A DNA stretch of 64,000 bases, taken from Terebella lapidaria (lineage: Eukaryota; Annelida; Polychaeta; Terebellida; Terebellidae). The notes below the pieces were generated by a model. That model was given only the letters and a program-made list of their open reading frames with translations, did no database searches and was not told where the DNA came from. Shown one piece after another: positions 1 to 64,000 of this stretch. The stretch's first letter is position 1. Every line of letters starts with the position of its first letter. Position numbers and translations under genes: made by a program. The DNA lies in NCBI GenBank assembly GCA_949152475.1, contig OX424563.1:25827001-25891000 (forward strand), written 5' to 3'.

Positions 1-409
1 GCTCTAATTATGTTTTTTTTTTTTGATGTGATGAGGTGTATGCACTTGACCCAGTAACACACACCTCGGCCAGCATTTTGTGATGTCACCACTCATCATG
101 CCAATCATCAAAGATGACATAATATAATATGATGGAAACAACCCAAGATGCTATTCATTACATTATCACTTAGACTTGTTGATTGCGAAGGTGATAAACT
201 CGACTCACAACGAAAATCTACCTCAATATATAACGATCTAAGAAATAAAGGGTCTGGACAGGACACAAACATAAAACAAGTATAAGTCGCGCCCGCGACA
301 ATTGGGCGGGTTTGCATCGAGGAGGGCTGTTAGTGGAAGGAATTGGCAGTGCAGGTGAACAGTACCTTTTTTCACGTGCATTCAAAGTGTGCTAATTGCT
401 TAAACATGA
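1..409. other. AT-rich sequence, no gene seen
   Basis: This stretch starts with a T-run. I found no convincing coding sequence, RNA gene or repeat boundary in it. Short open frames here have no recognisable domain. Confidence 0.5.
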
Positions 410-869
410 CTGCCACGACCTGAAAAATAGGTCAAGGTCACCCATAATCGAAATTGTCCGAGATCTGCTCATGATGCACATCTGGTATGATTTTGGCGGT
501 ATTTCGTTAAAAACTTTGTAAGTTATCGCGTTCACAAGGTACAAAGTCCTGTTCGAATTGTCAAGTTCGAAGTCCTGCCACGACCTGAAAAATAGGTCAA
601 GGTCACCCATCATCGAACTTGTCCGAGATCAGTTCATGATGCACCTCTGGTATGATTTTGGCGGTATTTCGTTAAAAACTTTGTAAGTTATCGCGTTCAC
701 AAGGTACAAAGTCCTGCTTTCATGTATTGTCAAGTTCGAAGTCCTGCCACGACCTGAAAAATAGGTCAAGGTCACCCATCATCGAACTTGTCCGAGATCT
801 GCTCATGATGCACCTCTGGTATGATTTTGGCGGTATTTCGTTAAAAACTTTGTAAGTTATCGCGTTCAC
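410..869. repeat. Tandem repeat, 165-169 bp unit, about 2.75 copies
   Basis: Units begin at 410, 575 and 744, each with CTGCCACGACCTGAAAAATA, and end in the shared phrase around 'cgcgttcacaag'. The third copy is cut at about 869. Each unit contains AGGTCAAGGTCA, a direct repeat of the nuclear-receptor half-site AGGTCA with an extended TCAAGGTCA. The copies differ by a few substitutions and a small length change. Confidence 0.9.
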
Positions 870-1094
870 AAGAAATTGTTGACGGACGGACGGCCGGACG
901 GGCAGACGGAACGGACTTACGGGCCTTTCCCATGTTAAATTTCCTATCTCGACTGGCCCCTAAAATTGCAAAACTGGCCCCTAAAATCTAACTTTTGGCC
1001 TAAACCATAGTTGGGGGCCGTTTTCAGCTTTTCCCAGGCCCCCAACTCCGTTCCGTTAGCCCGGCTAGACGGACGGACGGACGGACGACGGACG
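870..1094. repeat. GACGG-rich repeat block
   Basis: The sequence is rich in (GACG)n runs (872-925 and 1070-1094) around a phrase shared with other repeats in the window (for example 'cctttcccatgttaaatt'). It ends exactly where homology to element A's LTR begins, so it marks the truncation or recombination point of that LTR. Confidence 0.6.
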
Positions 1095-1687
1095 CCCGGC
1101 AACGCCCTCTAATCCTCTGACCGACTGTACTGAACACTGGCTGCTGATGTCATCTCCCGTGTTCTCGCCTTTAGCATAAATACCGAGGTCACATTCTGTG
1201 TGGCCGGAGTTGTGTGTGAGAGACTGAGCACGACAGGTGAGCGCAGCCATGTGCTCCTTGTCTCTGTTCACGTAAAGGCAAGTCAGGCCTCAGGGACGAC
1301 TTCCATAGGGGGCCCGGGCTGGGGAGAGACAGTTGCTGACTCGGGGGCGCAAGCCCTGTGGATCGCCAGTCTCTTCCCACCCGGGATGGTGCGACACAGG
1401 CTCTGGCAGACTGTCGGACTGATCCAGAGTTCTGTCTCTGCGTCAGTGCCGTCGGCGAGGCCGGCCAGCAACATGCCCACGTGTACGGGTTCCATGGTGC
1501 CGCTCCCATGGCATCTCGGGCTCTACACATGGCTACATTGCCATAACTGTGTAATATGCATGTTGTAGATAAGGTGATGTGTTATGATGTGATGTATGAC
1601 GGCCGGACTCGCTCCGGATGGACTGTTACCTGGTCGTGATGCCCGTAGGGTATCACCTGGCACCCTGTACTGGGTCCGGACGTTACA
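1095..1687 (+). repeat. Element A 5' LTR, truncated at its left end
   Basis: It matches the 3' LTR from 10611 onward and ends in ACGTTACA at 1687, immediately before the primer-binding site. The part equivalent to 10513-10610 is missing. It carries about 45 bp (near 1267-1311) and about 50 bp (near 1586-1640) that are absent from the 3' LTR. CATAAATA at 1175-1182 is a TATA-like candidate. Element C inserted at the equivalent place in the other LTR. Confidence 0.88.
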
Positions 1688-1688
1688 T

Positions 1689-1706
1689 TGGTGCCGTGAC
1701 CAGGAT
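1689..1706 (+). other. Primer-binding site, element A (tRNA-His type)
   Basis: TGGTGCCGTGACCAGGAT starts one base after the LTR. Its complement ends in TCACGGCACCA, the 3' acceptor sequence of animal tRNA-His as I recall it (acceptor GCCGTGA/TCACGGC plus A-CCA). The last six bases depend on the host T-stem and cannot be checked here. Confidence 0.75.
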
Positions 1707-1805
1707 CAGCCCGACGGCGTTCCATCGCAGCCTAAGGTCGCAGTGTCTTGCTCCCTCGTCCCTGGGGACTGTCCGCTCCTCCGGGACACTTTCCGCACGT
1801 GAGAA

Positions 1806-3495
1806 ATGAGTGAAAAACAGAAAGACAGCGGGAAGGGAAAGGATGATAACGTTGCGGACCACACCCGGTCACGCGACGGCCGTGAGCTGCCTCCGGGCGG
1901 CTCCGGCAGAAGTGCGGAGCGTGCGGAGCCCTCCACAGACAGTACCCAGTCTGTGGAGTCGAATCCGGCGTCCGCGGCTCCGTCTCCGGACGTGGAGTCG
2001 AGCCCTGCGGGGCTGCAACATGTGTAAGTTGCCATCGAGGCTTAGCCCCGATGTGTTAGGCGAGGTCGGCGGAGCTGGCAACGGCTCTACACCGCGCCCG
2101 CCCTTGTCCGGACGACGTTCGTGGCAGGCGGCACTCTTCCAGGAGATGTCTCCGGACATCCGGACATCCAGACATCCGGGTTGGATGCCGGCCGGTCCGC
2201 ACCGGGTGTGGTGGACCAACACACTGAGTGAGTTGGCTCCTCTAGGGGGCTACGGCCGCGCCTGGTCGCCCCATCAGGGAAGACCAGACCAGAGGAACCG
2301 TTCCCCCTCTTCGCAGTCATGGAGCCCTTCGGGGCTCTTGTCGGAGAGGGAACAGCGGCTGATTTCAAGTGCGCTTGACCAATACAAGTGAAGTCAGCCT
2401 GCTTGGAGCGTCTATTCGACGGTCCCCTACAGTCCGGGGATGACTGGGCCCATGGCCCTTCCCCAAGTCCTGCCAAGTCCGCAGGCGCTAGTGGTCTCAG
2501 CAATGGGATCCGCGCCTGCTCCGTGGCTTGGAGGCACCACGCTGGCAACTGCTTCGACCGTTTCTATGGCCGGAGTGGCCGCCGCGTGGTCAGCTTATCC
2601 TGACAATCAGGGTGCGTCGGGCATGCAGTGGCAACCGGTGGCTCCGGCCCCTAGCTACGTTAGCTATGCTGCCCCATCTGGAGCCTACCTAGTGGGTTCG
2701 ACGGGAGTCCCGACCGCACCAAGACAGGATGGGCTAAATGCGAGAGTGTACCCGGCGGCAAGCATGAGCTTCCCTGCCCCCATGTCAACGACGTTGATGT
2801 CTGCCCCGGCGGACTCCGCCGCGGGAGCGGGAGGTGCACGGACCTTGCCGCCTTACACTGCCGACCCCGGAGCCGGCTCCGCCCGTCGAGCCCGCTCTTC
2901 CTACGATAAGGGGCCCGACCAGTCTTCCTGGCGGAAGACGTTCAACGGGGATAACGCCGACTTGGAGGACTATTTACTCCAGGTATGGCGAACGGCAGTG
3001 TATGAAGGATGGACCCAGCATGAGGCTGGGCATATCCTCTCGGGGAGCTTGGAGGGTAAGGCTCTCCGAGTGATGCAGTGTCTGCCGGTGGGACCAGTGA
3101 CTTTCAGCGAGGTTGCTCGGCAACTAAGCCTACTGTTCACACCGACGACAAACAGGCGGCAGTTTGAACGGGAGTTCAGAGCTCGGATCCGCCTACCGAC
3201 TGAATCCGTTACCGACTATACTTTCAATTTGCGCATACTCGGCCGGAGGGCTTATCCGGACATGGAAGCCAGTTGGTTTGAACCGATGCTAATCGATCAA
3301 TTCATCGATGGCCAGCCATACCACTTAGCCTACGGGCTGGCCACCCATGAAAAGCGATCGATGGACGAGGCAATCGACTCTGCCCTTGCGTTAGAGGTAG
3401 CTGTCCGTTCCAGACAGATGCCTCTGGCCCGGCTCCCGCCCCGGCTGTCTCTATGCAAGCTGTGGCACCGTCTCCTGCCAAGGCATCGCAGGTGA
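1806..3495 (+). pseudogene. gag: Element A gag, frame-broken
   Basis: The first ATG after the primer-binding site (1806) opens a charged, Ser/Pro-rich N-terminus that stops at about 2025. The continuing Gag-like sequence lies in another frame and is interrupted by TGA at 2389-2391. From ATG 2440 to 3495 the sequence encodes the capsid region, with WRKTFNGDNADLEDYLLQVW followed by the typical retrotransposon-Gag helical segment (about residues 165-310 of that part). The CCHC zinc knuckle (CYFCGKQGHFWLKC, about 3750-3791) lies in the pol frame. So capsid and nucleocapsid are now in different frames. Gag would form the particle and package RNA. At least one frameshift and one nonsense change make it non-functional as it stands. 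Whether the shift near 3450 was ever programmed cannot be told from one copy. Confidence 0.85.
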
Positions 3496-6400
3496 CCCCA
3501 TGGTCGGCCCCGGTCTTCCGGGAACCCACCGTGGAGTCCAACCCTCCGTGGGTTGGTACACCGGCGTCACCGCAGGGGATGCCTGTTCAGGCGGCACCAG
3601 CTGTCGCGTCGTGCTCGTCCTCGGACGAGTATGACTATGAGGAGTATGATTTCAGCGCCGCACAGATGATTGCGTACTGCGCTGGAATCGACTCTCCGGT
3701 GCCTGCGGAATGCTGTGCGTTCACCTCCGGACCAGCTCAGAACCGTCCCTGCTATTTCTGCGGAAAACAGGGACACTTTTGGCTGAAATGTCCGGAACTG
3801 CTAGAACATCTGCAGGCACGCGAATACCAGGGGACTCTTCCCAGTCCGCGCCGGAGGCCATCCCTCACGGCAGGCAAACTGAAGCCGGACATAGTGGTGA
3901 CCAACACTGCGTCCGGGGATAGTTGGTCGGTGGCGCCTAAGGCTGCCCCATCTGCGGACAAGCCGGACGAGCCTCAAGTAGATATAACTTCTCCGGAAGT
4001 GGTCCTTCAGGGTTCGTCTACCTCCTCCGCAGCTGAGGCAGATAGCGAGGACTCCGTAGCTGAGCCCAGTGTTCTGGATGACTCCGATCATCTAACGTGC
4101 GCACTGGTTAGGGACCCTTGCTGGTACCTGCCCCTGTCTTTTGGACGGGAACCGGACCGGTTCCTCGTAGACTCTGGCTCAGAGATTACCATCATAGCCA
4201 CTGGAACGTTTAAGCGCGAGCCAGCGTTCCCGGGCCGATCCATGCAGGATCCCGGCCGTTACACGCTCCACGGAGCGGGTAACAATAGCATCTGTATCCA
4301 CGGTATCATCGATCTGCCTATTACTCTTGGGGACAAGGTGTATAACACAGAGGCAATCGTTGCGGATATCGAAGCGCCTGGGATCCTTGGAATGAGCTTT
4401 CTCCGGATCCACCGGGTTATCGCCAACTTCTGCTCCAGCGAACTCCGGATGGGAGAGGACACCCATTTTCTCTTCCGAGCAGGTCCGATTAAGTCGTTCC
4501 AACTCTGGGCGGCGCGCACTACGGTAGTGCCGCCTATGAGCGAGATGATCATTGAGGCGAGGCCGCGTCGTCCCCGCATGCCCCTCGATGGTTGTCCGTG
4601 TATAGTACAGCCGGTGAGCAGTTTTGCCCAAGGAACCGGACTCGTGCTGGTTGGGGCTCTGGTCAAGTCCAACGCCCGCACGATGCCCATCCTTGTGGTG
4701 AATGCTACGGATGCTCCCATTGTACTGCGGCGCGGCTGTGTGGCAGCTACTGCTACGCACCCGTCGTCGAGTCGTGTCATCCCAGACGATCCTGTCTGCC
4801 CTGCTGCGTGCGCGGCGGCGGTCGCCGGAGATGATCCGTTTACCCTGCCGGACCATCTGGAATCTAGAGTTCCGAAGGACCGGCTGGATGAAGATCAGCG
4901 TCAGGCTCTCCGCAAGCTGCTCCGGCAGTATGCGGATGTGTTCATGAGTCCGGACGGTGCGCTTGGCAAGACAGATGTTGCCAAATACCGCATTGAACTC
5001 CTGGACGAGCGTCCTATCAAGCAGCGTCTACGACGAGCAGCGATCGTGCACCAAGAGGTCATAGACTGGGAGGTGCAGAAGATGCTCGAGCTCGACATCA
5101 TCGAACCCAGTGACAGCCCTTGTGCAAGTCCTGTGGTTATGGTGAAGAAGAAGGACGGCTCGTGGAGGTTCTGCGTGGATTATCGGAAGCTAAACGATGC
5201 CACGCGGAAGGACTCATATCCTCTCCCGCACATCGAGGATACCTTCGATTCCCTGGCCGGATCGCACTACTTCTGTGCTCTGGATCTGGCCTCCGGGTAT
5301 TGGCAGGTTGAGATGGAGGAGAGTGATAGGGCGAAGACTGCCTTCGTTACCAAGAACGGGCTCTACTAATTTAAGGTAATGCCGTTCGGGCTCTGCAACG
5401 CACCAGCGACGTTCGAGCGCCACATGGAGATGGTACTTAAAGGGTTCCTCTGGAAGCGATGTATGGTCTACATCGACGATGTTGACGTGTATGGCCGGTC
5501 GTTCGAGGAAACCCTCACCAACCTCCAGATGGTGCTCCATCGCATCCGCGAAGCAGGCCTTAGATTGAAGCCGAGTAAATGCGAATTTTTCGCACAGGAG
5601 ATCCTGTACTTGGGCTTCATGGTAACTGGCACTGGAGTTAGACCAGACCCCAAGAAACTAGAGGCCGTGAAGAACTGGCCTCGGCCTTGCAGCGTGGCGG
5701 ACGTGAGGTCCTTTTTGGGCTTCGCGAGCTATCACCACCAGTTTGTGCGAGGCTTTGCGGAGATCGCGCGCCCCCTTACTATCCTCACGGAAAAGGGCGC
5801 CGATTTCGTCTGGTTAGCTGAGCAGGAAGTTGCCTTCTCGGCGCTCCGGCGAGCTTTGGCAGATGCGCCGGTACTGCGGCACCCTGTTCCGGATTGTGAG
5901 TTCATCTTGGACACTGACGCGAGTAACTTTGCACTTGGCGGTGTCCTCTCGCAGATCGTGGACGGGCAGGAGCGGGTAGTAGCTTATGCGAGTGTGGCTC
6001 TGAGCCGCTCTCAAATGAACTACTGTACCACTCACCGCGAGCTGCTCGCGGTGGTTACGATGACTAAGCGGTTCCGGCACTATTTGTTGGGACGCCATTT
6101 CCGCTTGCGGACTGACCACAGTTCGCTGAGATGGCTCCTTAACTATAGTGAGGCCGATGGCTTGGTGGCTCGGTGGCTCGTCAAACTCCAGGAGTATGAC
6201 ATGAAAATTGAGCACGGCGACGCGTTGCACGGCAACGCGGACGGCCTGTCCCATTGTCATAAGTGCAAGAAGCCTGGCTGTGCAGGGATGGCTCCATTCC
6301 AGCACGCCGGGGATTCTTCCTCGGACTCAGAATTAGACCTTCCGGGAAGGCCGCAGGCCGCCGCCCCCTCTAACAACACGGCGGCCGGAGCATCCAGAGC

Positions 6401-8191
6401 TCACCTACGTGCGCGGACCCGCCGGCACTGGCGATGGCTTCCTGCGTTCGAACCGGAGGTGCGGTTCAGCTCCAGCGAGTCTTCCTCGAGTCCAGCAGTG
6501 TACTCCTCGTGGGTACCCTCCGCGTCATCGGACGAGTCTGAGTATAAGCGGTCCTTAACCCCAGTGGTGATGGCCTCTGCGGCACAGTCAGACGTGCCGG
6601 ATGAGGAACCTAACTACTTGGGTGGCTACTCTCCGGCGCAGTTGATTGCGAAGCAGAGAGCTGACAGTGCTCTGGCACCGGTAATCAAAGCCCTTGAGGC
6701 CGGCCAGAAACCTTCAAAGGATGAGAGGAAGACCTACCGGGAGGAGACCCAGTCTCTTATCTCCCAGTGGGAAAGACTCTCCTTGAGGGATGGCCTCTTA
6801 TACCGGCGCTATGAGCCACCGAGACCACTGCCACCCGTTTGGCAGTTGGTGCTTCCGGCGGAGCTGCAGAAAGAAGTGCTCCATCAGTTGCATGACCTCC
6901 GGGTGACCGGTCACTTGGGAATCCGGAGGACCGTCCATAGGCTACAACAGCGCTTTCACTGGCCTGGTAGCAGTTTGGACGTGCAACGATGGTGCGCAGC
7001 CTGCCCTCGGTGTCAAGCTCGTAAAGCAGTTCTGGCTCCTGGCCGCCACCCCTTAACCACGGTTAAGGCTGGCGCGCCGTTTGATCGGGTAGCATTGGAT
7101 ATACTGGATACCCATCGGGTCACCCCACGTGGTTTCCGTTACATCCTGGTGATATCCGACTATTTCACCAAATATACCGATGCGTACCCACTGCGCCGCC
7201 AGACTGCGGCGGAGGTAGCTCGGTTGCTGGTGAATAGGTGGGTGGTGTACCATGGGGTACCTAAGCAGGTACATTCGGATCAGGGCACGCAATTTGAAAG
7301 CAACCTGTTCCGGAGCCTAGCACAGATGCTGGGAAGTACCAAGGTGTGACCACCCCTTACAGGCCCCAGTCGGACGGACAGGTGGAACGCTTTAACCGAT
7401 CTGTCTTTAACATGCTGGCGGCCTTTGTTAATGATCGTGCGAATGATTGGGATGACCACCTCCCGTATGTCTTAATGGCGTACGGGTTGTCGGTTCACTC
7501 TTCGACCGGAGTTACTCCCTACGCGATGTTGTACGGCCGGGAGCTCAATCTGCCCAAGGATATTATGTATCCGACTGCGGCAGAGACCGGCCCAGTACCC
7601 CAGTGCGGTCCGGAGTACGTTGAGTGGGTTCGCCGCGCCCTGGCAAACGCCCATGATTTCGCGCGAGCGCGCCTGGATAAGTCTGCTATCCGGCAGAAGC
7701 GTGGCTATGACGCCCATGCCAAGGGTAGGCCCGCTTTCGCGGAAGGAGACAAGGTGCGGTATTATTATCCACCGCTTAAGCAAGGCAACACGTTTGCTAA
7801 GCCGTGGATAGGCCCGTTTACGGTACTTAAGCAGGTTACGGACGTGGACTACCAGATCTGGAGAGACTCCGACCCCGATAGGGTTCTGGTGGTTCACATA
7901 GACAACCTGAAGAAGTACGAGGGCCCGCTTGTCATGGATCCGCTAGTACAAGATGCGGAACCGGATGATGCTCCTTTATTGGATCCGTGCGGTCAGCACC
8001 CGCGGACTCCGGACGAGCATGTGCGCCGGATGGTGGGTCTCCCGGACCTCTCTGGTCCGTCAGATGACGGTCCGGATGTAGAACCACCATATCTCGGCGA
8101 TCCGCAGGTACCCCCACTCCCTCCACCACCTGCGGATGATGGGCGGCCACGCCGGAAACCTCGTGCGCCGACCCGATATGGGTGGGAGTAA
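3453..8191 (+). pseudogene. pol: Element A pol (PR-RT-RNase H-IN), broken
   Basis: The domains in order are CCHC knuckle, retropepsin (FLVDSGSEITII near 4165), reverse transcriptase with YIDD near 5470, RNase H (DTDAS near 5910), a CxxC-x4-C motif (about 6260), the integrase HHCC finger (about 6890-7020) and the integrase core with SDQG (about 7277) and VERFNR (about 7382). There are two breaks. A TAA at 5367-5369 lies in the conserved RT stretch just before FKVMPFG, a position that normally holds Gln. A frameshift near 7340 puts the end of integrase, from TTPYRPQSDG on, into another frame (7346-8191). The C-terminus ends with a Pro/Asp-rich tail after a GPF-type module. Catalytic residues remain recognisable on both sides of the breaks. 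Confidence 0.92.
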
Positions 8192-10499
8192 CGTTCCGCC
8201 CTTGCGGATGCGTCTGCAGTATCCATCTATCACACCAAGGATGGATTTTAGGTCGTTTAGTGAGGATCCGCACGACTTTCCTCCGTGAGCAGCTACTTTG
8301 TGGCTATCTCCGGAGTTGAGGTCCGCGGACATCTTTGCGTCGTAACGCCGCCGCTCCGCATCCGCCCTCCCGTAGTTTCTAGTGCTAGGAAAGTGCGGCA
8401 ACCTTATCCGCATCAGTTCGACTGCTGTCCGGCGTAGTTAACGCAGCGGCTACGCTGGCCGGACGACTTTTGTGGATGTGCCGTGCGCCCCTGGTCCCGG
8501 GACAACCTCTTATATGGCCAGACTGAGGTTGGGATTTACGTCCGCTACGGGAGAAGCGTCTTCCCACGGATTTGGGGAACTGGCTATGGACGCGGGGTTA
8601 GTGTCCGGATGTGAGGACTGATGTCTGCGGTTCGTCCGCGTGACTCGTCCAGCACTCCGGACGCTTTAAGATGACGCACTTCGGTGTGTTATCCCTCGTG
8701 AGCCACTACTGTAATTAAGTTTATAGTAGGATAAGGTTTCTAGCAGCAGGAAACCGTTAACCATTTTTTTATTTTTAATGGACCGACTGTTAAGTCCGCA
8801 CGTGTCGACCAGCCGCGGCACTGGGGGACGCTCATTCTCGTCCGGATCACCCCTTACAATATGCGGTCCGGCCGTAATAACCAGATCCCAGGCCTCCTTC
8901 TGAGAAGGGGGTCGTATTTTACATGCGCAGCATACTTTGTGGTTTTAATCACTGTCATTATCATTGGATAAGGTCAATATGCCATTTTATGGTACTTGTC
9001 TGGTTCTGGACTCTGTTCGCAGGCAGTTCCGGACGAGCGCCAGCTATTGATTTCATCATGTTTGGGATTCTCTAGATTGGGCCCCGCATCTAATCTATTG
9101 GTTCCGCGCTCCGGTAGTCGTTTGTTTGTCCTCTGGGTTTGACCGGGCTTGCTCCGCGGCCAGGCTGTACGTTGGGGTTGCTAGTGGGCGCGTCATGAAC
9201 GCCCACAGGGCGCCCAATTGTCTGTCCACCTGTCATGGGCTTGTCCGATCGCCCTGCAAGCGTACCAGCGGCTATGGGGAGTGTTTTTGTTTATTTATCC
9301 ATCTCATGTTATTATTTACTTAGTGGATTATTTAAACCACAGGTATGCGGCATGTCTCTGGAGAATTCTGTTCTTGCTCATTTAATGACACAAATGAGAC
9401 AAGTTTGTGAAATTTCCTGTCCGGTGCAATAGAGGGGTGTAAGGAATTGTGTTAATTTTGACAGTGACGGTGTGATGTGAATATTCGAAAAGACTGGAGA
9501 ATGACAATTTATTGTTGTTTTCGTCTGACATATTCGTACCAGCCACAAGTTAGTGGTTACTGTCAATTTTAAGTCAATTTCTACCTTGCGGAAGTGATTA
9601 ACTTTACGTCATTGACCGCCAGTGCGGAAGCGAAAGCTAATGGCTAATGTTAATTACTGTATGTTTTTTGCGAGGTCCCCCGGGATAGAAATGTTCATTT
9701 TCTACCCGTATACACGGTTTGATTTGGAGTCACCGGAGGGAAATGATTGCACCCGCATGAGTTAATAGCGCTTCTATTTTAGTCTGGTTGATGTGTCGTT
9801 ATGACCGGGGACAAAAGTTTTCAGCGACGCCGCGTGCACTGCTGCGCGCGTAGAATAGCTGTCAGCATTTGTTGCATGCTTATATATGTAAAAATGTCGT
9901 ACCCGGATTTATTTTTATAAATCTCCAGATGTTTGGCGCATTATTTTGTGCCACTCGCATTTCGTCCGCTGCTGCGGCGCTGGATCCCGAGGGGTCCGCA
10001 TGGCCGGCGTTTGAGATGCGAGTGTTTGCGCCAGTGATGAATCCCCCGTGCGGGCAGTGTTCAGGTGTGTGGGTGTTCGGGTATCTACCCGGTACATTCA
10101 TTTGTGGATGTCCGTCTATCTGCGCGTCTCTACACTGGCCTGCCCGGGTAGCAGTATACCAATACTGGCAGTCAGCGCGGCTTGCTGCGCTGGCGATGAT
10201 AGCTGTCTGCGACAGCTGTCCGCGTGTGTGTGTATGTCCGCGCGGACTGACCGGAGCTGCTTCGCGCGGCTCCGCCCTACCTCAGACTCGCCCGGCGGGT
10301 CTGAGGCGCCGGCCGGCAGGGCGGCCGGCAACACTTTTTAGAGGTACTACTACTTTTGATCACTCGGTGTGTCCTAGTCTTTTGCGCCGTGACTTCCGAG
10401 TGTTGCCATCTTGCCTTCTTCCGGCCCCCGCCATGCGAAGCCTTCGTCGGGTTTCTGGCATTTTGGGCGCGGGCGGAACATGTTGGGGACCAACATTGT
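8192..10499 (+). other. Element A 3' region between pol and LTR, no recognisable gene
   Basis: This is 2.3 kb of CpG-containing sequence inside element A. Open frames such as 9869-10501 have no domain that I can identify. In element B the equivalent interval holds a 362-codon zinc-finger ORF. No Cys2-His2 pattern or coiled coil can be read here, so this may be decayed or simply untranslated. Confidence 0.6.
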
Positions 10500-10509
10500 A
10501 AGAAGGGGG
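10500..10509 (+). other. Polypurine tract, element A
   Basis: AAGAAGGGGG lies three bases before TGTGGCG (10513), the inferred start of the 3' LTR. It is the expected plus-strand primer for reverse transcription. Confidence 0.65.
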
Positions 10510-10879
10510 TAATGTGGCGATTTTGCCCAACGATCGCGGCAGGTGTCTTTCTTAAACATTCTAGTTTTACGGCCTTTGTTTTGATTGCTTCAGCTCGAAG
10601 CGCGCGTTGTCCCGGCAACGCCCTCTAATCCTCTGACCCACTGTAATCGAACGCTGGCTGTTGATGTCATCTCTCGTGCTCTCGCCTTTAGCATAAATGG
10701 GTGGATATCAAATTGGAGTCGATTTTGGGACTTTTTTTTTTGAAGTTGTTCTTGTTGGAGATTTTTATTCCTATATGGTAGATATATATATTATGACAAA
10801 AAATACACTATTTTGACAACAACCAGGAATGTTTAAAGTGTATATATAGATCCTCAAAGTGGGTAGGGGTGTTGGTAAA

Positions 10880-11663
10880 TGTCAACACCGTAACAATCTA
10901 ATTTACTTCATTATACACATTATCTCACAAACTATATGAGAAGTATACATATAGTGCGAATAATATGTTTTCCATGTTTTATCGACTACATTTTTTATTA
11001 TATCTATGCATGGCCGGCTGATTGGGAATTCAATGATCAATTTGCATGTGGTACTATATAAACATAATATATCATCTTTTGTTGGATCGTTTTGAAGAGA
11101 GCATTTGTCATTAGAAGGCAAACATATCAGTCAACTGACAAGGTACATTTTACTTTTCACTTTTCTAACGCTTTCAAATTCATAAAGAAGAATAATTAGT
11201 TGAAATTTGAATATGTTGTCGAAAATGACATTGTTACAGTGTTGACATAATAGTGATGGAGTTGACAAGTTGCGTACATAGAATGCAATATAGTTACTTT
11301 CATCGGTGCAAGCTTCAAGCATTGACTTCACTTGTTTGCACAATTATTGATAATACACTGGAGCAGTCTGGACACAAATTATTGTCTTTTAACCGTACTA
11401 TCGGACATGTTATACAATATAATATAACGGTGTTGACGTGCTGGTGATGGTGTTGACAAATATTTTACATGACAAGTAATCTGTTTTGATATTTGATGAC
11501 AGAAGTGTTTGAATTGACCAAATTTTTTGTTAGAAGTATTCAAATCACTCAGTGATCATTCAAACAGTTTCTGGACATAATTTCTTCACAATACTTTAAC
11601 CATATTGCCTGACATGTCACCAATATATCGTGACGGTGTTGACATGGTGTTCTGGTGTTGACA
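10880..11663 (+). repeat. Left subterminal motif array of element C
   Basis: The motif GTRAYGGTGTTGACA occurs in pairs about 20 bp apart at 11233/11253, 11424/11444 and 11630/11649, so pairs recur after 191 and 206 bp. A single outer copy at 10880-10894 (TGTCAACACCGTAAC) faces the opposite way. The arrangement mirrors the right end of the element. Confidence 0.85.
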
Positions 11664-12636
11664 AATAATGTGCACAGTAAGTCTCAATAATATGTGGACA
11701 TGTGTGTTTGTTATTATATGCAAGTATTTTATTTTATTTCAGTGTCAATTACATAATTGATATATGCATTATCCACTGTGGTTTTAACAATAAATGGTAA
11801 GAGATGCAGTTGACAAACTACAAAACTAGTATAGTGGACAAAACTACAGCAACACCAGACTGATGAGCATGTTTACTGCCATGTGTTTTACAACATACTG
11901 TAGTGTTGCTCTAATATCACGTGGGTCATAACTCATAATACATTGGGAATATTCTATAGTATTACTATTTGAATTATTATCCGCATTTTTATTCTCACTG
12001 AATTAAACCTAATCACTTTATGTTTCAATATTCACGATCTACATATATGTTATAATATTAGAAATTGAACATGATTATTGGGTTTAAATGTTCTGAATGA
12101 AATGGTCACCCCTATTTCTTTGGTCAACGCAGCAGGTAAGTTGAACATGAGCATAATATCAATTTTAACCATTGACCATTAAGCATTATTATCTGCCATG
12201 CAGTTGTAATTGATGCAGTTTAATAGCGGTCGAAATTGCAGTTGCTTGAAGTGTGGTGTGCCCCTGTTTGTAGTGATGGTATTTATAAACTTACGTCCGA
12301 ACATGAAATTTGAGGATAATCCATGAAGACATGTTGTTCTTTTATTACCTGACCTCGAGTTGGTCTCAAGTTGAAATATATGCTTGTGCACAAATGGATG
12401 ATCTGGTCAGTCAATATTTGAAATAATCACATAACTCATTAGTTTATAATAAACACTCCAAATCTACAACTTGGACATTTGATTTTATTACACAAACAGT
12501 ACAATATATCTTCGATTCTGTGTCTTCAGTCTCGAACAACCATGACAACAGGAAACTAGACATCGACCCTACAAAAGGTAAAATATTTCATGACAAAACA
12601 TGTAATATAAATCAAGTATAAATCGAATATATAGAG

Positions 12637-12748
12637 GGTGGCCCAGAAGTAACTTAAACGAACTTTGTTACACGTTTGCCGGCCCATTTGTGTCCATTTG
12701 GGCCCGCAAGCGCGTACGGAAGTTCGTTTAAGTTACTTCTGGGCCACC
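12637..12748. mobile_element. Mariner-like MITE or hairpin with 28-bp perfect arms
   Basis: GGTGGCCCAGAAGTAACTTA (start of the left arm, 12637-12664) is exactly reverse-complemented at 12721-12748, with a 56-bp loop. The pairing continues imperfectly outward (gag/caa), and TA is found on both flanks. This is the form of a small Tc1/mariner-type non-autonomous element. It is nested inside element C. Confidence 0.75.
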
Positions 12749-12946
12749 TTGTATATGCCAATGCTGATTAGATGTGTATTGCCTTCTTAAAATCATATTA
12801 CCGGTCCCTGTCACTGTACTGTAATTTGGTGGATATACATGTCTTCAGACGTATGGTGACACCAAACATAAGAACTTAGCACCACACAGAGACGACTTCA
12901 GATGTCATAGTTGATGTGGGATTTTCTTTTTACTTTGTTGAGTCGA

Positions 12947-13489
12947 TTATTTGTCCACACTCTTCCAGGTCGCCGACAACTGTTGAGATTTGGGATCCAT
13001 CATCTGTAGCAGGTTCGTGCCGATGATGAATGGGACCCGTGAGTTGTAGAGTGTGTCCTTAACAACCACAGTCGGTGTTGGGATGACTGACAGACACTGA
13101 TACTCCGAAGACATGACTCCAATGTCGAGTTCGAAAACTCCATGAAATCCAATTGATTCTCCGGATGCACCGTGAATCTCCACAAAGTCCTCGATGGGAT
13201 CGATGGCGAGATCCGGAAAGTGACGTTGGACGAAGGAGGAGCAGACGGAGGTGATCTGGGATCCCGTGTCCAGTAGACCCAAGCACTGCACGTCGTTCAC
13301 AGCCAGGTTGACTTCGTTGGCGAGACCAACTAGAGGGACAGCAGCGTCGGGTCGGCAGGTTGACTTCGTGGTGGTCGTGATAGATGACGTGATGGGGTTA
13401 TCATCCTTGGGACAGCTCGCTTTACAGCCCTGAAGGCGAGCCTTTACTCGTTTAAAGAATGTCCTTTGGAGTGAAAACGAGCATGACAC
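12947..13489 (-). CDS. Retropepsin-like protease domain of element C, -1 frame to gag
   Basis: About 180 codons in the -1 frame relative to the upstream gag-zinc-knuckle frame. The active-site motif is LGLLDTGSQIT (about residues 70-80), followed by a hydrophobic flap region and FIIGTNLLQ near the C-terminus (about 160), which matches the ILG/IIG motif of retropepsins. This frame has no ATG before its start. It overlaps the end of the gag frame exactly over a TTTAAAC site, so it is expected to be translated as a Gag-Pro fusion by frameshifting. It stops shortly after the protease. Nothing like reverse transcriptase follows, and the next sequence is non-coding. In intact Ty3/gypsy elements RT would come directly after. 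Confidence 0.8.
   Translation of the reverse strand: MSCSFSLQRTFFKRVKARLQGCKASCPKDDNPITSSITTTTKSTCRPDAAVPLVGLANEVNLAVNDVQCLGLLDTGSQITSVCSSFVQRHFPDLAIDPIEDFVEIHGASGESIGFHGVFELDIGVMSSEYQCLSVIPTPTVVVKDTLYNSRVPFIIGTNLLQMMDPKSQQLSATWKSVDK
13415..13456 (-). promoter_or_regulatory. Predicted -1 ribosomal frameshift signal
   Basis: On the minus strand, the heptamer T TTA AAC (13456-13450) is in register with the gag frame and lies two codons before its TAA stop (13446-13444). Eight bases later GCTCGC (13441-13436) can pair with GCGAGC (13420-13415). The loop includes GGG, which could pair with a CCC just downstream. Slippery site, spacer and stem match the known pattern for viral and retroelement -1 frameshifting. 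The shift leads directly into the protease frame. Confidence 0.75.
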
Positions 13490-14706
13490 TTCTCGACGTC
13501 ATGGCCACGTCGTCCGCAACAAGTGCACTGCACCCTCGTCTTAGCTGACTTGTTCCGAGGTCGAGTGTGGTTGAGAGCTGGCTGAGGGTCGATCCAGAGA
13601 CGAAACCTTGTCAGTCAGTTTGGACAGATCTGGATCTGTTGGACCTTCTGGGTCACGGCCTTCTTGTCTCTCCGTTCTTGCTCAAGGATCCGCAGTGCCC
13701 GGAAGATGACATCGTATGACTGGCCGGAATCGAAGCGATGACGACTGGCATCCTTCAGCTTCTCGTCGGTGAGTCCCATCCAGAACTGAGTCCGGAGCTT
13801 GCCAGCAACTTCTGACGGGTGGATGGCTCCTCGCTCTTGAAGCTGGCTCAGGATTTCCTCCAGTCGACAGCCCCAAGCGGACACCCTTTCCGAGGGCCTT
13901 TGGGTGGCGCTGTAAAAGGATCCTAGGAGTTGTTCCGGTGGTAGGACGTTGCCAAAGGTGACATCGAACTTCTTCAGGACATCCTGTACTGACACCTGTT
14001 CACCCAGATATCTGAGTACCTCGGCGGCGGTTCCACGGACGGAGCGACGGATTCCAAGAAGTATGGACGAAGCGGTCTTCCCGGAGTTCATCAGGCACTT
14101 GACTTCGTACTTCCACTGGGAGTAGCTGACTTCCCCTTTCGCCTCATCTCCGGAGAAGATTGGACACTTGGTGTACGAAGGATGATCCTCCAACATCCGG
14201 GTAGCCATGGCAACAGGTCCAGGGTCATTGGCAGTCGACAAGTTGGGACTGACGGTTGTGGCAGGCTCAGTCTTGACAGACTCCAACTTGATGGGTTCCG
14301 TCCTCACGGATGATGGGCCAAGTTGACTGATCAGGTCCTGCAGCAGAGTTGGAGACAACAATTTCAGTTGACGAAGTAAGGCCAGGGTTGACTCCTTGTC
14401 ACCAGATGGCTCCTTGGATGGATCCAGGTTCGTGAGAGCTGGTTCGTGTACGGGCTGAGCTGCGATGACCTGTATGGTGTTGTCGGCAAATGCTTCACTT
14501 CCATCATGCTGCCTTACAGCTTTCATCACCGTGCGGCCATCCTGAAATCTGATGAAGGCAGAACCATTGGGTCGACTTGTCAGTGGATCCTGAAGGATGA
14601 AGATCCCGTCCAAGTCCCCATCGGGCTCGAACAAATCCCGAAGATCAGCACGGCTGACAGTGACAGGAAGCCCCGAGACGAGGATGGTCCGCTGATGTAG
14701 AGCCAT
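13444..14706 (-). CDS. RRM-containing PNMA/Gag-like protein of element C
   Basis: The chosen start is ATG 14706 (MALHQRTILVSGLP). An upstream in-frame ATG at 14817 would add a hydrophobic 37-residue leader that looks like translated 5' UTR. Residues about 8-80 form an RRM with RNP2-like ILVSGLP and RNP1-like GSAFIRF. A linker follows, then a Gag capsid-like helical region (about 215-350, around VRGTAAEVLRYLGEQVSVQD) as in PNMA and Ty3/gypsy Gag. TGA at 13617-13615 (context AAC TGA CTG) interrupts the frame. It then continues through a CCHC knuckle (CTCCGRRGHDVEKC) to TAA at 13446-13444. RRM plus Gag is the PNMA layout. The TGA is either a mutation or a read-through codon. The open frames argue for constraint until fairly recently. 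Confidence 0.78.
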
Positions 14707-15318
14707 TGTTGAGCAGACAAAACGTCGAACAACAAAACAGGATGTGCAGCAAAAAAAACCCCAAAATACCAGCTGGAATGTAAACAAGAATACGAGAAGG
14801 AACAAAATATTATTCAATCAGATTCGCTCAATCACAGTCACACAGGTACAGTGGATGTGTAAATACTCACCAATGACCAAGTATCAAAACACATCTAAGT
14901 CTGGAAAATTATTGTCTACCTGTGTACCAATAGATTACCTGGCTGTAATCTAACTCCAAAGGGAATTGAGATCTTTCAAATTATTAACTCATAATACTAA
15001 GTCCATGTAACTCGGGATGGCCAAGAAAAAAAAAATAATTCGAAAACAGAATTTAGTTACAGATGAAATTATTTTCTTAGTATGGGGTGTAAACACCTGA
15101 ATTAACAAAGTTAAATAATTGCTAACCCAAATTAATTCTAACCTAACTATGATGTAAGTGGATACTACACTACAGGGTTATAATAACTTGATAACTTAGC
15201 TAACACTTAATTGATAAAATTACTACTAAATAGATACTAATAATGTAACTATGTTTTATAATAACGAACCCTAAGTATGATTTATAATAATGAACACTAA
15301 TTTAAATATCAAATATTT

Positions 15319-17183
15319 GTCCACACCATAACGACAAACTGTCAGCACCATCACTCATCGTATATGTTGACACATTACCAACTTATACATGTTAAATGTG
15401 ATGTCTAACGCACATAAAACAAGTGGAAATATTGGAAGAACGTTTTGAAAACGCCATAGATGACATAATAATTCATTGCACACTGTTGGGCATACCTACA
15501 GAAAATGCTGTCAACACCATTACGAAAATGTGTCAGCACCATCACAAATTGTAACAACTGAAATTATTTCAACAGAAATGTCTTCAAATGTAAGGTATGA
15601 AGCGCAGAAAAAAACACAACACTACAGGCAAACGATTAAGATATCACAATTGCCAAAATAGTATATTCGTGATGTTCATTTCACTTTGTTGAAAATGTCT
15701 GTTAAAACATTGTCAACACCATTACGAAATCTGTCAACACCGTCACCATTTGTTGCATATTGCTATGTTCTGTGCATGTATGTTCAAAATGTAATGCGTA
15801 ACGAATCTAAACCAAGTAGAATAACGTAGATGAACTTGTCGAATATGCCGTAATTGGCAAAGATTATTCGTTGTAGTATGTTGGAAGACATGAATATATG
15901 TCAACACCATTACCAAGTTCGTCAGCACCATCACAGATTATAGAGCTTCACACATTTTTCGACAGCTTATTTTCTTCAGTGTAAGGTGTGACACAAAACA
16001 AACGAATTTAACATAAAATACAAACAACTTCAAGTTATAATTGACGAATAATATTCAGTTTACTCTGTTAGGAAGATTGATTAAATTAATTGTATCAGCA
16101 CCATAACACAATTCTGTCAACACCATCACAAATGGACATTTTAGCACATAATTATTCACAGGTACATTATGACGTTACTATTCGAAACAAAAATACCATG
16201 GACCATGTTAATAAATGTGCTACTATACTTCCCAGCGGAGGTGGGATATCCATATCACTCTGTTACATGATATATACCATCTTTGTCAACACCCATCACG
16301 AATTTCAGTCAGCACCATCACTTTTCAAGGTTACGGAACTGACACGTCATAGTGCTGACATTTTAAGCATATTTTGCGGCCTCAACCTGGCAAATACCAC
16401 CCAATTATCGCCCATGTGTGTGTTAGACAATAGGGCCATGCCTACCTTATCACTCACACATAACATTTGCTCTAGGCATATATCATTTTTGGGGTAGCTC
16501 TGTTACAGGAACTGACAGGTATTGATTCGAGAATACATTTGGAGTTTATTAACGAAGCATTTTTCACAATTTGCCATGCCGTACTTACAAAGTCAAATCG
16601 CCTCCATGTGGCACGTGCCCTTGGCCCCCTAGCGAGTCACCACAGAACTGGTTAGGCTTCGTCCATTAGGGCAGTGTACAGTAATTCCCTCAGCCAATCA
16701 GCGAGCGTTCACCTCACTTAGGCAATTTAAAGGGAAACTGTTGTTAAACATCGCCTCATATATTTTTTAGGCCAGACTTCTGGACGAGTGTATATTCACC
16801 TGAAAGAACGCAGTGCTGGGATATAATGACCCGGTTTTCAAGGCAGTATCTTGTTGGCGTTCTTCTCAGGAGCTGGGGAATCAAAGGGGTTTTGCATGGG
16901 CATCAGTACCCATAATTTTGGGTATTTTCACCCCGGGTCCATTCAAGGCAGAATAGCGAAAAATCCCATGTGTCGTCAAATATATTCATGCTTACCACGC
17001 GATGCCCAATACGTTGAGGGATAAAACTAGCATAGTGGTTAGGCTGGGATTTTTTTTTAGGAAGGTGTTATGGACCGTCAAAGTAAGATCATTTAACATT
17101 GAGTTGAATGGCCAATATAATTAATATACAGTAGCCATTATATATTCAGGAGGGGGTGATTGTAAAACGTGACGGTGCTGACG
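15319..17183 (-). repeat. Right subterminal motif array of element C
   Basis: Pairs of TGTCAACACCATTAC and TGTCAGCACCATCAC, 21-22 bp apart, begin at 15319, 15509, 15711, 15899, about 16093 and 16284, giving steps of 190, 202, 188, 194 and 191 bp. A single copy at 17169-17183 (GTGACGGTGCTGACG) faces the other way, matching the outer inverted copy at the left end. The DNA between pairs is not obviously repeated, so this is a spaced motif array and not an ordinary satellite. Confidence 0.88.
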
Positions 17184-17993
17184 AAGATACTGGGACAACT
17201 TTCAAACCATTTGTTAACGCATTGAACTTATTTATTTTAGGTCCAATGATGCATTCATTGATTGACAGACATCATATACATGAAATATCGCGAAGGTATA
17301 TTTTTAAAGTAATGATAACGTCATATCAGCATATGAAGAAACATGAGCAACCGCATTTTGGACAAGGGAAAAATGGACCCCCCGGTGTGTTCATTATTGT
17401 TTTTTCAGAGAAATAAGTGATGAAATGTATGCTCGAGTGGTTCACTATTACGATGAATATCTAGTGGTGTCACAGAAGTAAAAGAATTAAGGAAATATGT
17501 TGATAAAACGATATTATTACACTTTTAAAGTTGTGGACACAAAATCGACCGCAATTTGATATTCACCCAAATACCGAGGTCACATTCTGTGTGGCCGGAG
17601 TTGTGTGTGAGAGACTGAGCACGACAGGTGAGCTCAGTCATGTGCTCCTTGTCTCTGGGGCCCGGGCAGGGGAGAGACAGTTGCTGACTCGGGGCGCAAG
17701 CCCTGTGGATCGCCAGTCTCTTCCCACCCGGGATGGTGCGACACAGGCTCTGGCAGACTGTCGGGCTGATCCAGAGTTCTATCTCTGCGTCAGTGCCGTC
17801 GGCGAGGCCGGCCAGCAACATGCCCACGTGTACGGGTTCCGTGGTGCCGCTCCCATGGCATCTCGGGCTCTACACACGGCTACATTGCCATAAGTTAACT
17901 GTGTAATATGCATGTTGTAGATAAGGTGATGTGTTATGATGTGATGCCCGTAGGGTATCACCCGGCGCCCTGTACTGGGCGTCCGGACGTTAC

Positions 17994-18189
17994 AATTACA
18001 TATCTTGATAAATAATCAGCATTAACAAATATATGACAAGCTTATCGAAGCAGAAACGATTTACAAATTTCTAGGTCCTAAAATTCATAGTTACGTGAAA
18101 TCTGCCATATATCCAAGGAGGTATGATGGCTATGGACCGGTACGATTTTCCTTATAAAATGGAGGATGAAGGTACTATATCTATATTGT
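17994..18189. other. Flank of element A, no gene seen
   Basis: AT-rich sequence following the LTR end at 17993. No feature is supported in it. Confidence 0.5.
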
Positions 18190-18226
18190 TACCCTCGCCC
18201 CCTTGGGGGGGGGGGGGGCGAGGGTA
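18190..18226. repeat. CCCTCGCCCCC / GGGGGCGAGGG hairpin
   Basis: TACCCTCGCCCCC is followed after a few bases by a G-run and GGGCGAGGGTA, forming a GC-rich stem at the start of the 340-bp tandem repeat region. Confidence 0.7.
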
Positions 18227-18239
18227 TTGCATTTGGTTT

Positions 18240-21130
18240 TGTCTGTCTGTTTGTCTGTCTGTCCGCGCGCATAACTCGGAAATAAATGGTCCGATCGATG
18301 TGAAATTTATAGAGATGAAGCGGTATGCCAGTGGCTCGGTCCTCCTCAAACTTTGTCAAATCGGATAAAAACTACGGTGCCCGTGATAGGACATGATGAA
18401 AAAAAACCTACTTCGTTCGTACGAAGTACTAAGTCGTTTGCATGAAGTACTGAGTCGTTTGCACGAAGTACTACTTCGTTTGCACCGTAAAAAACGGTTA
18501 CCATGGCAATGGAAAACGTGAAAATCACATAATTGACTCTAACTCCGGTTCTACTTGATATTAATTTTTCCAACTATTTTTGTATTTTTCTATGGCCAAT
18601 TCCTGATCGTATGGTGTACGGCCGATGGTCGTACGACGAAAACTCTCCATTATCGCCCGATGTCGAAAAATTGGGGATTCACGATTTCGATTATTTTTTA
18701 TCAGCCGCTTTTCTGTGCAAGTGTCTGCGCTTATAACTCAAAGACATACAGTCCAATCAATCTTAAATTTATTGAACTGAAGCACTATGCTAGTGGCTCG
18801 ATTTCCTTCAAATATTGTCAAAATCGAAAGAAAACGGTTGCCATGGCAACGGAAAAACTTAGAATCTCATAATCGGCTATAACTCTGATTCTACTTGATA
18901 TTGTTTTTTCCAACTATTTTTCTATTTTTCTATAGCCAATTCCCGATCGTATGGTGTACGGCCGATGGTCGTACGACGAAAACTCTCCATTATCGCCCAA
19001 TGTCGAAAAATTGGGGGTTCACGATTTCGGTTATTTTTTATCAGCGGCTTTTCTGTGCAAGTGTCTGCGCTTATATTAACTCAAAGACAAACTGTCCAAT
19101 CGATCTTAAATTTATTGAACTGAAGCGCTAAACGACGAAAACTCTCCATTATCGCTCGATGTCGAAAAATTGGGGGTTCACGATTTCGGTTATTTTTTAT
19201 CAGCGGCTTTTCTGTGCAAGTGTCTGCGCTTATAACTCAAAGACATACAGACCAATCGATCTGAAATTTATTGAACTGAAGCGCTATGTTAGTGGTTCGG
19301 TCTCCTTCAAATGTTGTCAAAGTCGAATGAAAACGGTTGCCATGGCAACGGAAAAAGGTAAAACCACATAATCGGCTATAACTCCGGTTCTACTTATTAT
19401 TATTTTTTTCAACTATTTTTATATTTTTCTATATCCAATACCCGATCGTATGGTGTACGGCCGATGGTCGTACAACGAAAACTCTCCATTATCGCTCGAT
19501 GTCGAAAAATTGGGGGTTCACGATTTCGGTTATTAGGTTACCGGACCTATGGTCTGATAACCTATTGCCATGGCGTTGCGTCCGTCGTCCGGCGTCCATC
19601 GTCCGGCGTCCGTCCGTCCGTCAACAATTTTATCTTTAAAGTTTATGTTCGGTTTTTTCTCAAATTGTGCACAAAAATGCCTAAAAATATTTCGAGAGGG
19701 AGGTATTTTTTAGTTTTTTTATTTTCGCTTTTTTTCAAAATGGCGGCCGTTTTCGTTGAAAAATGGCCAATTTTGGACTTTGGCGGCCATTTTCTCAAAA
19801 ACTGTCTGACCACTTTTGAGATTTTTGTTTCAAAAGATTCCTCTCATATACCCCTGTGATAAGTTTCATTGGCCTTGAATCGCCGGTCTGCGTGTGGCAG
19901 CCATTTTGATTTTTTCGACAGGTCCCAAATGGGACTTTCCCATGTTAAATTCTCCTATGCTTTATAATGGGAACCATTTTTCCTGATATCTCACTTAATA
20001 TTGAGATTAGAGATTAGGAGTCAATTGTGTACATATAGGAAATGATATGTGCCAAATATTCTCGTGACCTTGAATTTGACCTCTTACTTCAATTTCAAGG
20101 CCAGAGCACAAAATGGCTAATATCTCGCTTAACATCAAAGGTCAAATTCAAGGTCATGAAAATATTCAGCATGTATGACTTCCTGTATGTCCACAATTGA
20201 TTCCTAAGCTGTAAAGTCGATAATAAGCGAGATATTAACCATTTTGTGCTTTGACCTTGAAAAACAGGTCAAAGGTCAAATTCAAGGTCACGGAAATATT
20301 CAGAATATATCACTTCCCATATGTCCACAATTGATTCCTAAGCTGTAAAGTCGATGTTAAGCGAGATATTAGCCATATTGTGCTCTGACCTTGAAAATGA
20401 GGTCAGAGGTCAAATTCAAGGTGACGAGAATATTTGACACATATCATTTCCTATATGTACACAATTGACCCTAATCTCTAATCTCAATATTAAGTGAGAT
20501 ATCAGGAAAAATGGTTCCCATTATAAAGCATAGGAGAATTTAACATGGGAAAGTCCCATTTGGGACCTGTCGAAAAAATCAAAATGGCTGCCACACACAG
20601 ACCGGCGATTCAAGGCCAATGAAACTTATATACGTCACAGGGGTATATGAGAGGAATCTTTTGAAACAAAAATCTCAAAAGGGGTCAGACAGTTTTTGAG
20701 AAAATGGCCGCCAAAATCCAAAATTGGCCATTTTTCGACGAAAACGGCCGCCATTTTGAAAAAAATGCAAAAATTAAAAAAATAAAAAATACCACCCTCT
20801 CGAAATATTTTTAGGCATTTTTGTGCAAAATTTGAGAAAAAATCGATCGTAAACTTTGAAGATAAAATTGTTGACGGACGGACGCCGGACGACGGACGGA
20901 AGACGGACGCAACGCCATGGCAATAGGTTATCGGACCATAGGTCCGGTAACCTAAAAATATATATTGTCCGGTAACCTTTCTTAGCCCTTGGGCTAATTT
21001 TTTTATCAGCAGCTTTTCTGTGCAAGTGTCTGTGCTTATAACTCAATGCTTATAACTTCTTTGGCCAATTCCCAATCATATGGTGTACGGCCGATGGTCA
21101 TACGACGAAGATTCTCTATTTTTGCCCGAT
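18240..21130. repeat. 340-bp tandem repeat array interrupted by an R1 palindrome
   Basis: The phrase ATGGTGTACGGCCGATGGTC recurs near 18610, 18950, 19449 and 21080, with further partial units (for example 19139). Typical spacing is about 340 bp. Each fuller unit includes an X-box-like palindrome (GTTGCCATGGCAAC at 18837-18850 and 19336-19349). The array is broken at 19533/20999 by an R1 element. The host sequence 'cggttat...tttttatcagc' resumes after it, so R1 arrived later. Confidence 0.85.
19534..20998. mobile_element. R1 family copy: 1.46-kb near-perfect palindrome
   Basis: The arms 19534-20138 and 20352-20955 are reverse complements along their whole length (positions sum to about 40,490), with a spacer of tandem units. 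The outer tips read TTAGGTTACCGGACC / GGTCCGGTAACCTAA. The right side adds CTTAGCCCTTGGGCTAA. Arms include 'gactttcccatgttaaatt' and a Gly-poor AT-rich core. The spacer and inner arms contain units with AGGTCAAAGGTCA (20266-20278). There is no coding capacity. This looks like a non-autonomous fold-back element. Confidence 0.85.
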
Positions 21131-23389
21131 GTCGAAAAATTAGGGGTGACGATTTTAATACTTTTGAGTGTTCTGAACGAGATTCAATATCATATTGTGA
21201 AGCTAGTTTTCAATCGTTTTAACCCATTTTCGTTCAGGAGATATGCCTGGATAACATAAACAATACTGTGAAATGTCACAGCTCAATATTGAGCGACAAG
21301 GTCAAGGTCAAAGTAGTGATCAAAATCCCCCATTATCGCCCAGAGGTAGCAAGTGTATGGGTCATCAGCTGTAATCACTGATTTGTAATATTTCTAGTAG
21401 TGGTATTAAATTCCCAAACCACAGACTATATTCAGTAGAGTGTTGAATTTGTGAGAGCTGGCGATGTTTGGGTTGTCAGTATCAAGAATTCAGATAGAAT
21501 TCAAGATATAAAGAAGAACTCTATTTTTATTAACGAATATTTCCTCCCATGATTCTTTTATGGCCAATTCCCGATCATTTGATATGACCAATAATAATAC
21601 GACCAAAATCCCCGATTATCGACCAGGTCCAAATTGCAAGGGTGATTTAGTAACTGAATCTGGAAGGGCGAGGGTCTGCAATCTCTGATTGTCTCGTTTA
21701 TTTTTAAATCACCGTTTTCTGCTCAAAATGCACAGGTGATTGTGTAGAAAGGCCCTTTCTTAGTTTGTATGCTTGTAGGACAACCATTTCCCTTCATACA
21801 TTTAAGTTAAGCTTTCACTGGACGGAAGCACAAAAGAATGAATCGGCCCTTTCTGTGCCTTTATCTTGGCGCTTGTTTCTCGAGGTATTCGCAAGGTGTC
21901 GGTCAAGTGCTCATCGTAAACGATCTATTCCTACAGCTTATGTTGATTTTTCAATATTTTATAAGTCATATACAAACAATACTCTTGTTTGATTGTTACA
22001 TAGAATGTGCGGCGAAAATGAAAAACTCCAATGGACAACAGTTCTTGGATGACAGATAGCAAGTTACGATGAGAGCGTTATGATTTTTAATAAGAATTTC
22101 GTCTTAGGCGCTCCATAGGTTTTCCCAAGTTTACACGACTTCCGGGCACAGATCAACGCCATGAACACTGAAACGAACGGTTCTCGAAAATATATGTAAA
22201 ATACTAGTGGCTTTCCACACACATGAACACGTTCATGATATACTGACGTACATATGATACATATTTTATATTCGTATTAATCATAACACGCTTGTTAATT
22301 TCCTCTCACATAGGACACGATTACGATCGCTGTAAAACAGTGTGCATTCCGATCTCAATCGGTGCAACCACTGTCCGGAAGTGTAAATTAACTGCGGAAC
22401 AGCGGAACTAGTGCGCCGTTCTGTGATACAATAGTACGGCCTGACGGTCGCACAACAAGGCTTTCACATATTACATTTATTTTTAATATATTAAAATATT
22501 TTAATATATTAAAATATATTAAATATATGATATTTAATATGGAAATATATTTTCCAGCAAAACATTACATTGGGAGTTTATATGATTCCTATTGGAGCTA
22601 ATGTGACCTAGAAGGAGTATTAACCCTATAGGGGTGTGATATCTGGCTATGAATAGATAGTGATATCACGTCTCTTGTATCAGTGCATTATCTCATACAT
22701 AATGATCATAGTTAAGACACAGTTTCACTATTATTTTTTGTTGGAAAATACTTGTTTGAAATGTTTCAATCCCCGAAAAAATCTAGTATACGGATGTCCT
22801 CCCCAATTCCCCAAACTGTTATACATCAGTGCTGGAATTGTCTTCCGAATGAGATTATCATTGGGAACACCAAGTATTGTATCAGTATGTAATTTTCTTG
22901 TTCTCTACCCAAGACATGCACATCTGGGGGTGAATTTCCTATCGAGGCACACATGCTATATAACCCAAACGGATGTGAAATATGAAGAATACTATTATAA
23001 TCTACTCGTGAGATGACAAATTTGCTTTGCGGTCTATCCGTCGGAGTGTTTGACCTCAGAAATGAAAAAAAAGACGAACGATTGTGATGTTGAGGTTCAG
23101 TTTTATTATTCTTATATGACACCGTTAAGATGTCCTACAGAGATCCTACTGATATTTCCCGGTGAACGTGAATTCTCCACCTGTCCAAACATTTGCGTCG
23201 ATGGTCGACTCGGTGTCACACAGAGCGGTGCAAATGAGCAAAACAAATTCTAACTGCTGCTCTAACTCGATATCATAGCTGTCTGTTCCAGGAGCATCAG
23301 AACACGTGGTATCGAGCTAAGATTTATGGAATAAAATCGTATAAAAAGCATGATTATTAAATGCAAGAAGATTATTTATGGTTTCTTCA
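21131..23389. other. AT-rich sequence, no gene recognised
   Basis: It contains an extremely AT-rich palindromic run (22485-22545, TATATTAAAATATTTTAATA and similar). The open frames are short and lack domains. It lies beyond the 3' end of the minus-strand EGF gene. Confidence 0.5.
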
Positions 23390-23395
23390 TTTATT
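23390..23395 (-). terminator. Polyadenylation signal AATAAA for the EGF-domain gene
   Basis: AATAAA on the minus strand lies 38 bases past the stop codon of the terminal exon (23433), a normal position for a poly(A) signal. Confidence 0.55.
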
Positions 23396-23432
23396 TATGT
23401 CATTACATTGCTCATAAATAACCTGAATATAG

Positions 23433-23698
23433 TTAAAAGAGAGATAGTATAAAGAAAATATACATGATTTCCAGAGGTTTTAAATCTACACTGCGCACCT
23501 CCCCACTAAGATGCCCTGCATCTAAGGTGTCCACCACGAACGATCCGCACGAATGACCGTGCGAAATAATGATACCCTCAATTGTAACTCTCGTTGAGAA
23601 ATTGTATCCGATGTAGTGCCCTCTAGAAAAATCGATGTCGACACATCCATCTATTATAGGCATCGCCGAACAGCCAATTGTCTCGAGCACAACGCTTT
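23433..23698 (-). CDS. Terminal exon of the secreted EGF-domain gene
   Basis: The acceptor TTTTTTTGCAG is followed by AA AGC GTT GTG, so the exon starts in phase 1 like the other exons of this gene. It encodes 87 residues and stop TAA. They include four cysteines and several glycines, with no domain that I recognise, and end in the hydrophobic tail MYIFFILSLF. The intron end (gttgttttttttgcag) and first codons (GA-A/SVV.E) closely resemble those of the EGF exon at 28737, suggesting exon duplication. The hydrophobic C-terminus could be a weak anchor signal. That is speculation. Confidence 0.55.
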
Positions 23699-24199
23699 CT
23701 GCAAAAAAAACAACAACAATATCAATGAAGAACAATAATCACGCTAAACCTTTATGTCAGCACCTGGAAAACAATATATGGCGATTGGTCGAAACCGGCC
23801 ACGTGATCGAATGATAAATGTGTCTATTTCGTCATATCGCGATCTGCCATTAAAGCACTAGTATAGTGCAAATATGATGTGAACTTATATGAAAGATCTC
23901 ATTGATATGAGCAGAATGGCCTTTACGACATGTAAATGTCACAATCCTTTCAAAAGTTACAGCGCTTTAAAGACTGAAATCGGCAAATTTGCTTTTTCAA
24001 AACAATTCAGCTAATTAGTATGCAATGAGATATTCATAACGTCATCGGGGAAGCTGTTTTACTTAGGTACTTTGAGATGTATAATTCATTCATTGAATGT
24101 TATGCTTATTCATCAAAACTTATTCCATACAGTTTCCAATATGAATGATCAGTGATTTCACTTTTTCTGTTGTCAAGGTAAAAAGTGACCGCGTACGGC

Positions 24200-24223
24200 C
24201 CTTAGCAACCATGGTTGCTAAGG
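24200..24223. repeat. 24-bp perfect palindrome CCTTAGCAACCATGGTTGCTAAGG
   Basis: A perfect 24-base palindrome centred on CCATGG, inside the left inverted repeat of element D. GCAACCATGGTTGC resembles the palindromic layout of RFX X-boxes but is not the canonical GTTGCCATGGCAAC. A related sequence (GGCAACCATGGGTAAC) lies near 27625 on the other side. Confidence 0.85.
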
Positions 24224-24303
24224 CCAGAAACTCAGGAACAGGGTACGCACAAATAAAATGATGCCAGCTTCACTCCCCGCAAACTGTTAAAGCGCTGGAT
24301 ATG

Positions 24304-24790
24304 CATGTGTGAAAACGGACACGACACATGTGTGAAAGATATGATGCATGTGTGAAAAGATAGTACATATGTGTGAATAATTGTCATCCAGCATGGTTCC
24401 ATGGCCAGAAAATAGTGGTATACCTAAAACAGGACACTGGAACCAGAAAGTAAGAAGTTGTGTTGTATTATATGTATTATAATATGCTCTGCAGTAATGT
24501 AGACCAGTTCTATTGGAACTAAAAACGCATACAAGTGTTACGATGACAGTTTATGTTAAATACGTATGAAAACCTGTTGATAATCCCCAATACGTAATTT
24601 ATGGTACACGTGAATAACTATTGAATGGCCCGATGGTGAAAATTGCTGTTTATTTGCATTATTCACGCAGTTTTTTGGTCAAAATAATATCACCATGTCA
24701 ATACACATGTGTGAGAAGACAGTACATATGTGTGAGGAGATAGTATGCATGTGTGAGAAATGATATGATATTTTGCTGCATGTGTGAGGA
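24304..24790 (+). repeat. Left clusters of ACATGTGTGA motifs in element D
   Basis: Two clusters, 24304-24380 and 24703-24790, contain GCATGTGTGA/ACATATGTGTGA about every 20-25 bp, often spaced by GATAGTA or GATATGAT. Both clusters recur inverted on the right side. Confidence 0.85.
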
Positions 24791-25752
24791 GTGTCATTCA
24801 TTCAAATACACATTTTGAATATGTTTTAATATATTCCCGGATCTCCTGTTCCCGGGAAACGGGAATAAGAAATGTTCTCTCCCGGGTACTCGGAAAGGGA
24901 ACCGGGAATGAGAACATTTCCAGCTTGTAACCTTTAAAATATCACATGTAACCTTCAGTTGCTATCAAACACATCATAGTGATGGTTCTATGTAGAAATT
25001 ATCATCTTACCAGTTTAGGGTCAATTTGTTTAAATGATTATGCGAGAATATTCATTTCATTCATCAAAATAATCATCTCATTTACCAATCAATTACCAAC
25101 ATGAATATTACTTTGAGAGGCGGGTGCTGTCGTGCATAAAATCTATCCTAGTACTTTGGCGTCCTATCGGTTGTAAGCTGTGAACATATTATAGGGTTAT
25201 TGCACAATATGGGGTTTTATGTATAAACGGTAGGCTACTGAACGATCTTGGTGATATTTGAAAATACACTACGAGTGAGTTTGCCCAAATTATTTAGGGT
25301 TGTAGTTGGCAGCTAGGCTCATCGACTAAGTTATGCGGTAATATTGTTTGGCTTTCGACCACATCACACGCCGTCAAAGCAGCCACGAAATCTGCGTAAG
25401 GTGCATTCAGCATGTTTCAATTGAAAATGCTAGCATGCTTGAAAACCATTACACTATTTGTGACTAGGTGATTACAGCATGGACCGAGTGTCAGAAGTGA
25501 TGGTTAAAATTAAATTTTGCATGATGATAAAAGGATATCACGCTTATAGAACAAAGACTGCTTTGGGGGAATTGATGTACGTTGAGCCCGATGAAAACAT
25601 CTTATATGATAAATAAATCTTCTTGGTCGTGGTACATGTCCGAGCAAAACTTGTGGCACTGAACAACTGCTTCTGTTTGTCGCTTTGTGTTTTTATAACA
25701 TAAACTATAAAATACCCTACTAAAAATTGGATGGTATGTACGAATGATATAC

Positions 25753-25938
25753 CTTGACTCTTGTTATCTTGTGGCCTATAATATTTAACTGTCAGCTGTT
25801 TCAGCTCCATTGTCTCTGCACCTCTAGGGTCTTTCAGGTCACCTAACTTATCTAATCTCTCGATTTGCTGGCACACTTTTGTAAGTGATTCTACACTTAC
25901 ATGTACATCATTCAATATACTGACATGTCGGTGTATTA
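25753..25938 (-). CDS. Possible internal exon inside element D
   Basis: An open frame of about 62 codons, running from acceptor TTCTAG|TA ATA CAC to donor CAAG|GTATAT, is phase 1 at both ends like the exons of the EGF gene around it. It encodes a charged, helix-prone segment (SVESLTKVCQQIERLDKLGD...). I do not recognise the family. Because it lies wholly inside element D it may instead be a transposon exon or a chance frame. There is no transcript evidence. Confidence 0.3.
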
Positions 25939-27030
25939 CTAGAATACAACAGGATCCTCGGTCAATTTATTTATATGCTTTTATTGTAGTTTCCTTTATA
26001 AAGATGATAATTATTTTGCAGTAAATTTATGTGGTGTATATATATGTACTTACTATTACCACAAATTATGTTCGTCTGCTTATTTGGTTGGACAAATTAA
26101 TGTACTACAATCATGTCTTTGACACTCCACATTCAAGACTGGCTCTGTATGCTGCAATTTGCGTACTCTTCACAGCGGCAATAGCATTAATTGTTCAAAC
26201 GTATTTATTCGATATGGTTCCACTTGATTTAATCCACATTTACTAGCCACACGGCACCGAAGGCTCTCTATACACTTTAATGATGATAAATTTGTACACA
26301 TATCTTATTTTCATTATTACTAGCAACAATCAGAGCTTCCCCGTGGGAAAATTTAAATAAATCAGTAATACTGTAATAAGTAAATCATCCCATAACGCTC
26401 CATTATGGCTTGCTTGGGTCGGTACTTACGGATATTGCAGCTATCATGTATGACTTACATGACTTATTTCTGTTTTCAGTCGTTTCGCTATGTAACCGTC
26501 TGATTTGTAGCAGTCTAATAGGTAAGTGCTCACTGATCATTCCAATACATTTCATCGATGCATTACTATTGGTGTTTGTATTTATAAATTTCAAATGATT
26601 ATGTATGCTATTTACACTTTAAAATGGCAGACACAAAACAGTAGGCCTACTGGTGAGCCGTAAATGGATAGCATACATTACATACATAGGCCTACATCAT
26701 GTAGGGCCCATACGCAGCCTATTAAAATTGTATGTGTAGATTCTACGCCGATCGCTTCGGCTTACTGTCTGGAAATTACGATGCAGAGTGGGACATATGC
26801 CGGATGCAAATCTTGGTGATCATGTTATCTATATGACCCATTGTGGGAAACAATCCTGTATTACTGTATTGGCAACATTCCCAGTCTATTCAACCTACCT
26901 CTGGGTACCTGTCATGCTCGAGCCTCGGAAATATCTGTATCCTAATCATAATAACAGGCTGCAGGTTACGCTATTAGGTTTAGCACACACATACCATAAT
27001 TTCTTGGTTTCTTTCTTGTGTTATGTGATC

Positions 27031-27510
27031 ACACATGTGTACTATCCTCTCACACATGTGTACTATCCTCTCACACATGCATCATATCATAGCGAATGTT
27101 CCTCACACATGCATTGTATCATTTCGCACTAATATCATCAAATAACGTTAAATTTTAGACGTAATGGTGACGCTACATGTGTGATTTGCTTTTCAATGGT
27201 ATTTCTGTGTACACTTTTGCCACCAGAACCGCGAACTTTTGCAATATATAGCAGTTTACAACCAAAACAAGCGCAACATGTGTGACTTCCTGCACTAAAT
27301 TAATTTGTGCATACCATTTCCGCTGCTTGGTTTTAAACGATCGATATTGTTCCCATATATAATTGTAGGCTGTTGGTTCTGTGCTAATTCGTCTTAACCA
27401 CACAATAATGATATAATTGTGTTCGGGCCTGATTTACTCACACATATGTACTATCTTTTCACACATGCATCATATCTCTCACACATGTGTCGTGTCCGTT
27501 TTCACACATG
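27031..27510 (-). repeat. Right clusters of ACATGTGTGA motifs in element D
   Basis: The clusters at 27031-27117 and 27440-27510 read CACACATGTGTACTATC and CACACATGCATCATATC. They are the inverse of the left clusters, at matching distances from the ends. Confidence 0.85.
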
Positions 27511-27992
27511 CATATCCAGCGCTTTAACAGTTTGCGGGGAGTGAGCTTGAGCTCTATATTAATTTAATTCATAAATAATCAACAAAAAGTCTGCAAATAG
27601 ATTGACTTGGCAGTTAACGGCCATGGCAACCATGGGTAACTACGGCTATGGGGGACTACTGGTAACCACACCAACAGCATAGGTTGTGGGAATATTGACT
27701 ATGTAAGGTACGCAATAAAATACTAGTCAGATCATCAGAGCATTCAATAAGAATCATTATATCATGGCTGAAATATCCTAATTAAAATTTGTTCCCCTCA
27801 TGACGTCATGAATTCTCATTAAAATCGAATCTTTTCAAGTGGCTTTGCGATGTAGTGCCGGCATGGCAGTTTCGAATGACTGTAACTTTTGAACGAATAG
27901 TGATATTGATATGCCGTAAAGACCATTTTGCTTAGATCAAGGAGATCTTCCATATAAAGCAATATCAAATTTGCACTTTACTAGTACTTTAA

Positions 27993-28585
27993 ATACTCTT
28001 GTATTCTATCTCCCGAATTCGTCATGAATTCCGCAAAATAATGTCTATGGAATCGCTACCCTCGGCAAAGAACATTACTGCACTGGGCTCCGCCTGGTGT
28101 GCTCTCGAGTGGTCTTATAGGCCTACCTGCAGTATTGAGCCCGATAGTCTCATTCCGCGCATGCCACAATCTTTTTTGCCGTTTGTTCATAATTTCGAAA
28201 ACAACACACGAAGAAGATATTCACACTATTTGAACATCCCATTGTTCCATGAAATAAAATTGTTCGGAATTCTTATAACTAGTTTTCACAATGATGAATT
28301 TGTTTTTCATGATACCAACTTTTTCCCGGATCCAGGGGTTAGTACTTTAATATGCGGTTTTTTTTGGCCTTTGTTGTGATTACTTAGTATATGCCTAATG
28401 AAATTATCTATGTGATCTTTGAACCAATAATGCTCAAATATATGTCACATTTTATATTTGAGAAAGTTCAAATTATGTTTCAAGAGCAGAGTGTGTGAGA
28501 GGATGAAATAAAAAGGACGAAAAAAAAATGAACAGATTGCCGTAAAAAACGCTGTTGTTATTATTAGAGAATGCTGTCAGCACTC
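27993..28585. other. Intron of the EGF-domain gene, no separate feature seen
   Basis: AT-rich sequence between element D and the EGF exon at 28586. The open frame at about 27999-28379 on the plus strand has no domain and is not supported. Confidence 0.4.
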
Positions 28586-28737
28586 ACCACACAAGTCGCC
28601 TGTGAATCCTTCAGGGCAGACACACTCGCACTCCTGGACGCAGCTTTCTCCTTTTGCAAGAGATGCACTGCAGTTGCCGCCATTCTGACATGGATTCACT
28701 TGAGGCTCACACTCCATCGGTTCCTGAACAACGGATT
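28586..28737 (-). CDS. EGF-like exon
   Basis: The exon runs from acceptor TTTTTGCAG|AA TCC GTT to donor TTGTGTG|GTGAGT and is phase 1 at both ends. It encodes one EGF-like module around VNPCQNGGNC...CPEGFTGDLCG with eight cysteines, two more than the usual six (SCVQECECVC). The module is closely related to the one at 29624-29821, with the same NPCQNGGNC and GDLCG ends, so the two are tandem exon duplicates. EGF modules act outside the cell in protein binding. No specific partner can be named. Confidence 0.85.
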
Positions 28738-29115
28738 CTGCAAAAAAACAACAATATATATGAATAAAAGTAATCACACCTGGAAAAAAACGTGTGTTAA
28801 CTTTTGTAGGCAGTGTACCTGTAGTATGACTTGGGAATCTCAGGTACACCACTGTCCGTTTGAGCTTGACAAACATTTAGAAGGCAATGGGGTACCTGCA
28901 GATGCCATGTGCTTTTGGGGCTTTAAAACAGTCTATCATGCCCAAGAAGTACAAAAACCGTCATGTCCATTGTCTGCATTATGCCAAAACAAACATGAAA
29001 AAATTTTAATGCAACATTATGACGTTTTTGTATTATATGGCACAGTAGACTGTTTCTATGGTTTATCTATACCCGAGTTACATGGTGGCGATCCTGGTGG
29101 CAAACAGGAACCTCA
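28738..29115. other. Intron between EGF exons, no feature assigned
   Basis: A plus-strand open frame covers part of it (to 29119) and looks codon-like, but its first third is antisense to the EGF exon and no domain is visible. Confidence 0.4.
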
Positions 29116-29260
29116 TTGACCTATCGCCGAACCCATTTGTCCGAGTCTTTTTACGCCATTTACGACGCATTCTGCAAAACGTTATTATTGGCCAAAGAGA
29201 AGTTTGCCGACGTAATTTGTGAAACTCGGACAACTTTTGGGGGCTTTGGCGATAGGTCAA
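29116..29260. mobile_element. 145-bp MITE-like inverted repeat
   Basis: TTGACCTATCGCC (29116-29128) is inverted at 29248-29260. The similarity continues inward over CCGAGT and related blocks. It lies in an intron of the EGF gene. Confidence 0.65.
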
Positions 29261-29623
29261 TTGATATGGTCATGGATGTTTTATTTTTCCAGTAACGAGG
29301 ACATTTTTGTCCTGTATTCCTTAATTCACTTCCGACCTCGCCGATCGTTTGATCTTAGAACCAATAAAATATGTCAGTTTATAGATCTATTATATTTGAG
29401 AAAGCTCAAGTTATGTTTCATGAGCAACGTGTTAGACTATAGAATAGAGAGGGCAGAACATATTACAGATTGTTGTAATCCGGGCAAGTAATGAACGTAC
29501 ATGTATTTAAAAAAATTGTCAACGAAAATTGTTGACCGAATACTAAATATACAACATATAGCTACATGTATGCAAGACTGTTGTCAATATAATATATGAG
29601 ACCAGACTGTCGTGAGCACTTAC

Positions 29624-29821
29624 CACACAAGTCACCTATGTATCCTTCAGGGCAGTCACACTTGAAGTCCCGGACGCAGCGACCTTGTCCACGGGACACT
29701 GTGCAGTTGCCACCATTCTGACATGGATTCACGTGAAACCCACACTCCTTCACTCTATACCTTCTCCGCTGCCTGCTTCGGCTGCTTTCGCTACTTTCGC
29801 TACTCTGCTTCTTACGTCTCC
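29624..29821 (-). CDS. Exon with Ser/Arg-rich linker and EGF-like module
   Basis: The acceptor CTGGGCACAG is followed by GG AGA CGT. The donor is TTGTGTG|GTAAGTG. Both ends are phase 1. The first 24 or so residues are a polar, basic Ser/Glu/Arg linker (RRKKQSSESSESSRSRQRRR). The rest is an EGF-like module, KECGFHVNPCQNGGNC...CDCPEGYIGDLCG, with seven cysteines. The basic RxRR run before the module could be a proprotein-convertase site. That is inference. Spliced directly to exon 1 it would give a secreted protein with the linker at its mature N-terminus. Confidence 0.83.
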
Positions 29822-29935
29822 CTGTGCCCAGCAGAGGAGAAAGTCACAGAATGTGCATGAAATTTGTTTAGCTCCGCTATGCCGAATGGTATCAAAGGAT
29901 ACCTTGTTGTCTGGCATCCGTCCGTCCGTCCGTCT

Positions 29936-30102
29936 GTCCGGGCGGACGAGAGTATGCTTGTGTGCCTTTTACATGTTAAATTTCGTATCGTATCTAAAAT
30001 AGGCACACAACTCCCCAGAATAGGCACACAAGAAGAATTTCCGCACAACTTATGGTTGTGTGCCTTTTCGAGTCACACAAGCATACTCTCGTCCGCCCGG
30101 AC
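29936..30102. repeat. 29-bp perfect inverted repeat around a GACGG block
   Basis: GTCCGGGCGGACGAGAGTAT (start of 29936-29964) is exactly inverted at 30074-30102, with a 109-bp interval. It belongs to the same GTCCGTCC-rich repeat class seen at 870-1094. Confidence 0.85.
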
Positions 30103-30239
30103 ATCTGGGCAAACCCAGAGGGTTTACGGGGAGAGCTTTGGGAAAATAAACTAAAAGTAGCCCCTAACCAGGGTTTAAGCCAAAAGTTCGGTTTTACGGG
30201 GATTTTTTTTATCATGACTTACAATTAAATTTAACATTG

Positions 30240-31930
30240 AGTTTGCCCGTAAGGTCCGTCCGTTAGCACGTCCGTCCGTCGTCGCCAATTTTTGTTTATC
30301 TTTGAAGTTTACGGTAGAATCTTTCTGAAATTTTAAACAAAACTTCCTAAAAATAGTTCGAGAGGTACGTATTTCTAGTTTTTATTTTTCGCTGTTTTTC
30401 AAAATGGCAGCCATTTAGACGAAAAAGGGCCAATTTTGGACCTTTGCAGCCATTTTCTCAAACTCTGTTTGATCAGTTCTGCGATTTCTGTTTCTAAAGA
30501 TTCCCCTAATATACCTTTGTGATGTGTATATGTTTCGTTGCCCTTGAATCGCCGCCGGCGCCGGTCTCCGTGTGGCGGCCATTTTGATTTTTTGGTGATT
30601 CGGCGAAAGAATTTTTTTCCCCAAATCAATTAACTAGTCGTTTTGAGCCACTTCCAGCAAAAAAAAGCAAAATAGCCCAAGGGCCAAGAAAGGTTACCGG
30701 ACAATATATATTTTAGATATTAGCCTTGTGTCCCGTGATCTTGGAAATAAGATCATTGGTTGATTCAAGGTCACAAGAATATTCAGCATATTTCCTTTCT
30801 CGTATGTCCACAATCGATTCCTACAGTTAAGTCGATAATAAGTGAGATATTAACCATTTTGTGATCGAACCTTAGAAAGTAGGTCAAGTTCAAGGTCACG
30901 AAAATATCCAGCATATATCATTTATACTACGTCCACAACTGATTCATAAGCTGTAAAATCGATAATAGGCCAGATATTAGCCATTTCGTGATCTGACCGT
31001 GAAAATAGGTTCAAATGTCAAATTCAGGATCATCAGAATATTCAGCATATATCATTCCCAATATGTTCACTAAGGATTACTAAGCTGTAAAGACGATAAT
31101 AAGCCAGATACCAGCCATTTTGTTCTCTGAGCTTGAAAACGAGGTCAAAGGTCAAATTCTAGGTCACAACAATATTCAGCATATATCATTTCCTATATGT
31201 TCACTATTGATTCCTAAGCTGTAAAGTCGATAATAAGTGAGATATCAACCATTATGTTCTCTGACCTTGAACATCAGGTCAAAGGTCAAACTCAAGGTCA
31301 TGACAATATTTAGAATATATCATTTCCTATATGTTCATAATTGATTCCTAAGCTGTAAAGTCGATAATAAGCGAGATATTAGCCATTTTGTCCTGTGACC
31401 TTGAAAATTAGGTCAAAGATCAATTCAAAGTCGTGAGAATATTCTCCATATATCATTTCCTATATGTCCACAATTGATCCCTGATCTCTAATCTCAATAT
31501 TAAATGAGATATTTGGAAAAATGTGCCCCATTATAAAGCATAGGAGAATTTACCACGGAAAGTCCCATTTGGGCCGAGTTTGAGCCCAAAATGGCCCACT
31601 TCGAGCGATTCGAGGGCAACGAAACTTATACATGTCACATGGGTACATATGAGGAGTGTTATGCATGAATAAGAAAAAAACGTTACTGAACAGATTTTGA
31701 GAAAACGACCGTCAAAGTCCGAAAATGGCCGTTTTTCGTCAAAAATGTTCACCATTTAAAAAAAAATGCGAAAATCCAAAAAATTAAAAATATCTCCCTC
31801 TCGAAATATTTTTAGGCATTTTTGTGCAAAATTTCAGAAAGATCGATCGTAAACTTTAAAGATAACAATGTAGACGGACGACGACGGACGGCGGATGCAA
31901 CGCCACGGCAATAGGTTATCGGACCAAAGA
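30240..31930. mobile_element. R1 family, composite of two copies
   Basis: A left-arm fragment (30240-30640) is followed by a fuller copy starting TAGCCCAAGGGCCAAGAAAG (30669) and ending ATAGGTTATCGGACCA at about 31926. The middle (30730-31490) is a run of diverged units of about 110-150 bp with CTAAGCTGTAAAGTCGATAA and AGGTCAAAGGTCA (31142-31154, 31276-31288). Confidence 0.8.
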
Positions 31931-32548
31931 TAATTTGTTTTAACTCACAATTTCCTCGGCACTCTTTCCTTCATAATGTGAACTTCCACAACTGTATTCA
32001 TTGAACGCTTGAAGGTAAAGCTTAGGTAGTAGCACTCTCAAGTGGGGAGTTCTTGTGATGATTTTTGTAGTGATTTTGGATCTGACATTCGATGACCTTG
32101 AAAACAGCCACCATCAAACATTTGGATCAAATTTGAAATTTCAACATTGCGAATATTTGAACTTTCGCAGCGGAGCGCTCAAGGCAGAGAGGTCTCTTCT
32201 TTAGAAAATGTATTTCCTAAACGTGTGCATCAAGATATTCGATTATTTGACCCGCAACATCTGCACTATAGGGGACCAAATCGGCCCAGACAAATTAAAC
32301 AGAGTTAAGATAAAGAACTTCAGTGGCTGATAAGTGACATTGTAAAAAAACTTATTTATTTCTCGAAGTAATCCTGAATGACAAATAATTAGCATAATTT
32401 ACGCGGGAATAACATTTCTTACGTGGAATTTTTCACGTGTAAATACGTTTTTTCTATGCATAAATACGTTTTTTCATGTGGAAATAACCTTTTTCTGCGT
32501 AAATAAGGTTTTTAAAGGGAGTATAACATTATCTTGATTATATTAAAA
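31931..32548. other. Intronic AT-rich sequence between two R1 copies
   Basis: No gene is seen. It includes short repeats of 'tacgttttttcatg' type (32400-32520). Confidence 0.45.
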
Positions 32549-34114
<1,566 letters not shown>

Positions 34115-34348
34115 TTAGTTCGAGAAGATGACTAAACTTGAGATGTCACCTTCCGACCATTGTATAATGATTCGCTAAGCCGTTGCCTACTGTAACTGGA
34201 GATATCAGCATTTGACCATTGTATAGTGAAGTCCTAAGGCCGTTTTCTATTGTATAATGAGTAATCAGGAATTGGTATTAGTAAAATAAGTACGTGAACA
34301 AAACAAGGCACGCAAAGACGAAAATGTAAACAAGCATCATAGCAAACT

Positions 34349-34462
34349 GAACAATCCTTGTTTCCATACGTGCACCCTGGGGGACACATGCAAACATAAT
34401 CACTGTTTGCTACACTACAAGTGCCACCATTCGGACAGGATTTGGACTGGAGTAATCTATGT
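34349..34462 (-). pseudogene. Decayed EGF exon
   Basis: The acceptor CGCTTCAG is followed by AC ATA GAT, as in the neighbouring EGF exon. The first cysteine codon is changed and one base is missing before the CPNGGTC part. The rest (CSVANSDYVCMCPPGC) is in another frame. It is a duplicated EGF exon that can no longer be read through unless an unannotated splice site is used. Confidence 0.6.
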
Positions 34463-34523
34463 CTGAAGCGAAATGAAGTATGAAAAATTAGCCCAAGGGC
34501 TAAGGAGGGTTACTGGAAACATG

Positions 34524-34527
34524 CTTA
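34524..34527. repeat. Target-site duplication CTTA, left
   Basis: CTTA precedes the LTR's TGTAAC and recurs at 45487-45490 directly after the other LTR's GTCACA. Confidence 0.85.
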
Positions 34528-35423
34528 TGTAACAAAACCATGCAACTGCCGCGCTGAAACGTTCGTTAGGAACGGTCACGTGATCTACAAAGTCCACTTG
34601 CGAAGACACCGTTCGCGGAAGAACCGTTCGCGGAAGCACGATTGCGGAAGCATCATCAGCGGAAGCATCGTTCGCGGAAGAACCGTTCGCGGAAGCACGA
34701 TTGCGGAAGCATCGTCAGCGGAAGCATCAGTCGCGGAAGCACCGTTCGCGGAAGAGGAGCCTTCGCGGAAGAACCGTTCGCGGACGCAGTCTTCACCACG
34801 TGGAGAAGAGTGCGGAAGATACGTTCGCGGACGAAGATGCGCGCGCAGCCACCCTGGCTATATAAGGGAGAGCGGACGGCCGCTCTGAGAGCACTGCAAC
34901 AGCGACATCGACCGTGGGGAGATCGTCACCGCCACAGCCAAGGGACTCGACGAACTCCGTGCGGACGACTCCTTCTTCAGGGCCTTAGAGTCAACCGGGA
35001 TTTAGACCGACTACCTGGAGAAACCATTCGACTAAGCGGGACGGGAAACTTCAACGGGAAGGGACAGAGAGACGCCGCCGGCTAAGAACTCTTTTTAGTT
35101 GTGCCCTCGTGCACTATTTATTTTTGAAATGTGATCATACAGTGCTCCATGTCTGAACTTCATATTTGTACGTCACGTGGGTGACCAGCCATACAATTGT
35201 AAGTTGATTTGATGTATATAAATCTTCAATTTATTTACATCTGAGTTGCTTCTTGCCTAAGTGAAGCCGGTGAGCTACGGAGTGATGATACACCAGCGTT
35301 GGGGGACACCAATTTAGTGACGGCTCTCGAATCACAACGAGCGGGAGTTACATAAAGTCTATACGATCAGAGAAACCAGGTTTTTTGGGCCACACCGAAA
35401 ACAAGTCATTACCAAACGTCACA
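34528..35423 (+). repeat. Element B 5' LTR
   Basis: It starts TGTAACAAAACC and ends ACGTCACA. U3 contains the GCGGAAG array and a TATA box. The remainder includes a GC-rich leader and AT-rich sequence. Open frames across it (34580-35085) are repeated exactly in the other LTR and are not genes. No canonical AATAAA was seen. Confidence 0.95.
34605..34866 (+). promoter_or_regulatory. LTR promoter: 15-bp GCGGAAG array plus TATA box
   Basis: Twelve GCGGAAG and two GCGGACG cores occur between 34605 and 34835. Most follow a 15-bp rhythm (for example ACCGTTCGCGGAAGA). TATATAAG at 34859-34866 follows, so transcription would begin near 34890. GGAA within CGGAAG is also the core of ETS-family sites, so either a host factor or an element-encoded factor could bind. 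Confidence 0.8.
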
Positions 35424-35426
35424 ACT

Positions 35427-35445
35427 TGGTGCACGTGACCAGGAT
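35427..35445 (+). other. Primer-binding site, element B
   Basis: TGGTGCACGTGACCAGGAT begins three bases after the LTR. It equals element A's site except for one extra A after TGGTGC. The complement fits tRNA-His with a single-base bulge. Confidence 0.65.
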
Positions 35446-35487
35446 CCCCGAGGGTCTACTGCCAGGGAACGAACCTCAGCATCACTC

Positions 35488-38046
35488 ATGTCCGGCGAAA
35501 ACGACGAAACTGCCCCAGGGAAGACAGGAGGTGAAGAGGAAGACTCTTCGCGGACGGCCTCACTTGCGGACGAGGAAGACAGCGGTTCGCGGAAGCCGAC
35601 CTTTGCGGAAGAGGGAGACGACCGTTCGCGGAAGACGTTCGCGGAAGACGACCGTTCGCGGAAGACGTTCGCGGACGACAACCGTTCGCGGAAGACGACC
35701 TTGGCGGAAGAGGCCGACGACCGTTCGCGGAAGACAACGTTCGCGGAAGACGACCGTTCGCGGAAGAGCAGCTTCACAGCCAGGGGTAGACGGGACGTTT
35801 CGACGAGTGAGGAGCAACCAGGGAGGTCGAGACCTTCCATGGGCCAGTCGACTAGTCAACAGAGACCCCGGAGCCAGACACCCGACAACCGTTTTATTTT
35901 CAGACACGCTTCTGGGTGGCAGCACGATCGAGACAGGGAGAGGTCAACCTACCTTGAGAGCGTTAGGAGGGGCCCCGAGTTCCGACGAGTGCTGGGACCG
36001 GAGTACGTCAATCTGGACGGGGAGGACGGCGAAATCTGGGCGAGGAGGGATCGGCTACAGCTACCGGAGCAGAGTCCAAGTGTGGCACCTCCAGAGAATG
36101 CAGCATTGAGACGGCTTTGGGACCAGTCCCAGCAGCAGTCTGGTGCAACAGAGCAGCAGTCTGGTGCAACAGGGCAGCGGTCGGGTGTGACGAGTCGACA
36201 AACGGGAGTGACTGGAGGACGGGTTACTTGGGCTCCGACCCAAGAGAGCAGCTCGAGAGGGAGAGGACTTTTCGCGGAAGAGAACATTCGCGGACGAGAG
36301 GCATTCTTCGGCGACAGGGACGCTTGCAGCCGGGGATCCTTCGTGGATGAACGGGCTCGTGGGCGAGGGGGAGTCTTTGGTGACGAGGACGCTTGTGACC
36401 GGGGAGGGCCCTTCGCGGACGACCACGTTCGCGGACGAGGACGACTCGCGGAAGAGAGTGTTCGCGGAAGAGAGGAGTCTTCACCCAGACGGCGGCTCGA
36501 CGAAAGGAGTGATCCAGGCGACCAATCTTCCTTTCCAGTTTTTCAGAATAGACGGGGAAGACCATTCGCGGATGAGCCGGTTCGCGGAAGACTCGCGGAA
36601 GATGGCGTTCGCGGACGTGCATCTTTTGTGGAGGGACGTCTCCGAGACATCTTGGCGGACGAGCCCGTTCGCGGAAGACTCGCGGAAGACGGCGTTCGCG
36701 GAAGAGGCCTGTTCGCGGAAGAACTTCTTCGGGAGCTGTTGGCGGAAGAGTCCGTTCGCGGAAGGTTCGCGGAAGACAGTGTTCGCGGAGGGTTCGCGGA
36801 AGACAGCGTTCGCGGAAGAGGGAGGTCTTCACCCAGTCGACAACCGAGACAGCCAGCCTCCTGGAGAAATCCAGCTTCTATTTCAGTCACCCAGGGAGGC
36901 CGGAGACAGCACCCTTTCTCATCATCGGGCGATGAGGGGCCTTCATCTGATGGAGGGACCGACAGCAGCCATGGTTACCCAGGACGGGGGAGGAGACCAC
37001 CGAGGCGGGGACCGCCGCTGCACCGACGAAGCCCTAGGCCGAGACGGAGGCAGGAGGACTCGTCGTCCGAGGACAGCACAGTCTGGAATCAGAACGGCAG
37101 AAGGAACCGGAAGATGCTGACCCCTGACAAGTTCGATGGGACTTCCATAGAGTGGCCGGTGTACCGGGCCCACTTTGACGTCATCGCAGAGGTCAACGGA
37201 TGGAGCAAGCGGGAACAGGGCGTCTACTTAGCCGGGAGCTTGACAGGAGAGGCGCGACGAATGCTGACCAGCCTGAGTCCTGCAGACCGGAGGGACATCG
37301 ACGTTCTGACCGACAAGCTGACCCTACGATTCGACCCTGACTGTCAGGAGGAGTCCTACAAGGCGACCTTGGGACAAAGAACCCGCAGGAAGGCAGAGAC
37401 ACCCCAGCAGTACGGCTATGAGTTGCAGCGACTGGCCGGCCGTGGTTATCCGGATCTGAACTCCGCAGCTCAGGAGGCTATCGCCTTAGACCACTTCTGG
37501 AAGGGCCATCCAGATGGGGACATGAAGGTGATGGCGCTCATGAGGAAGATGAAGACCATGGAGGAGGCCATAGCGTTCGTGACCCAGTACGAATGTGTCA
37601 AACCCAAGCCTGGGAAGCCGGTGATGTCCATAGAGTCGGAGGACTCCGAGCCAGCTCTAGGACGGGTCCTACAGCTGTTGAAGAACCAGCAGGGAGGCGA
37701 GATTACCACCAGTGGGCAGCAGAGCAACCAGCCGAACGTAGCGGGTCTACCCAGACTTCCCTACTTCAAGGGGCTCTTTGAGAGCCAAGACAGGAAGCTG
37801 GATCGACTAATCGAGCTGTGTGAGCAGGTGCTATCCATCAAGCCGAGGGCCGCCACTGCTGAGAACAAGGGACCAAGCGCTAGGCCGGGACCAGATGACT
37901 GTTGGTACTGTGGGAAGCCGGGTCATCGGAAGTACCAGTGTCCAGATCGGCCACCACCTCGGACCAAGGAGGAGCGCTTGAGTCGACTAATCGAGGAGAT
38001 TGGTGAGCGGAACAGTTTGACAGACGAGGTGTCGGAAAACCAGTAG
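35488..38046 (+). CDS. gag: Element B Gag
   Basis: The start is ATG 35488 (MSGENDETAPGK), 64 bases after the LTR. Residues about 15-100 and 255-450 are low-complexity repeats (DDRSRKTFAED, then RGR/FAEE/VRGR types) encoded by GTTCGCGGAAGA units. Residues about 540-700 form the capsid-type Gag domain (FDGTSIEWPVYRAHFDVIAE onward). Near 804 is the CCHC knuckle CWYCGKPGHRKYQC. Gag would assemble the particle and bind the RNA. The Arg/Ser-rich N-terminus is unusually long for Ty3/gypsy. It ends in TAG 38044-38046. The pol frame is open from 38007, giving a 40-base overlap in the -1 frame. No perfect slippery heptamer is present (closest is GGAAAAC just before the stop). Confidence 0.94.
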   Translation: MSGENDETAPGKTGGEEEDSSRTASLADEEDSGSRKPTFAEEGDDRSRKTFAEDDRSRKTFADDNRSRKTTLAEEADDRSRKTTFAEDDRSRKSSFTARGRRDVSTSEEQPGRSRPSMGQSTSQQRPRSQTPDNRFIFRHASGWQHDRDRERSTYLESVRRGPEFRRVLGPEYVNLDGEDGEIWARRDRLQLPEQSPSVAPPENAALRRLWDQSQQQSGATEQQSGATGQRSGVTSRQTGVTGGRVTWAPTQESSSRGRGLFAEENIRGREAFFGDRDACSRGSFVDERARGRGGVFGDEDACDRGGPFADDHVRGRGRLAEESVRGREESSPRRRLDERSDPGDQSSFPVFQNRRGRPFADEPVRGRLAEDGVRGRASFVEGRLRDILADEPVRGRLAEDGVRGRGLFAEELLRELLAEESVRGRFAEDSVRGGFAEDSVRGRGRSSPSRQPRQPASWRNPASISVTQGGRRQHPFSSSGDEGPSSDGGTDSSHGYPGRGRRPPRRGPPLHRRSPRPRRRQEDSSSEDSTVWNQNGRRNRKMLTPDKFDGTSIEWPVYRAHFDVIAEVNGWSKREQGVYLAGSLTGEARRMLTSLSPADRRDIDVLTDKLTLRFDPDCQEESYKATLGQRTRRKAETPQQYGYELQRLAGRGYPDLNSAAQEAIALDHFWKGHPDGDMKVMALMRKMKTMEEAIAFVTQYECVKPKPGKPVMSIESEDSEPALGRVLQLLKNQQGGEITTSGQQSNQPNVAGLPRLPYFKGLFESQDRKLDRLIELCEQVLSIKPRAATAENKGPSARPGPDDCWYCGKPGHRKYQCPDRPPPRTKEERLSRLIEEIGERNSLTDEVSENQ
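35546..36820 (+). repeat. GCGGAAG motif array inside gag
   Basis: More than 25 GCGGAAG/GCGGACG cores lie in two clusters (35546-35770, 36270-36820). The 12-mer GTTCGCGGAAGA is open in every forward frame and gives VRGR, (R)SRK or FAE(D/E). All three outputs occur in Gag, showing that units have expanded without keeping one frame. Confidence 0.85.
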
Positions 38047-38069
38047 GGCTCATACCAGCCCCCAACCGT

Positions 38070-41000
38070 ATGGGCCATTGGCAGGTGTGTGCACGGCTTC
38101 ACAGGCGAGAAGCTCGACGAAGACGTGAAGAACACATTGCCAGGGGGGAATTTTTAGTTTCACAGATTTTTAATAGGTTTTTCCGGTGTGCATCCGAAGT
38201 AACTGGATGGGCGCAGGAGGAGCTCGAGGATCGAATTCTCGACTATTTGGAGGGCAAGCCTGTCAACACAGACGGGAGTGCCAATGTACAGCAAACCGAT
38301 GGAGCCGTGGAGCGTCTAATGCCCCGCGGAGACGTCAAGGAAATGCAGACCGATGGAGCCGTGGAGCGTCTAATGACCCGCGGAGACGTCGACGAAATGC
38401 AGACCGATGGAGCCGTGGAGCGTCTGGGGACCCACGGAGACATCAACGAGGTTTCTGCTAGCAGCAAGGAGAACCAACAGGTTACAACCTTGAGGCTGGA
38501 GGCTGCGAAACAGCAGGGACCCCCCTATGCAACTGAACCACAAGCGGCCGTGAAAGAGGAGACGGAGGGCCGGTGGAGCGGAATGACCAAGGGGCCAGCG
38601 CAGCAGCTATTGCTGGTGGACGACTCATTACTTATCCGGAGCGGCGGTTCCGAGGGGAGTGATTCCCTTAAGACTGACAGAGAGGACCAGGGTGGTGCAT
38701 CACTGTGGGTGGACGACTCAGTACTTATCCAGGGCGGCGTCCCTGAGGAGAGTGGCAGCTCTCTTAAGATTGACAGAAATGGCCAGGTGGTGTCGCTGTC
38801 AGCCGGTGCCCGAGGCACATTGGCGTGGTATGCGGCGTGCCACGTTATGGGGAAGGCGACTCGTATGTTGGTGGACACGGGTGCCTCTTCCACCGTTCTG
38901 GACGAGTGTCTCTTCGACCAAATGGATGACGAACATAAAGCAATGATAAGGCAGACGAGAATAAGGTTACGGGCAGCAACCGGAGACTACTTACAGGTTC
39001 AAGGAGAGATGACAGTTCAACTTCTACTGGGCACACGACTCGTGTCGGCAGATGTACTGGTAGCCAAACTAGGGATCCCGGGAGTGTTGGGGCTTGATGT
39101 ACTTCAACAGATTGGGGGACAGCTGGATCTGCGTAAGGGCGAGTGGCAGGTGGGCGACACTACCGTAGTGATGAGCTCGGGCCACGAGGGCGCCGTCTAC
39201 ACACTGGTGACGGAGGAGACGGTCGTCTTGCCACCCTTTTCAGAGATGATGGTGGACCTCAAGCTGACAGGAAGTGAGGGAGGAGTTCCGAAGGCCGGCC
39301 TCGTGCAGTCCGCAAGAGAGCCGTTGGAGGACGACCCCCTCGTAGTGGGACGAGCCCTGGTACGACCCCGAGGACGCCTGGTACCGGTGGTACTTCTGAA
39401 CGCCGGCGCTGGAGCTTGCACTGTGCTGATGGGGACCATCCTAGCCGAGCTTCACGGAATAGAGGCCGTGATCGACCTGGGATTTCGTCCCGATGGAGGG
39501 AAAACAACCCAGAATGAACCTAAAAGGGAACAGTGGTACCGGGAGGAGAGCGGGAGGGAGCATGAGCCCCTTACACCAAACTCCACCAAGTGGCGGAACC
39601 GGACGCCTGAGCAGCCCGAAACCAGAGTGCACGCCATGCACGCAGAATCGTCGACGAAGACACCAGAGTGCCCGGAGCATTTAGAACCGCTCCTGGAGGG
39701 AATGCATCCGAACTTGACGGAAAAGGAGGTGGAGGTCGTCAGCGATCTCCTTCGACGCCACCAGCAGGTCTTTATGGGACCAGATGGGAGGTTGGGCCGG
39801 ACGTCCCTGGCGAAACACGTCATCGACACGGGAGATCACCCCCCGATCAAGCAGCCTCTGAGGAGAGCCCCGTACTACCAACAAGAGCTGATCGAGGACG
39901 AGGTCGACAAGATGTTGAAAGCTGACGTTGTGGAGCCAAGTGACAGTCCATGGTCGTCTCCCATCGTGCTAGTGAAAAAGAAGGATGGTGCACTGAGATT
40001 TTGCGTCGACTACCGCCGTCTAAATGATGTCACCCGGAAGGATGCGTACCCCCTGCCTCGAGTCGACGAGAGTTTTGATACCTTGTCAGGAGGACGATAT
40101 TTTTCGACGCTAGACTTGGCTAGTGGTTACTGGCAGGTCGAGATGGACGACAGGGACAAGGAGAAGACGGCGTTCACTACCCGTAGTGGACTCTATCAAT
40201 TTAAAGTGATGCCGTTTGGATTGGCGACGGCCCCGGCTACTTTTGAACGTCTAATGGAGCTGGCACTGAGGGGACTCCAATGGAAGCGTTGTCTAATTTA
40301 TTTGGACGATGTCGTCTGTCTTGGAAAGACTTTCCAAGAAGCCGTGGACAACCTCGAGGACGTGTTCCGGAGACTGCAGGCTGCCGGGCTGAAGCTGAAA
40401 CCCGCCAAGTGTGAGCTGTTTCGACAACAGGTCAACTTCCTGGGCCATGTCGTGTCCGACCGAGGCATCCAGTGCGACCCTGCCAAGGTCGAAGCTGTAA
40501 CAAAAATGGTTCCTCCGACCACCTTGACAGAACTAAGGAGCTTCCTTGGGTTCGTGGGGTACTACCGCAGATTCATCCCTGACTTTGCCACCCGAGCGGG
40601 ACCCCTCAACCACCTGTTAAAGAAGGAAGTCAACTACCATTGGAGCGAGGCTCATCAGCAGGCGTTCGAGGCGCTGCGTCAACCCCTGACCGAGCACCCC
40701 CTGCTGGTGTACCCTGACATGGACCAAGAATTTATTTTAGATACTGATGCTAGCGGCTACGGAGTGGGAGGCGTCTTATCCCAAGTGCAGGACGGACGAG
40801 AGCGGGTGATCGCCTATGCTTCCAGAACCCTGAGGGACACCCAGCGGAATTACTGCACCACCAAGCGGGAGCTCCTGGCCGTCGTCAGTATGATACACCA
40901 TTTCAGACATTTCTTGTGGGGGAGAGCGTTCTTACTACGAACCGACCACGCCTCTCTCAAGTGGCTACTGAACTTTCGGGATGCGGAAGGAATGATCGCT

Positions 41001-43142
41001 AGATGGGCAGCTCGCATCGCCAGCTACGCCTTCAGGTGTGAGGTCCGACCGGGAGTACAACACGGGAATGCAGACGGGATGTCCAGATGCCGACAGTGCC
41101 GGAGACCGGATTGTCCCGCCCCTCGCCACACCACAAGACCCGAAGGAGAAGAGGAGGCCTGTCCGACTCAGGAGGAGTGTCCCCTACCCCTGGAGGACCT
41201 CTCTGACGAGGATCTGCTTCCACCGATCAGCGGAGAAGGATGGAGCCCCGGAGGACCTCAAGTTAACATCTTGCGGGAGGTCCCTGTGGAGCCCTGGACG
41301 GAGGACTACTATTGCGGAGATGGAGTCGGGATATTCCAGATCTGGGAGGTGCGCTGCCAGGAGGACCCGAGGACGACTACCCAGCCGACCGAGGAATGCC
41401 TGCCTGACCGGAGCCCCCCACAGACGGAGGAAGGAGCCAGGAGCGTCTGCAGAACCCTGCATCAGCTCCGCCCCTCTGCCTGGGTTTGGTTTCTCCTGAT
41501 GATGCTCCTCGCACTGCATGGTTTGGGACCGGAGGTTGTGGCCGGAGCAGCGATCGGCGCGACGGCCGACGTGTGGATGCGCTGCCGAGAGGAGCCCTTC
41601 CTGGACCCATGCCCCAACCCTGTGCTCCGAGATCCAGACAAACAAATGCTAGCTGTCACGCGGGCTATGGCTACGGGAGGACGCCGGAATCCGATGGAGG
41701 GAGCCCCGGAGGCCCAGGTCCTGAATGGTTATTCCCAGGAGGACCTAGTGACCCTTCAACGAGCCGACCCTGAAGTTGGAGGCATCCTCGGGTGGAAGAA
41801 TATTTTCACTGAGAGACCTGCATGGCCCGAAGTCAGAACAAAAAGTCAGCAAATGAAGACTCTGTGGCAACAGTGGGACCAGCTGGAGCTACGTGATGGG
41901 CTTCTGTACCGGCGGTACCAAGCGGCTTGCCAGAACGCACCAATCCATCAACTGGTCGTTCCACAGGTCCTGAGACGCGCCGTCATGAAGGAGGTCCACA
42001 CCGGCAAGCTGATGAGCCACCAGGGAATCACCAAAACAGTCCACCGACTAAAAGCGAGAATGTACTGGCCGGGTATGACGAAGGACGTGGAGCGTTGGTG
42101 CCGGGAGTGCCTGAAGTGTAGTGGGAGAAAGCCGCGACCGGGGCCCAAGTACCACCCCATGGGAAATCTACCGGTAGGCGATCGGCTAGAAAGGGTGGCC
42201 ATGGACATTTTGGAGCCTGGAACGATCACCAATTCTGGGAACCGGTATATACTGGTCGTGGGTGATTATTTCACCAAGTGGACTGAGGCCTACGCTCTAC
42301 CCAACCATGAGGCTCAGACGGTGGCGGACGTCTTTGTGACTGAGTTCGTGTGCCGCCTGGGAATGCCAGCCAAGATACACACCGACCAGGGACGAGAGTT
42401 CGAGAGTAAGCTTTTCCTTGAGATGATCAAGATCCTAGGAGGGGAGAAGACTCGGACGACCCCTTATCACGCCAAATCAGACGGGATGGTCGAGCGATTC
42501 AACCGGACCCTGCTGAACCTTCTGGCCGTGGTCGTGGACGAGAACCATGACGACTGGGACGACCATCTGCCCTACGTGATGGCGACTTATAGAACATCAG
42601 TACACGAAAGCACCGGGTGTACACCATTTCGAATGATGATGGGACGGGAGGCAACCACCCCATTGGACCTGAGGTACCGGACGAAACCGGACGATTTGGG
42701 AGGACCAGTCCCCGAGTGTGCGTCCGAATACGTCGAATGGGTGAAGGAAGCCACCATACAAGCTCACGAGACTGCCCGAGAGTGCCTGAAGACGGCTACG
42801 GTGCGACAAAAGCGCCATCATGACATAAAATCAGCCGCTCGACATTTTCCGGTGGGCACCTGGGTGATGTATTGGTACCCTCCAAAGGCTAGACCAAAAC
42901 TAGGACTAGGGTGGACGGGACCTTATCTCGTTGTGAAGTCTCATCTCGGATGGATGGTGTCCATACAAGATCGACCCGGTGGCAAGATTAAAGATGTCCA
43001 CATTGACAATATAAAAAGGTGCTGGTTCACCCCTGAAACCGACGCCTGGATACCCAATCCGGACGATGTGACCCCAGTCCGGACCCCCAGTGATGACGAG
43101 GGACGAGTGGAAAACAGCGGGAATGCAGTCCAAACGATGTAA
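38070..43142 (+). CDS. pol: Element B Pol (PR-RT-RNase H-IN)
   Basis: 1,690 codons, uninterrupted. ATG 38070 is the first in frame, 23 bases after gag's stop. The frame is open from 38007, so a -1 frameshift fusion is equally possible. Order: N-terminal acidic region with three 18-residue repeats, retropepsin (LVDTGASSTVL, about 267), RT (catalytic YLDD about 742), RNase H (DTDAS about 890), CRQCRRPDC finger-like motif, a Pro-rich tether with a hydrophobic segment (WVWFLLMMLLALHGLG, about 1137), integrase HHCC finger (about 1310-1350), DDE core (MDI, HTDQG about 1437, VERFNR) and a C-terminal GPY module (about 1615). There is no chromodomain. The enzymes copy the RNA to DNA and integrate it. 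All catalytic residues are present. Confidence 0.95.
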   Translation: MGHWQVCARLHRREARRRREEHIARGEFLVSQIFNRFFRCASEVTGWAQEELEDRILDYLEGKPVNTDGSANVQQTDGAVERLMPRGDVKEMQTDGAVERLMTRGDVDEMQTDGAVERLGTHGDINEVSASSKENQQVTTLRLEAAKQQGPPYATEPQAAVKEETEGRWSGMTKGPAQQLLLVDDSLLIRSGGSEGSDSLKTDREDQGGASLWVDDSVLIQGGVPEESGSSLKIDRNGQVVSLSAGARGTLAWYAACHVMGKATRMLVDTGASSTVLDECLFDQMDDEHKAMIRQTRIRLRAATGDYLQVQGEMTVQLLLGTRLVSADVLVAKLGIPGVLGLDVLQQIGGQLDLRKGEWQVGDTTVVMSSGHEGAVYTLVTEETVVLPPFSEMMVDLKLTGSEGGVPKAGLVQSAREPLEDDPLVVGRALVRPRGRLVPVVLLNAGAGACTVLMGTILAELHGIEAVIDLGFRPDGGKTTQNEPKREQWYREESGREHEPLTPNSTKWRNRTPEQPETRVHAMHAESSTKTPECPEHLEPLLEGMHPNLTEKEVEVVSDLLRRHQQVFMGPDGRLGRTSLAKHVIDTGDHPPIKQPLRRAPYYQQELIEDEVDKMLKADVVEPSDSPWSSPIVLVKKKDGALRFCVDYRRLNDVTRKDAYPLPRVDESFDTLSGGRYFSTLDLASGYWQVEMDDRDKEKTAFTTRSGLYQFKVMPFGLATAPATFERLMELALRGLQWKRCLIYLDDVVCLGKTFQEAVDNLEDVFRRLQAAGLKLKPAKCELFRQQVNFLGHVVSDRGIQCDPAKVEAVTKMVPPTTLTELRSFLGFVGYYRRFIPDFATRAGPLNHLLKKEVNYHWSEAHQQAFEALRQPLTEHPLLVYPDMDQEFILDTDASGYGVGGVLSQVQDGRERVIAYASRTLRDTQRNYCTTKRELLAVVSMIHHFRHFLWGRAFLLRTDHASLKWLLNFRDAEGMIARWAARIASYAFRCEVRPGVQHGNADGMSRCRQCRRPDCPAPRHTTRPEGEEEACPTQEECPLPLEDLSDEDLLPPISGEGWSPGGPQVNILREVPVEPWTEDYYCGDGVGIFQIWEVRCQEDPRTTTQPTEECLPDRSPPQTEEGARSVCRTLHQLRPSAWVWFLLMMLLALHGLGPEVVAGAAIGATADVWMRCREEPFLDPCPNPVLRDPDKQMLAVTRAMATGGRRNPMEGAPEAQVLNGYSQEDLVTLQRADPEVGGILGWKNIFTERPAWPEVRTKSQQMKTLWQQWDQLELRDGLLYRRYQAACQNAPIHQLVVPQVLRRAVMKEVHTGKLMSHQGITKTVHRLKARMYWPGMTKDVERWCRECLKCSGRKPRPGPKYHPMGNLPVGDRLERVAMDILEPGTITNSGNRYILVVGDYFTKWTEAYALPNHEAQTVADVFVTEFVCRLGMPAKIHTDQGREFESKLFLEMIKILGGEKTRTTPYHAKSDGMVERFNRTLLNLLAVVVDENHDDWDDHLPYVMATYRTSVHESTGCTPFRMMMGREATTPLDLRYRTKPDDLGGPVPECASEYVEWVKEATIQAHETARECLKTATVRQKRHHDIKSAARHFPVGTWVMYWYPPKARPKLGLGWTGPYLVVKSHLGWMVSIQDRPGGKIKDVHIDNIKRCWFTPETDAWIPNPDDVTPVRTPSDDEGRVENSGNAVQTM
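38292..38453 (+). repeat. Three 54-bp tandem repeats in pol
   Basis: Units 38292-38345, 38346-38399 and 38400-38453 each encode the 18-residue pattern QTDGAVERL(M/G)xRGD(V/I)xE. They lie upstream of the protease in a region with no recognisable domain. Confidence 0.9.
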
Positions 43143-43151
43143 ACGATGACG

Positions 43152-43347
43152 GGAGCGTTCGCGGAAGAACCGTTCGCGGAAGCAGCGTTCGCGGAAGCAG
43201 CGTTCGCGGAAGTACCGTTCGCGGAAGCACGTTCGCGGAAGCAGCGTTCGCGGAAGAACCGTTCGCGGAAGCAAGCGAAAAACGTTATTTCGTTCCACGA
43301 CAATGCTTTTTCCCCCAGATCCCTGGTCCGCGCCTTTTCTATATAAG
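43152..43347 (+). promoter_or_regulatory. Internal promoter of element B's third ORF
   Basis: Eight copies of GTTCGCGGAAG, spaced 15 bp (one 14), run from 43155 to 43271, just after pol's stop. TATATAAG follows at 43340-43347, and ORF3's ATG is at 43382, so the predicted start site near 43370 gives a very short leader. The motif and its order relative to the TATA box copy the LTR promoter. Confidence 0.75.
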
Positions 43348-43381
43348 CAGGCCGGCCTACGATTCCGTCATCACTTCAACC

Positions 43382-44470
43382 ATGAACACACCAACTCTGC
43401 AGATCATTGAGATACCCGCATTTGCAGACGAAGATTTCGGGGACGTTCCAGATTTCGACTTGGCTGACTTTCTGCCCCTTGAAGTCGACAAGATGAGCGA
43501 CCCACCTACCAAGCCTGACCGGAAGCGGGAGCGCTCGAGGAGCCGGGAGCGTCGTGAGGAGCCCCGAGGAGGTCGACGGTCCCCTGCCCGGAAGTTGTCC
43601 ACCGAGAGAGGGCGACGCTGGTGCAGCCCCTGCCGGATCCACGTGACGGCATCCAACTTTAGCCGACACGTGGCGACCAAACACACGCAGAAGGAGGGGC
43701 GGCACCTCTGCAAGATGTGCAGCCAGCGATTCGCCCGCCGAGCTGACAGAGACCGGCATGAGACGTCGCATGCCAGCGGCAACACCCTCAAGCCAGGACG
43801 GAGGAGGACGACGACCGACACGCCCGTGTCCGACCCCCGAGATGGTCCGACTACTGTGTCTGCCCCTGAGCTGAAGACTGTCAGCTTTGCGGCCAGCGGG
43901 ACGACCAGCTCCACGCCGTCAAGCCCCCGGGAGGACGCCCCCAGGTCAGAGGACGCCCCAGACCCCGAGGACGACCCCCCGAATAGCGAAGAGGAACCGG
44001 AGTCTCAGCAGGAGCGGAGAGAGGCGGAATCCCCGGAGGCCCCCACCCCCGAGGACGACGGACCCCCCGTTCCCAGAGACTCGGCCCCTACCTACAAGCC
44101 CCTAGACCTGAGTTGGTACCTCAAGCCCGTTCCGGAGGAGGAGGACCAACTGCGACCGTATGTGGAGGGCCTGGGCAGAGCGGTCACTGCCGGAGAGAAG
44201 GCCCTGGAGGACCTGGCATCCACGATAGCCATGGGACGACGCCACCTCACCCAAGCGGAGGCTCGGCTCCAAGCCAAGGAGGAGCAGAGACAGCTCGAGG
44301 CCGAGGTGCTGCAGCTGCGAGGGGAGGCCTCTCAACGAGAGAAGAGCCACCGGAAGGAGCTGCGAGCCCACGTCCGAGAGACCAAGCTGCTCCGGGAACA
44401 GCTCCGAGCATATACAGACACTCGAGACAGGCTGGCGGAGACGTCCGAAAGCGAGGTGGATCGCCAGTGA
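43382..44470 (+). CDS. Element B ORF3: C2H2 zinc-finger, coiled-coil protein
   Basis: 362 codons in the position where some gypsy elements carry env, but no signal peptide or membrane segment is present. Residues 1-45 are acidic and hydrophobic (DFGDVPDFDLADFLPLEVD), like an activation domain. Residues 46-75 are Arg/Ser-rich. Two C2H2 fingers follow: CSPCRIHVTASNFSRHVATKH (C-x2-C-x11-H-x4-H, near 80) and CKMCSQRFARRADRDRHETSH (C-x2-C-x12-H-x3-H, near 110). A Pro/Glu-rich linker precedes a long coiled coil (about 265-355). This is the build of a dimeric DNA-binding protein. A role as regulator of the element's own GCGGAAG arrays is inference. RNA binding or integration targeting are alternatives. 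Confidence 0.85.
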   Translation: MNTPTLQIIEIPAFADEDFGDVPDFDLADFLPLEVDKMSDPPTKPDRKRERSRSRERREEPRGGRRSPARKLSTERGRRWCSPCRIHVTASNFSRHVATKHTQKEGRHLCKMCSQRFARRADRDRHETSHASGNTLKPGRRRTTTDTPVSDPRDGPTTVSAPELKTVSFAASGTTSSTPSSPREDAPRSEDAPDPEDDPPNSEEEPESQQERREAESPEAPTPEDDGPPVPRDSAPTYKPLDLSWYLKPVPEEEDQLRPYVEGLGRAVTAGEKALEDLASTIAMGRRHLTQAEARLQAKEEQRQLEAEVLQLRGEASQREKSHRKELRAHVRETKLLREQLRAYTDTRDRLAETSESEVDRQ

Positions 44471-44576
44471 AGTGGAGGGAGAGAGCCCTGTAAACATCAG
44501 ACAGGCAGGAAAAGACGAAGAAGGAGGAAGAAGAGAAAAGAAGAGAGAGAAAGGATCAACGGGGACGTTGATCTCC

Positions 44577-44589
44577 AGAAAGGGTGGAG
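44577..44589 (+). other. Polypurine tract, element B
   Basis: AGAAAGGGTGGAG lies one base before the 3' LTR's TGTAAC. Confidence 0.8.
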
Positions 44590-44590
44590 T

Positions 44591-45486
44591 TGTAACAAAA
44601 CCATGCAACTGCCGCGCTGAAACGTTCGTTAGGAACGGTCACGTGATCTACAAAGTCCACTTGCGAAGACACCGTTCGCGGAAGAACCGTTCGCGGAAGC
44701 ACGATTGCGGAAGCATCATCAGCGGAAGCATCGTTCGCGGAAGAACCGTTCGCGGAAGCACGATTGCGGAAGCATCGTCAGCGGAAGCATCAGTCGCGGA
44801 AGCACCGTTCGCGGAAGAGGAGCCTTCGCGGAAGAACCGTTCGCGGACGCAGTCTTCACCACGTGGAGAAGAGTGCGGAAGATACGTTCGCGGACGAAGA
44901 TGCGCGCGCAGCCACCCTGGCTATATAAGGGAGAGCGGACGGCCGCTCTGAGAGCACTGCAACAGCGACATCGACCGTGGGGAGATCGTCACCGCCACAG
45001 CCAAGGGACTCGACGAACTCCGTGCGGACGACTCCTTCTTCAGGGCCTTAGAGTCAACCGGGATTTAGACCGACTACCTGGAGAAACCATTCGACTAAGC
45101 GGGACGGGAAACTTCAACGGGAAGGGACAGAGAGACGCCGCCGGCTAAGAACTCTTTTTAGTTGTGCCCTCGTGCACTATTTATTTTTGAAATGTGATCA
45201 TACAGTGCTCCATGTCTGAACTTCATATTTGTACGTCACGTGGGTGACCAGCCATACAATTGTAAGTTGATTTGATGTATATAAATCTTCAATTTATTTA
45301 CATCTGAGTTGCTTCTTGCCTAAGTGAAGCCGGTGAGCTACGGAGTGATGATACACCAGCGTTGGGGGACACCAATTTAGTGACGGCTCTCGAATCACAA
45401 CGAGCGGGAGTTACATAAAGTCTATACGATCAGAGAAACCAGGTTTTTTGGGCCACACCGAAAACAAGTCATTACCAAACGTCACA
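44591..45486 (+). repeat. Element B 3' LTR
   Basis: 896 bp, the same length as the 5' LTR. I saw no difference in the stretches compared. It carries the same motif array and TATA box, and CTTA follows at 45487-45490. Confidence 0.95.
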
Positions 45487-45659
45487 CTTAGTTTCAAAAC
45501 AACTTTTTCCACCAAAATTGCCGTATTGACCTTCAAGTTACGTTCACCATTGAAACTGCGAAATCTCCTTTCACATTTGATACTACCAATATTCAAGCTC
45601 TATCTTGAAGTGTTCCAGGAGGTTCCTTCATGCAGCTCCCATTACGAAGGACGAATAGG

Positions 45660-46460
45660 TTGAAGGTAAAGTTCAAGGTCACAATAATATTCACCATATG
45701 TCATTTAATATGTCCACATTTGATTCCTAAGCCATAAAGTTACTAACAAACGAGATATTAGCGATTTTGTGCTCTGACCTTGAAAATAATATCAAAAGTC
45801 GAATTCAAGGTTATGATAATATTCAGCTGATATCGATTCCTATATGTACACAATTGATTCCTGGGTTGTGAAGTCGATAATAAGTGGAATATTGGGCATT
45901 TTATGCTCTGACTTTGAAAATAAGGTCAAGGTCAATTTCAAAGTCATGACATTATTCAGCATATATAATTTCCTATGTGCTCATATTAGATTCCTGAGTT
46001 GTAATTCGAAAATAAGCGAGATAACGATTTTGTTTTGTGACCGTGAAAATGAGGTCAAAGCTCGAAATAAAAATCGTGAAAATATTCGGCATATATCATT
46101 TCCTATATGTCCACTGTTGATACCTAAGCTGTAAAGACAATAATAAGCTAGATATTAGATATTTTGTGCTCTGGCCGTGAAAATGAGGTCAATGTCAAGT
46201 TCAAGGTCATCAAAATATAAAGTATACATCATTTCCAATATGTTCACATTAATTCCTAAGCTGTGAAATCGATAATGAGCGAGATATTAGCCATTTTGTG
46301 CTATGACCTTGAAAATGAGGTCAAAGGTCAAAATCGAGGTTATGACATTATTCAGCATCTATCATTTCCTATGTGTCCACAATTGATTCCTAAGCTGTCA
46401 CCTTGAAAACTAGGTCAAAGGTCAAATTCCAGGTCACGAGAATAATTGGAATCCCTAATG
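45660..46460. repeat. R1 internal tandem units without terminal arms
   Basis: About seven diverged units with 'aagctgtaaag' and 'gacataggaaatgata'-type phrases, in intron 1 of the EGF gene. They include AGGTCAAAGGTCA at 46318-46330. Confidence 0.8.
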
Positions 46461-46631
46461 TCAATATTAAATGAGACACGAGGAAAATTGTTTACTATTA
46501 AAGAGCATAGAAGAATTGAGTTGAAATCGAATCCACTACACATACTGTAGTGGGTGTGAATATGCTTTGGTATTATGACAGCCTAACTAGTTATCGAGTA
46601 CCTCTTCGTGTTGCTAACTCTGTAATCTTAC

Positions 46632-46692
46632 CCTCAGCCAAAGACAGCAGCGCCATAGCGAGCAGGAACAACAACACCACGTCGGTCTTCAT
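46632..46692 (-). CDS. Exon 1 of the EGF-domain gene: signal peptide
   Basis: ATG 46692 opens MKTDVVLLFLLAMALLSLAE, a clear secretory signal peptide with a short basic n-region and a long hydrophobic core. The donor GAGG|GTAAGA ends the exon in phase 1, matching the phase of every downstream EGF exon on this strand. An in-frame ATG at 46776 is rejected because it falls within about 20 bases of the TATA box. The next usable exon begins at 34089 or 29821, so intron 1 is at least 12 kb and contains element B. Product: a small secreted EGF-domain protein, name unknown. Confidence 0.75.
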
Positions 46693-46793
46693 GATGAATG
46701 AGCGATTCCCGTCAATTTGCGAAAATGTTGGTAGTTTTTTTCTGTCGAGTTCTCGTTTGTTCCGCCGAGTTGTCATACCGCTGAGGAACAGGT

Positions 46794-46803
46794 CCTTATA
46801 TAC
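46794..46803 (-). promoter_or_regulatory. TATA box of the EGF-domain gene
   Basis: GTATATAAGG on the minus strand, about 102 bases upstream of the chosen ATG, leaving a leader of about 70 bases. Confidence 0.6.
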
Positions 46804-49800
46804 AAAGTCTACTGAATATTTCCATTGATGTTTGTAAAGGTGAAAAAGGTTTGAATCCTGGCGCCTGGCAGAAATATGATCCCGTCTTTACGAATTTCTT
46901 AGAATGGGCTTTGTGTGAAATGACGAAGAGAAATGTTCACAGATTCACGAATCCCTTAGAATGAAGATTGAGATTAAGGACGAAGAGGTCAAAGATTAGG
47001 ACCAAGATTTTGTTTCGTCCCACCATTTTTAATAAGATTGATTCTTCGCTCAACGTTCCTTCCTGCTATTGGCGAGCAGTGCTGACCTATGAAATCACGT
47101 GACTACTTCTGCCACGCCCCCTTTTCACACCCCAGCGACAGAAGAGTCCCGGCTCTGCGGCTGGCTCGACGGAGAAGTAATGATTCATAATTCTGGGGGA
47201 CTCGACTTCAATACACATGGTGGTAAGTGACAGTTGCTCCAAGTTATGATACAATTTACATGGAGTTTCCCCTCGAAAAACGATGTGCCCTTTTTGACCG
47301 ACCATGGAATGAGAATATATATCATCTGTTTGTTTGAGACTCAAAATGTGCTGCGAGGCACATGTGCTAAAGTCTTTATTATGTATGAACATATATTTGT
47401 GCATATATTTTCGACACAGGGGATGGGGAGCTATGTTGACGATTTTCCCTCAAACTTCAGGCACCAAGTATCTTGAAGAAAATACATGAAGCTATTTTTT
47501 TGTAAATGTTCCTGATCTGTTTGAAATCTGGAAGAATTTACTCACCAACATTACCTTCCGAAAACAACGATATCCAAGGGCAATTCCAAAGGAAATACAC
47601 CAAACAAAATCGAAGAGAGTGAATTATGCGTACCATAAACTAACGAATATATTAATCAAGACAAACATAACTTTCCCACTTGCAACATATTTTTGAATAG
47701 TTTGTCCTCGCCTGGTCGTTTCCGTGGACACAAACCCACAAGAATCGATCGTCATGGGAACGAATTTGTTGAATAACAATTTTAAAGAAATGCGATGTCT
47801 AAGCCCCTCTAGTGACCACCGCCACCTGTCACTCGCAACACCCTGCAGGGCTGCGCAAAGCCACACTTCGCCGTGCCTCGCATTCATTTGGAAAGCGTGT
47901 GTTGACAATCTTGACATACAATCTTGATCAATATATCTAAATCAGCTGAGAATATCGTCAGGCAACCGATTTGTGCACATGCAAAATAATGTCTGGTGAT
48001 TGCAAAATTGCTTACAGTCATTCGGACTATGAGACCCCTTCTCCACATACGAAACTGCTTTCAATTATCTCATTTCATTGGTCACAAAATTGGTTTATAG
48101 TGTGGTAACGGGTTTCGTAAATTTAGTTTTAAAAAATACGTCACACAATCATTATCCACTGGAGAAAGTTATCGCTGTTGACCATCGCATGAATCACTCA
48201 GTCACGCACCCTCATCGGTGTATATATATTCTCGAAATTTTCCAATAATCAGAGGTCATGAGACATGAATAATTTTCAAAACCTTTATGAACTATCGAAA
48301 ATTAGACTTTGGGGAACGGCTTCGGTATTTTTGTTTACACCCAATATCTTTGAAAAACAAACGCTGTCGCTGGCAGGACCGGGCACGCCCATCTCTCCAT
48401 ACGCCGTTTTTATCGTACTCGAATACAGGCATGGAGTCGACAGTGATAAGATGGGACTATAGTTGGTCAGCGGGTTGCGCTGGTCTTCTGTAATCGGGCA
48501 AGATGACATCCCCGGAGGGTCACGTGACAGGGGAAGCTTTGGGGTTGGTACCCATCTCCGTTACGCGGAACACACTACGCTCTCACGTTTTCATGCCACA
48601 ACTGTCGCGTTGTGATTTAAATAAGCATTGAAAAGATGCATTCACGTGAAATACGCATGTGTCAAGCTATATACATGTAGATAATAGATTATACAATTTT
48701 CAAGTATTACAAATGCCTGTATATTTTGTTGAAATATTGCATAAGATTGTTGAATAACTTACATGTATTTAATTTCATATCAGACATGTTTGCCAGTAAG
48801 CGGGTTTAACTATCAGCCATTCGCGTGCAATGCAAACCATAGTCAAATTCGCCATACAGACGGTTTTTCACCCAAATGAAAATGTTTGAATAGCTCCGCA
48901 TCTGCTAAGCTGGTGAGCTCGTGTTCGTAATGACATATATGTTCCTGTGTATGAACAGGAGCACCACATTGCATATCGATTGGAGGAATTCTACATCTGA
49001 ATACCTACTTATTTCCTGGCCTGCACACGTATTTTACCAACCAATCATTCTATATGTACAGAACAACCCCCTCCCACCCCCCAAAAAAAATGTGGACAGG
49101 ACCAGTAAAAAAAAAACACTCTCAAATTCCCGCTGCCCAAACAAATGTTTTTCTCTCTCTCTCTACACTGCACATTACTGGTTGGATATAAATACGGTCT
49201 ACTTACTGTGTGATAATTTGACAACATTTCACGATATATCTCGGCGGTTCCGCATCGGGGAATAACTACAAGTAGTATATATTGTGCACAATGCCATAAC
49301 ATTATATCGCATCGTGAGACGTGTTAGTACATCGGCTCCGTTCACTCCGTGACTCCCCTACCCCATATACTCATTCACGGGTATAATTATGTCCATTGGA
49401 GTCAACTACTTATCTCAAGACACTATTAGATAGGCAGTTTCATTCTCTCGAACGGTATAAAACATACAGTGATCAATGTCACGCAACTGACTAAGTATAG
49501 CAGTGAGCATTCTTAATCCGAGCAACGAACAATACATTTAAGGGACCATGTTCAATTTTTTTCGTGTAAAGGGGGTCAGTTCTGTCCTTGTATTCCATAT
49601 TCTTTGCTACTCAATTGACTCGTTTATTCTACTCCGTAGGCTTGAATCGACGAAATCATTCTAGTTGGTAAAGAATCTGGAAGGGGGCAGGAGTCGGTGA
49701 GAGAATGAAGTATGTATCATTTTTCCACCCCGCCCCTTCAATATCACAGGAAAAAAGTGCCGGTGGAAATATGAACAAAAAAAAGATTATTGATTTCCAT

Positions 49801-52366
49801 GTGCTGCAAGCTTGTAATAATTGCCGATAGTCATTAGTGCCATTGCGAATATATTTTGGAAATGGTTTTTCGAAAACAAAATATAGTTGATCATCTTGAG
49901 AATTTTGGAGGAGGGGGATCACGATCCGGGAAAATTATGTTCTTAAAAGTGTACGATAATCTATGACATAGAAGCGTTCAGACTACATATACATCTCTTG
50001 TCTTCACAAAAAAACAAGCTAGATAAGGTAAATATCGAGTAACTGACAGCAAACATCTCATCCACGCAGATGAAATTCTTGTAAGATGAATATAAATTCT
50101 AAGATAAGTACTGCGAATAATTAGACTTTTTGGTAAGAAATGGAATCTTTCCTACAATTGAGATTATCTCATAAATTCGTAGGCCTGTATAACACAGGTG
50201 GCATGTTTTCCTGGTGATTTCTGGTCTTTAAAATGATGATATCCTGATACACGAGATATCAGAGACAAATTTTGGGAAATTGTCTTCGGAAAATACCCTC
50301 AGAAGCTGATGAGATTAATGTCATATTATATTTGAAAAATGTTTCATGAGAAGCACAAACTGACCAGAATTCCGAGGGATTACGGCGCCGCCGGACCCCA
50401 GACCGCATGCTACACTCGCCCACACCCCGCTACAAAACACATAAATCTACGCTATCAGATTTTAACAAAGCCACAGATGTCTTTCAAAATTACACGTTTC
50501 AACTTTTGAGTTTGGTTCAATCAATAAGCATAATTTATCAGAAATACATAACGAGATCTCATTATGTATTTCTGGAACTATACAATCTCAGTTTTCACAA
50601 TCAAGGAACAAAACAAATGCTAGAAACCAAACAATTAATCTGACCATTCATTGCTTTGAGATGGTGCACAGCGGTGAAGGGATGTGACACATATTTTACT
50701 CCCTTATGGTTATCTTAAGGGAGAAATTTATTATATTATTTGTCTCTTTGAAGTGCTGAACAGCTGTATGTCAGAATAACACGGTTCAAATTTTAGGACT
50801 CGTTTACTCAATATGATTTCTCAGCTTTCTCTTTTAACAAATAACACAAATTCTAGTCATTTATTCAAACAATGCCACATATTTTAATCTGGTCGTTCAC
50901 CCCTTTGAACTGGTACACAGGTGTGATGGGACGTGACACATAATTCACCCCCCAAATATGAGTAAAATTTCCAGAGGCTGTGCTGATTTTCAGACATAAC
51001 GATTATTATATGGTTTCATGATTATCATGATTTTTGTCAAGGCTCATAACGATTTATTATTTTATTAGCCATATTGAACAATGACCGATCAGTGTTAACT
51101 ATGCACATTTGCTCGAAATATTGACCAATTGGACATTTTCAATTGAGTCCCATGTCATTCCTGCATCCGTTGATAGATGTATATGCTATGAACATTTACC
51201 ACCAGCAAAAGATTCTTAAACTGAGAGTTTTTGAGGATAAAACAAAGTTCGACTGACAACGCATCAAAATAACATTGACTTGAGTTGATGTTTCAAATGC
51301 GCCTGGACAATACCTACCACTGATATCTACATATTTGCTGATGTATTCAAAATACATGCTGAGTCTAAATTCAAGCATGGACTTGTCTTAAATCAAACCT
51401 GAATTCAAGTCTCTAAGTCTCCGAGTCTCAAATACAAGGTCATTATATTGTGTATCATGACAAGAATTCATATTGTGTATCATGACAAGAATTCAAGTCA
51501 AAGTGAATACCTTGGTATTACACACAGGAATGATTAATCGGCTAGTTGCGCCTTCAAGCTAACTTGGGCTAACGCCTTATTCAAGCTAACGCCTTCAAGC
51601 TAACTCCAATAGGGACAGCAAGTTTACCGGGGCTGGGTACTACGGTCGGACACGTCAATAGCGACGGTAAATTTACTGACGTACTACGGTCGCACGACGA
51701 CACCACCGACAGTTACAGTAGATTTGCTGATGTTTATGTTGTCATTAACATACGTTGGTAAATTTTCCATCACTTTTGTCGTCATTTGTGCGGCCGACAA
51801 TAGGACGTCGGCGAATTTATCATCATTATTGGCATTGATGTCTAAACTGACCATATAACTGTCCCAGTCAAATGAATAAATTTACCACTTCGAGAAGATT
51901 TCGTAAGGACTCCATGGACTTTCATATTCACGACACACCAAGAAATGGCTGTGGTATTTCTTGAATTCCATCAGTTTTAATTATTCATTGGTTGATTTCA
52001 CAGCACTTGTAAATGATTTAAACAACACACAAGTTGTAGACAGTGGATATTCCTTACCCGAACAAATAAATGACGTGCGTGCAATTTATTTCATTAATGC
52101 ACATTTCAATAACTCGAAACGAGCACAGCATCATTGTGCGAATGTTGGGACAGGATTGATCGATCTACATTATCGATTATGCTCGTTAATGAATGAAGAC
52201 TAATCCGATTTCAATGACCGTATTTATTCTTTGAATCACTGAACATATGTTTGTAAAAACAACACACGCAGCACACAATGGCGACTTGAACCATTGTTAA
52301 CTAATTCACCTCATGTCGTGTGGGATTTTGATTGGCTCTACTGTTTCTCCTCCGTTTCTCTCGACA
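46804..52366. other. Mostly unique AT-rich sequence, no gene recognised
   Basis: Open frames are short and lack domains, signals or credible splice sites. There is a CT-run at 49151-49164 and a 26-bp direct duplication at 51450-51500. Distal regulatory sequence of the EGF gene could lie here, but none can be shown. Confidence 0.45.
50480..50960. repeat. Diverged tandem duplication, about 250 bp
   Basis: The blocks starting near 50635 (ttaatctgaccattc...gggatgtgacacat) and 50885 (ttaatctggtcgttc...gggacgtgacacat) are similar, as are the stretches preceding each. Confidence 0.55.
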
Positions 52367-52440
52367 GCTGAAGGCGGTGGGTTCGATTCCTACTCTGAAT
52401 ATGGAAAAAAATTCAGATAGCTCAGTGGCAGAGCATCAGC
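52367..52440 (+). tRNA. tRNA-like sequence with 3' half preceding 5' half
   Basis: First the 3' half: GCTGA (anticodon stem), AGGCG, GTGGG-TTCGATT-CCTAC (T arm), TCTGAAT (acceptor) and A at 52401. After nine bases (TGGAAAAAA) the 5' half follows: ATTCAGA (acceptor), TA, GCTC-AGTGGCA-GAGC (D arm), A and TCAGC (52436-52440). Acceptor (7/7), anticodon stem (5/5) and D stem (4/4) pair perfectly across the permuted order, and the T stem pairs with one G-T. A- and B-box-like sequences are present but in reversed order. The anticodon cannot be read because the loop lies at the outer ends. Alternatives are a deletion across two head-to-tail tRNA copies or a tRNA-derived SINE remnant. Confidence 0.5.
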
Positions 52441-55400
52441 CGTACACAATATTATGTTTGTTTCTCCAACACCTATAACATAATTTTACACATAACCACT
52501 GATTCATTATTACTTTCCTTCTTATACTATCTGCCTCTTTCCTTTTCCTCTTGTTATGTACACCAACCCGAATATCTCTTATTTACAGTGCGTCGTGTAT
52601 TGTCCGTAGTATTCCCAAATAACTTGATTAAGTCAGTGTCTCCTCGTACCACACTTTTATCATATGTGAGTGGATTGGTGCATTACCAGTACTGCAGCAA
52701 TACTCTCTAAGGCCTGAACCTGAATGTCCGAATTATGCGGTTGGCATCGAACTCGCCCACACTTGAGCCATTTTTATATTAAGTGAATATAGGCAATTTT
52801 AGGTATACATCATATTGAAATATTCAAGGAAAACAATTTTAAGATAATGATTTCGAATTCTAATACACGTGCAAGTTATTATAAGCAGATAGTGATTATA
52901 TTTTCAAGTAAATTCCAAGGCGTTGACACATTAGTTACATTTCAACATCACACATAATGAACCACGGTTCACATGTAAGAAATCATGAAAGGAAACCTGA
53001 GAAGCATTAAAGCGTGTAAAGTACATTCCCTAAAACATTAAAGAATTTGAACAAGCGAAATAAATCAGTATAATTTACACTGATGCGATTTGGAAAAATA
53101 TATTATGTTTTCTGAAAAATATTACATGTACATTGTATATATTTTTCATAATATCAATGCTTCCTGTAGACTTGGTAGTGATGGCTAGATAATCTCAATT
53201 ATATACATATATTACATAAATGATGACTGGTTTGGAGGGGGACATGGCGGAATGTTCCCCCGAGGAGACGATGTTGCCTGAGGCGAAGCCGAGTTATAAG
53301 CCATTGTTAAAGTCGGCAATTTTCGGAAGTCTTCGACCGCAGCGGTGAACATTTTTGACAATGTTTCATGGCAGGACAATGTTCCCTGCTGCTAAGGACT
53401 TCTGCTACGTTTGACAGGGAACATGTGTTTTGTTTCACGGCTAATTAACCAATCAACAGCGGGGATTGTAACATGAGGTATAATAATACATGCTCTTTGA
53501 AGATTTTAATAGAATACCCTGCCAACGAACATGGAATATTTCTGTACATTTGAAGGCGAAATATTTTGAAAGAATATATAGACTGATCGAACACACTTGA
53601 ATTTAACTAAATTCAAGATCTTGATCACTAGTGCTTGATATAGAACCAAATGATATTGCAAAGTACAATATAAGGTTTTGATTTAAGTGGGCATATTGAT
53701 AAATATTATTCATTGTGTAACTCAGCACATATCGATCACGCATTACATTGGACCACTGATGTTGAATGTAACGGAATGTGGAATTATAATCGATATGAAT
53801 AGATTAATTTGTGAAACGGCATGTAGAGTATTCATCAAATGTTCTTCCTTGCACTGCGTTCATCAACACTCACTAAAATACTTTCATGTCAAATCATATA
53901 TACATGGATCTGTTGAGTGAAACGCTCAACACAGCGCAAGCTGATAAATCTGAAAATTGGTTCCCAGTGTTGAACTGATGTATGTTAAACCAACCAGTAT
54001 TATGTCTGGGTTAATCAGTATGCATCTCAATTAACGAACTCAGCGAACACCAGAAAGACCTGTCATTGTCTCCCCGGAGAGGAGACTTCTTAAACGCTCT
54101 CTGAGATTCCCATGGGGAAAATACTCTTCGACTGGGGAAAAAACCTGGTTTCGAAGAGAAAATACTTTGAACGTGTGTTCTACAGAGCTCGACGTAAATA
54201 ATTCAGTTAATTAATATAATCTAACGAATATTTTCGCCGAATGGTGCAATTTTTGCGTCACTATCACCAATTTACGTGAACATTAGCGTCTCGGCTGGAT
54301 TTGAGAATAAATAACTACGGTGTGCATTCAGTCAACCGGGTATCACTTTTGTCTCTACTGTCGAATAATCGCTCACTTCTCACGCTTATTCTTTATGTCA
54401 CTGCCAAATATTCCTTGTTTTGGAGCAGTAAAACTAGCACATTTGTTACGTTCCATTCTCTGACTGCATCTTCACTTCAAACAATCATACGCATTTATTT
54501 TTCGCTCGCAAAGTGCGGAAGATTGATTACCGTGGTATTTATCGTTGGCAATGTGTAAAAGTAGGAATGGGTTCCGAGTTCAACACCACCGCCTTCAACA
54601 TTGATATTTCAGTGCTTATAAATATTCCGACGGTACACAATTTTTTTGGACACTTCTCATATGACATACATATTGTCGCATATTTGTACACTACATGTAT
54701 TGACCAAAAACATCTTTACGAATATATTGAATTTTGGGCCAAATAGAAAACGGTGCTGAATTTTATGAACACCTTGCTAGTTTTTTGATGGGCGTACTCG
54801 ATCAAGGACTCGATTTTTTATGGGCGCACTCGATCAGTGTTCATACGAACTATACGGTACCAATTGCTTTCACATCGGTATATTCGTCCGGCATGGACAT
54901 CGTGGGAGGGGATAATTTACCCTGACGAGATGGAAGATTTCCAGTGGTTGTGGCTCTGCTGATGTATTAGTATATGTGCTATCACTCTCCCTTGGAGCAT
55001 TCTACATGAGATGGGTCTGCATGATATGTATACTTTATTGTCCTTCACTGCTGTTCCCAAACTCAATAAAGCACCATAACATATCTCCACACTGACCTGT
55101 CAAGATGATATAAGCCTTTTAACAATATAATAATCCCTAAACTGGCGCAACATACATCGTGTAATTCTGAGTATTTGCGATATTCTTGAAATCGTTGACT
55201 AGTGAAGCATTTCCCTTTGAGTTCATGACAAACCAACATCTGGTGTTGAATATATCGATCTGTTACCACCAAGCCAAGTATTCACGGTGTCTGTTTTCTG
55301 CGACTCGACAGAAGGTGCACAAAATTCATACTTTCTATAAGTTATACCTCGACCGAGCATAGACAATTACTAACCCTCAGATCAATTTAATGACTTGTTT

Positions 55401-55945
55401 TTTGCTGTGTGATATGACCAGAGGACCACGGGTCTATGCCCAGAGTTCCATATCCTTCTCAAGCTCACGCTTTATGGCAGCTTCATCACTGCGCCCAAGT
55501 TTTCAAGTTTTATTGGGTAATCTGCTTAGTCCACAGTTAGGCAGGAAGCACCAGAGAAATGAGATATTCTGCATGCACAATTCAATTACATATACATGTA
55601 GGTGATTGGAGAGATACAAGTGTTAGCAATGTTGGACGAAGTCATCTTTTACGGCTTAGTCAAATTTACACACATGGCACCGTGCAAAATCCGCGCCGCG
55701 CGCTGCATCAGCGTGGTGTGCAAATTTATTAGACCAAGTCGAATAGACTATTGAAAGTGTGTAAACAAGAAACAGCCGCTCCATACAACAGTTTCCAACA
55801 ACAGGGTCTTTGTTTAGGAAAACATGTATTTATGAATGCTATCATATTGACGCGAGGAGGGTAGTACTGTGCCCTATACTTTTCTATCATCACTGATAAA
55901 CGGGGCTTGATCGGATGCAATAACGACTGCTATTGCATTCCGCCA
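52441..55945. other. AT-rich sequence, no gene recognised
   Basis: Open frames of up to 85 codons occur, with no domains or splice support. 53230-53420 is a more GC-rich patch resembling a dispersed repeat, but I found no second copy in the window. Confidence 0.45.
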
Positions 55946-56699
55946 CGATCACTGTCCGGAATCCGTTTCGGCAGAGGATATTGGGAAACGATATTTTTCG
56001 GTTGGGAAACGATATGTTCGATTGGGAAACGCCAAGCTGCAAGGGGGTATGTGTTGTTTTTCCTCAATAAAGTATGAAAAATAGGTGTAATTGTTAATCA
56101 AAAGAAAGACAAACATGTGCTAATGTTGTATGAAGTCTTCAGTGTCGACCAAACCTGCTATACTTGATGTAATATCGTTTTTGGAACGTGAAATGCGATG
56201 AAAATCACACCGTTTTGAACAAATGACCACTGATGAATAAATATGTGTCTGATGCACACAAAAAGTAACACGAGTCAAGTGAAAGGCGTATTACATGATC
56301 ATCACCAAAAAGAAACATTTTACATCGTCTCATTGGTAAATATTCGCTGATATTCTGAACCACTGATGTTTCGGTGGGTAAACGATACGTATAGAGAAGT
56401 GCCGGTTGGTAATCCATGCTGTTTCGATTGGGAAACGGAAAATTTTGTACATATGAAATACGAGATCAACTGTTATACACGAGCATTACTGTGTGGTCTT
56501 TAGTGACAGGTTACCTCGAGTGACTTATTAATATATGACTGTATGCATAACATTTTGGGTTTGAAATAAGGTGAAGCATGTGCCCGGGCTCGACATAATA
56601 GAATAAATTTGGAGAGTTTTGTTTCAAACGTGCTGATTTGGGTCTTTACATTGTGTATAAAGATGGAGTTCCTTGACGATCGATAGGCCCAATATGTAG

Positions 56700-58046
56700 A
56701 CTCAAAAGGCCCAAAATTCAGTTTTTCTGATCAGTTTTTAGCTCAAAACCTGTCTGATCAGTTTTGACATTTTTGTTCAAAAAGATTCCTCTTATGTACC
56801 TTTCTGAAGTGTATAAGTTTTGTTGCCCTTGAAAATCCGGTCTGCATGTGGTGGCCATTTTGAACTTTCGACAGGTTAGTGAAAAAAACTTTTTCGTCCC
56901 AAATGAAGCCACTGTTCGTTTTGAGTGATATCCAACCAAAACAAATTTTCCCCTTTGAAAACTTTTTTGGATTTCACGCAAGTTTTCCTTCATAATGGGA
57001 GCTGTATGGAGTAAACTCCTAAAACACTTCAAGATAGAGCTTAAATGTTGGCACATTCAAAGTATAAATCATATATTGTGGTTTCGGTTGTGATCTTCAA
57101 TTTGACCTTCAATGTATTTGAGAGGCCCTTTTTTGTCAGAAAAACGGTCAATTTTGGACTTTGGCGGCCATTTTCTCAAAAGCTGTTCAGACGGTTTTCA
57201 AATTATCGTTTGAAAAGATCACCCTTATGTACCTTTGCGACATGTCGAAGTTTCTTTGCCCTTGAATCGCTTAAAGTGGGCCATTTTGGCCCAAACTTGG
57301 CCCAAATGGGACTTTCCCATGTTAAATTCTTTTATGCTTTGCAATGGGACATATTATTGCTAATATCTCACTCAATATTGAGATTAGATATTAGGAATCA
57401 ATTGTGGACATAAAGGAAATGATATGTGCTGAATATTCTCATAACCTTGAATTTCACATTCAACCTAATTTTCAAGGTCACAGGACAAAATGGCTAATAT
57501 CTCGCTCCTTATCGACTTTATGGCTTGGGAATCAATTGTGGACATATAGGAAATGATATACGTCGACTTTCCCGATGACCTTGAATTTGGCCTTGATCTC
57601 ATTTTCAAAGTCAGAGCACAAAATGGCCAATATATCGCTTATTATCGATTTTACAGCTGAGGAATCAATTGTGGACATATAGGGAATGATTTATGCTGAA
57701 AGTTTTCGTGACTTTTGATCTTATTTTCAAGGTCAGACAACAAAGTGGCTAATATCTCGCTTATTATCAACTTTACAGCTTATGAATCAGTTGTGGATAT
57801 ATAGGAAATGATATATGCCGAATATTCTCATAAGCTCAAAGTTGACGTTTGGCCTTATTTTCAAGGTCAGAGCACGAAATGGCTAATATCTCGCTCATTA
57901 TCGACTTTCCAACTTAGGAATCAATTGTAAACATATAAAAAACAATTTTTCCTTTGGGCAGACATTGTTGAAAAATTACCATTGCAGACTTTGAGACCTT
58001 ATCACTGTACATTTCTCCGATAACATTTCTTAGCCTTTGGGCTAAT
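56700..58046. mobile_element. R1 family copy nested in element E
   Basis: Its right tip is CGATAACATTTCTTAGCCTTTGGGCTAAT (read in parts) near 58020-58046. The core (57350-57910) has the usual units in reverse orientation. It interrupts the element E coding exon that ends at 58047. Confidence 0.78.
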
Positions 58047-58193
58047 TTTCCCTGTTTCCTCGTCCACAGCGGGTCTTAGTATTGAAAAGGTTTTTTCTTG
58101 GTGTTTGTCAAATGAGTGCTTCACAATGTGGTTAGAGTCTTCAAACTTGCAATGACAGTTATAACATCTGGCGTTGAAGCCGCGAGACGCCAT
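58047..58193 (-). pseudogene. Zinc-finger-like N-terminal coding fragment of element E
   Basis: ATG 58193 opens MASRGFNARCYNCHCKFEDS, then NHIVKHSFDKHQEKTFSILR. The C-x2-C-x(9-13)-H-x4-H pattern looks like one C2H2-type finger, followed by a short basic segment. After 49 codons the frame runs into the R1 tip, which adds ISPKAKKCYR and a stop at 58002. It sits just inside the right TIR and reads inward, as expected for the first exon of a transposon protein. The family is not recognised. Confidence 0.5.
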
Positions 58194-58763
58194 CTGTTGG
58201 AAGAAATAATAAGTATGAATGAATAATAGCCAAAAACGAGCCTTAACGGGCCATAAATTTCCAATAAAATATCGTTTACTAATCGAGACACCCATATCAG
58301 AATTGTTGTCCAATCGGAAGAGTATCGTTTACCCACCGAAACATCAATGGTTCAGAAAATCAGCAAACATTTATTAATGAGACGATGTAAAATGTTTCTT
58401 TTCGGTGGGGATCATGTAATACACCTTTCTCATGACTCGTGTTACTTTTTGCGTGCATCAGACACATATTTAATCATCAGTGTTCATTTGTTCAAAACGG
58501 TGTGATTTTCATCGCATTTCACGTCACAAAAACGATATTACATCAAGTATAGCAGGTTTGGTCGACACTGAAGACTTTATACAACATTAGCGCATGTTTG
58601 TCTTTCTTCTGATTAACGATTACACCTATTTTTCATACTTTATTGAGGAAAACAACACATACCCCCTTGCAGCTTGGCGTTTCCCAATCGAACATATCGT
58701 TTCCCAACCGAAAAATATCGTTTCCCAATATCCTCTGCCGAAACGGATTCCGGACAGTGACGA

Positions 58764-60175
58764 TGTTCATGCCATATGTTGCTCTTTACATTGTGGTTTT
58801 TTGTCCCGTTTTAAATATCGTTGGAGTCATACTATTCAAATCGTTTCTTTTCTATGCGTGGTAATATTCACATATTCTAGTTTGTTTTAGGATCGCCATT
58901 TGTGTTGGCTTTCGCCATTTTGGGTGTGACATGGACGTGATTTGGGCGTGATTTGCATGTTGGTAATTTACAAACTGTGAATTATTTAGTCAACATAGAG
59001 ACAGTTAAACTGTAAAAGGTCGCAGCGATATCTACTGGGCAAATGATAAGGTCAAATCAGTGTCACGTATATATTACCGTCTCGAAAGCAAATCTAATCT
59101 TGACGATCCACTTCACCTAGGGGAAGTACTTGTTTCCTGGTGACTGTGTTCTTGAAAATACTCGAAGATGGAGTAACAATGTACTCTTATTGCACGAACA
59201 ATTTTTTTTAATTTTTCCTTTCATGATGCAGTAACAATTAACCGTATAGCAGGACACTGCAATGAAAGGTGAAATTCGTGATACACTAAAGTTACACAAT
59301 TTACAATATATCGGAGATGCTTAGGCACATATATCGATTTTGTGAGTAGTTTGGTGTTGGCAATTCTGAAATTGAAGCCTGGTCTAATAATTCCTACTTT
59401 GTTTGGACAACACGGATAGGTATCTTTCACACCCGTGAGTCCAATTGAAGAGTTCATACAGACAACACTTTTCTTAGGCGTTGCCCGCCCCAATAAACTC
59501 CGTCACATATGGTGTAGAAGCAAACCGAAACAGATCATGTCCCCATAACGTCAATCGACATGTACAATATGTCAATTTTTATTTGATTCCACACCGCATA
59601 AAACCGCTGTTGATTCCAAGCGAGAGAGTTGCCGTATTCAACTGCGTTCGTCCAAACGATTAAAAATGTTTGTGAAACATGATGAATCATCGAATTTAGT
59701 GCAGATAATAACTTAGGTCGCCATTTTAGTGGTTTAGATGCATCTTTCTTTACTTTCACACTCGTATTGAGTTGTCAAAATTGTGGATACATTTCGGTCG
59801 CTTGGGGGGGGGGGGGGGGAAGGCATCAGCCACTACTGACGTGGTACGGTCCATACAGCTGGTACCGCACCGATTGAATCTGCAGGCAGGGACACCGAGG
59901 CATCGGCAGAGGGCTGCAGAGTAAAGCGACAGGCCTGGCGAGCCTGGAGGGGGGGGGGGGGGGGGTGGGGTGGAGCCTTGGTCTTCCCCGATGTGACGTC
60001 AAGGCAAATACATGTGGTAAGAGAAGTGAAGCCGAGATCGAGTTTTGATATCCAAATAAACATAGGCGATTTTGAATAAATTCAATTACCGCCAGCATCC
60101 CGTGGATCGTGACTGATACAGGTGCAAATTTTCCACATTCACAAGCGACCTTGTGCCGATCCCAGCTGGATTTTT
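58764..60175. other. No gene recognised; poly-G tracts
   Basis: G-runs lie at 59803-59818 and 59949-59966. The open frames across them are low-complexity and unsupported. Confidence 0.5.
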
Positions 60176-61240
60176 AGGTTAACGGCATTTAGTCCGATAA
60201 CCTATTGCCGTGCTTATACGTACGTCGTCCGTCGTCGTCCATCGTTTCACTAAATTTTTATCTTTAAAGTTTAGAGGCGAATCTTTCTGAAATTTTTGCA
60301 CAAAAATACTTAAAATGATTCAAGAGAGAGGTGTTTTTATGTTTTTTTGTTCTCGCATTTTTGTTGAAATGGCGGCCATTTTTGTTTTAAAAGACGGGCA
60401 ATTTTAGACTTTGGTGGTCATTTTTTCAAAAACAGTCTCATCAGATTTGAGATTTTTGTTCTTAAGATTTTACTAATATACTTCTGTGATGTGTATAAGT
60501 TTCTTTGCCCTTTAAATCGCCTGTCTGCGTGTGGCGGCTATTTTGATTTTTTGGACAGGTCCCAAATGGCACTTTATAATGCTTCATAATTGTTTCTAAG
60601 ATCTCACTTAATATTGATATTAAAAATTAGAAATCAATTGTGGACATATAGGGAATGATATATGCTGGATATTCTCATGATCACGAACTCGACCTCTGAC
60701 CTTATTGTCAAGGTCAAGAGCATGAAATCCCTAATATCTCGCTTATTATCTACTTCACAGCTAAGGAATCAATTGTGAACATTTAGAAAATGATGTATGC
60801 CGAATATTTTGATAACTTTAAATTCGACCTTTGCCTCATTTCCAAGATCAAACACGAAATAGGTAATATCTCGCTTATTATCGAATTTAAAAATTAAAAA
60901 TTAATTGTGCCATACAGGAAACATGGTGAATATTCTCATGACCTTGCACTTAACTTTTGACCTTATTTCCAAGGTCTGAGCACAAAAAATATCTCGCTTA
61001 ATATTGACTTTACAGCTCAGGAATCAACTGTAGATATATGGGAAATGATATGCGGCAAAATTCTGATGACTTTGAATTTGACCTTGACCTCGTTTTCAAG
61101 GTCACGGAACAAAATGGTTATTATCTCGCATTTTATCGACTTTATAGCTCGGGAATCAATTTCGGAGATATAGGAAAGGATATACACCGAATATTCTGAT
61201 GACCTTGGACTTTGTTTCGAAGGAATTGATTCTGAGACCT
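60176..61240. mobile_element. R1 family copy, reverse orientation, truncated
   Basis: It starts TTAGGTTAACGGCATTTAGT, followed by the GTCGTCCGTCGTC block and inverted core units to about 61220. A C-run at 61242-61261 follows. Confidence 0.75.
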
Positions 61241-61429
61241 ACCCCCCCCCCCCCCCCCCCCAGCTGTTTCGATAATTATAGCTCATTTCTGTGAGCTGAA
61301 AATGTGAAAGTCAGAAATTTCTTCCAGTCACCATAGTTCACGAAACACTGATTTAGACAATATTTATCAGGTGCGTTTTTGGGGAGGGGGGGGGGGGGGG
61401 TTATGGTGGGGGTGGGGGTAATCAGGCAC

Positions 61430-62250
61430 AAAAGCGCTATGACTAGCTTTGTTCACACATACGTGCTCGTTTTTGGTGTATTGTTGCATTCAGTGAAACT
61501 CACAGTCCATGAATTACCAAAAGCGCTATGACTAGCTATGTTCATAACGTGCTTGTTTTTGGTGTGTTGTTGCGTTCAGTGAAACTCACAGTCCATGAAT
61601 TACCAAAATCGCTATGACTAGCTATGTTCATAACGTGCTCGTTTTTGGTGTGTTGTTGCGTTCAGTAAAACTCACAATCCATGAATTACCAAAAGCGCTA
61701 TGACTAGCTATGTTCATAACGTGCTCGTTCTTGGTGGGTTGTTGCGTTCAGTGAAACTCACAGTCCATGAATTAACAAAAGCGCTATGACTAGCTATGTT
61801 CATAACGTGCTCGTTTTTAGTGTGTTGTTGCGTTCAATAAAACTCACAGTCCATGAATTGCCAAAAGCGCTATGACTAGCTATAAACTCACAGGCCATGA
61901 ATTACCAAAAGAGCTATGACTAGCTATGTTCAAAACGTTCTCTTCTTTGGTGTTCTGTTGCAGGCAGTAAAATTTCCAGTCCATGGAGTAAAATGCTATG
62001 ACTAGCTATGTTCATAACGTGCTCGTTTTTGGTGTGCTGTTGTGTTCAATAAAAAAAAACAGTCCATGAATTACCAAGAGCACTATGACTAGCAATGTTC
62101 ATAGCGTGCTCGTTTTTGGTGTGCTATCGTGTGCAGTAAAACTTATAGTCCATGGAGTAAAGTGTTATGACTAGCTATGTTCATAACGTGCTCGTTTTTG
62201 GTGTGCTGTTGCGTTCAGTAAAATTTACAGTCCATGAATTACCAATTCCT
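61430..62250. repeat. 86-bp satellite, about ten copies
   Basis: GACTAGCT occurs at 61441, 61530, 61616, 61702, 61788, 61874, 61918, 62000, 62087 and 62169. The usual step is 86 bp, with one 44-bp deleted unit and two of 82 bp. The consensus includes TTCATAACGTGCTCGTTTTT and AGTCCATGAATTACC. It interrupts an R1 copy. Confidence 0.92.
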
Positions 62251-62860
62251 AAGCTGTAAAATCAATAATAAGCGAGATATTAGCCAAGTTGTCATGTGAC
62301 TTTGAAAATCAGGTCAAAAGTCAAAATCAAGGTCGTGATAATATTCAGCATATATCATTTCCTATATGTACACAATTGATTCCTAGTTCCTAAGTGAGAT
62401 ATTAGCAATAGTGTGTAACATTATATAGCATACGAGAATTCAACATTGGAAAGTCCCATTTGGGCCGAATTTGACCCAGGATGGCCCACTTCGAGGGATT
62501 CAAGGGCAACGAAATTCATACACATCACAGGGGTACATATGAGTAGTGTTATGCATCAATAAGAAAAAAAGTTACCTAACAAATTCTGAGATAATGACCG
62601 GCAAAGTAAAAAAAAAACCCTCATTTTTCGTCGAAAATGGCCACCATGAAAATAATTTGAAAATCGAAAAAAAAAAAAAAAAATAGCCCCTTTTTAAAAT
62701 ATTTTTTGTACATTTTGAAAGAAGAAGCGAAGAAAAAACTTCCCTCTTGAAATATTTTTGGGTATCTTTGTGCAAAATTTCAGAAAGATTTGACCGAAAA
62801 CTTTGAAGATAAAATTGTTTAAGACGACGGACGGACGGACGGACGGACAGACAGACGGAC
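62251..62860. mobile_element. R1 family right-arm fragment
   Basis: It contains CTAAGCTGTAAAATCAATAA, 'gaaagtcccatttggg', 'cttgaaatatttttgggtatc' and ends in (GACG)n near 62820-62860. Confidence 0.75.
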
Positions 62861-63131
62861 ACGCCAATCTAAGAGTTGGTTGCACGCAACCCGCCCAATG
62901 ATAACTCCCTTTTATATGAAGTTATATGCGTTTCGTAGAATAGAGGGAAACGCCTGTCTGTACGGTTCAGTTTGTAAACAGAGTTGAGTACAAGGGTGTG
63001 GGACAGTTATGTGTGGTAATTATGCTGCGTTCAAACCAACTTGTGAAGACGGTGAACACCGCCGGTGACATTGATTGTCACAAGCGGTGAAAGTGGGGAC
63101 GTGTTCAAATGACGAACTGGTGACAAAATGG

Positions 63132-63193
63132 ATGCCGCGCATTTGTTTGAGGCGCTCGTTATTGCAGCAAGTGGCGTTTTGGCTTCTGTACAA
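63132..63193 (+). CDS. HARBI1-like gene, exon 1
   Basis: ATG 63132 gives MPRICLRRSLLQQVAFWLLYK. The donor is TACAA|GTATGT (phase 2), which joins in frame to the acceptor at 63585. A second ATG at 63128 (MDAAHLFEALVIAASG) reads nicely but its phase does not match exon 2. The choice rests on splice phase only. Confidence 0.45.
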
Positions 63194-63584
63194 GTATGTA
63201 GGGCCTATTGTACAACAAAGTCGACGTCACAGAAATAGAAGGTTGTATACATGTTGAACATTTATTATTTAATTCTGGATCTTAATGGAAACGGCACGAG
63301 TACGATATGTATCTGTTTATGTTCCCATCAATCTGCCAATCGCTCACCATGGTCACTGGAGAGAACTTGCGTGTCTAAAATTTCATGTAATAATTAAATA
63401 TACCAGATCTATACAGGAATTTGCTTCAGCAGCTTACGTAGGCTATCGGCCCACCACCCTTGTGCCATATTATTCGTGCAGTCTGGTGTTGATATCCATT
63501 GTAACTGTAATAAATTCTACCTAGAATACTGCTAATAATTGATTTGCTAATAAATGCAGCTATGATATCGAAATTTTTTTTCAG

Positions 63585-64000
63585 GCTTCTGGTGTGCATG
63601 ATCAGGGAGAGCTGGCGAAGACGCAGACCTGTAGTTAAAACAGGGATTGCTTGTGACCTCTTCATGGAAATGGACAATTACACGCTGCAGCGGCACATAC
63701 GATTAAATGGCAGACAGCTGGATACTTTCACCCAATTCTTGATACATATGGGACATGATGATCACATTGGTCTGTCCGGAGGAATTGCTCCAATACCAGT
63801 GAAGCGCAAGGCTTTGATCTTCCTATGGTATATGGCCAATTGCAACTCGTTCCGCGAAATATCAGATAAATTTAATGTCAGCCAGGGGAGCTCACATTCC
63901 ATAGTTGTTAGAATCCTACGAGACATTCACAATCTGGCTGCACGATATATTTACTGGCCAGATGACCACCAGAAACAGAAGAACTCACGACAGTTCCTCC
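63585..64000 (+). CDS. HARBI1-like nuclease/PIF-Harbinger transposase, exon 2 (partial)
   Basis: The acceptor ATTTTTTTTCAG precedes G CTT CTG. The frame is open to the window edge (about 138 codons). A basic stretch (SWRRRRP) is followed by DLFMEMDNYTLQRHIRLNGR, then LIFLWYMANCNSFREISDKF, NVSQGSSHSIVVRILRDI and YIYWPD. This succession (helical region, REI-x-D-x-F helix-turn-helix, WP) is typical of the N-terminal half of HARBI1-like proteins. The DDE catalytic part would lie beyond 64000. It could be an active Harbinger transposase or a domesticated HARBI1-type gene. An intron with good splice sites is compatible with either. Confidence 0.8.

Follow-up and report, generated by a model that had tools for sequence, protein, structure and literature searches.

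A Ty3/Gypsy element of Terebella lapidaria encodes a zinc-finger protein whose predicted binding site matches the element's own motif arrays

The locus and its elements

The window, by which is meant the whole stretch of 64,000 nucleotides that was analysed, contains a Ty3/Gypsy element (element B, 34528 to 45486) in which a third open reading frame, ORF3, is placed between pol and the polypurine tract. Its assignment follows from a pair of long terminal repeats (LTRs) that are 100% identical and end in TG...CA, a 4-bp target-site duplication (CTTA, at 34524 to 34527 and at 45487 to 45490), a polypurine tract, a primer binding site-like stretch, and the order of the pol domains (protease, reverse transcriptase (RT), RNase H, integrase). 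Both gag and pol are open. The features of the element are listed below; the primer binding site-like stretch, the splice-acceptor-like tract, the TATA box and the polypurine tract are assigned from sequence alone, and the pol domains from domain matches.

34528 to 35423, + strand: 5′ LTR, 896 bp, an exact match to the 3′ LTR
34611 to 34833, + strand: U3 array of 14 GCGGA(A/C)G sites, upstream of TATATAAG at 34859
35427 to 35440, + strand: primer binding site-like TGGTGCACGTGACC, 3 nt past the 5′ LTR
35488 to 38046, + strand: gag ORF, 852 aa, with a CCHC knuckle (E = 0.0019, slightly under the Pfam cut-off)
35550 to 36818, + strand: motif cluster within gag coding DNA, 34 GCGGA cores
38070 to 43142, + strand: pol ORF, 1690 aa, with protease, RT, RNase H and integrase
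43157 to 43271, + strand: pre-ORF3 array, eight GTTCGCGGAAG units (exact matches)
43306 to 43318, + strand: splice-acceptor-like CTTTTTCCCCCAG (sequence pattern), a rival expression route
43339 to 43347, + strand: TATA box CTATATAAG, putative internal promoter
43382 to 44470, + strand: ORF3, 362 codons, with an acidic N-terminus, an Arg/Ser-rich basic region, two C2H2 fingers and a C-terminal heptad region
43622 to 43684, + strand: finger 1 (residues 81-101), with T, N, R at -7/-4/-1 from the first zinc His, predicted to read GAN
43709 to 43771, + strand: finger 2 (residues 110-130), with R, D, R at -7/-4/-1, predicted to read GCG
44575 to 44590, + strand: polypurine tract CCAGAAAGGGTGGAGT
44591 to 45486, + strand: 3′ LTR, with the same array (U3 cores 44678 to 44894) and TATATAAG at 44922

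A second, related Gypsy copy in the window (element A, 1600 to 10700) has an RT 53% identical to that of B and a pol that is split over several ORFs; no ORF3-like ORF follows its pol, and the only enriched word found in it, TCCGGAC, is weak. On the minus strand, an ORF of 400 aa with an RRM and a PNMA domain (13615 to 14817) is possibly a gag-derived host gene.

The ORF3 protein

An earlier note on this DNA had described the ORF3 product as a protein with an acidic N-terminus, a basic RS region, two C2H2 fingers and a long coiled coil, and with no envelope features. Most of this description is borne out by the ORF3 sequence and by a Pfam scan: the acidic N-terminus and the Arg/Ser-rich stretch are seen in the sequence, no envelope family is matched in Pfam, and the protein does not class as an env-like glycoprotein. 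The coiled coil holds in part, as there is a heptad-like C-terminal stretch, but its pattern is only moderate (6 of 8 a/d positions are hydrophobic). ORF3 of B is a C2H2 protein with two complete fingers that carry base-specifying contact residues, finger 1 being one residue short (11 residues between the second Cys and the first His, the usual number being 12), and the three zinc-finger matches in Pfam are weak, the best of them (E = 0.011) falling under the cut-off.

When public proteins were searched with ORF3, a single relative was returned, the near-identical P0003. This protein sits on an ENA contig of 1,767 nt, approximately the length of an RNA running from the putative internal promoter into the 3′ LTR.

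Motif arrays of the element

Directly before ORF3, GTTCGCGGAAG starts at 43157, 43172, 43187, 43202, 43217, 43231, 43246 and 43261, that is, with a 15-bp period and a single 14-bp step. In addition to these eight copies, five are found in each LTR and 17 in gag, all of them on the sense strand. Against a baseline of 300 dinucleotide shuffles, GCGGA(A/C)G is strongly enriched in three parts of the element: U3 (14 sites, 0.25 expected), the stretch before ORF3 (8 sites, 0.16 expected) and the first 1.36 kb of gag (32 sites, 1.07 expected), which makes the 5′ half of gag a third motif cluster. In the remaining gag (0 sites), in pol (2 sites) and in ORF3 (0 sites) the counts stay at background level, and the minus strand holds no site in any counted part of element B. 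When one LTR, gag, pol and the pre-ORF3 stretch are counted, 45 of the 58 sites carry GGAA and the other 13 are GCGGACG. Because the gag cores fall in all three reading frames (17, 10 and 7 in frames 0, 1 and 2), what is repeated in gag is a DNA word and not a peptide. The N-terminal part of gag (35550 to 36818) is largely made of this word, the coding region apparently serving as a binding-site array.

The TATA sequence before ORF3, TATATAAG, starts at 43340, and the same CTATATAAG is found in both LTRs (34859 and 44922), so that the U3 array and the pre-ORF3 array each precede it. The layout that had been claimed for the element, namely eight 15-bp repeats, a TATA box and a 362-codon ORF after pol, together with an LTR promoter carrying the same motif array upstream of the same TATA sequence, was therefore recovered, with one of the repeat steps measuring 14 bp.

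Copies in the genome and constraint on ORF3

A two-unit pattern of the array gave 1,992 + 2,057 matches in the 761.6 Mb of genome that were searched, against 0 for a reversed control. Since the pattern matches ten times in the copy in the window, roughly up to 400 copies may be present. ORF3 is full length and without stops in all 113 copies that were scored, which are the best 113 of 1,718 candidates, taken best-first and thus biased towards good protein matches. To lessen this bias, ten copies were picked by their arrays instead: among the contig 1 matches listed, ten copies carry the pre-ORF3 array, and in each of them ORF3 is open, with 362 or 365 aa. The earlier note had named an ORF3 absent or disrupted in all other copies as the finding that would count against it; this is not what the genome holds.

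Six other stretches came from the contig 1 matches listed. Three are 5′ parts of copies already counted, two (L053 and L054) show an LTR only, and one (L052) is a derivative without pol, the internal promoter and the first 28 codons of ORF3. This derivative (C1:13855000-13860000) keeps both LTRs, the gag array and a 5′-truncated ORF3 joined to gag, and its gag frame reaches a stop without reading ORF3.

A comparison of 40 copies gave 27 distinct ORF3 substitutions, of which 12 are nonsynonymous and 15 are synonymous; those common to at least two copies number 0 and 8, respectively, where a ratio of 2.69:1 is expected, 30 of the 40 copies being best protein matches and hence biased against amino-acid change. 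Within the ten copies that were not picked by protein match, all seven shared substitutions are synonymous. The B family is very young and numerous, the 113 scored copies (best of 1,718) being near-identical and the LTRs of the copy in the window identical, and it may therefore be active now.

Related families in the same genome

Using P0041, a pol relative from public data, as query, two further families were found in the same genome, C (L055) and D (L056), and ORF3 of C as query led to family E (L058, and L057 with a stop in ORF3). Looking for ORF3 in related elements, which had been proposed as a check, thus gave a positive answer, as it is present in all three families. Another locus, L059 (C17:12632754), was first taken as a relative and was dropped as an ordinary host multi-finger gene.

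Family C has an ORF3 of 370 aa, LTRs that are 99.9% identical over 1,067 bp, and a 21-bp direct repeat of 8.4 units in U3; no motif cluster was found in its gag. In family D, ORF3 measures 334 aa when the Met of MSKERH, the second ATG in frame, is taken as its start, the LTRs are 99.7% identical over 1,344 bp, and the array before ORF3 consists of inverted CTCCGCAGTGCGGAG units. The LTR of D holds 19 + 17 GCGGA, about equally on both strands, and its gag nine minus-strand sites within 172 bp (a plain count, without a shuffle baseline). Both families follow the plan of B, in that ORF3 is preceded by an array whose word recurs in the LTRs; the array designs differ, and in B and C the sites are confined to one strand. 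The ORF3 of family E is homologous, but no array was found in its pre-ORF3 stretch or in the part of its LTR that was examined.

The similarity between the ORF3 proteins lies mainly in the fingers (36% for C and E, 37% for D and E, 33% for D and P0039, 30% for B and P0039), and C and E are also alike in their C-terminal part (27%, E = 2.6e-8). Direct comparison of the ORF3 of B with that of C is not significant (E = 0.33) and no match between B and D was listed, and B is therefore tied to the other families only via P0039, a public protein of 2,469 aa in which a related pol (67% in RT) is read straight into a finger protein. In a script scan of the 120 pol relatives listed, P0039 was the only one with such a pair of fingers following pol; no relatives were returned from public proteins with part of P0039 as query, and none of the viral contigs matched six peptide patterns drawn from pol. 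The N-terminus is clearly acidic in B, C and D and more weakly so in E. In the first three, the sequence ahead of the fingers includes a short N-terminal segment that is both acidic and hydrophobic, and by a simple count a heptad-like C-terminal stretch is present in all four families.

Two observations concern the end of pol. At the place of the array of B, P0041 and P0050, pol relatives from other sources, end in repeats of 5 or 6 residues, which correspond to 15 or 18 bp. A polypurine-like AGAAAGGGTGGA, translated as RKGG or KKGG, is found repeatedly where pol ends or beyond that point, namely before ORF3 in L055 and in the tails of P0041, P0044 and P0050, and is possibly a second polypurine tract.

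Finger residues and the arrayed word

In the C2H2 code as given in the part of PMC12264921 used here, the 5′ base is specified by the residue at -1 from the first zinc His, the middle base by that at -4 and the 3′ base by that at -7, with Arg, Lys and His specifying G, Asn and Gln specifying A, Asp specifying C, and small residues being non-specifying. The same part describes a TFIIIA finger with Lys, Asn and Thr that reads G-A, the Thr being out of reach, and states that a Tyr at -5 can keep a short side chain such as Asp off the base (PMC12264921). Finger 1 of B (Arg, Asn, Thr) shows the same pattern as this TFIIIA finger, and both fingers of family C carry Tyr at -5. In B, D, E and P0039, finger 1 has 11 and not 12 residues between Cys and His, so that numbering from the His may not hold exactly.

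Under the strict code, finger 2 followed by finger 1 is predicted to read GCG-GAN in B and D, NCG-GNG in C and NCG-GNA in E. Words were scored on both strands of the pre-ORF3 stretch and U3 (for E, the pre-ORF3 stretch and the part of the LTR examined). The predicted word scored 23 in B (2.8 in shuffled sequence), 16 in D (1.5), 22 in C (6.0) and 10 in E (6.2), ranking first of 1024 in B and in D, second of 256 in C (first by the smaller of two regions) and 96th of 256 in E; any word of a tandem array ranks high, and the ranks therefore overstate the surprise. GCGGA is absent from the regulatory DNA of C, and NCGGNG is depleted in B (2 vs 9.2) and raised in D (16 vs 5.3), the latter because GCGGAG fits NCGGNG too. 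In family C, (A/T)CGGTG occurs three times before ORF3 and nine times in U3. The base facing Ala in the 13 GGTGCC-anchored units of C is T, T, C and T before ORF3 and A in all nine units of U3, and in a single unit of the 13 the position facing Asp holds T and not C. P0039 shares five of the six code positions (GCGGA), and its AEGP repeats are encodable by GCGGAAGG; it misfits at one point, as its Asp at -7 should read C and the AEG repeats imply A or G.

For B, C and D the code was applied with their motifs already known, and E is the sole blind case. Its prediction, NCGGTA, fixed before its DNA was viewed, was not supported (rank 96 of 256 by the strict code); E has no array. Because B and D share their specifying residues, a real change is seen in one contrast, that of C with B and D. 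The co-variation of finger residues and repeat motif that the earlier note had suggested looking for is thus found in part: the fingers and the motif of C both differ from those of B and D and the predicted words rank high, but the prediction for E failed. More specifically, protein and arrayed motif appear to differ together between families in this one contrast, which B, D and C fit and E does not. That the element encodes a regulator with matching sites, as had been proposed, is partly supported, the predicted finger site being the core of its own arrays, and self-recognition, as a prediction from sequence, is well supported.

Thirteen D-like relatives (L060-L072), drawn from 91 matches, were examined, and seven of these (L060-L065 and L070) keep all six specifying finger residues, although stops interrupt the fingers of L062 and L065. 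The count of GCGGA in the 600-bp upstream stretch is 5-12 in six of the seven (shuffle means 1.0-1.7), that of L064 only equalling its shuffle maximum, and zero in L061. Where contacts are altered or missing (L066-L069, L071 and L072), L071 has 4 and the others 0-2. Since array and fingers both decay with age, these relatives are not independent evidence. The older C-like relatives L073 and L074 have no CGGTGCC in the 600 bp upstream. In older arrays of the D lineage (L065, L068 and L069), GCAGA/GTGGA-type words stand where D has GCGGA, a change that germ-line CpG methylation of the arrays would be expected to leave.

Expression of ORF3

Ahead of ORF3, the same CRE-like ATGACGTCATGACGT is found letter for letter in families C and D, where it precedes a TATA-like box at a distance of about 10 bp in C and 61 bp in D, and family E has three TGACGT in this place. 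ATGACGTCATGACGT is not found in B, where, as in C (by eye) and D, a TATA-like box precedes ORF3, and no TGACGTCA was found in the examined LTR stretches of the four families. The region before ORF3 in these families resembles a basal internal promoter under the control of a host factor, presumably CREB/ATF. The sharing of ATGACGTCATGACGT and a TATA-like box by C and D, with no TGACGTCA in the LTR stretches, helps the reading that ORF3 has an internal promoter of its own; for B, we infer promoter activity and feedback.

Alternatively, ORF3 could be expressed by splicing of the LTR transcript, in the way of env and the accessory genes of retroviruses, and the TATA before it could be a non-working promoter. 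The good splice-acceptor-like CTTTTTCCCCCAG directly ahead of the TATA box makes a spliced mRNA possible in B, but neither the same pattern nor a looser one found such a tract before ORF3 of C, D or E. Also speaking against splicing, which we consider unlikely, are the TATA-like boxes of B, C and D, the presence of TGACGT elements in C, D and E, and the way in which the pre-ORF3 array and TATA of B copy the design of the LTR.

A probable self-recognising regulator

ORF3 is probably an element-encoded, self-recognising DNA-binding regulator, whose predicted GCG-GAN site is the core of the 15-bp repeats in U3, before ORF3 and in gag. Beneath this reading lie the anatomy of the element, the arrays, the intactness of ORF3 and the constraint on it, the match of predicted site and array in B, C and D (three of four families), and the difference in C. 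Binding itself, the direction of its effect (activation or anti-silencing) and the use of the promoters would combine as follows. Low basal transcription from the internal promoter would supply ORF3 protein, which would bind en masse to its family's motif arrays, located by motif density and helped by its C-terminal coiled coil; its acidic N-terminus would then activate or un-silence the internal and LTR promoters. Such a scheme would amount to a feed-forward loop, as with foamy-virus Tas, in which motif density guides the protein, as with Arabidopsis VANC.

The protein could also bind its arrays as a repressor, for copy-number control, or as an insulator, in the manner of the host protein Su(Hw) on Drosophila gypsy. 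Dense same-strand arrays would be shown by an insulator too, the arrays lie upstream of both promoters, and the present results are compatible with activation or repression. Yet the short N-terminal segments of B, C and D (weaker in E) are acidic and hydrophobic, as is typical of acidic activation domains, and a very young and numerous family with an intact ORF3 does not point to a brake; a repressing or insulating role is, if anything, slightly less likely than the spliced transcript.

It is quite improbable that the arrays are ordinary tandem repeats, or sites for host transcription factors, with no relation to ORF3. Slippage does expand tandem repeats, and one-strand arrays such as those of B and C would be expected from simple repeat expansion as well as from a function in RNA. 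However, the arrays are built differently (15-bp direct in B, 21-bp direct in C, inverted CTCCGCAGTGCGGAG in D), and each holds the word predicted for the fingers of its own family. As for host factors, CGGAAG resembles what we take to be the ETS core, and GGAA is present in 45 of the 58 sites counted in B; ETS sites need GGA(A/T), however, which the 13 GCGGACG sites lack. Very improbable, finally, is binding to the motif in genomic RNA, with a role in its packaging, nuclear export or translation. RNA is a possible ligand of C2H2 fingers, and all 58 sites counted in B outside the 3′ LTR are sense-strand, 32 of them in gag, but arrays stand upstream of TATA boxes in U3 and before ORF3, GCGGA in the LTR of D is about equally frequent on both strands (19 and 17), and the DNA-contact residues fit the DNA code in B, C and D.

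Returning to ORF3 as a self-recognising regulator, we lean slightly towards a wider view, in which a diverse lineage of Ty3/Gypsy elements in animals has, where env would stand, a zinc-finger gene that can be re-targeted and whose product marks the DNA of the element itself. Every family with arrays would pair a finger code of its own with its own promoter arrays (in B and D also with arrays in gag), so that separate circuits of self-activation or anti-silencing, with a specificity readable from sequence, would be possible. As the recognition domain is the best-understood DNA-reading fold, the co-evolution of regulator and target should be predictable residue by base and directly testable. The B family would offer a test, in animals, of whether transposons defeat silencing by encoding sequence-specific factors of their own.

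Comparison with known systems

In searches of open-access full text, with subscription papers outside their scope, none of the papers listed reports in its title or the start of its abstract a C2H2 ORF with matched arrays in a Gypsy element. Additional ORFs, such as gene23 of Grande, are described for plant Ty3/Gypsy elements in the part of PMC7264820 used here; gene23 is antisense and no target motif is named for it there, whereas ORF3 is sense and has a matched predicted target. LTR retrotransposons of bdelloid rotifers, like element B, are animal elements with an extra ORF after pol (PMC5408684). Their non-env ORF3s are enzyme-like (DEDDy, GDSL), unlike the C2H2 ORF3 described here, and zinc, transcription factor and DNA-binding were looked for in the text of PMC5408684 and not found.

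Foamy viruses and plant VANDALs already provide examples of element-encoded regulators with matched arrays, and Tas and VANC are the closest known designs. To our knowledge, Tas has no C2H2 fingers. VANDALs are Mutator-like DNA transposons of plants, unlike B, which is a Ty3/Gypsy element and not a Mutator-like host. ORF3 would work like Tas and VANC in the sense of a likeness of design, and membership of either family is not implied.

Tas (Bel-1) of foamy viruses is a DNA-binding activator made from an internal promoter near the 3′ end; it acts on this promoter and on that of the LTR, which gives positive feedback, and its sites in the two promoters have 'little sequence relatedness' (PMC7390438, in the part used here). 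ORF3, too, lies near the 3′ end; a putative second promoter precedes it (array and TATA box in B, CRE-like element and TATA-like box in C and D), and its predicted word is present at both promoters in B, C and D. Unlike the Tas sites, the two promoters of B carry the same word, and unlike in foamy viruses, which have env, ORF3 occupies the env place.

VANC of Arabidopsis VANDAL elements binds a short motif that is dense and in one orientation in the element's own non-coding DNA, and protein and motif evolve together between families via turnover of tandem repeats (PMC5735166, in the part used here). Similarly, element B encodes a protein whose predicted site is arrayed densely and in one orientation in its own DNA. 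It differs in that the motif is also found in the coding DNA of gag, and in that the word is predicted by the finger residues of ORF3, no C2H2 code being described for VANC in that part of PMC5735166.
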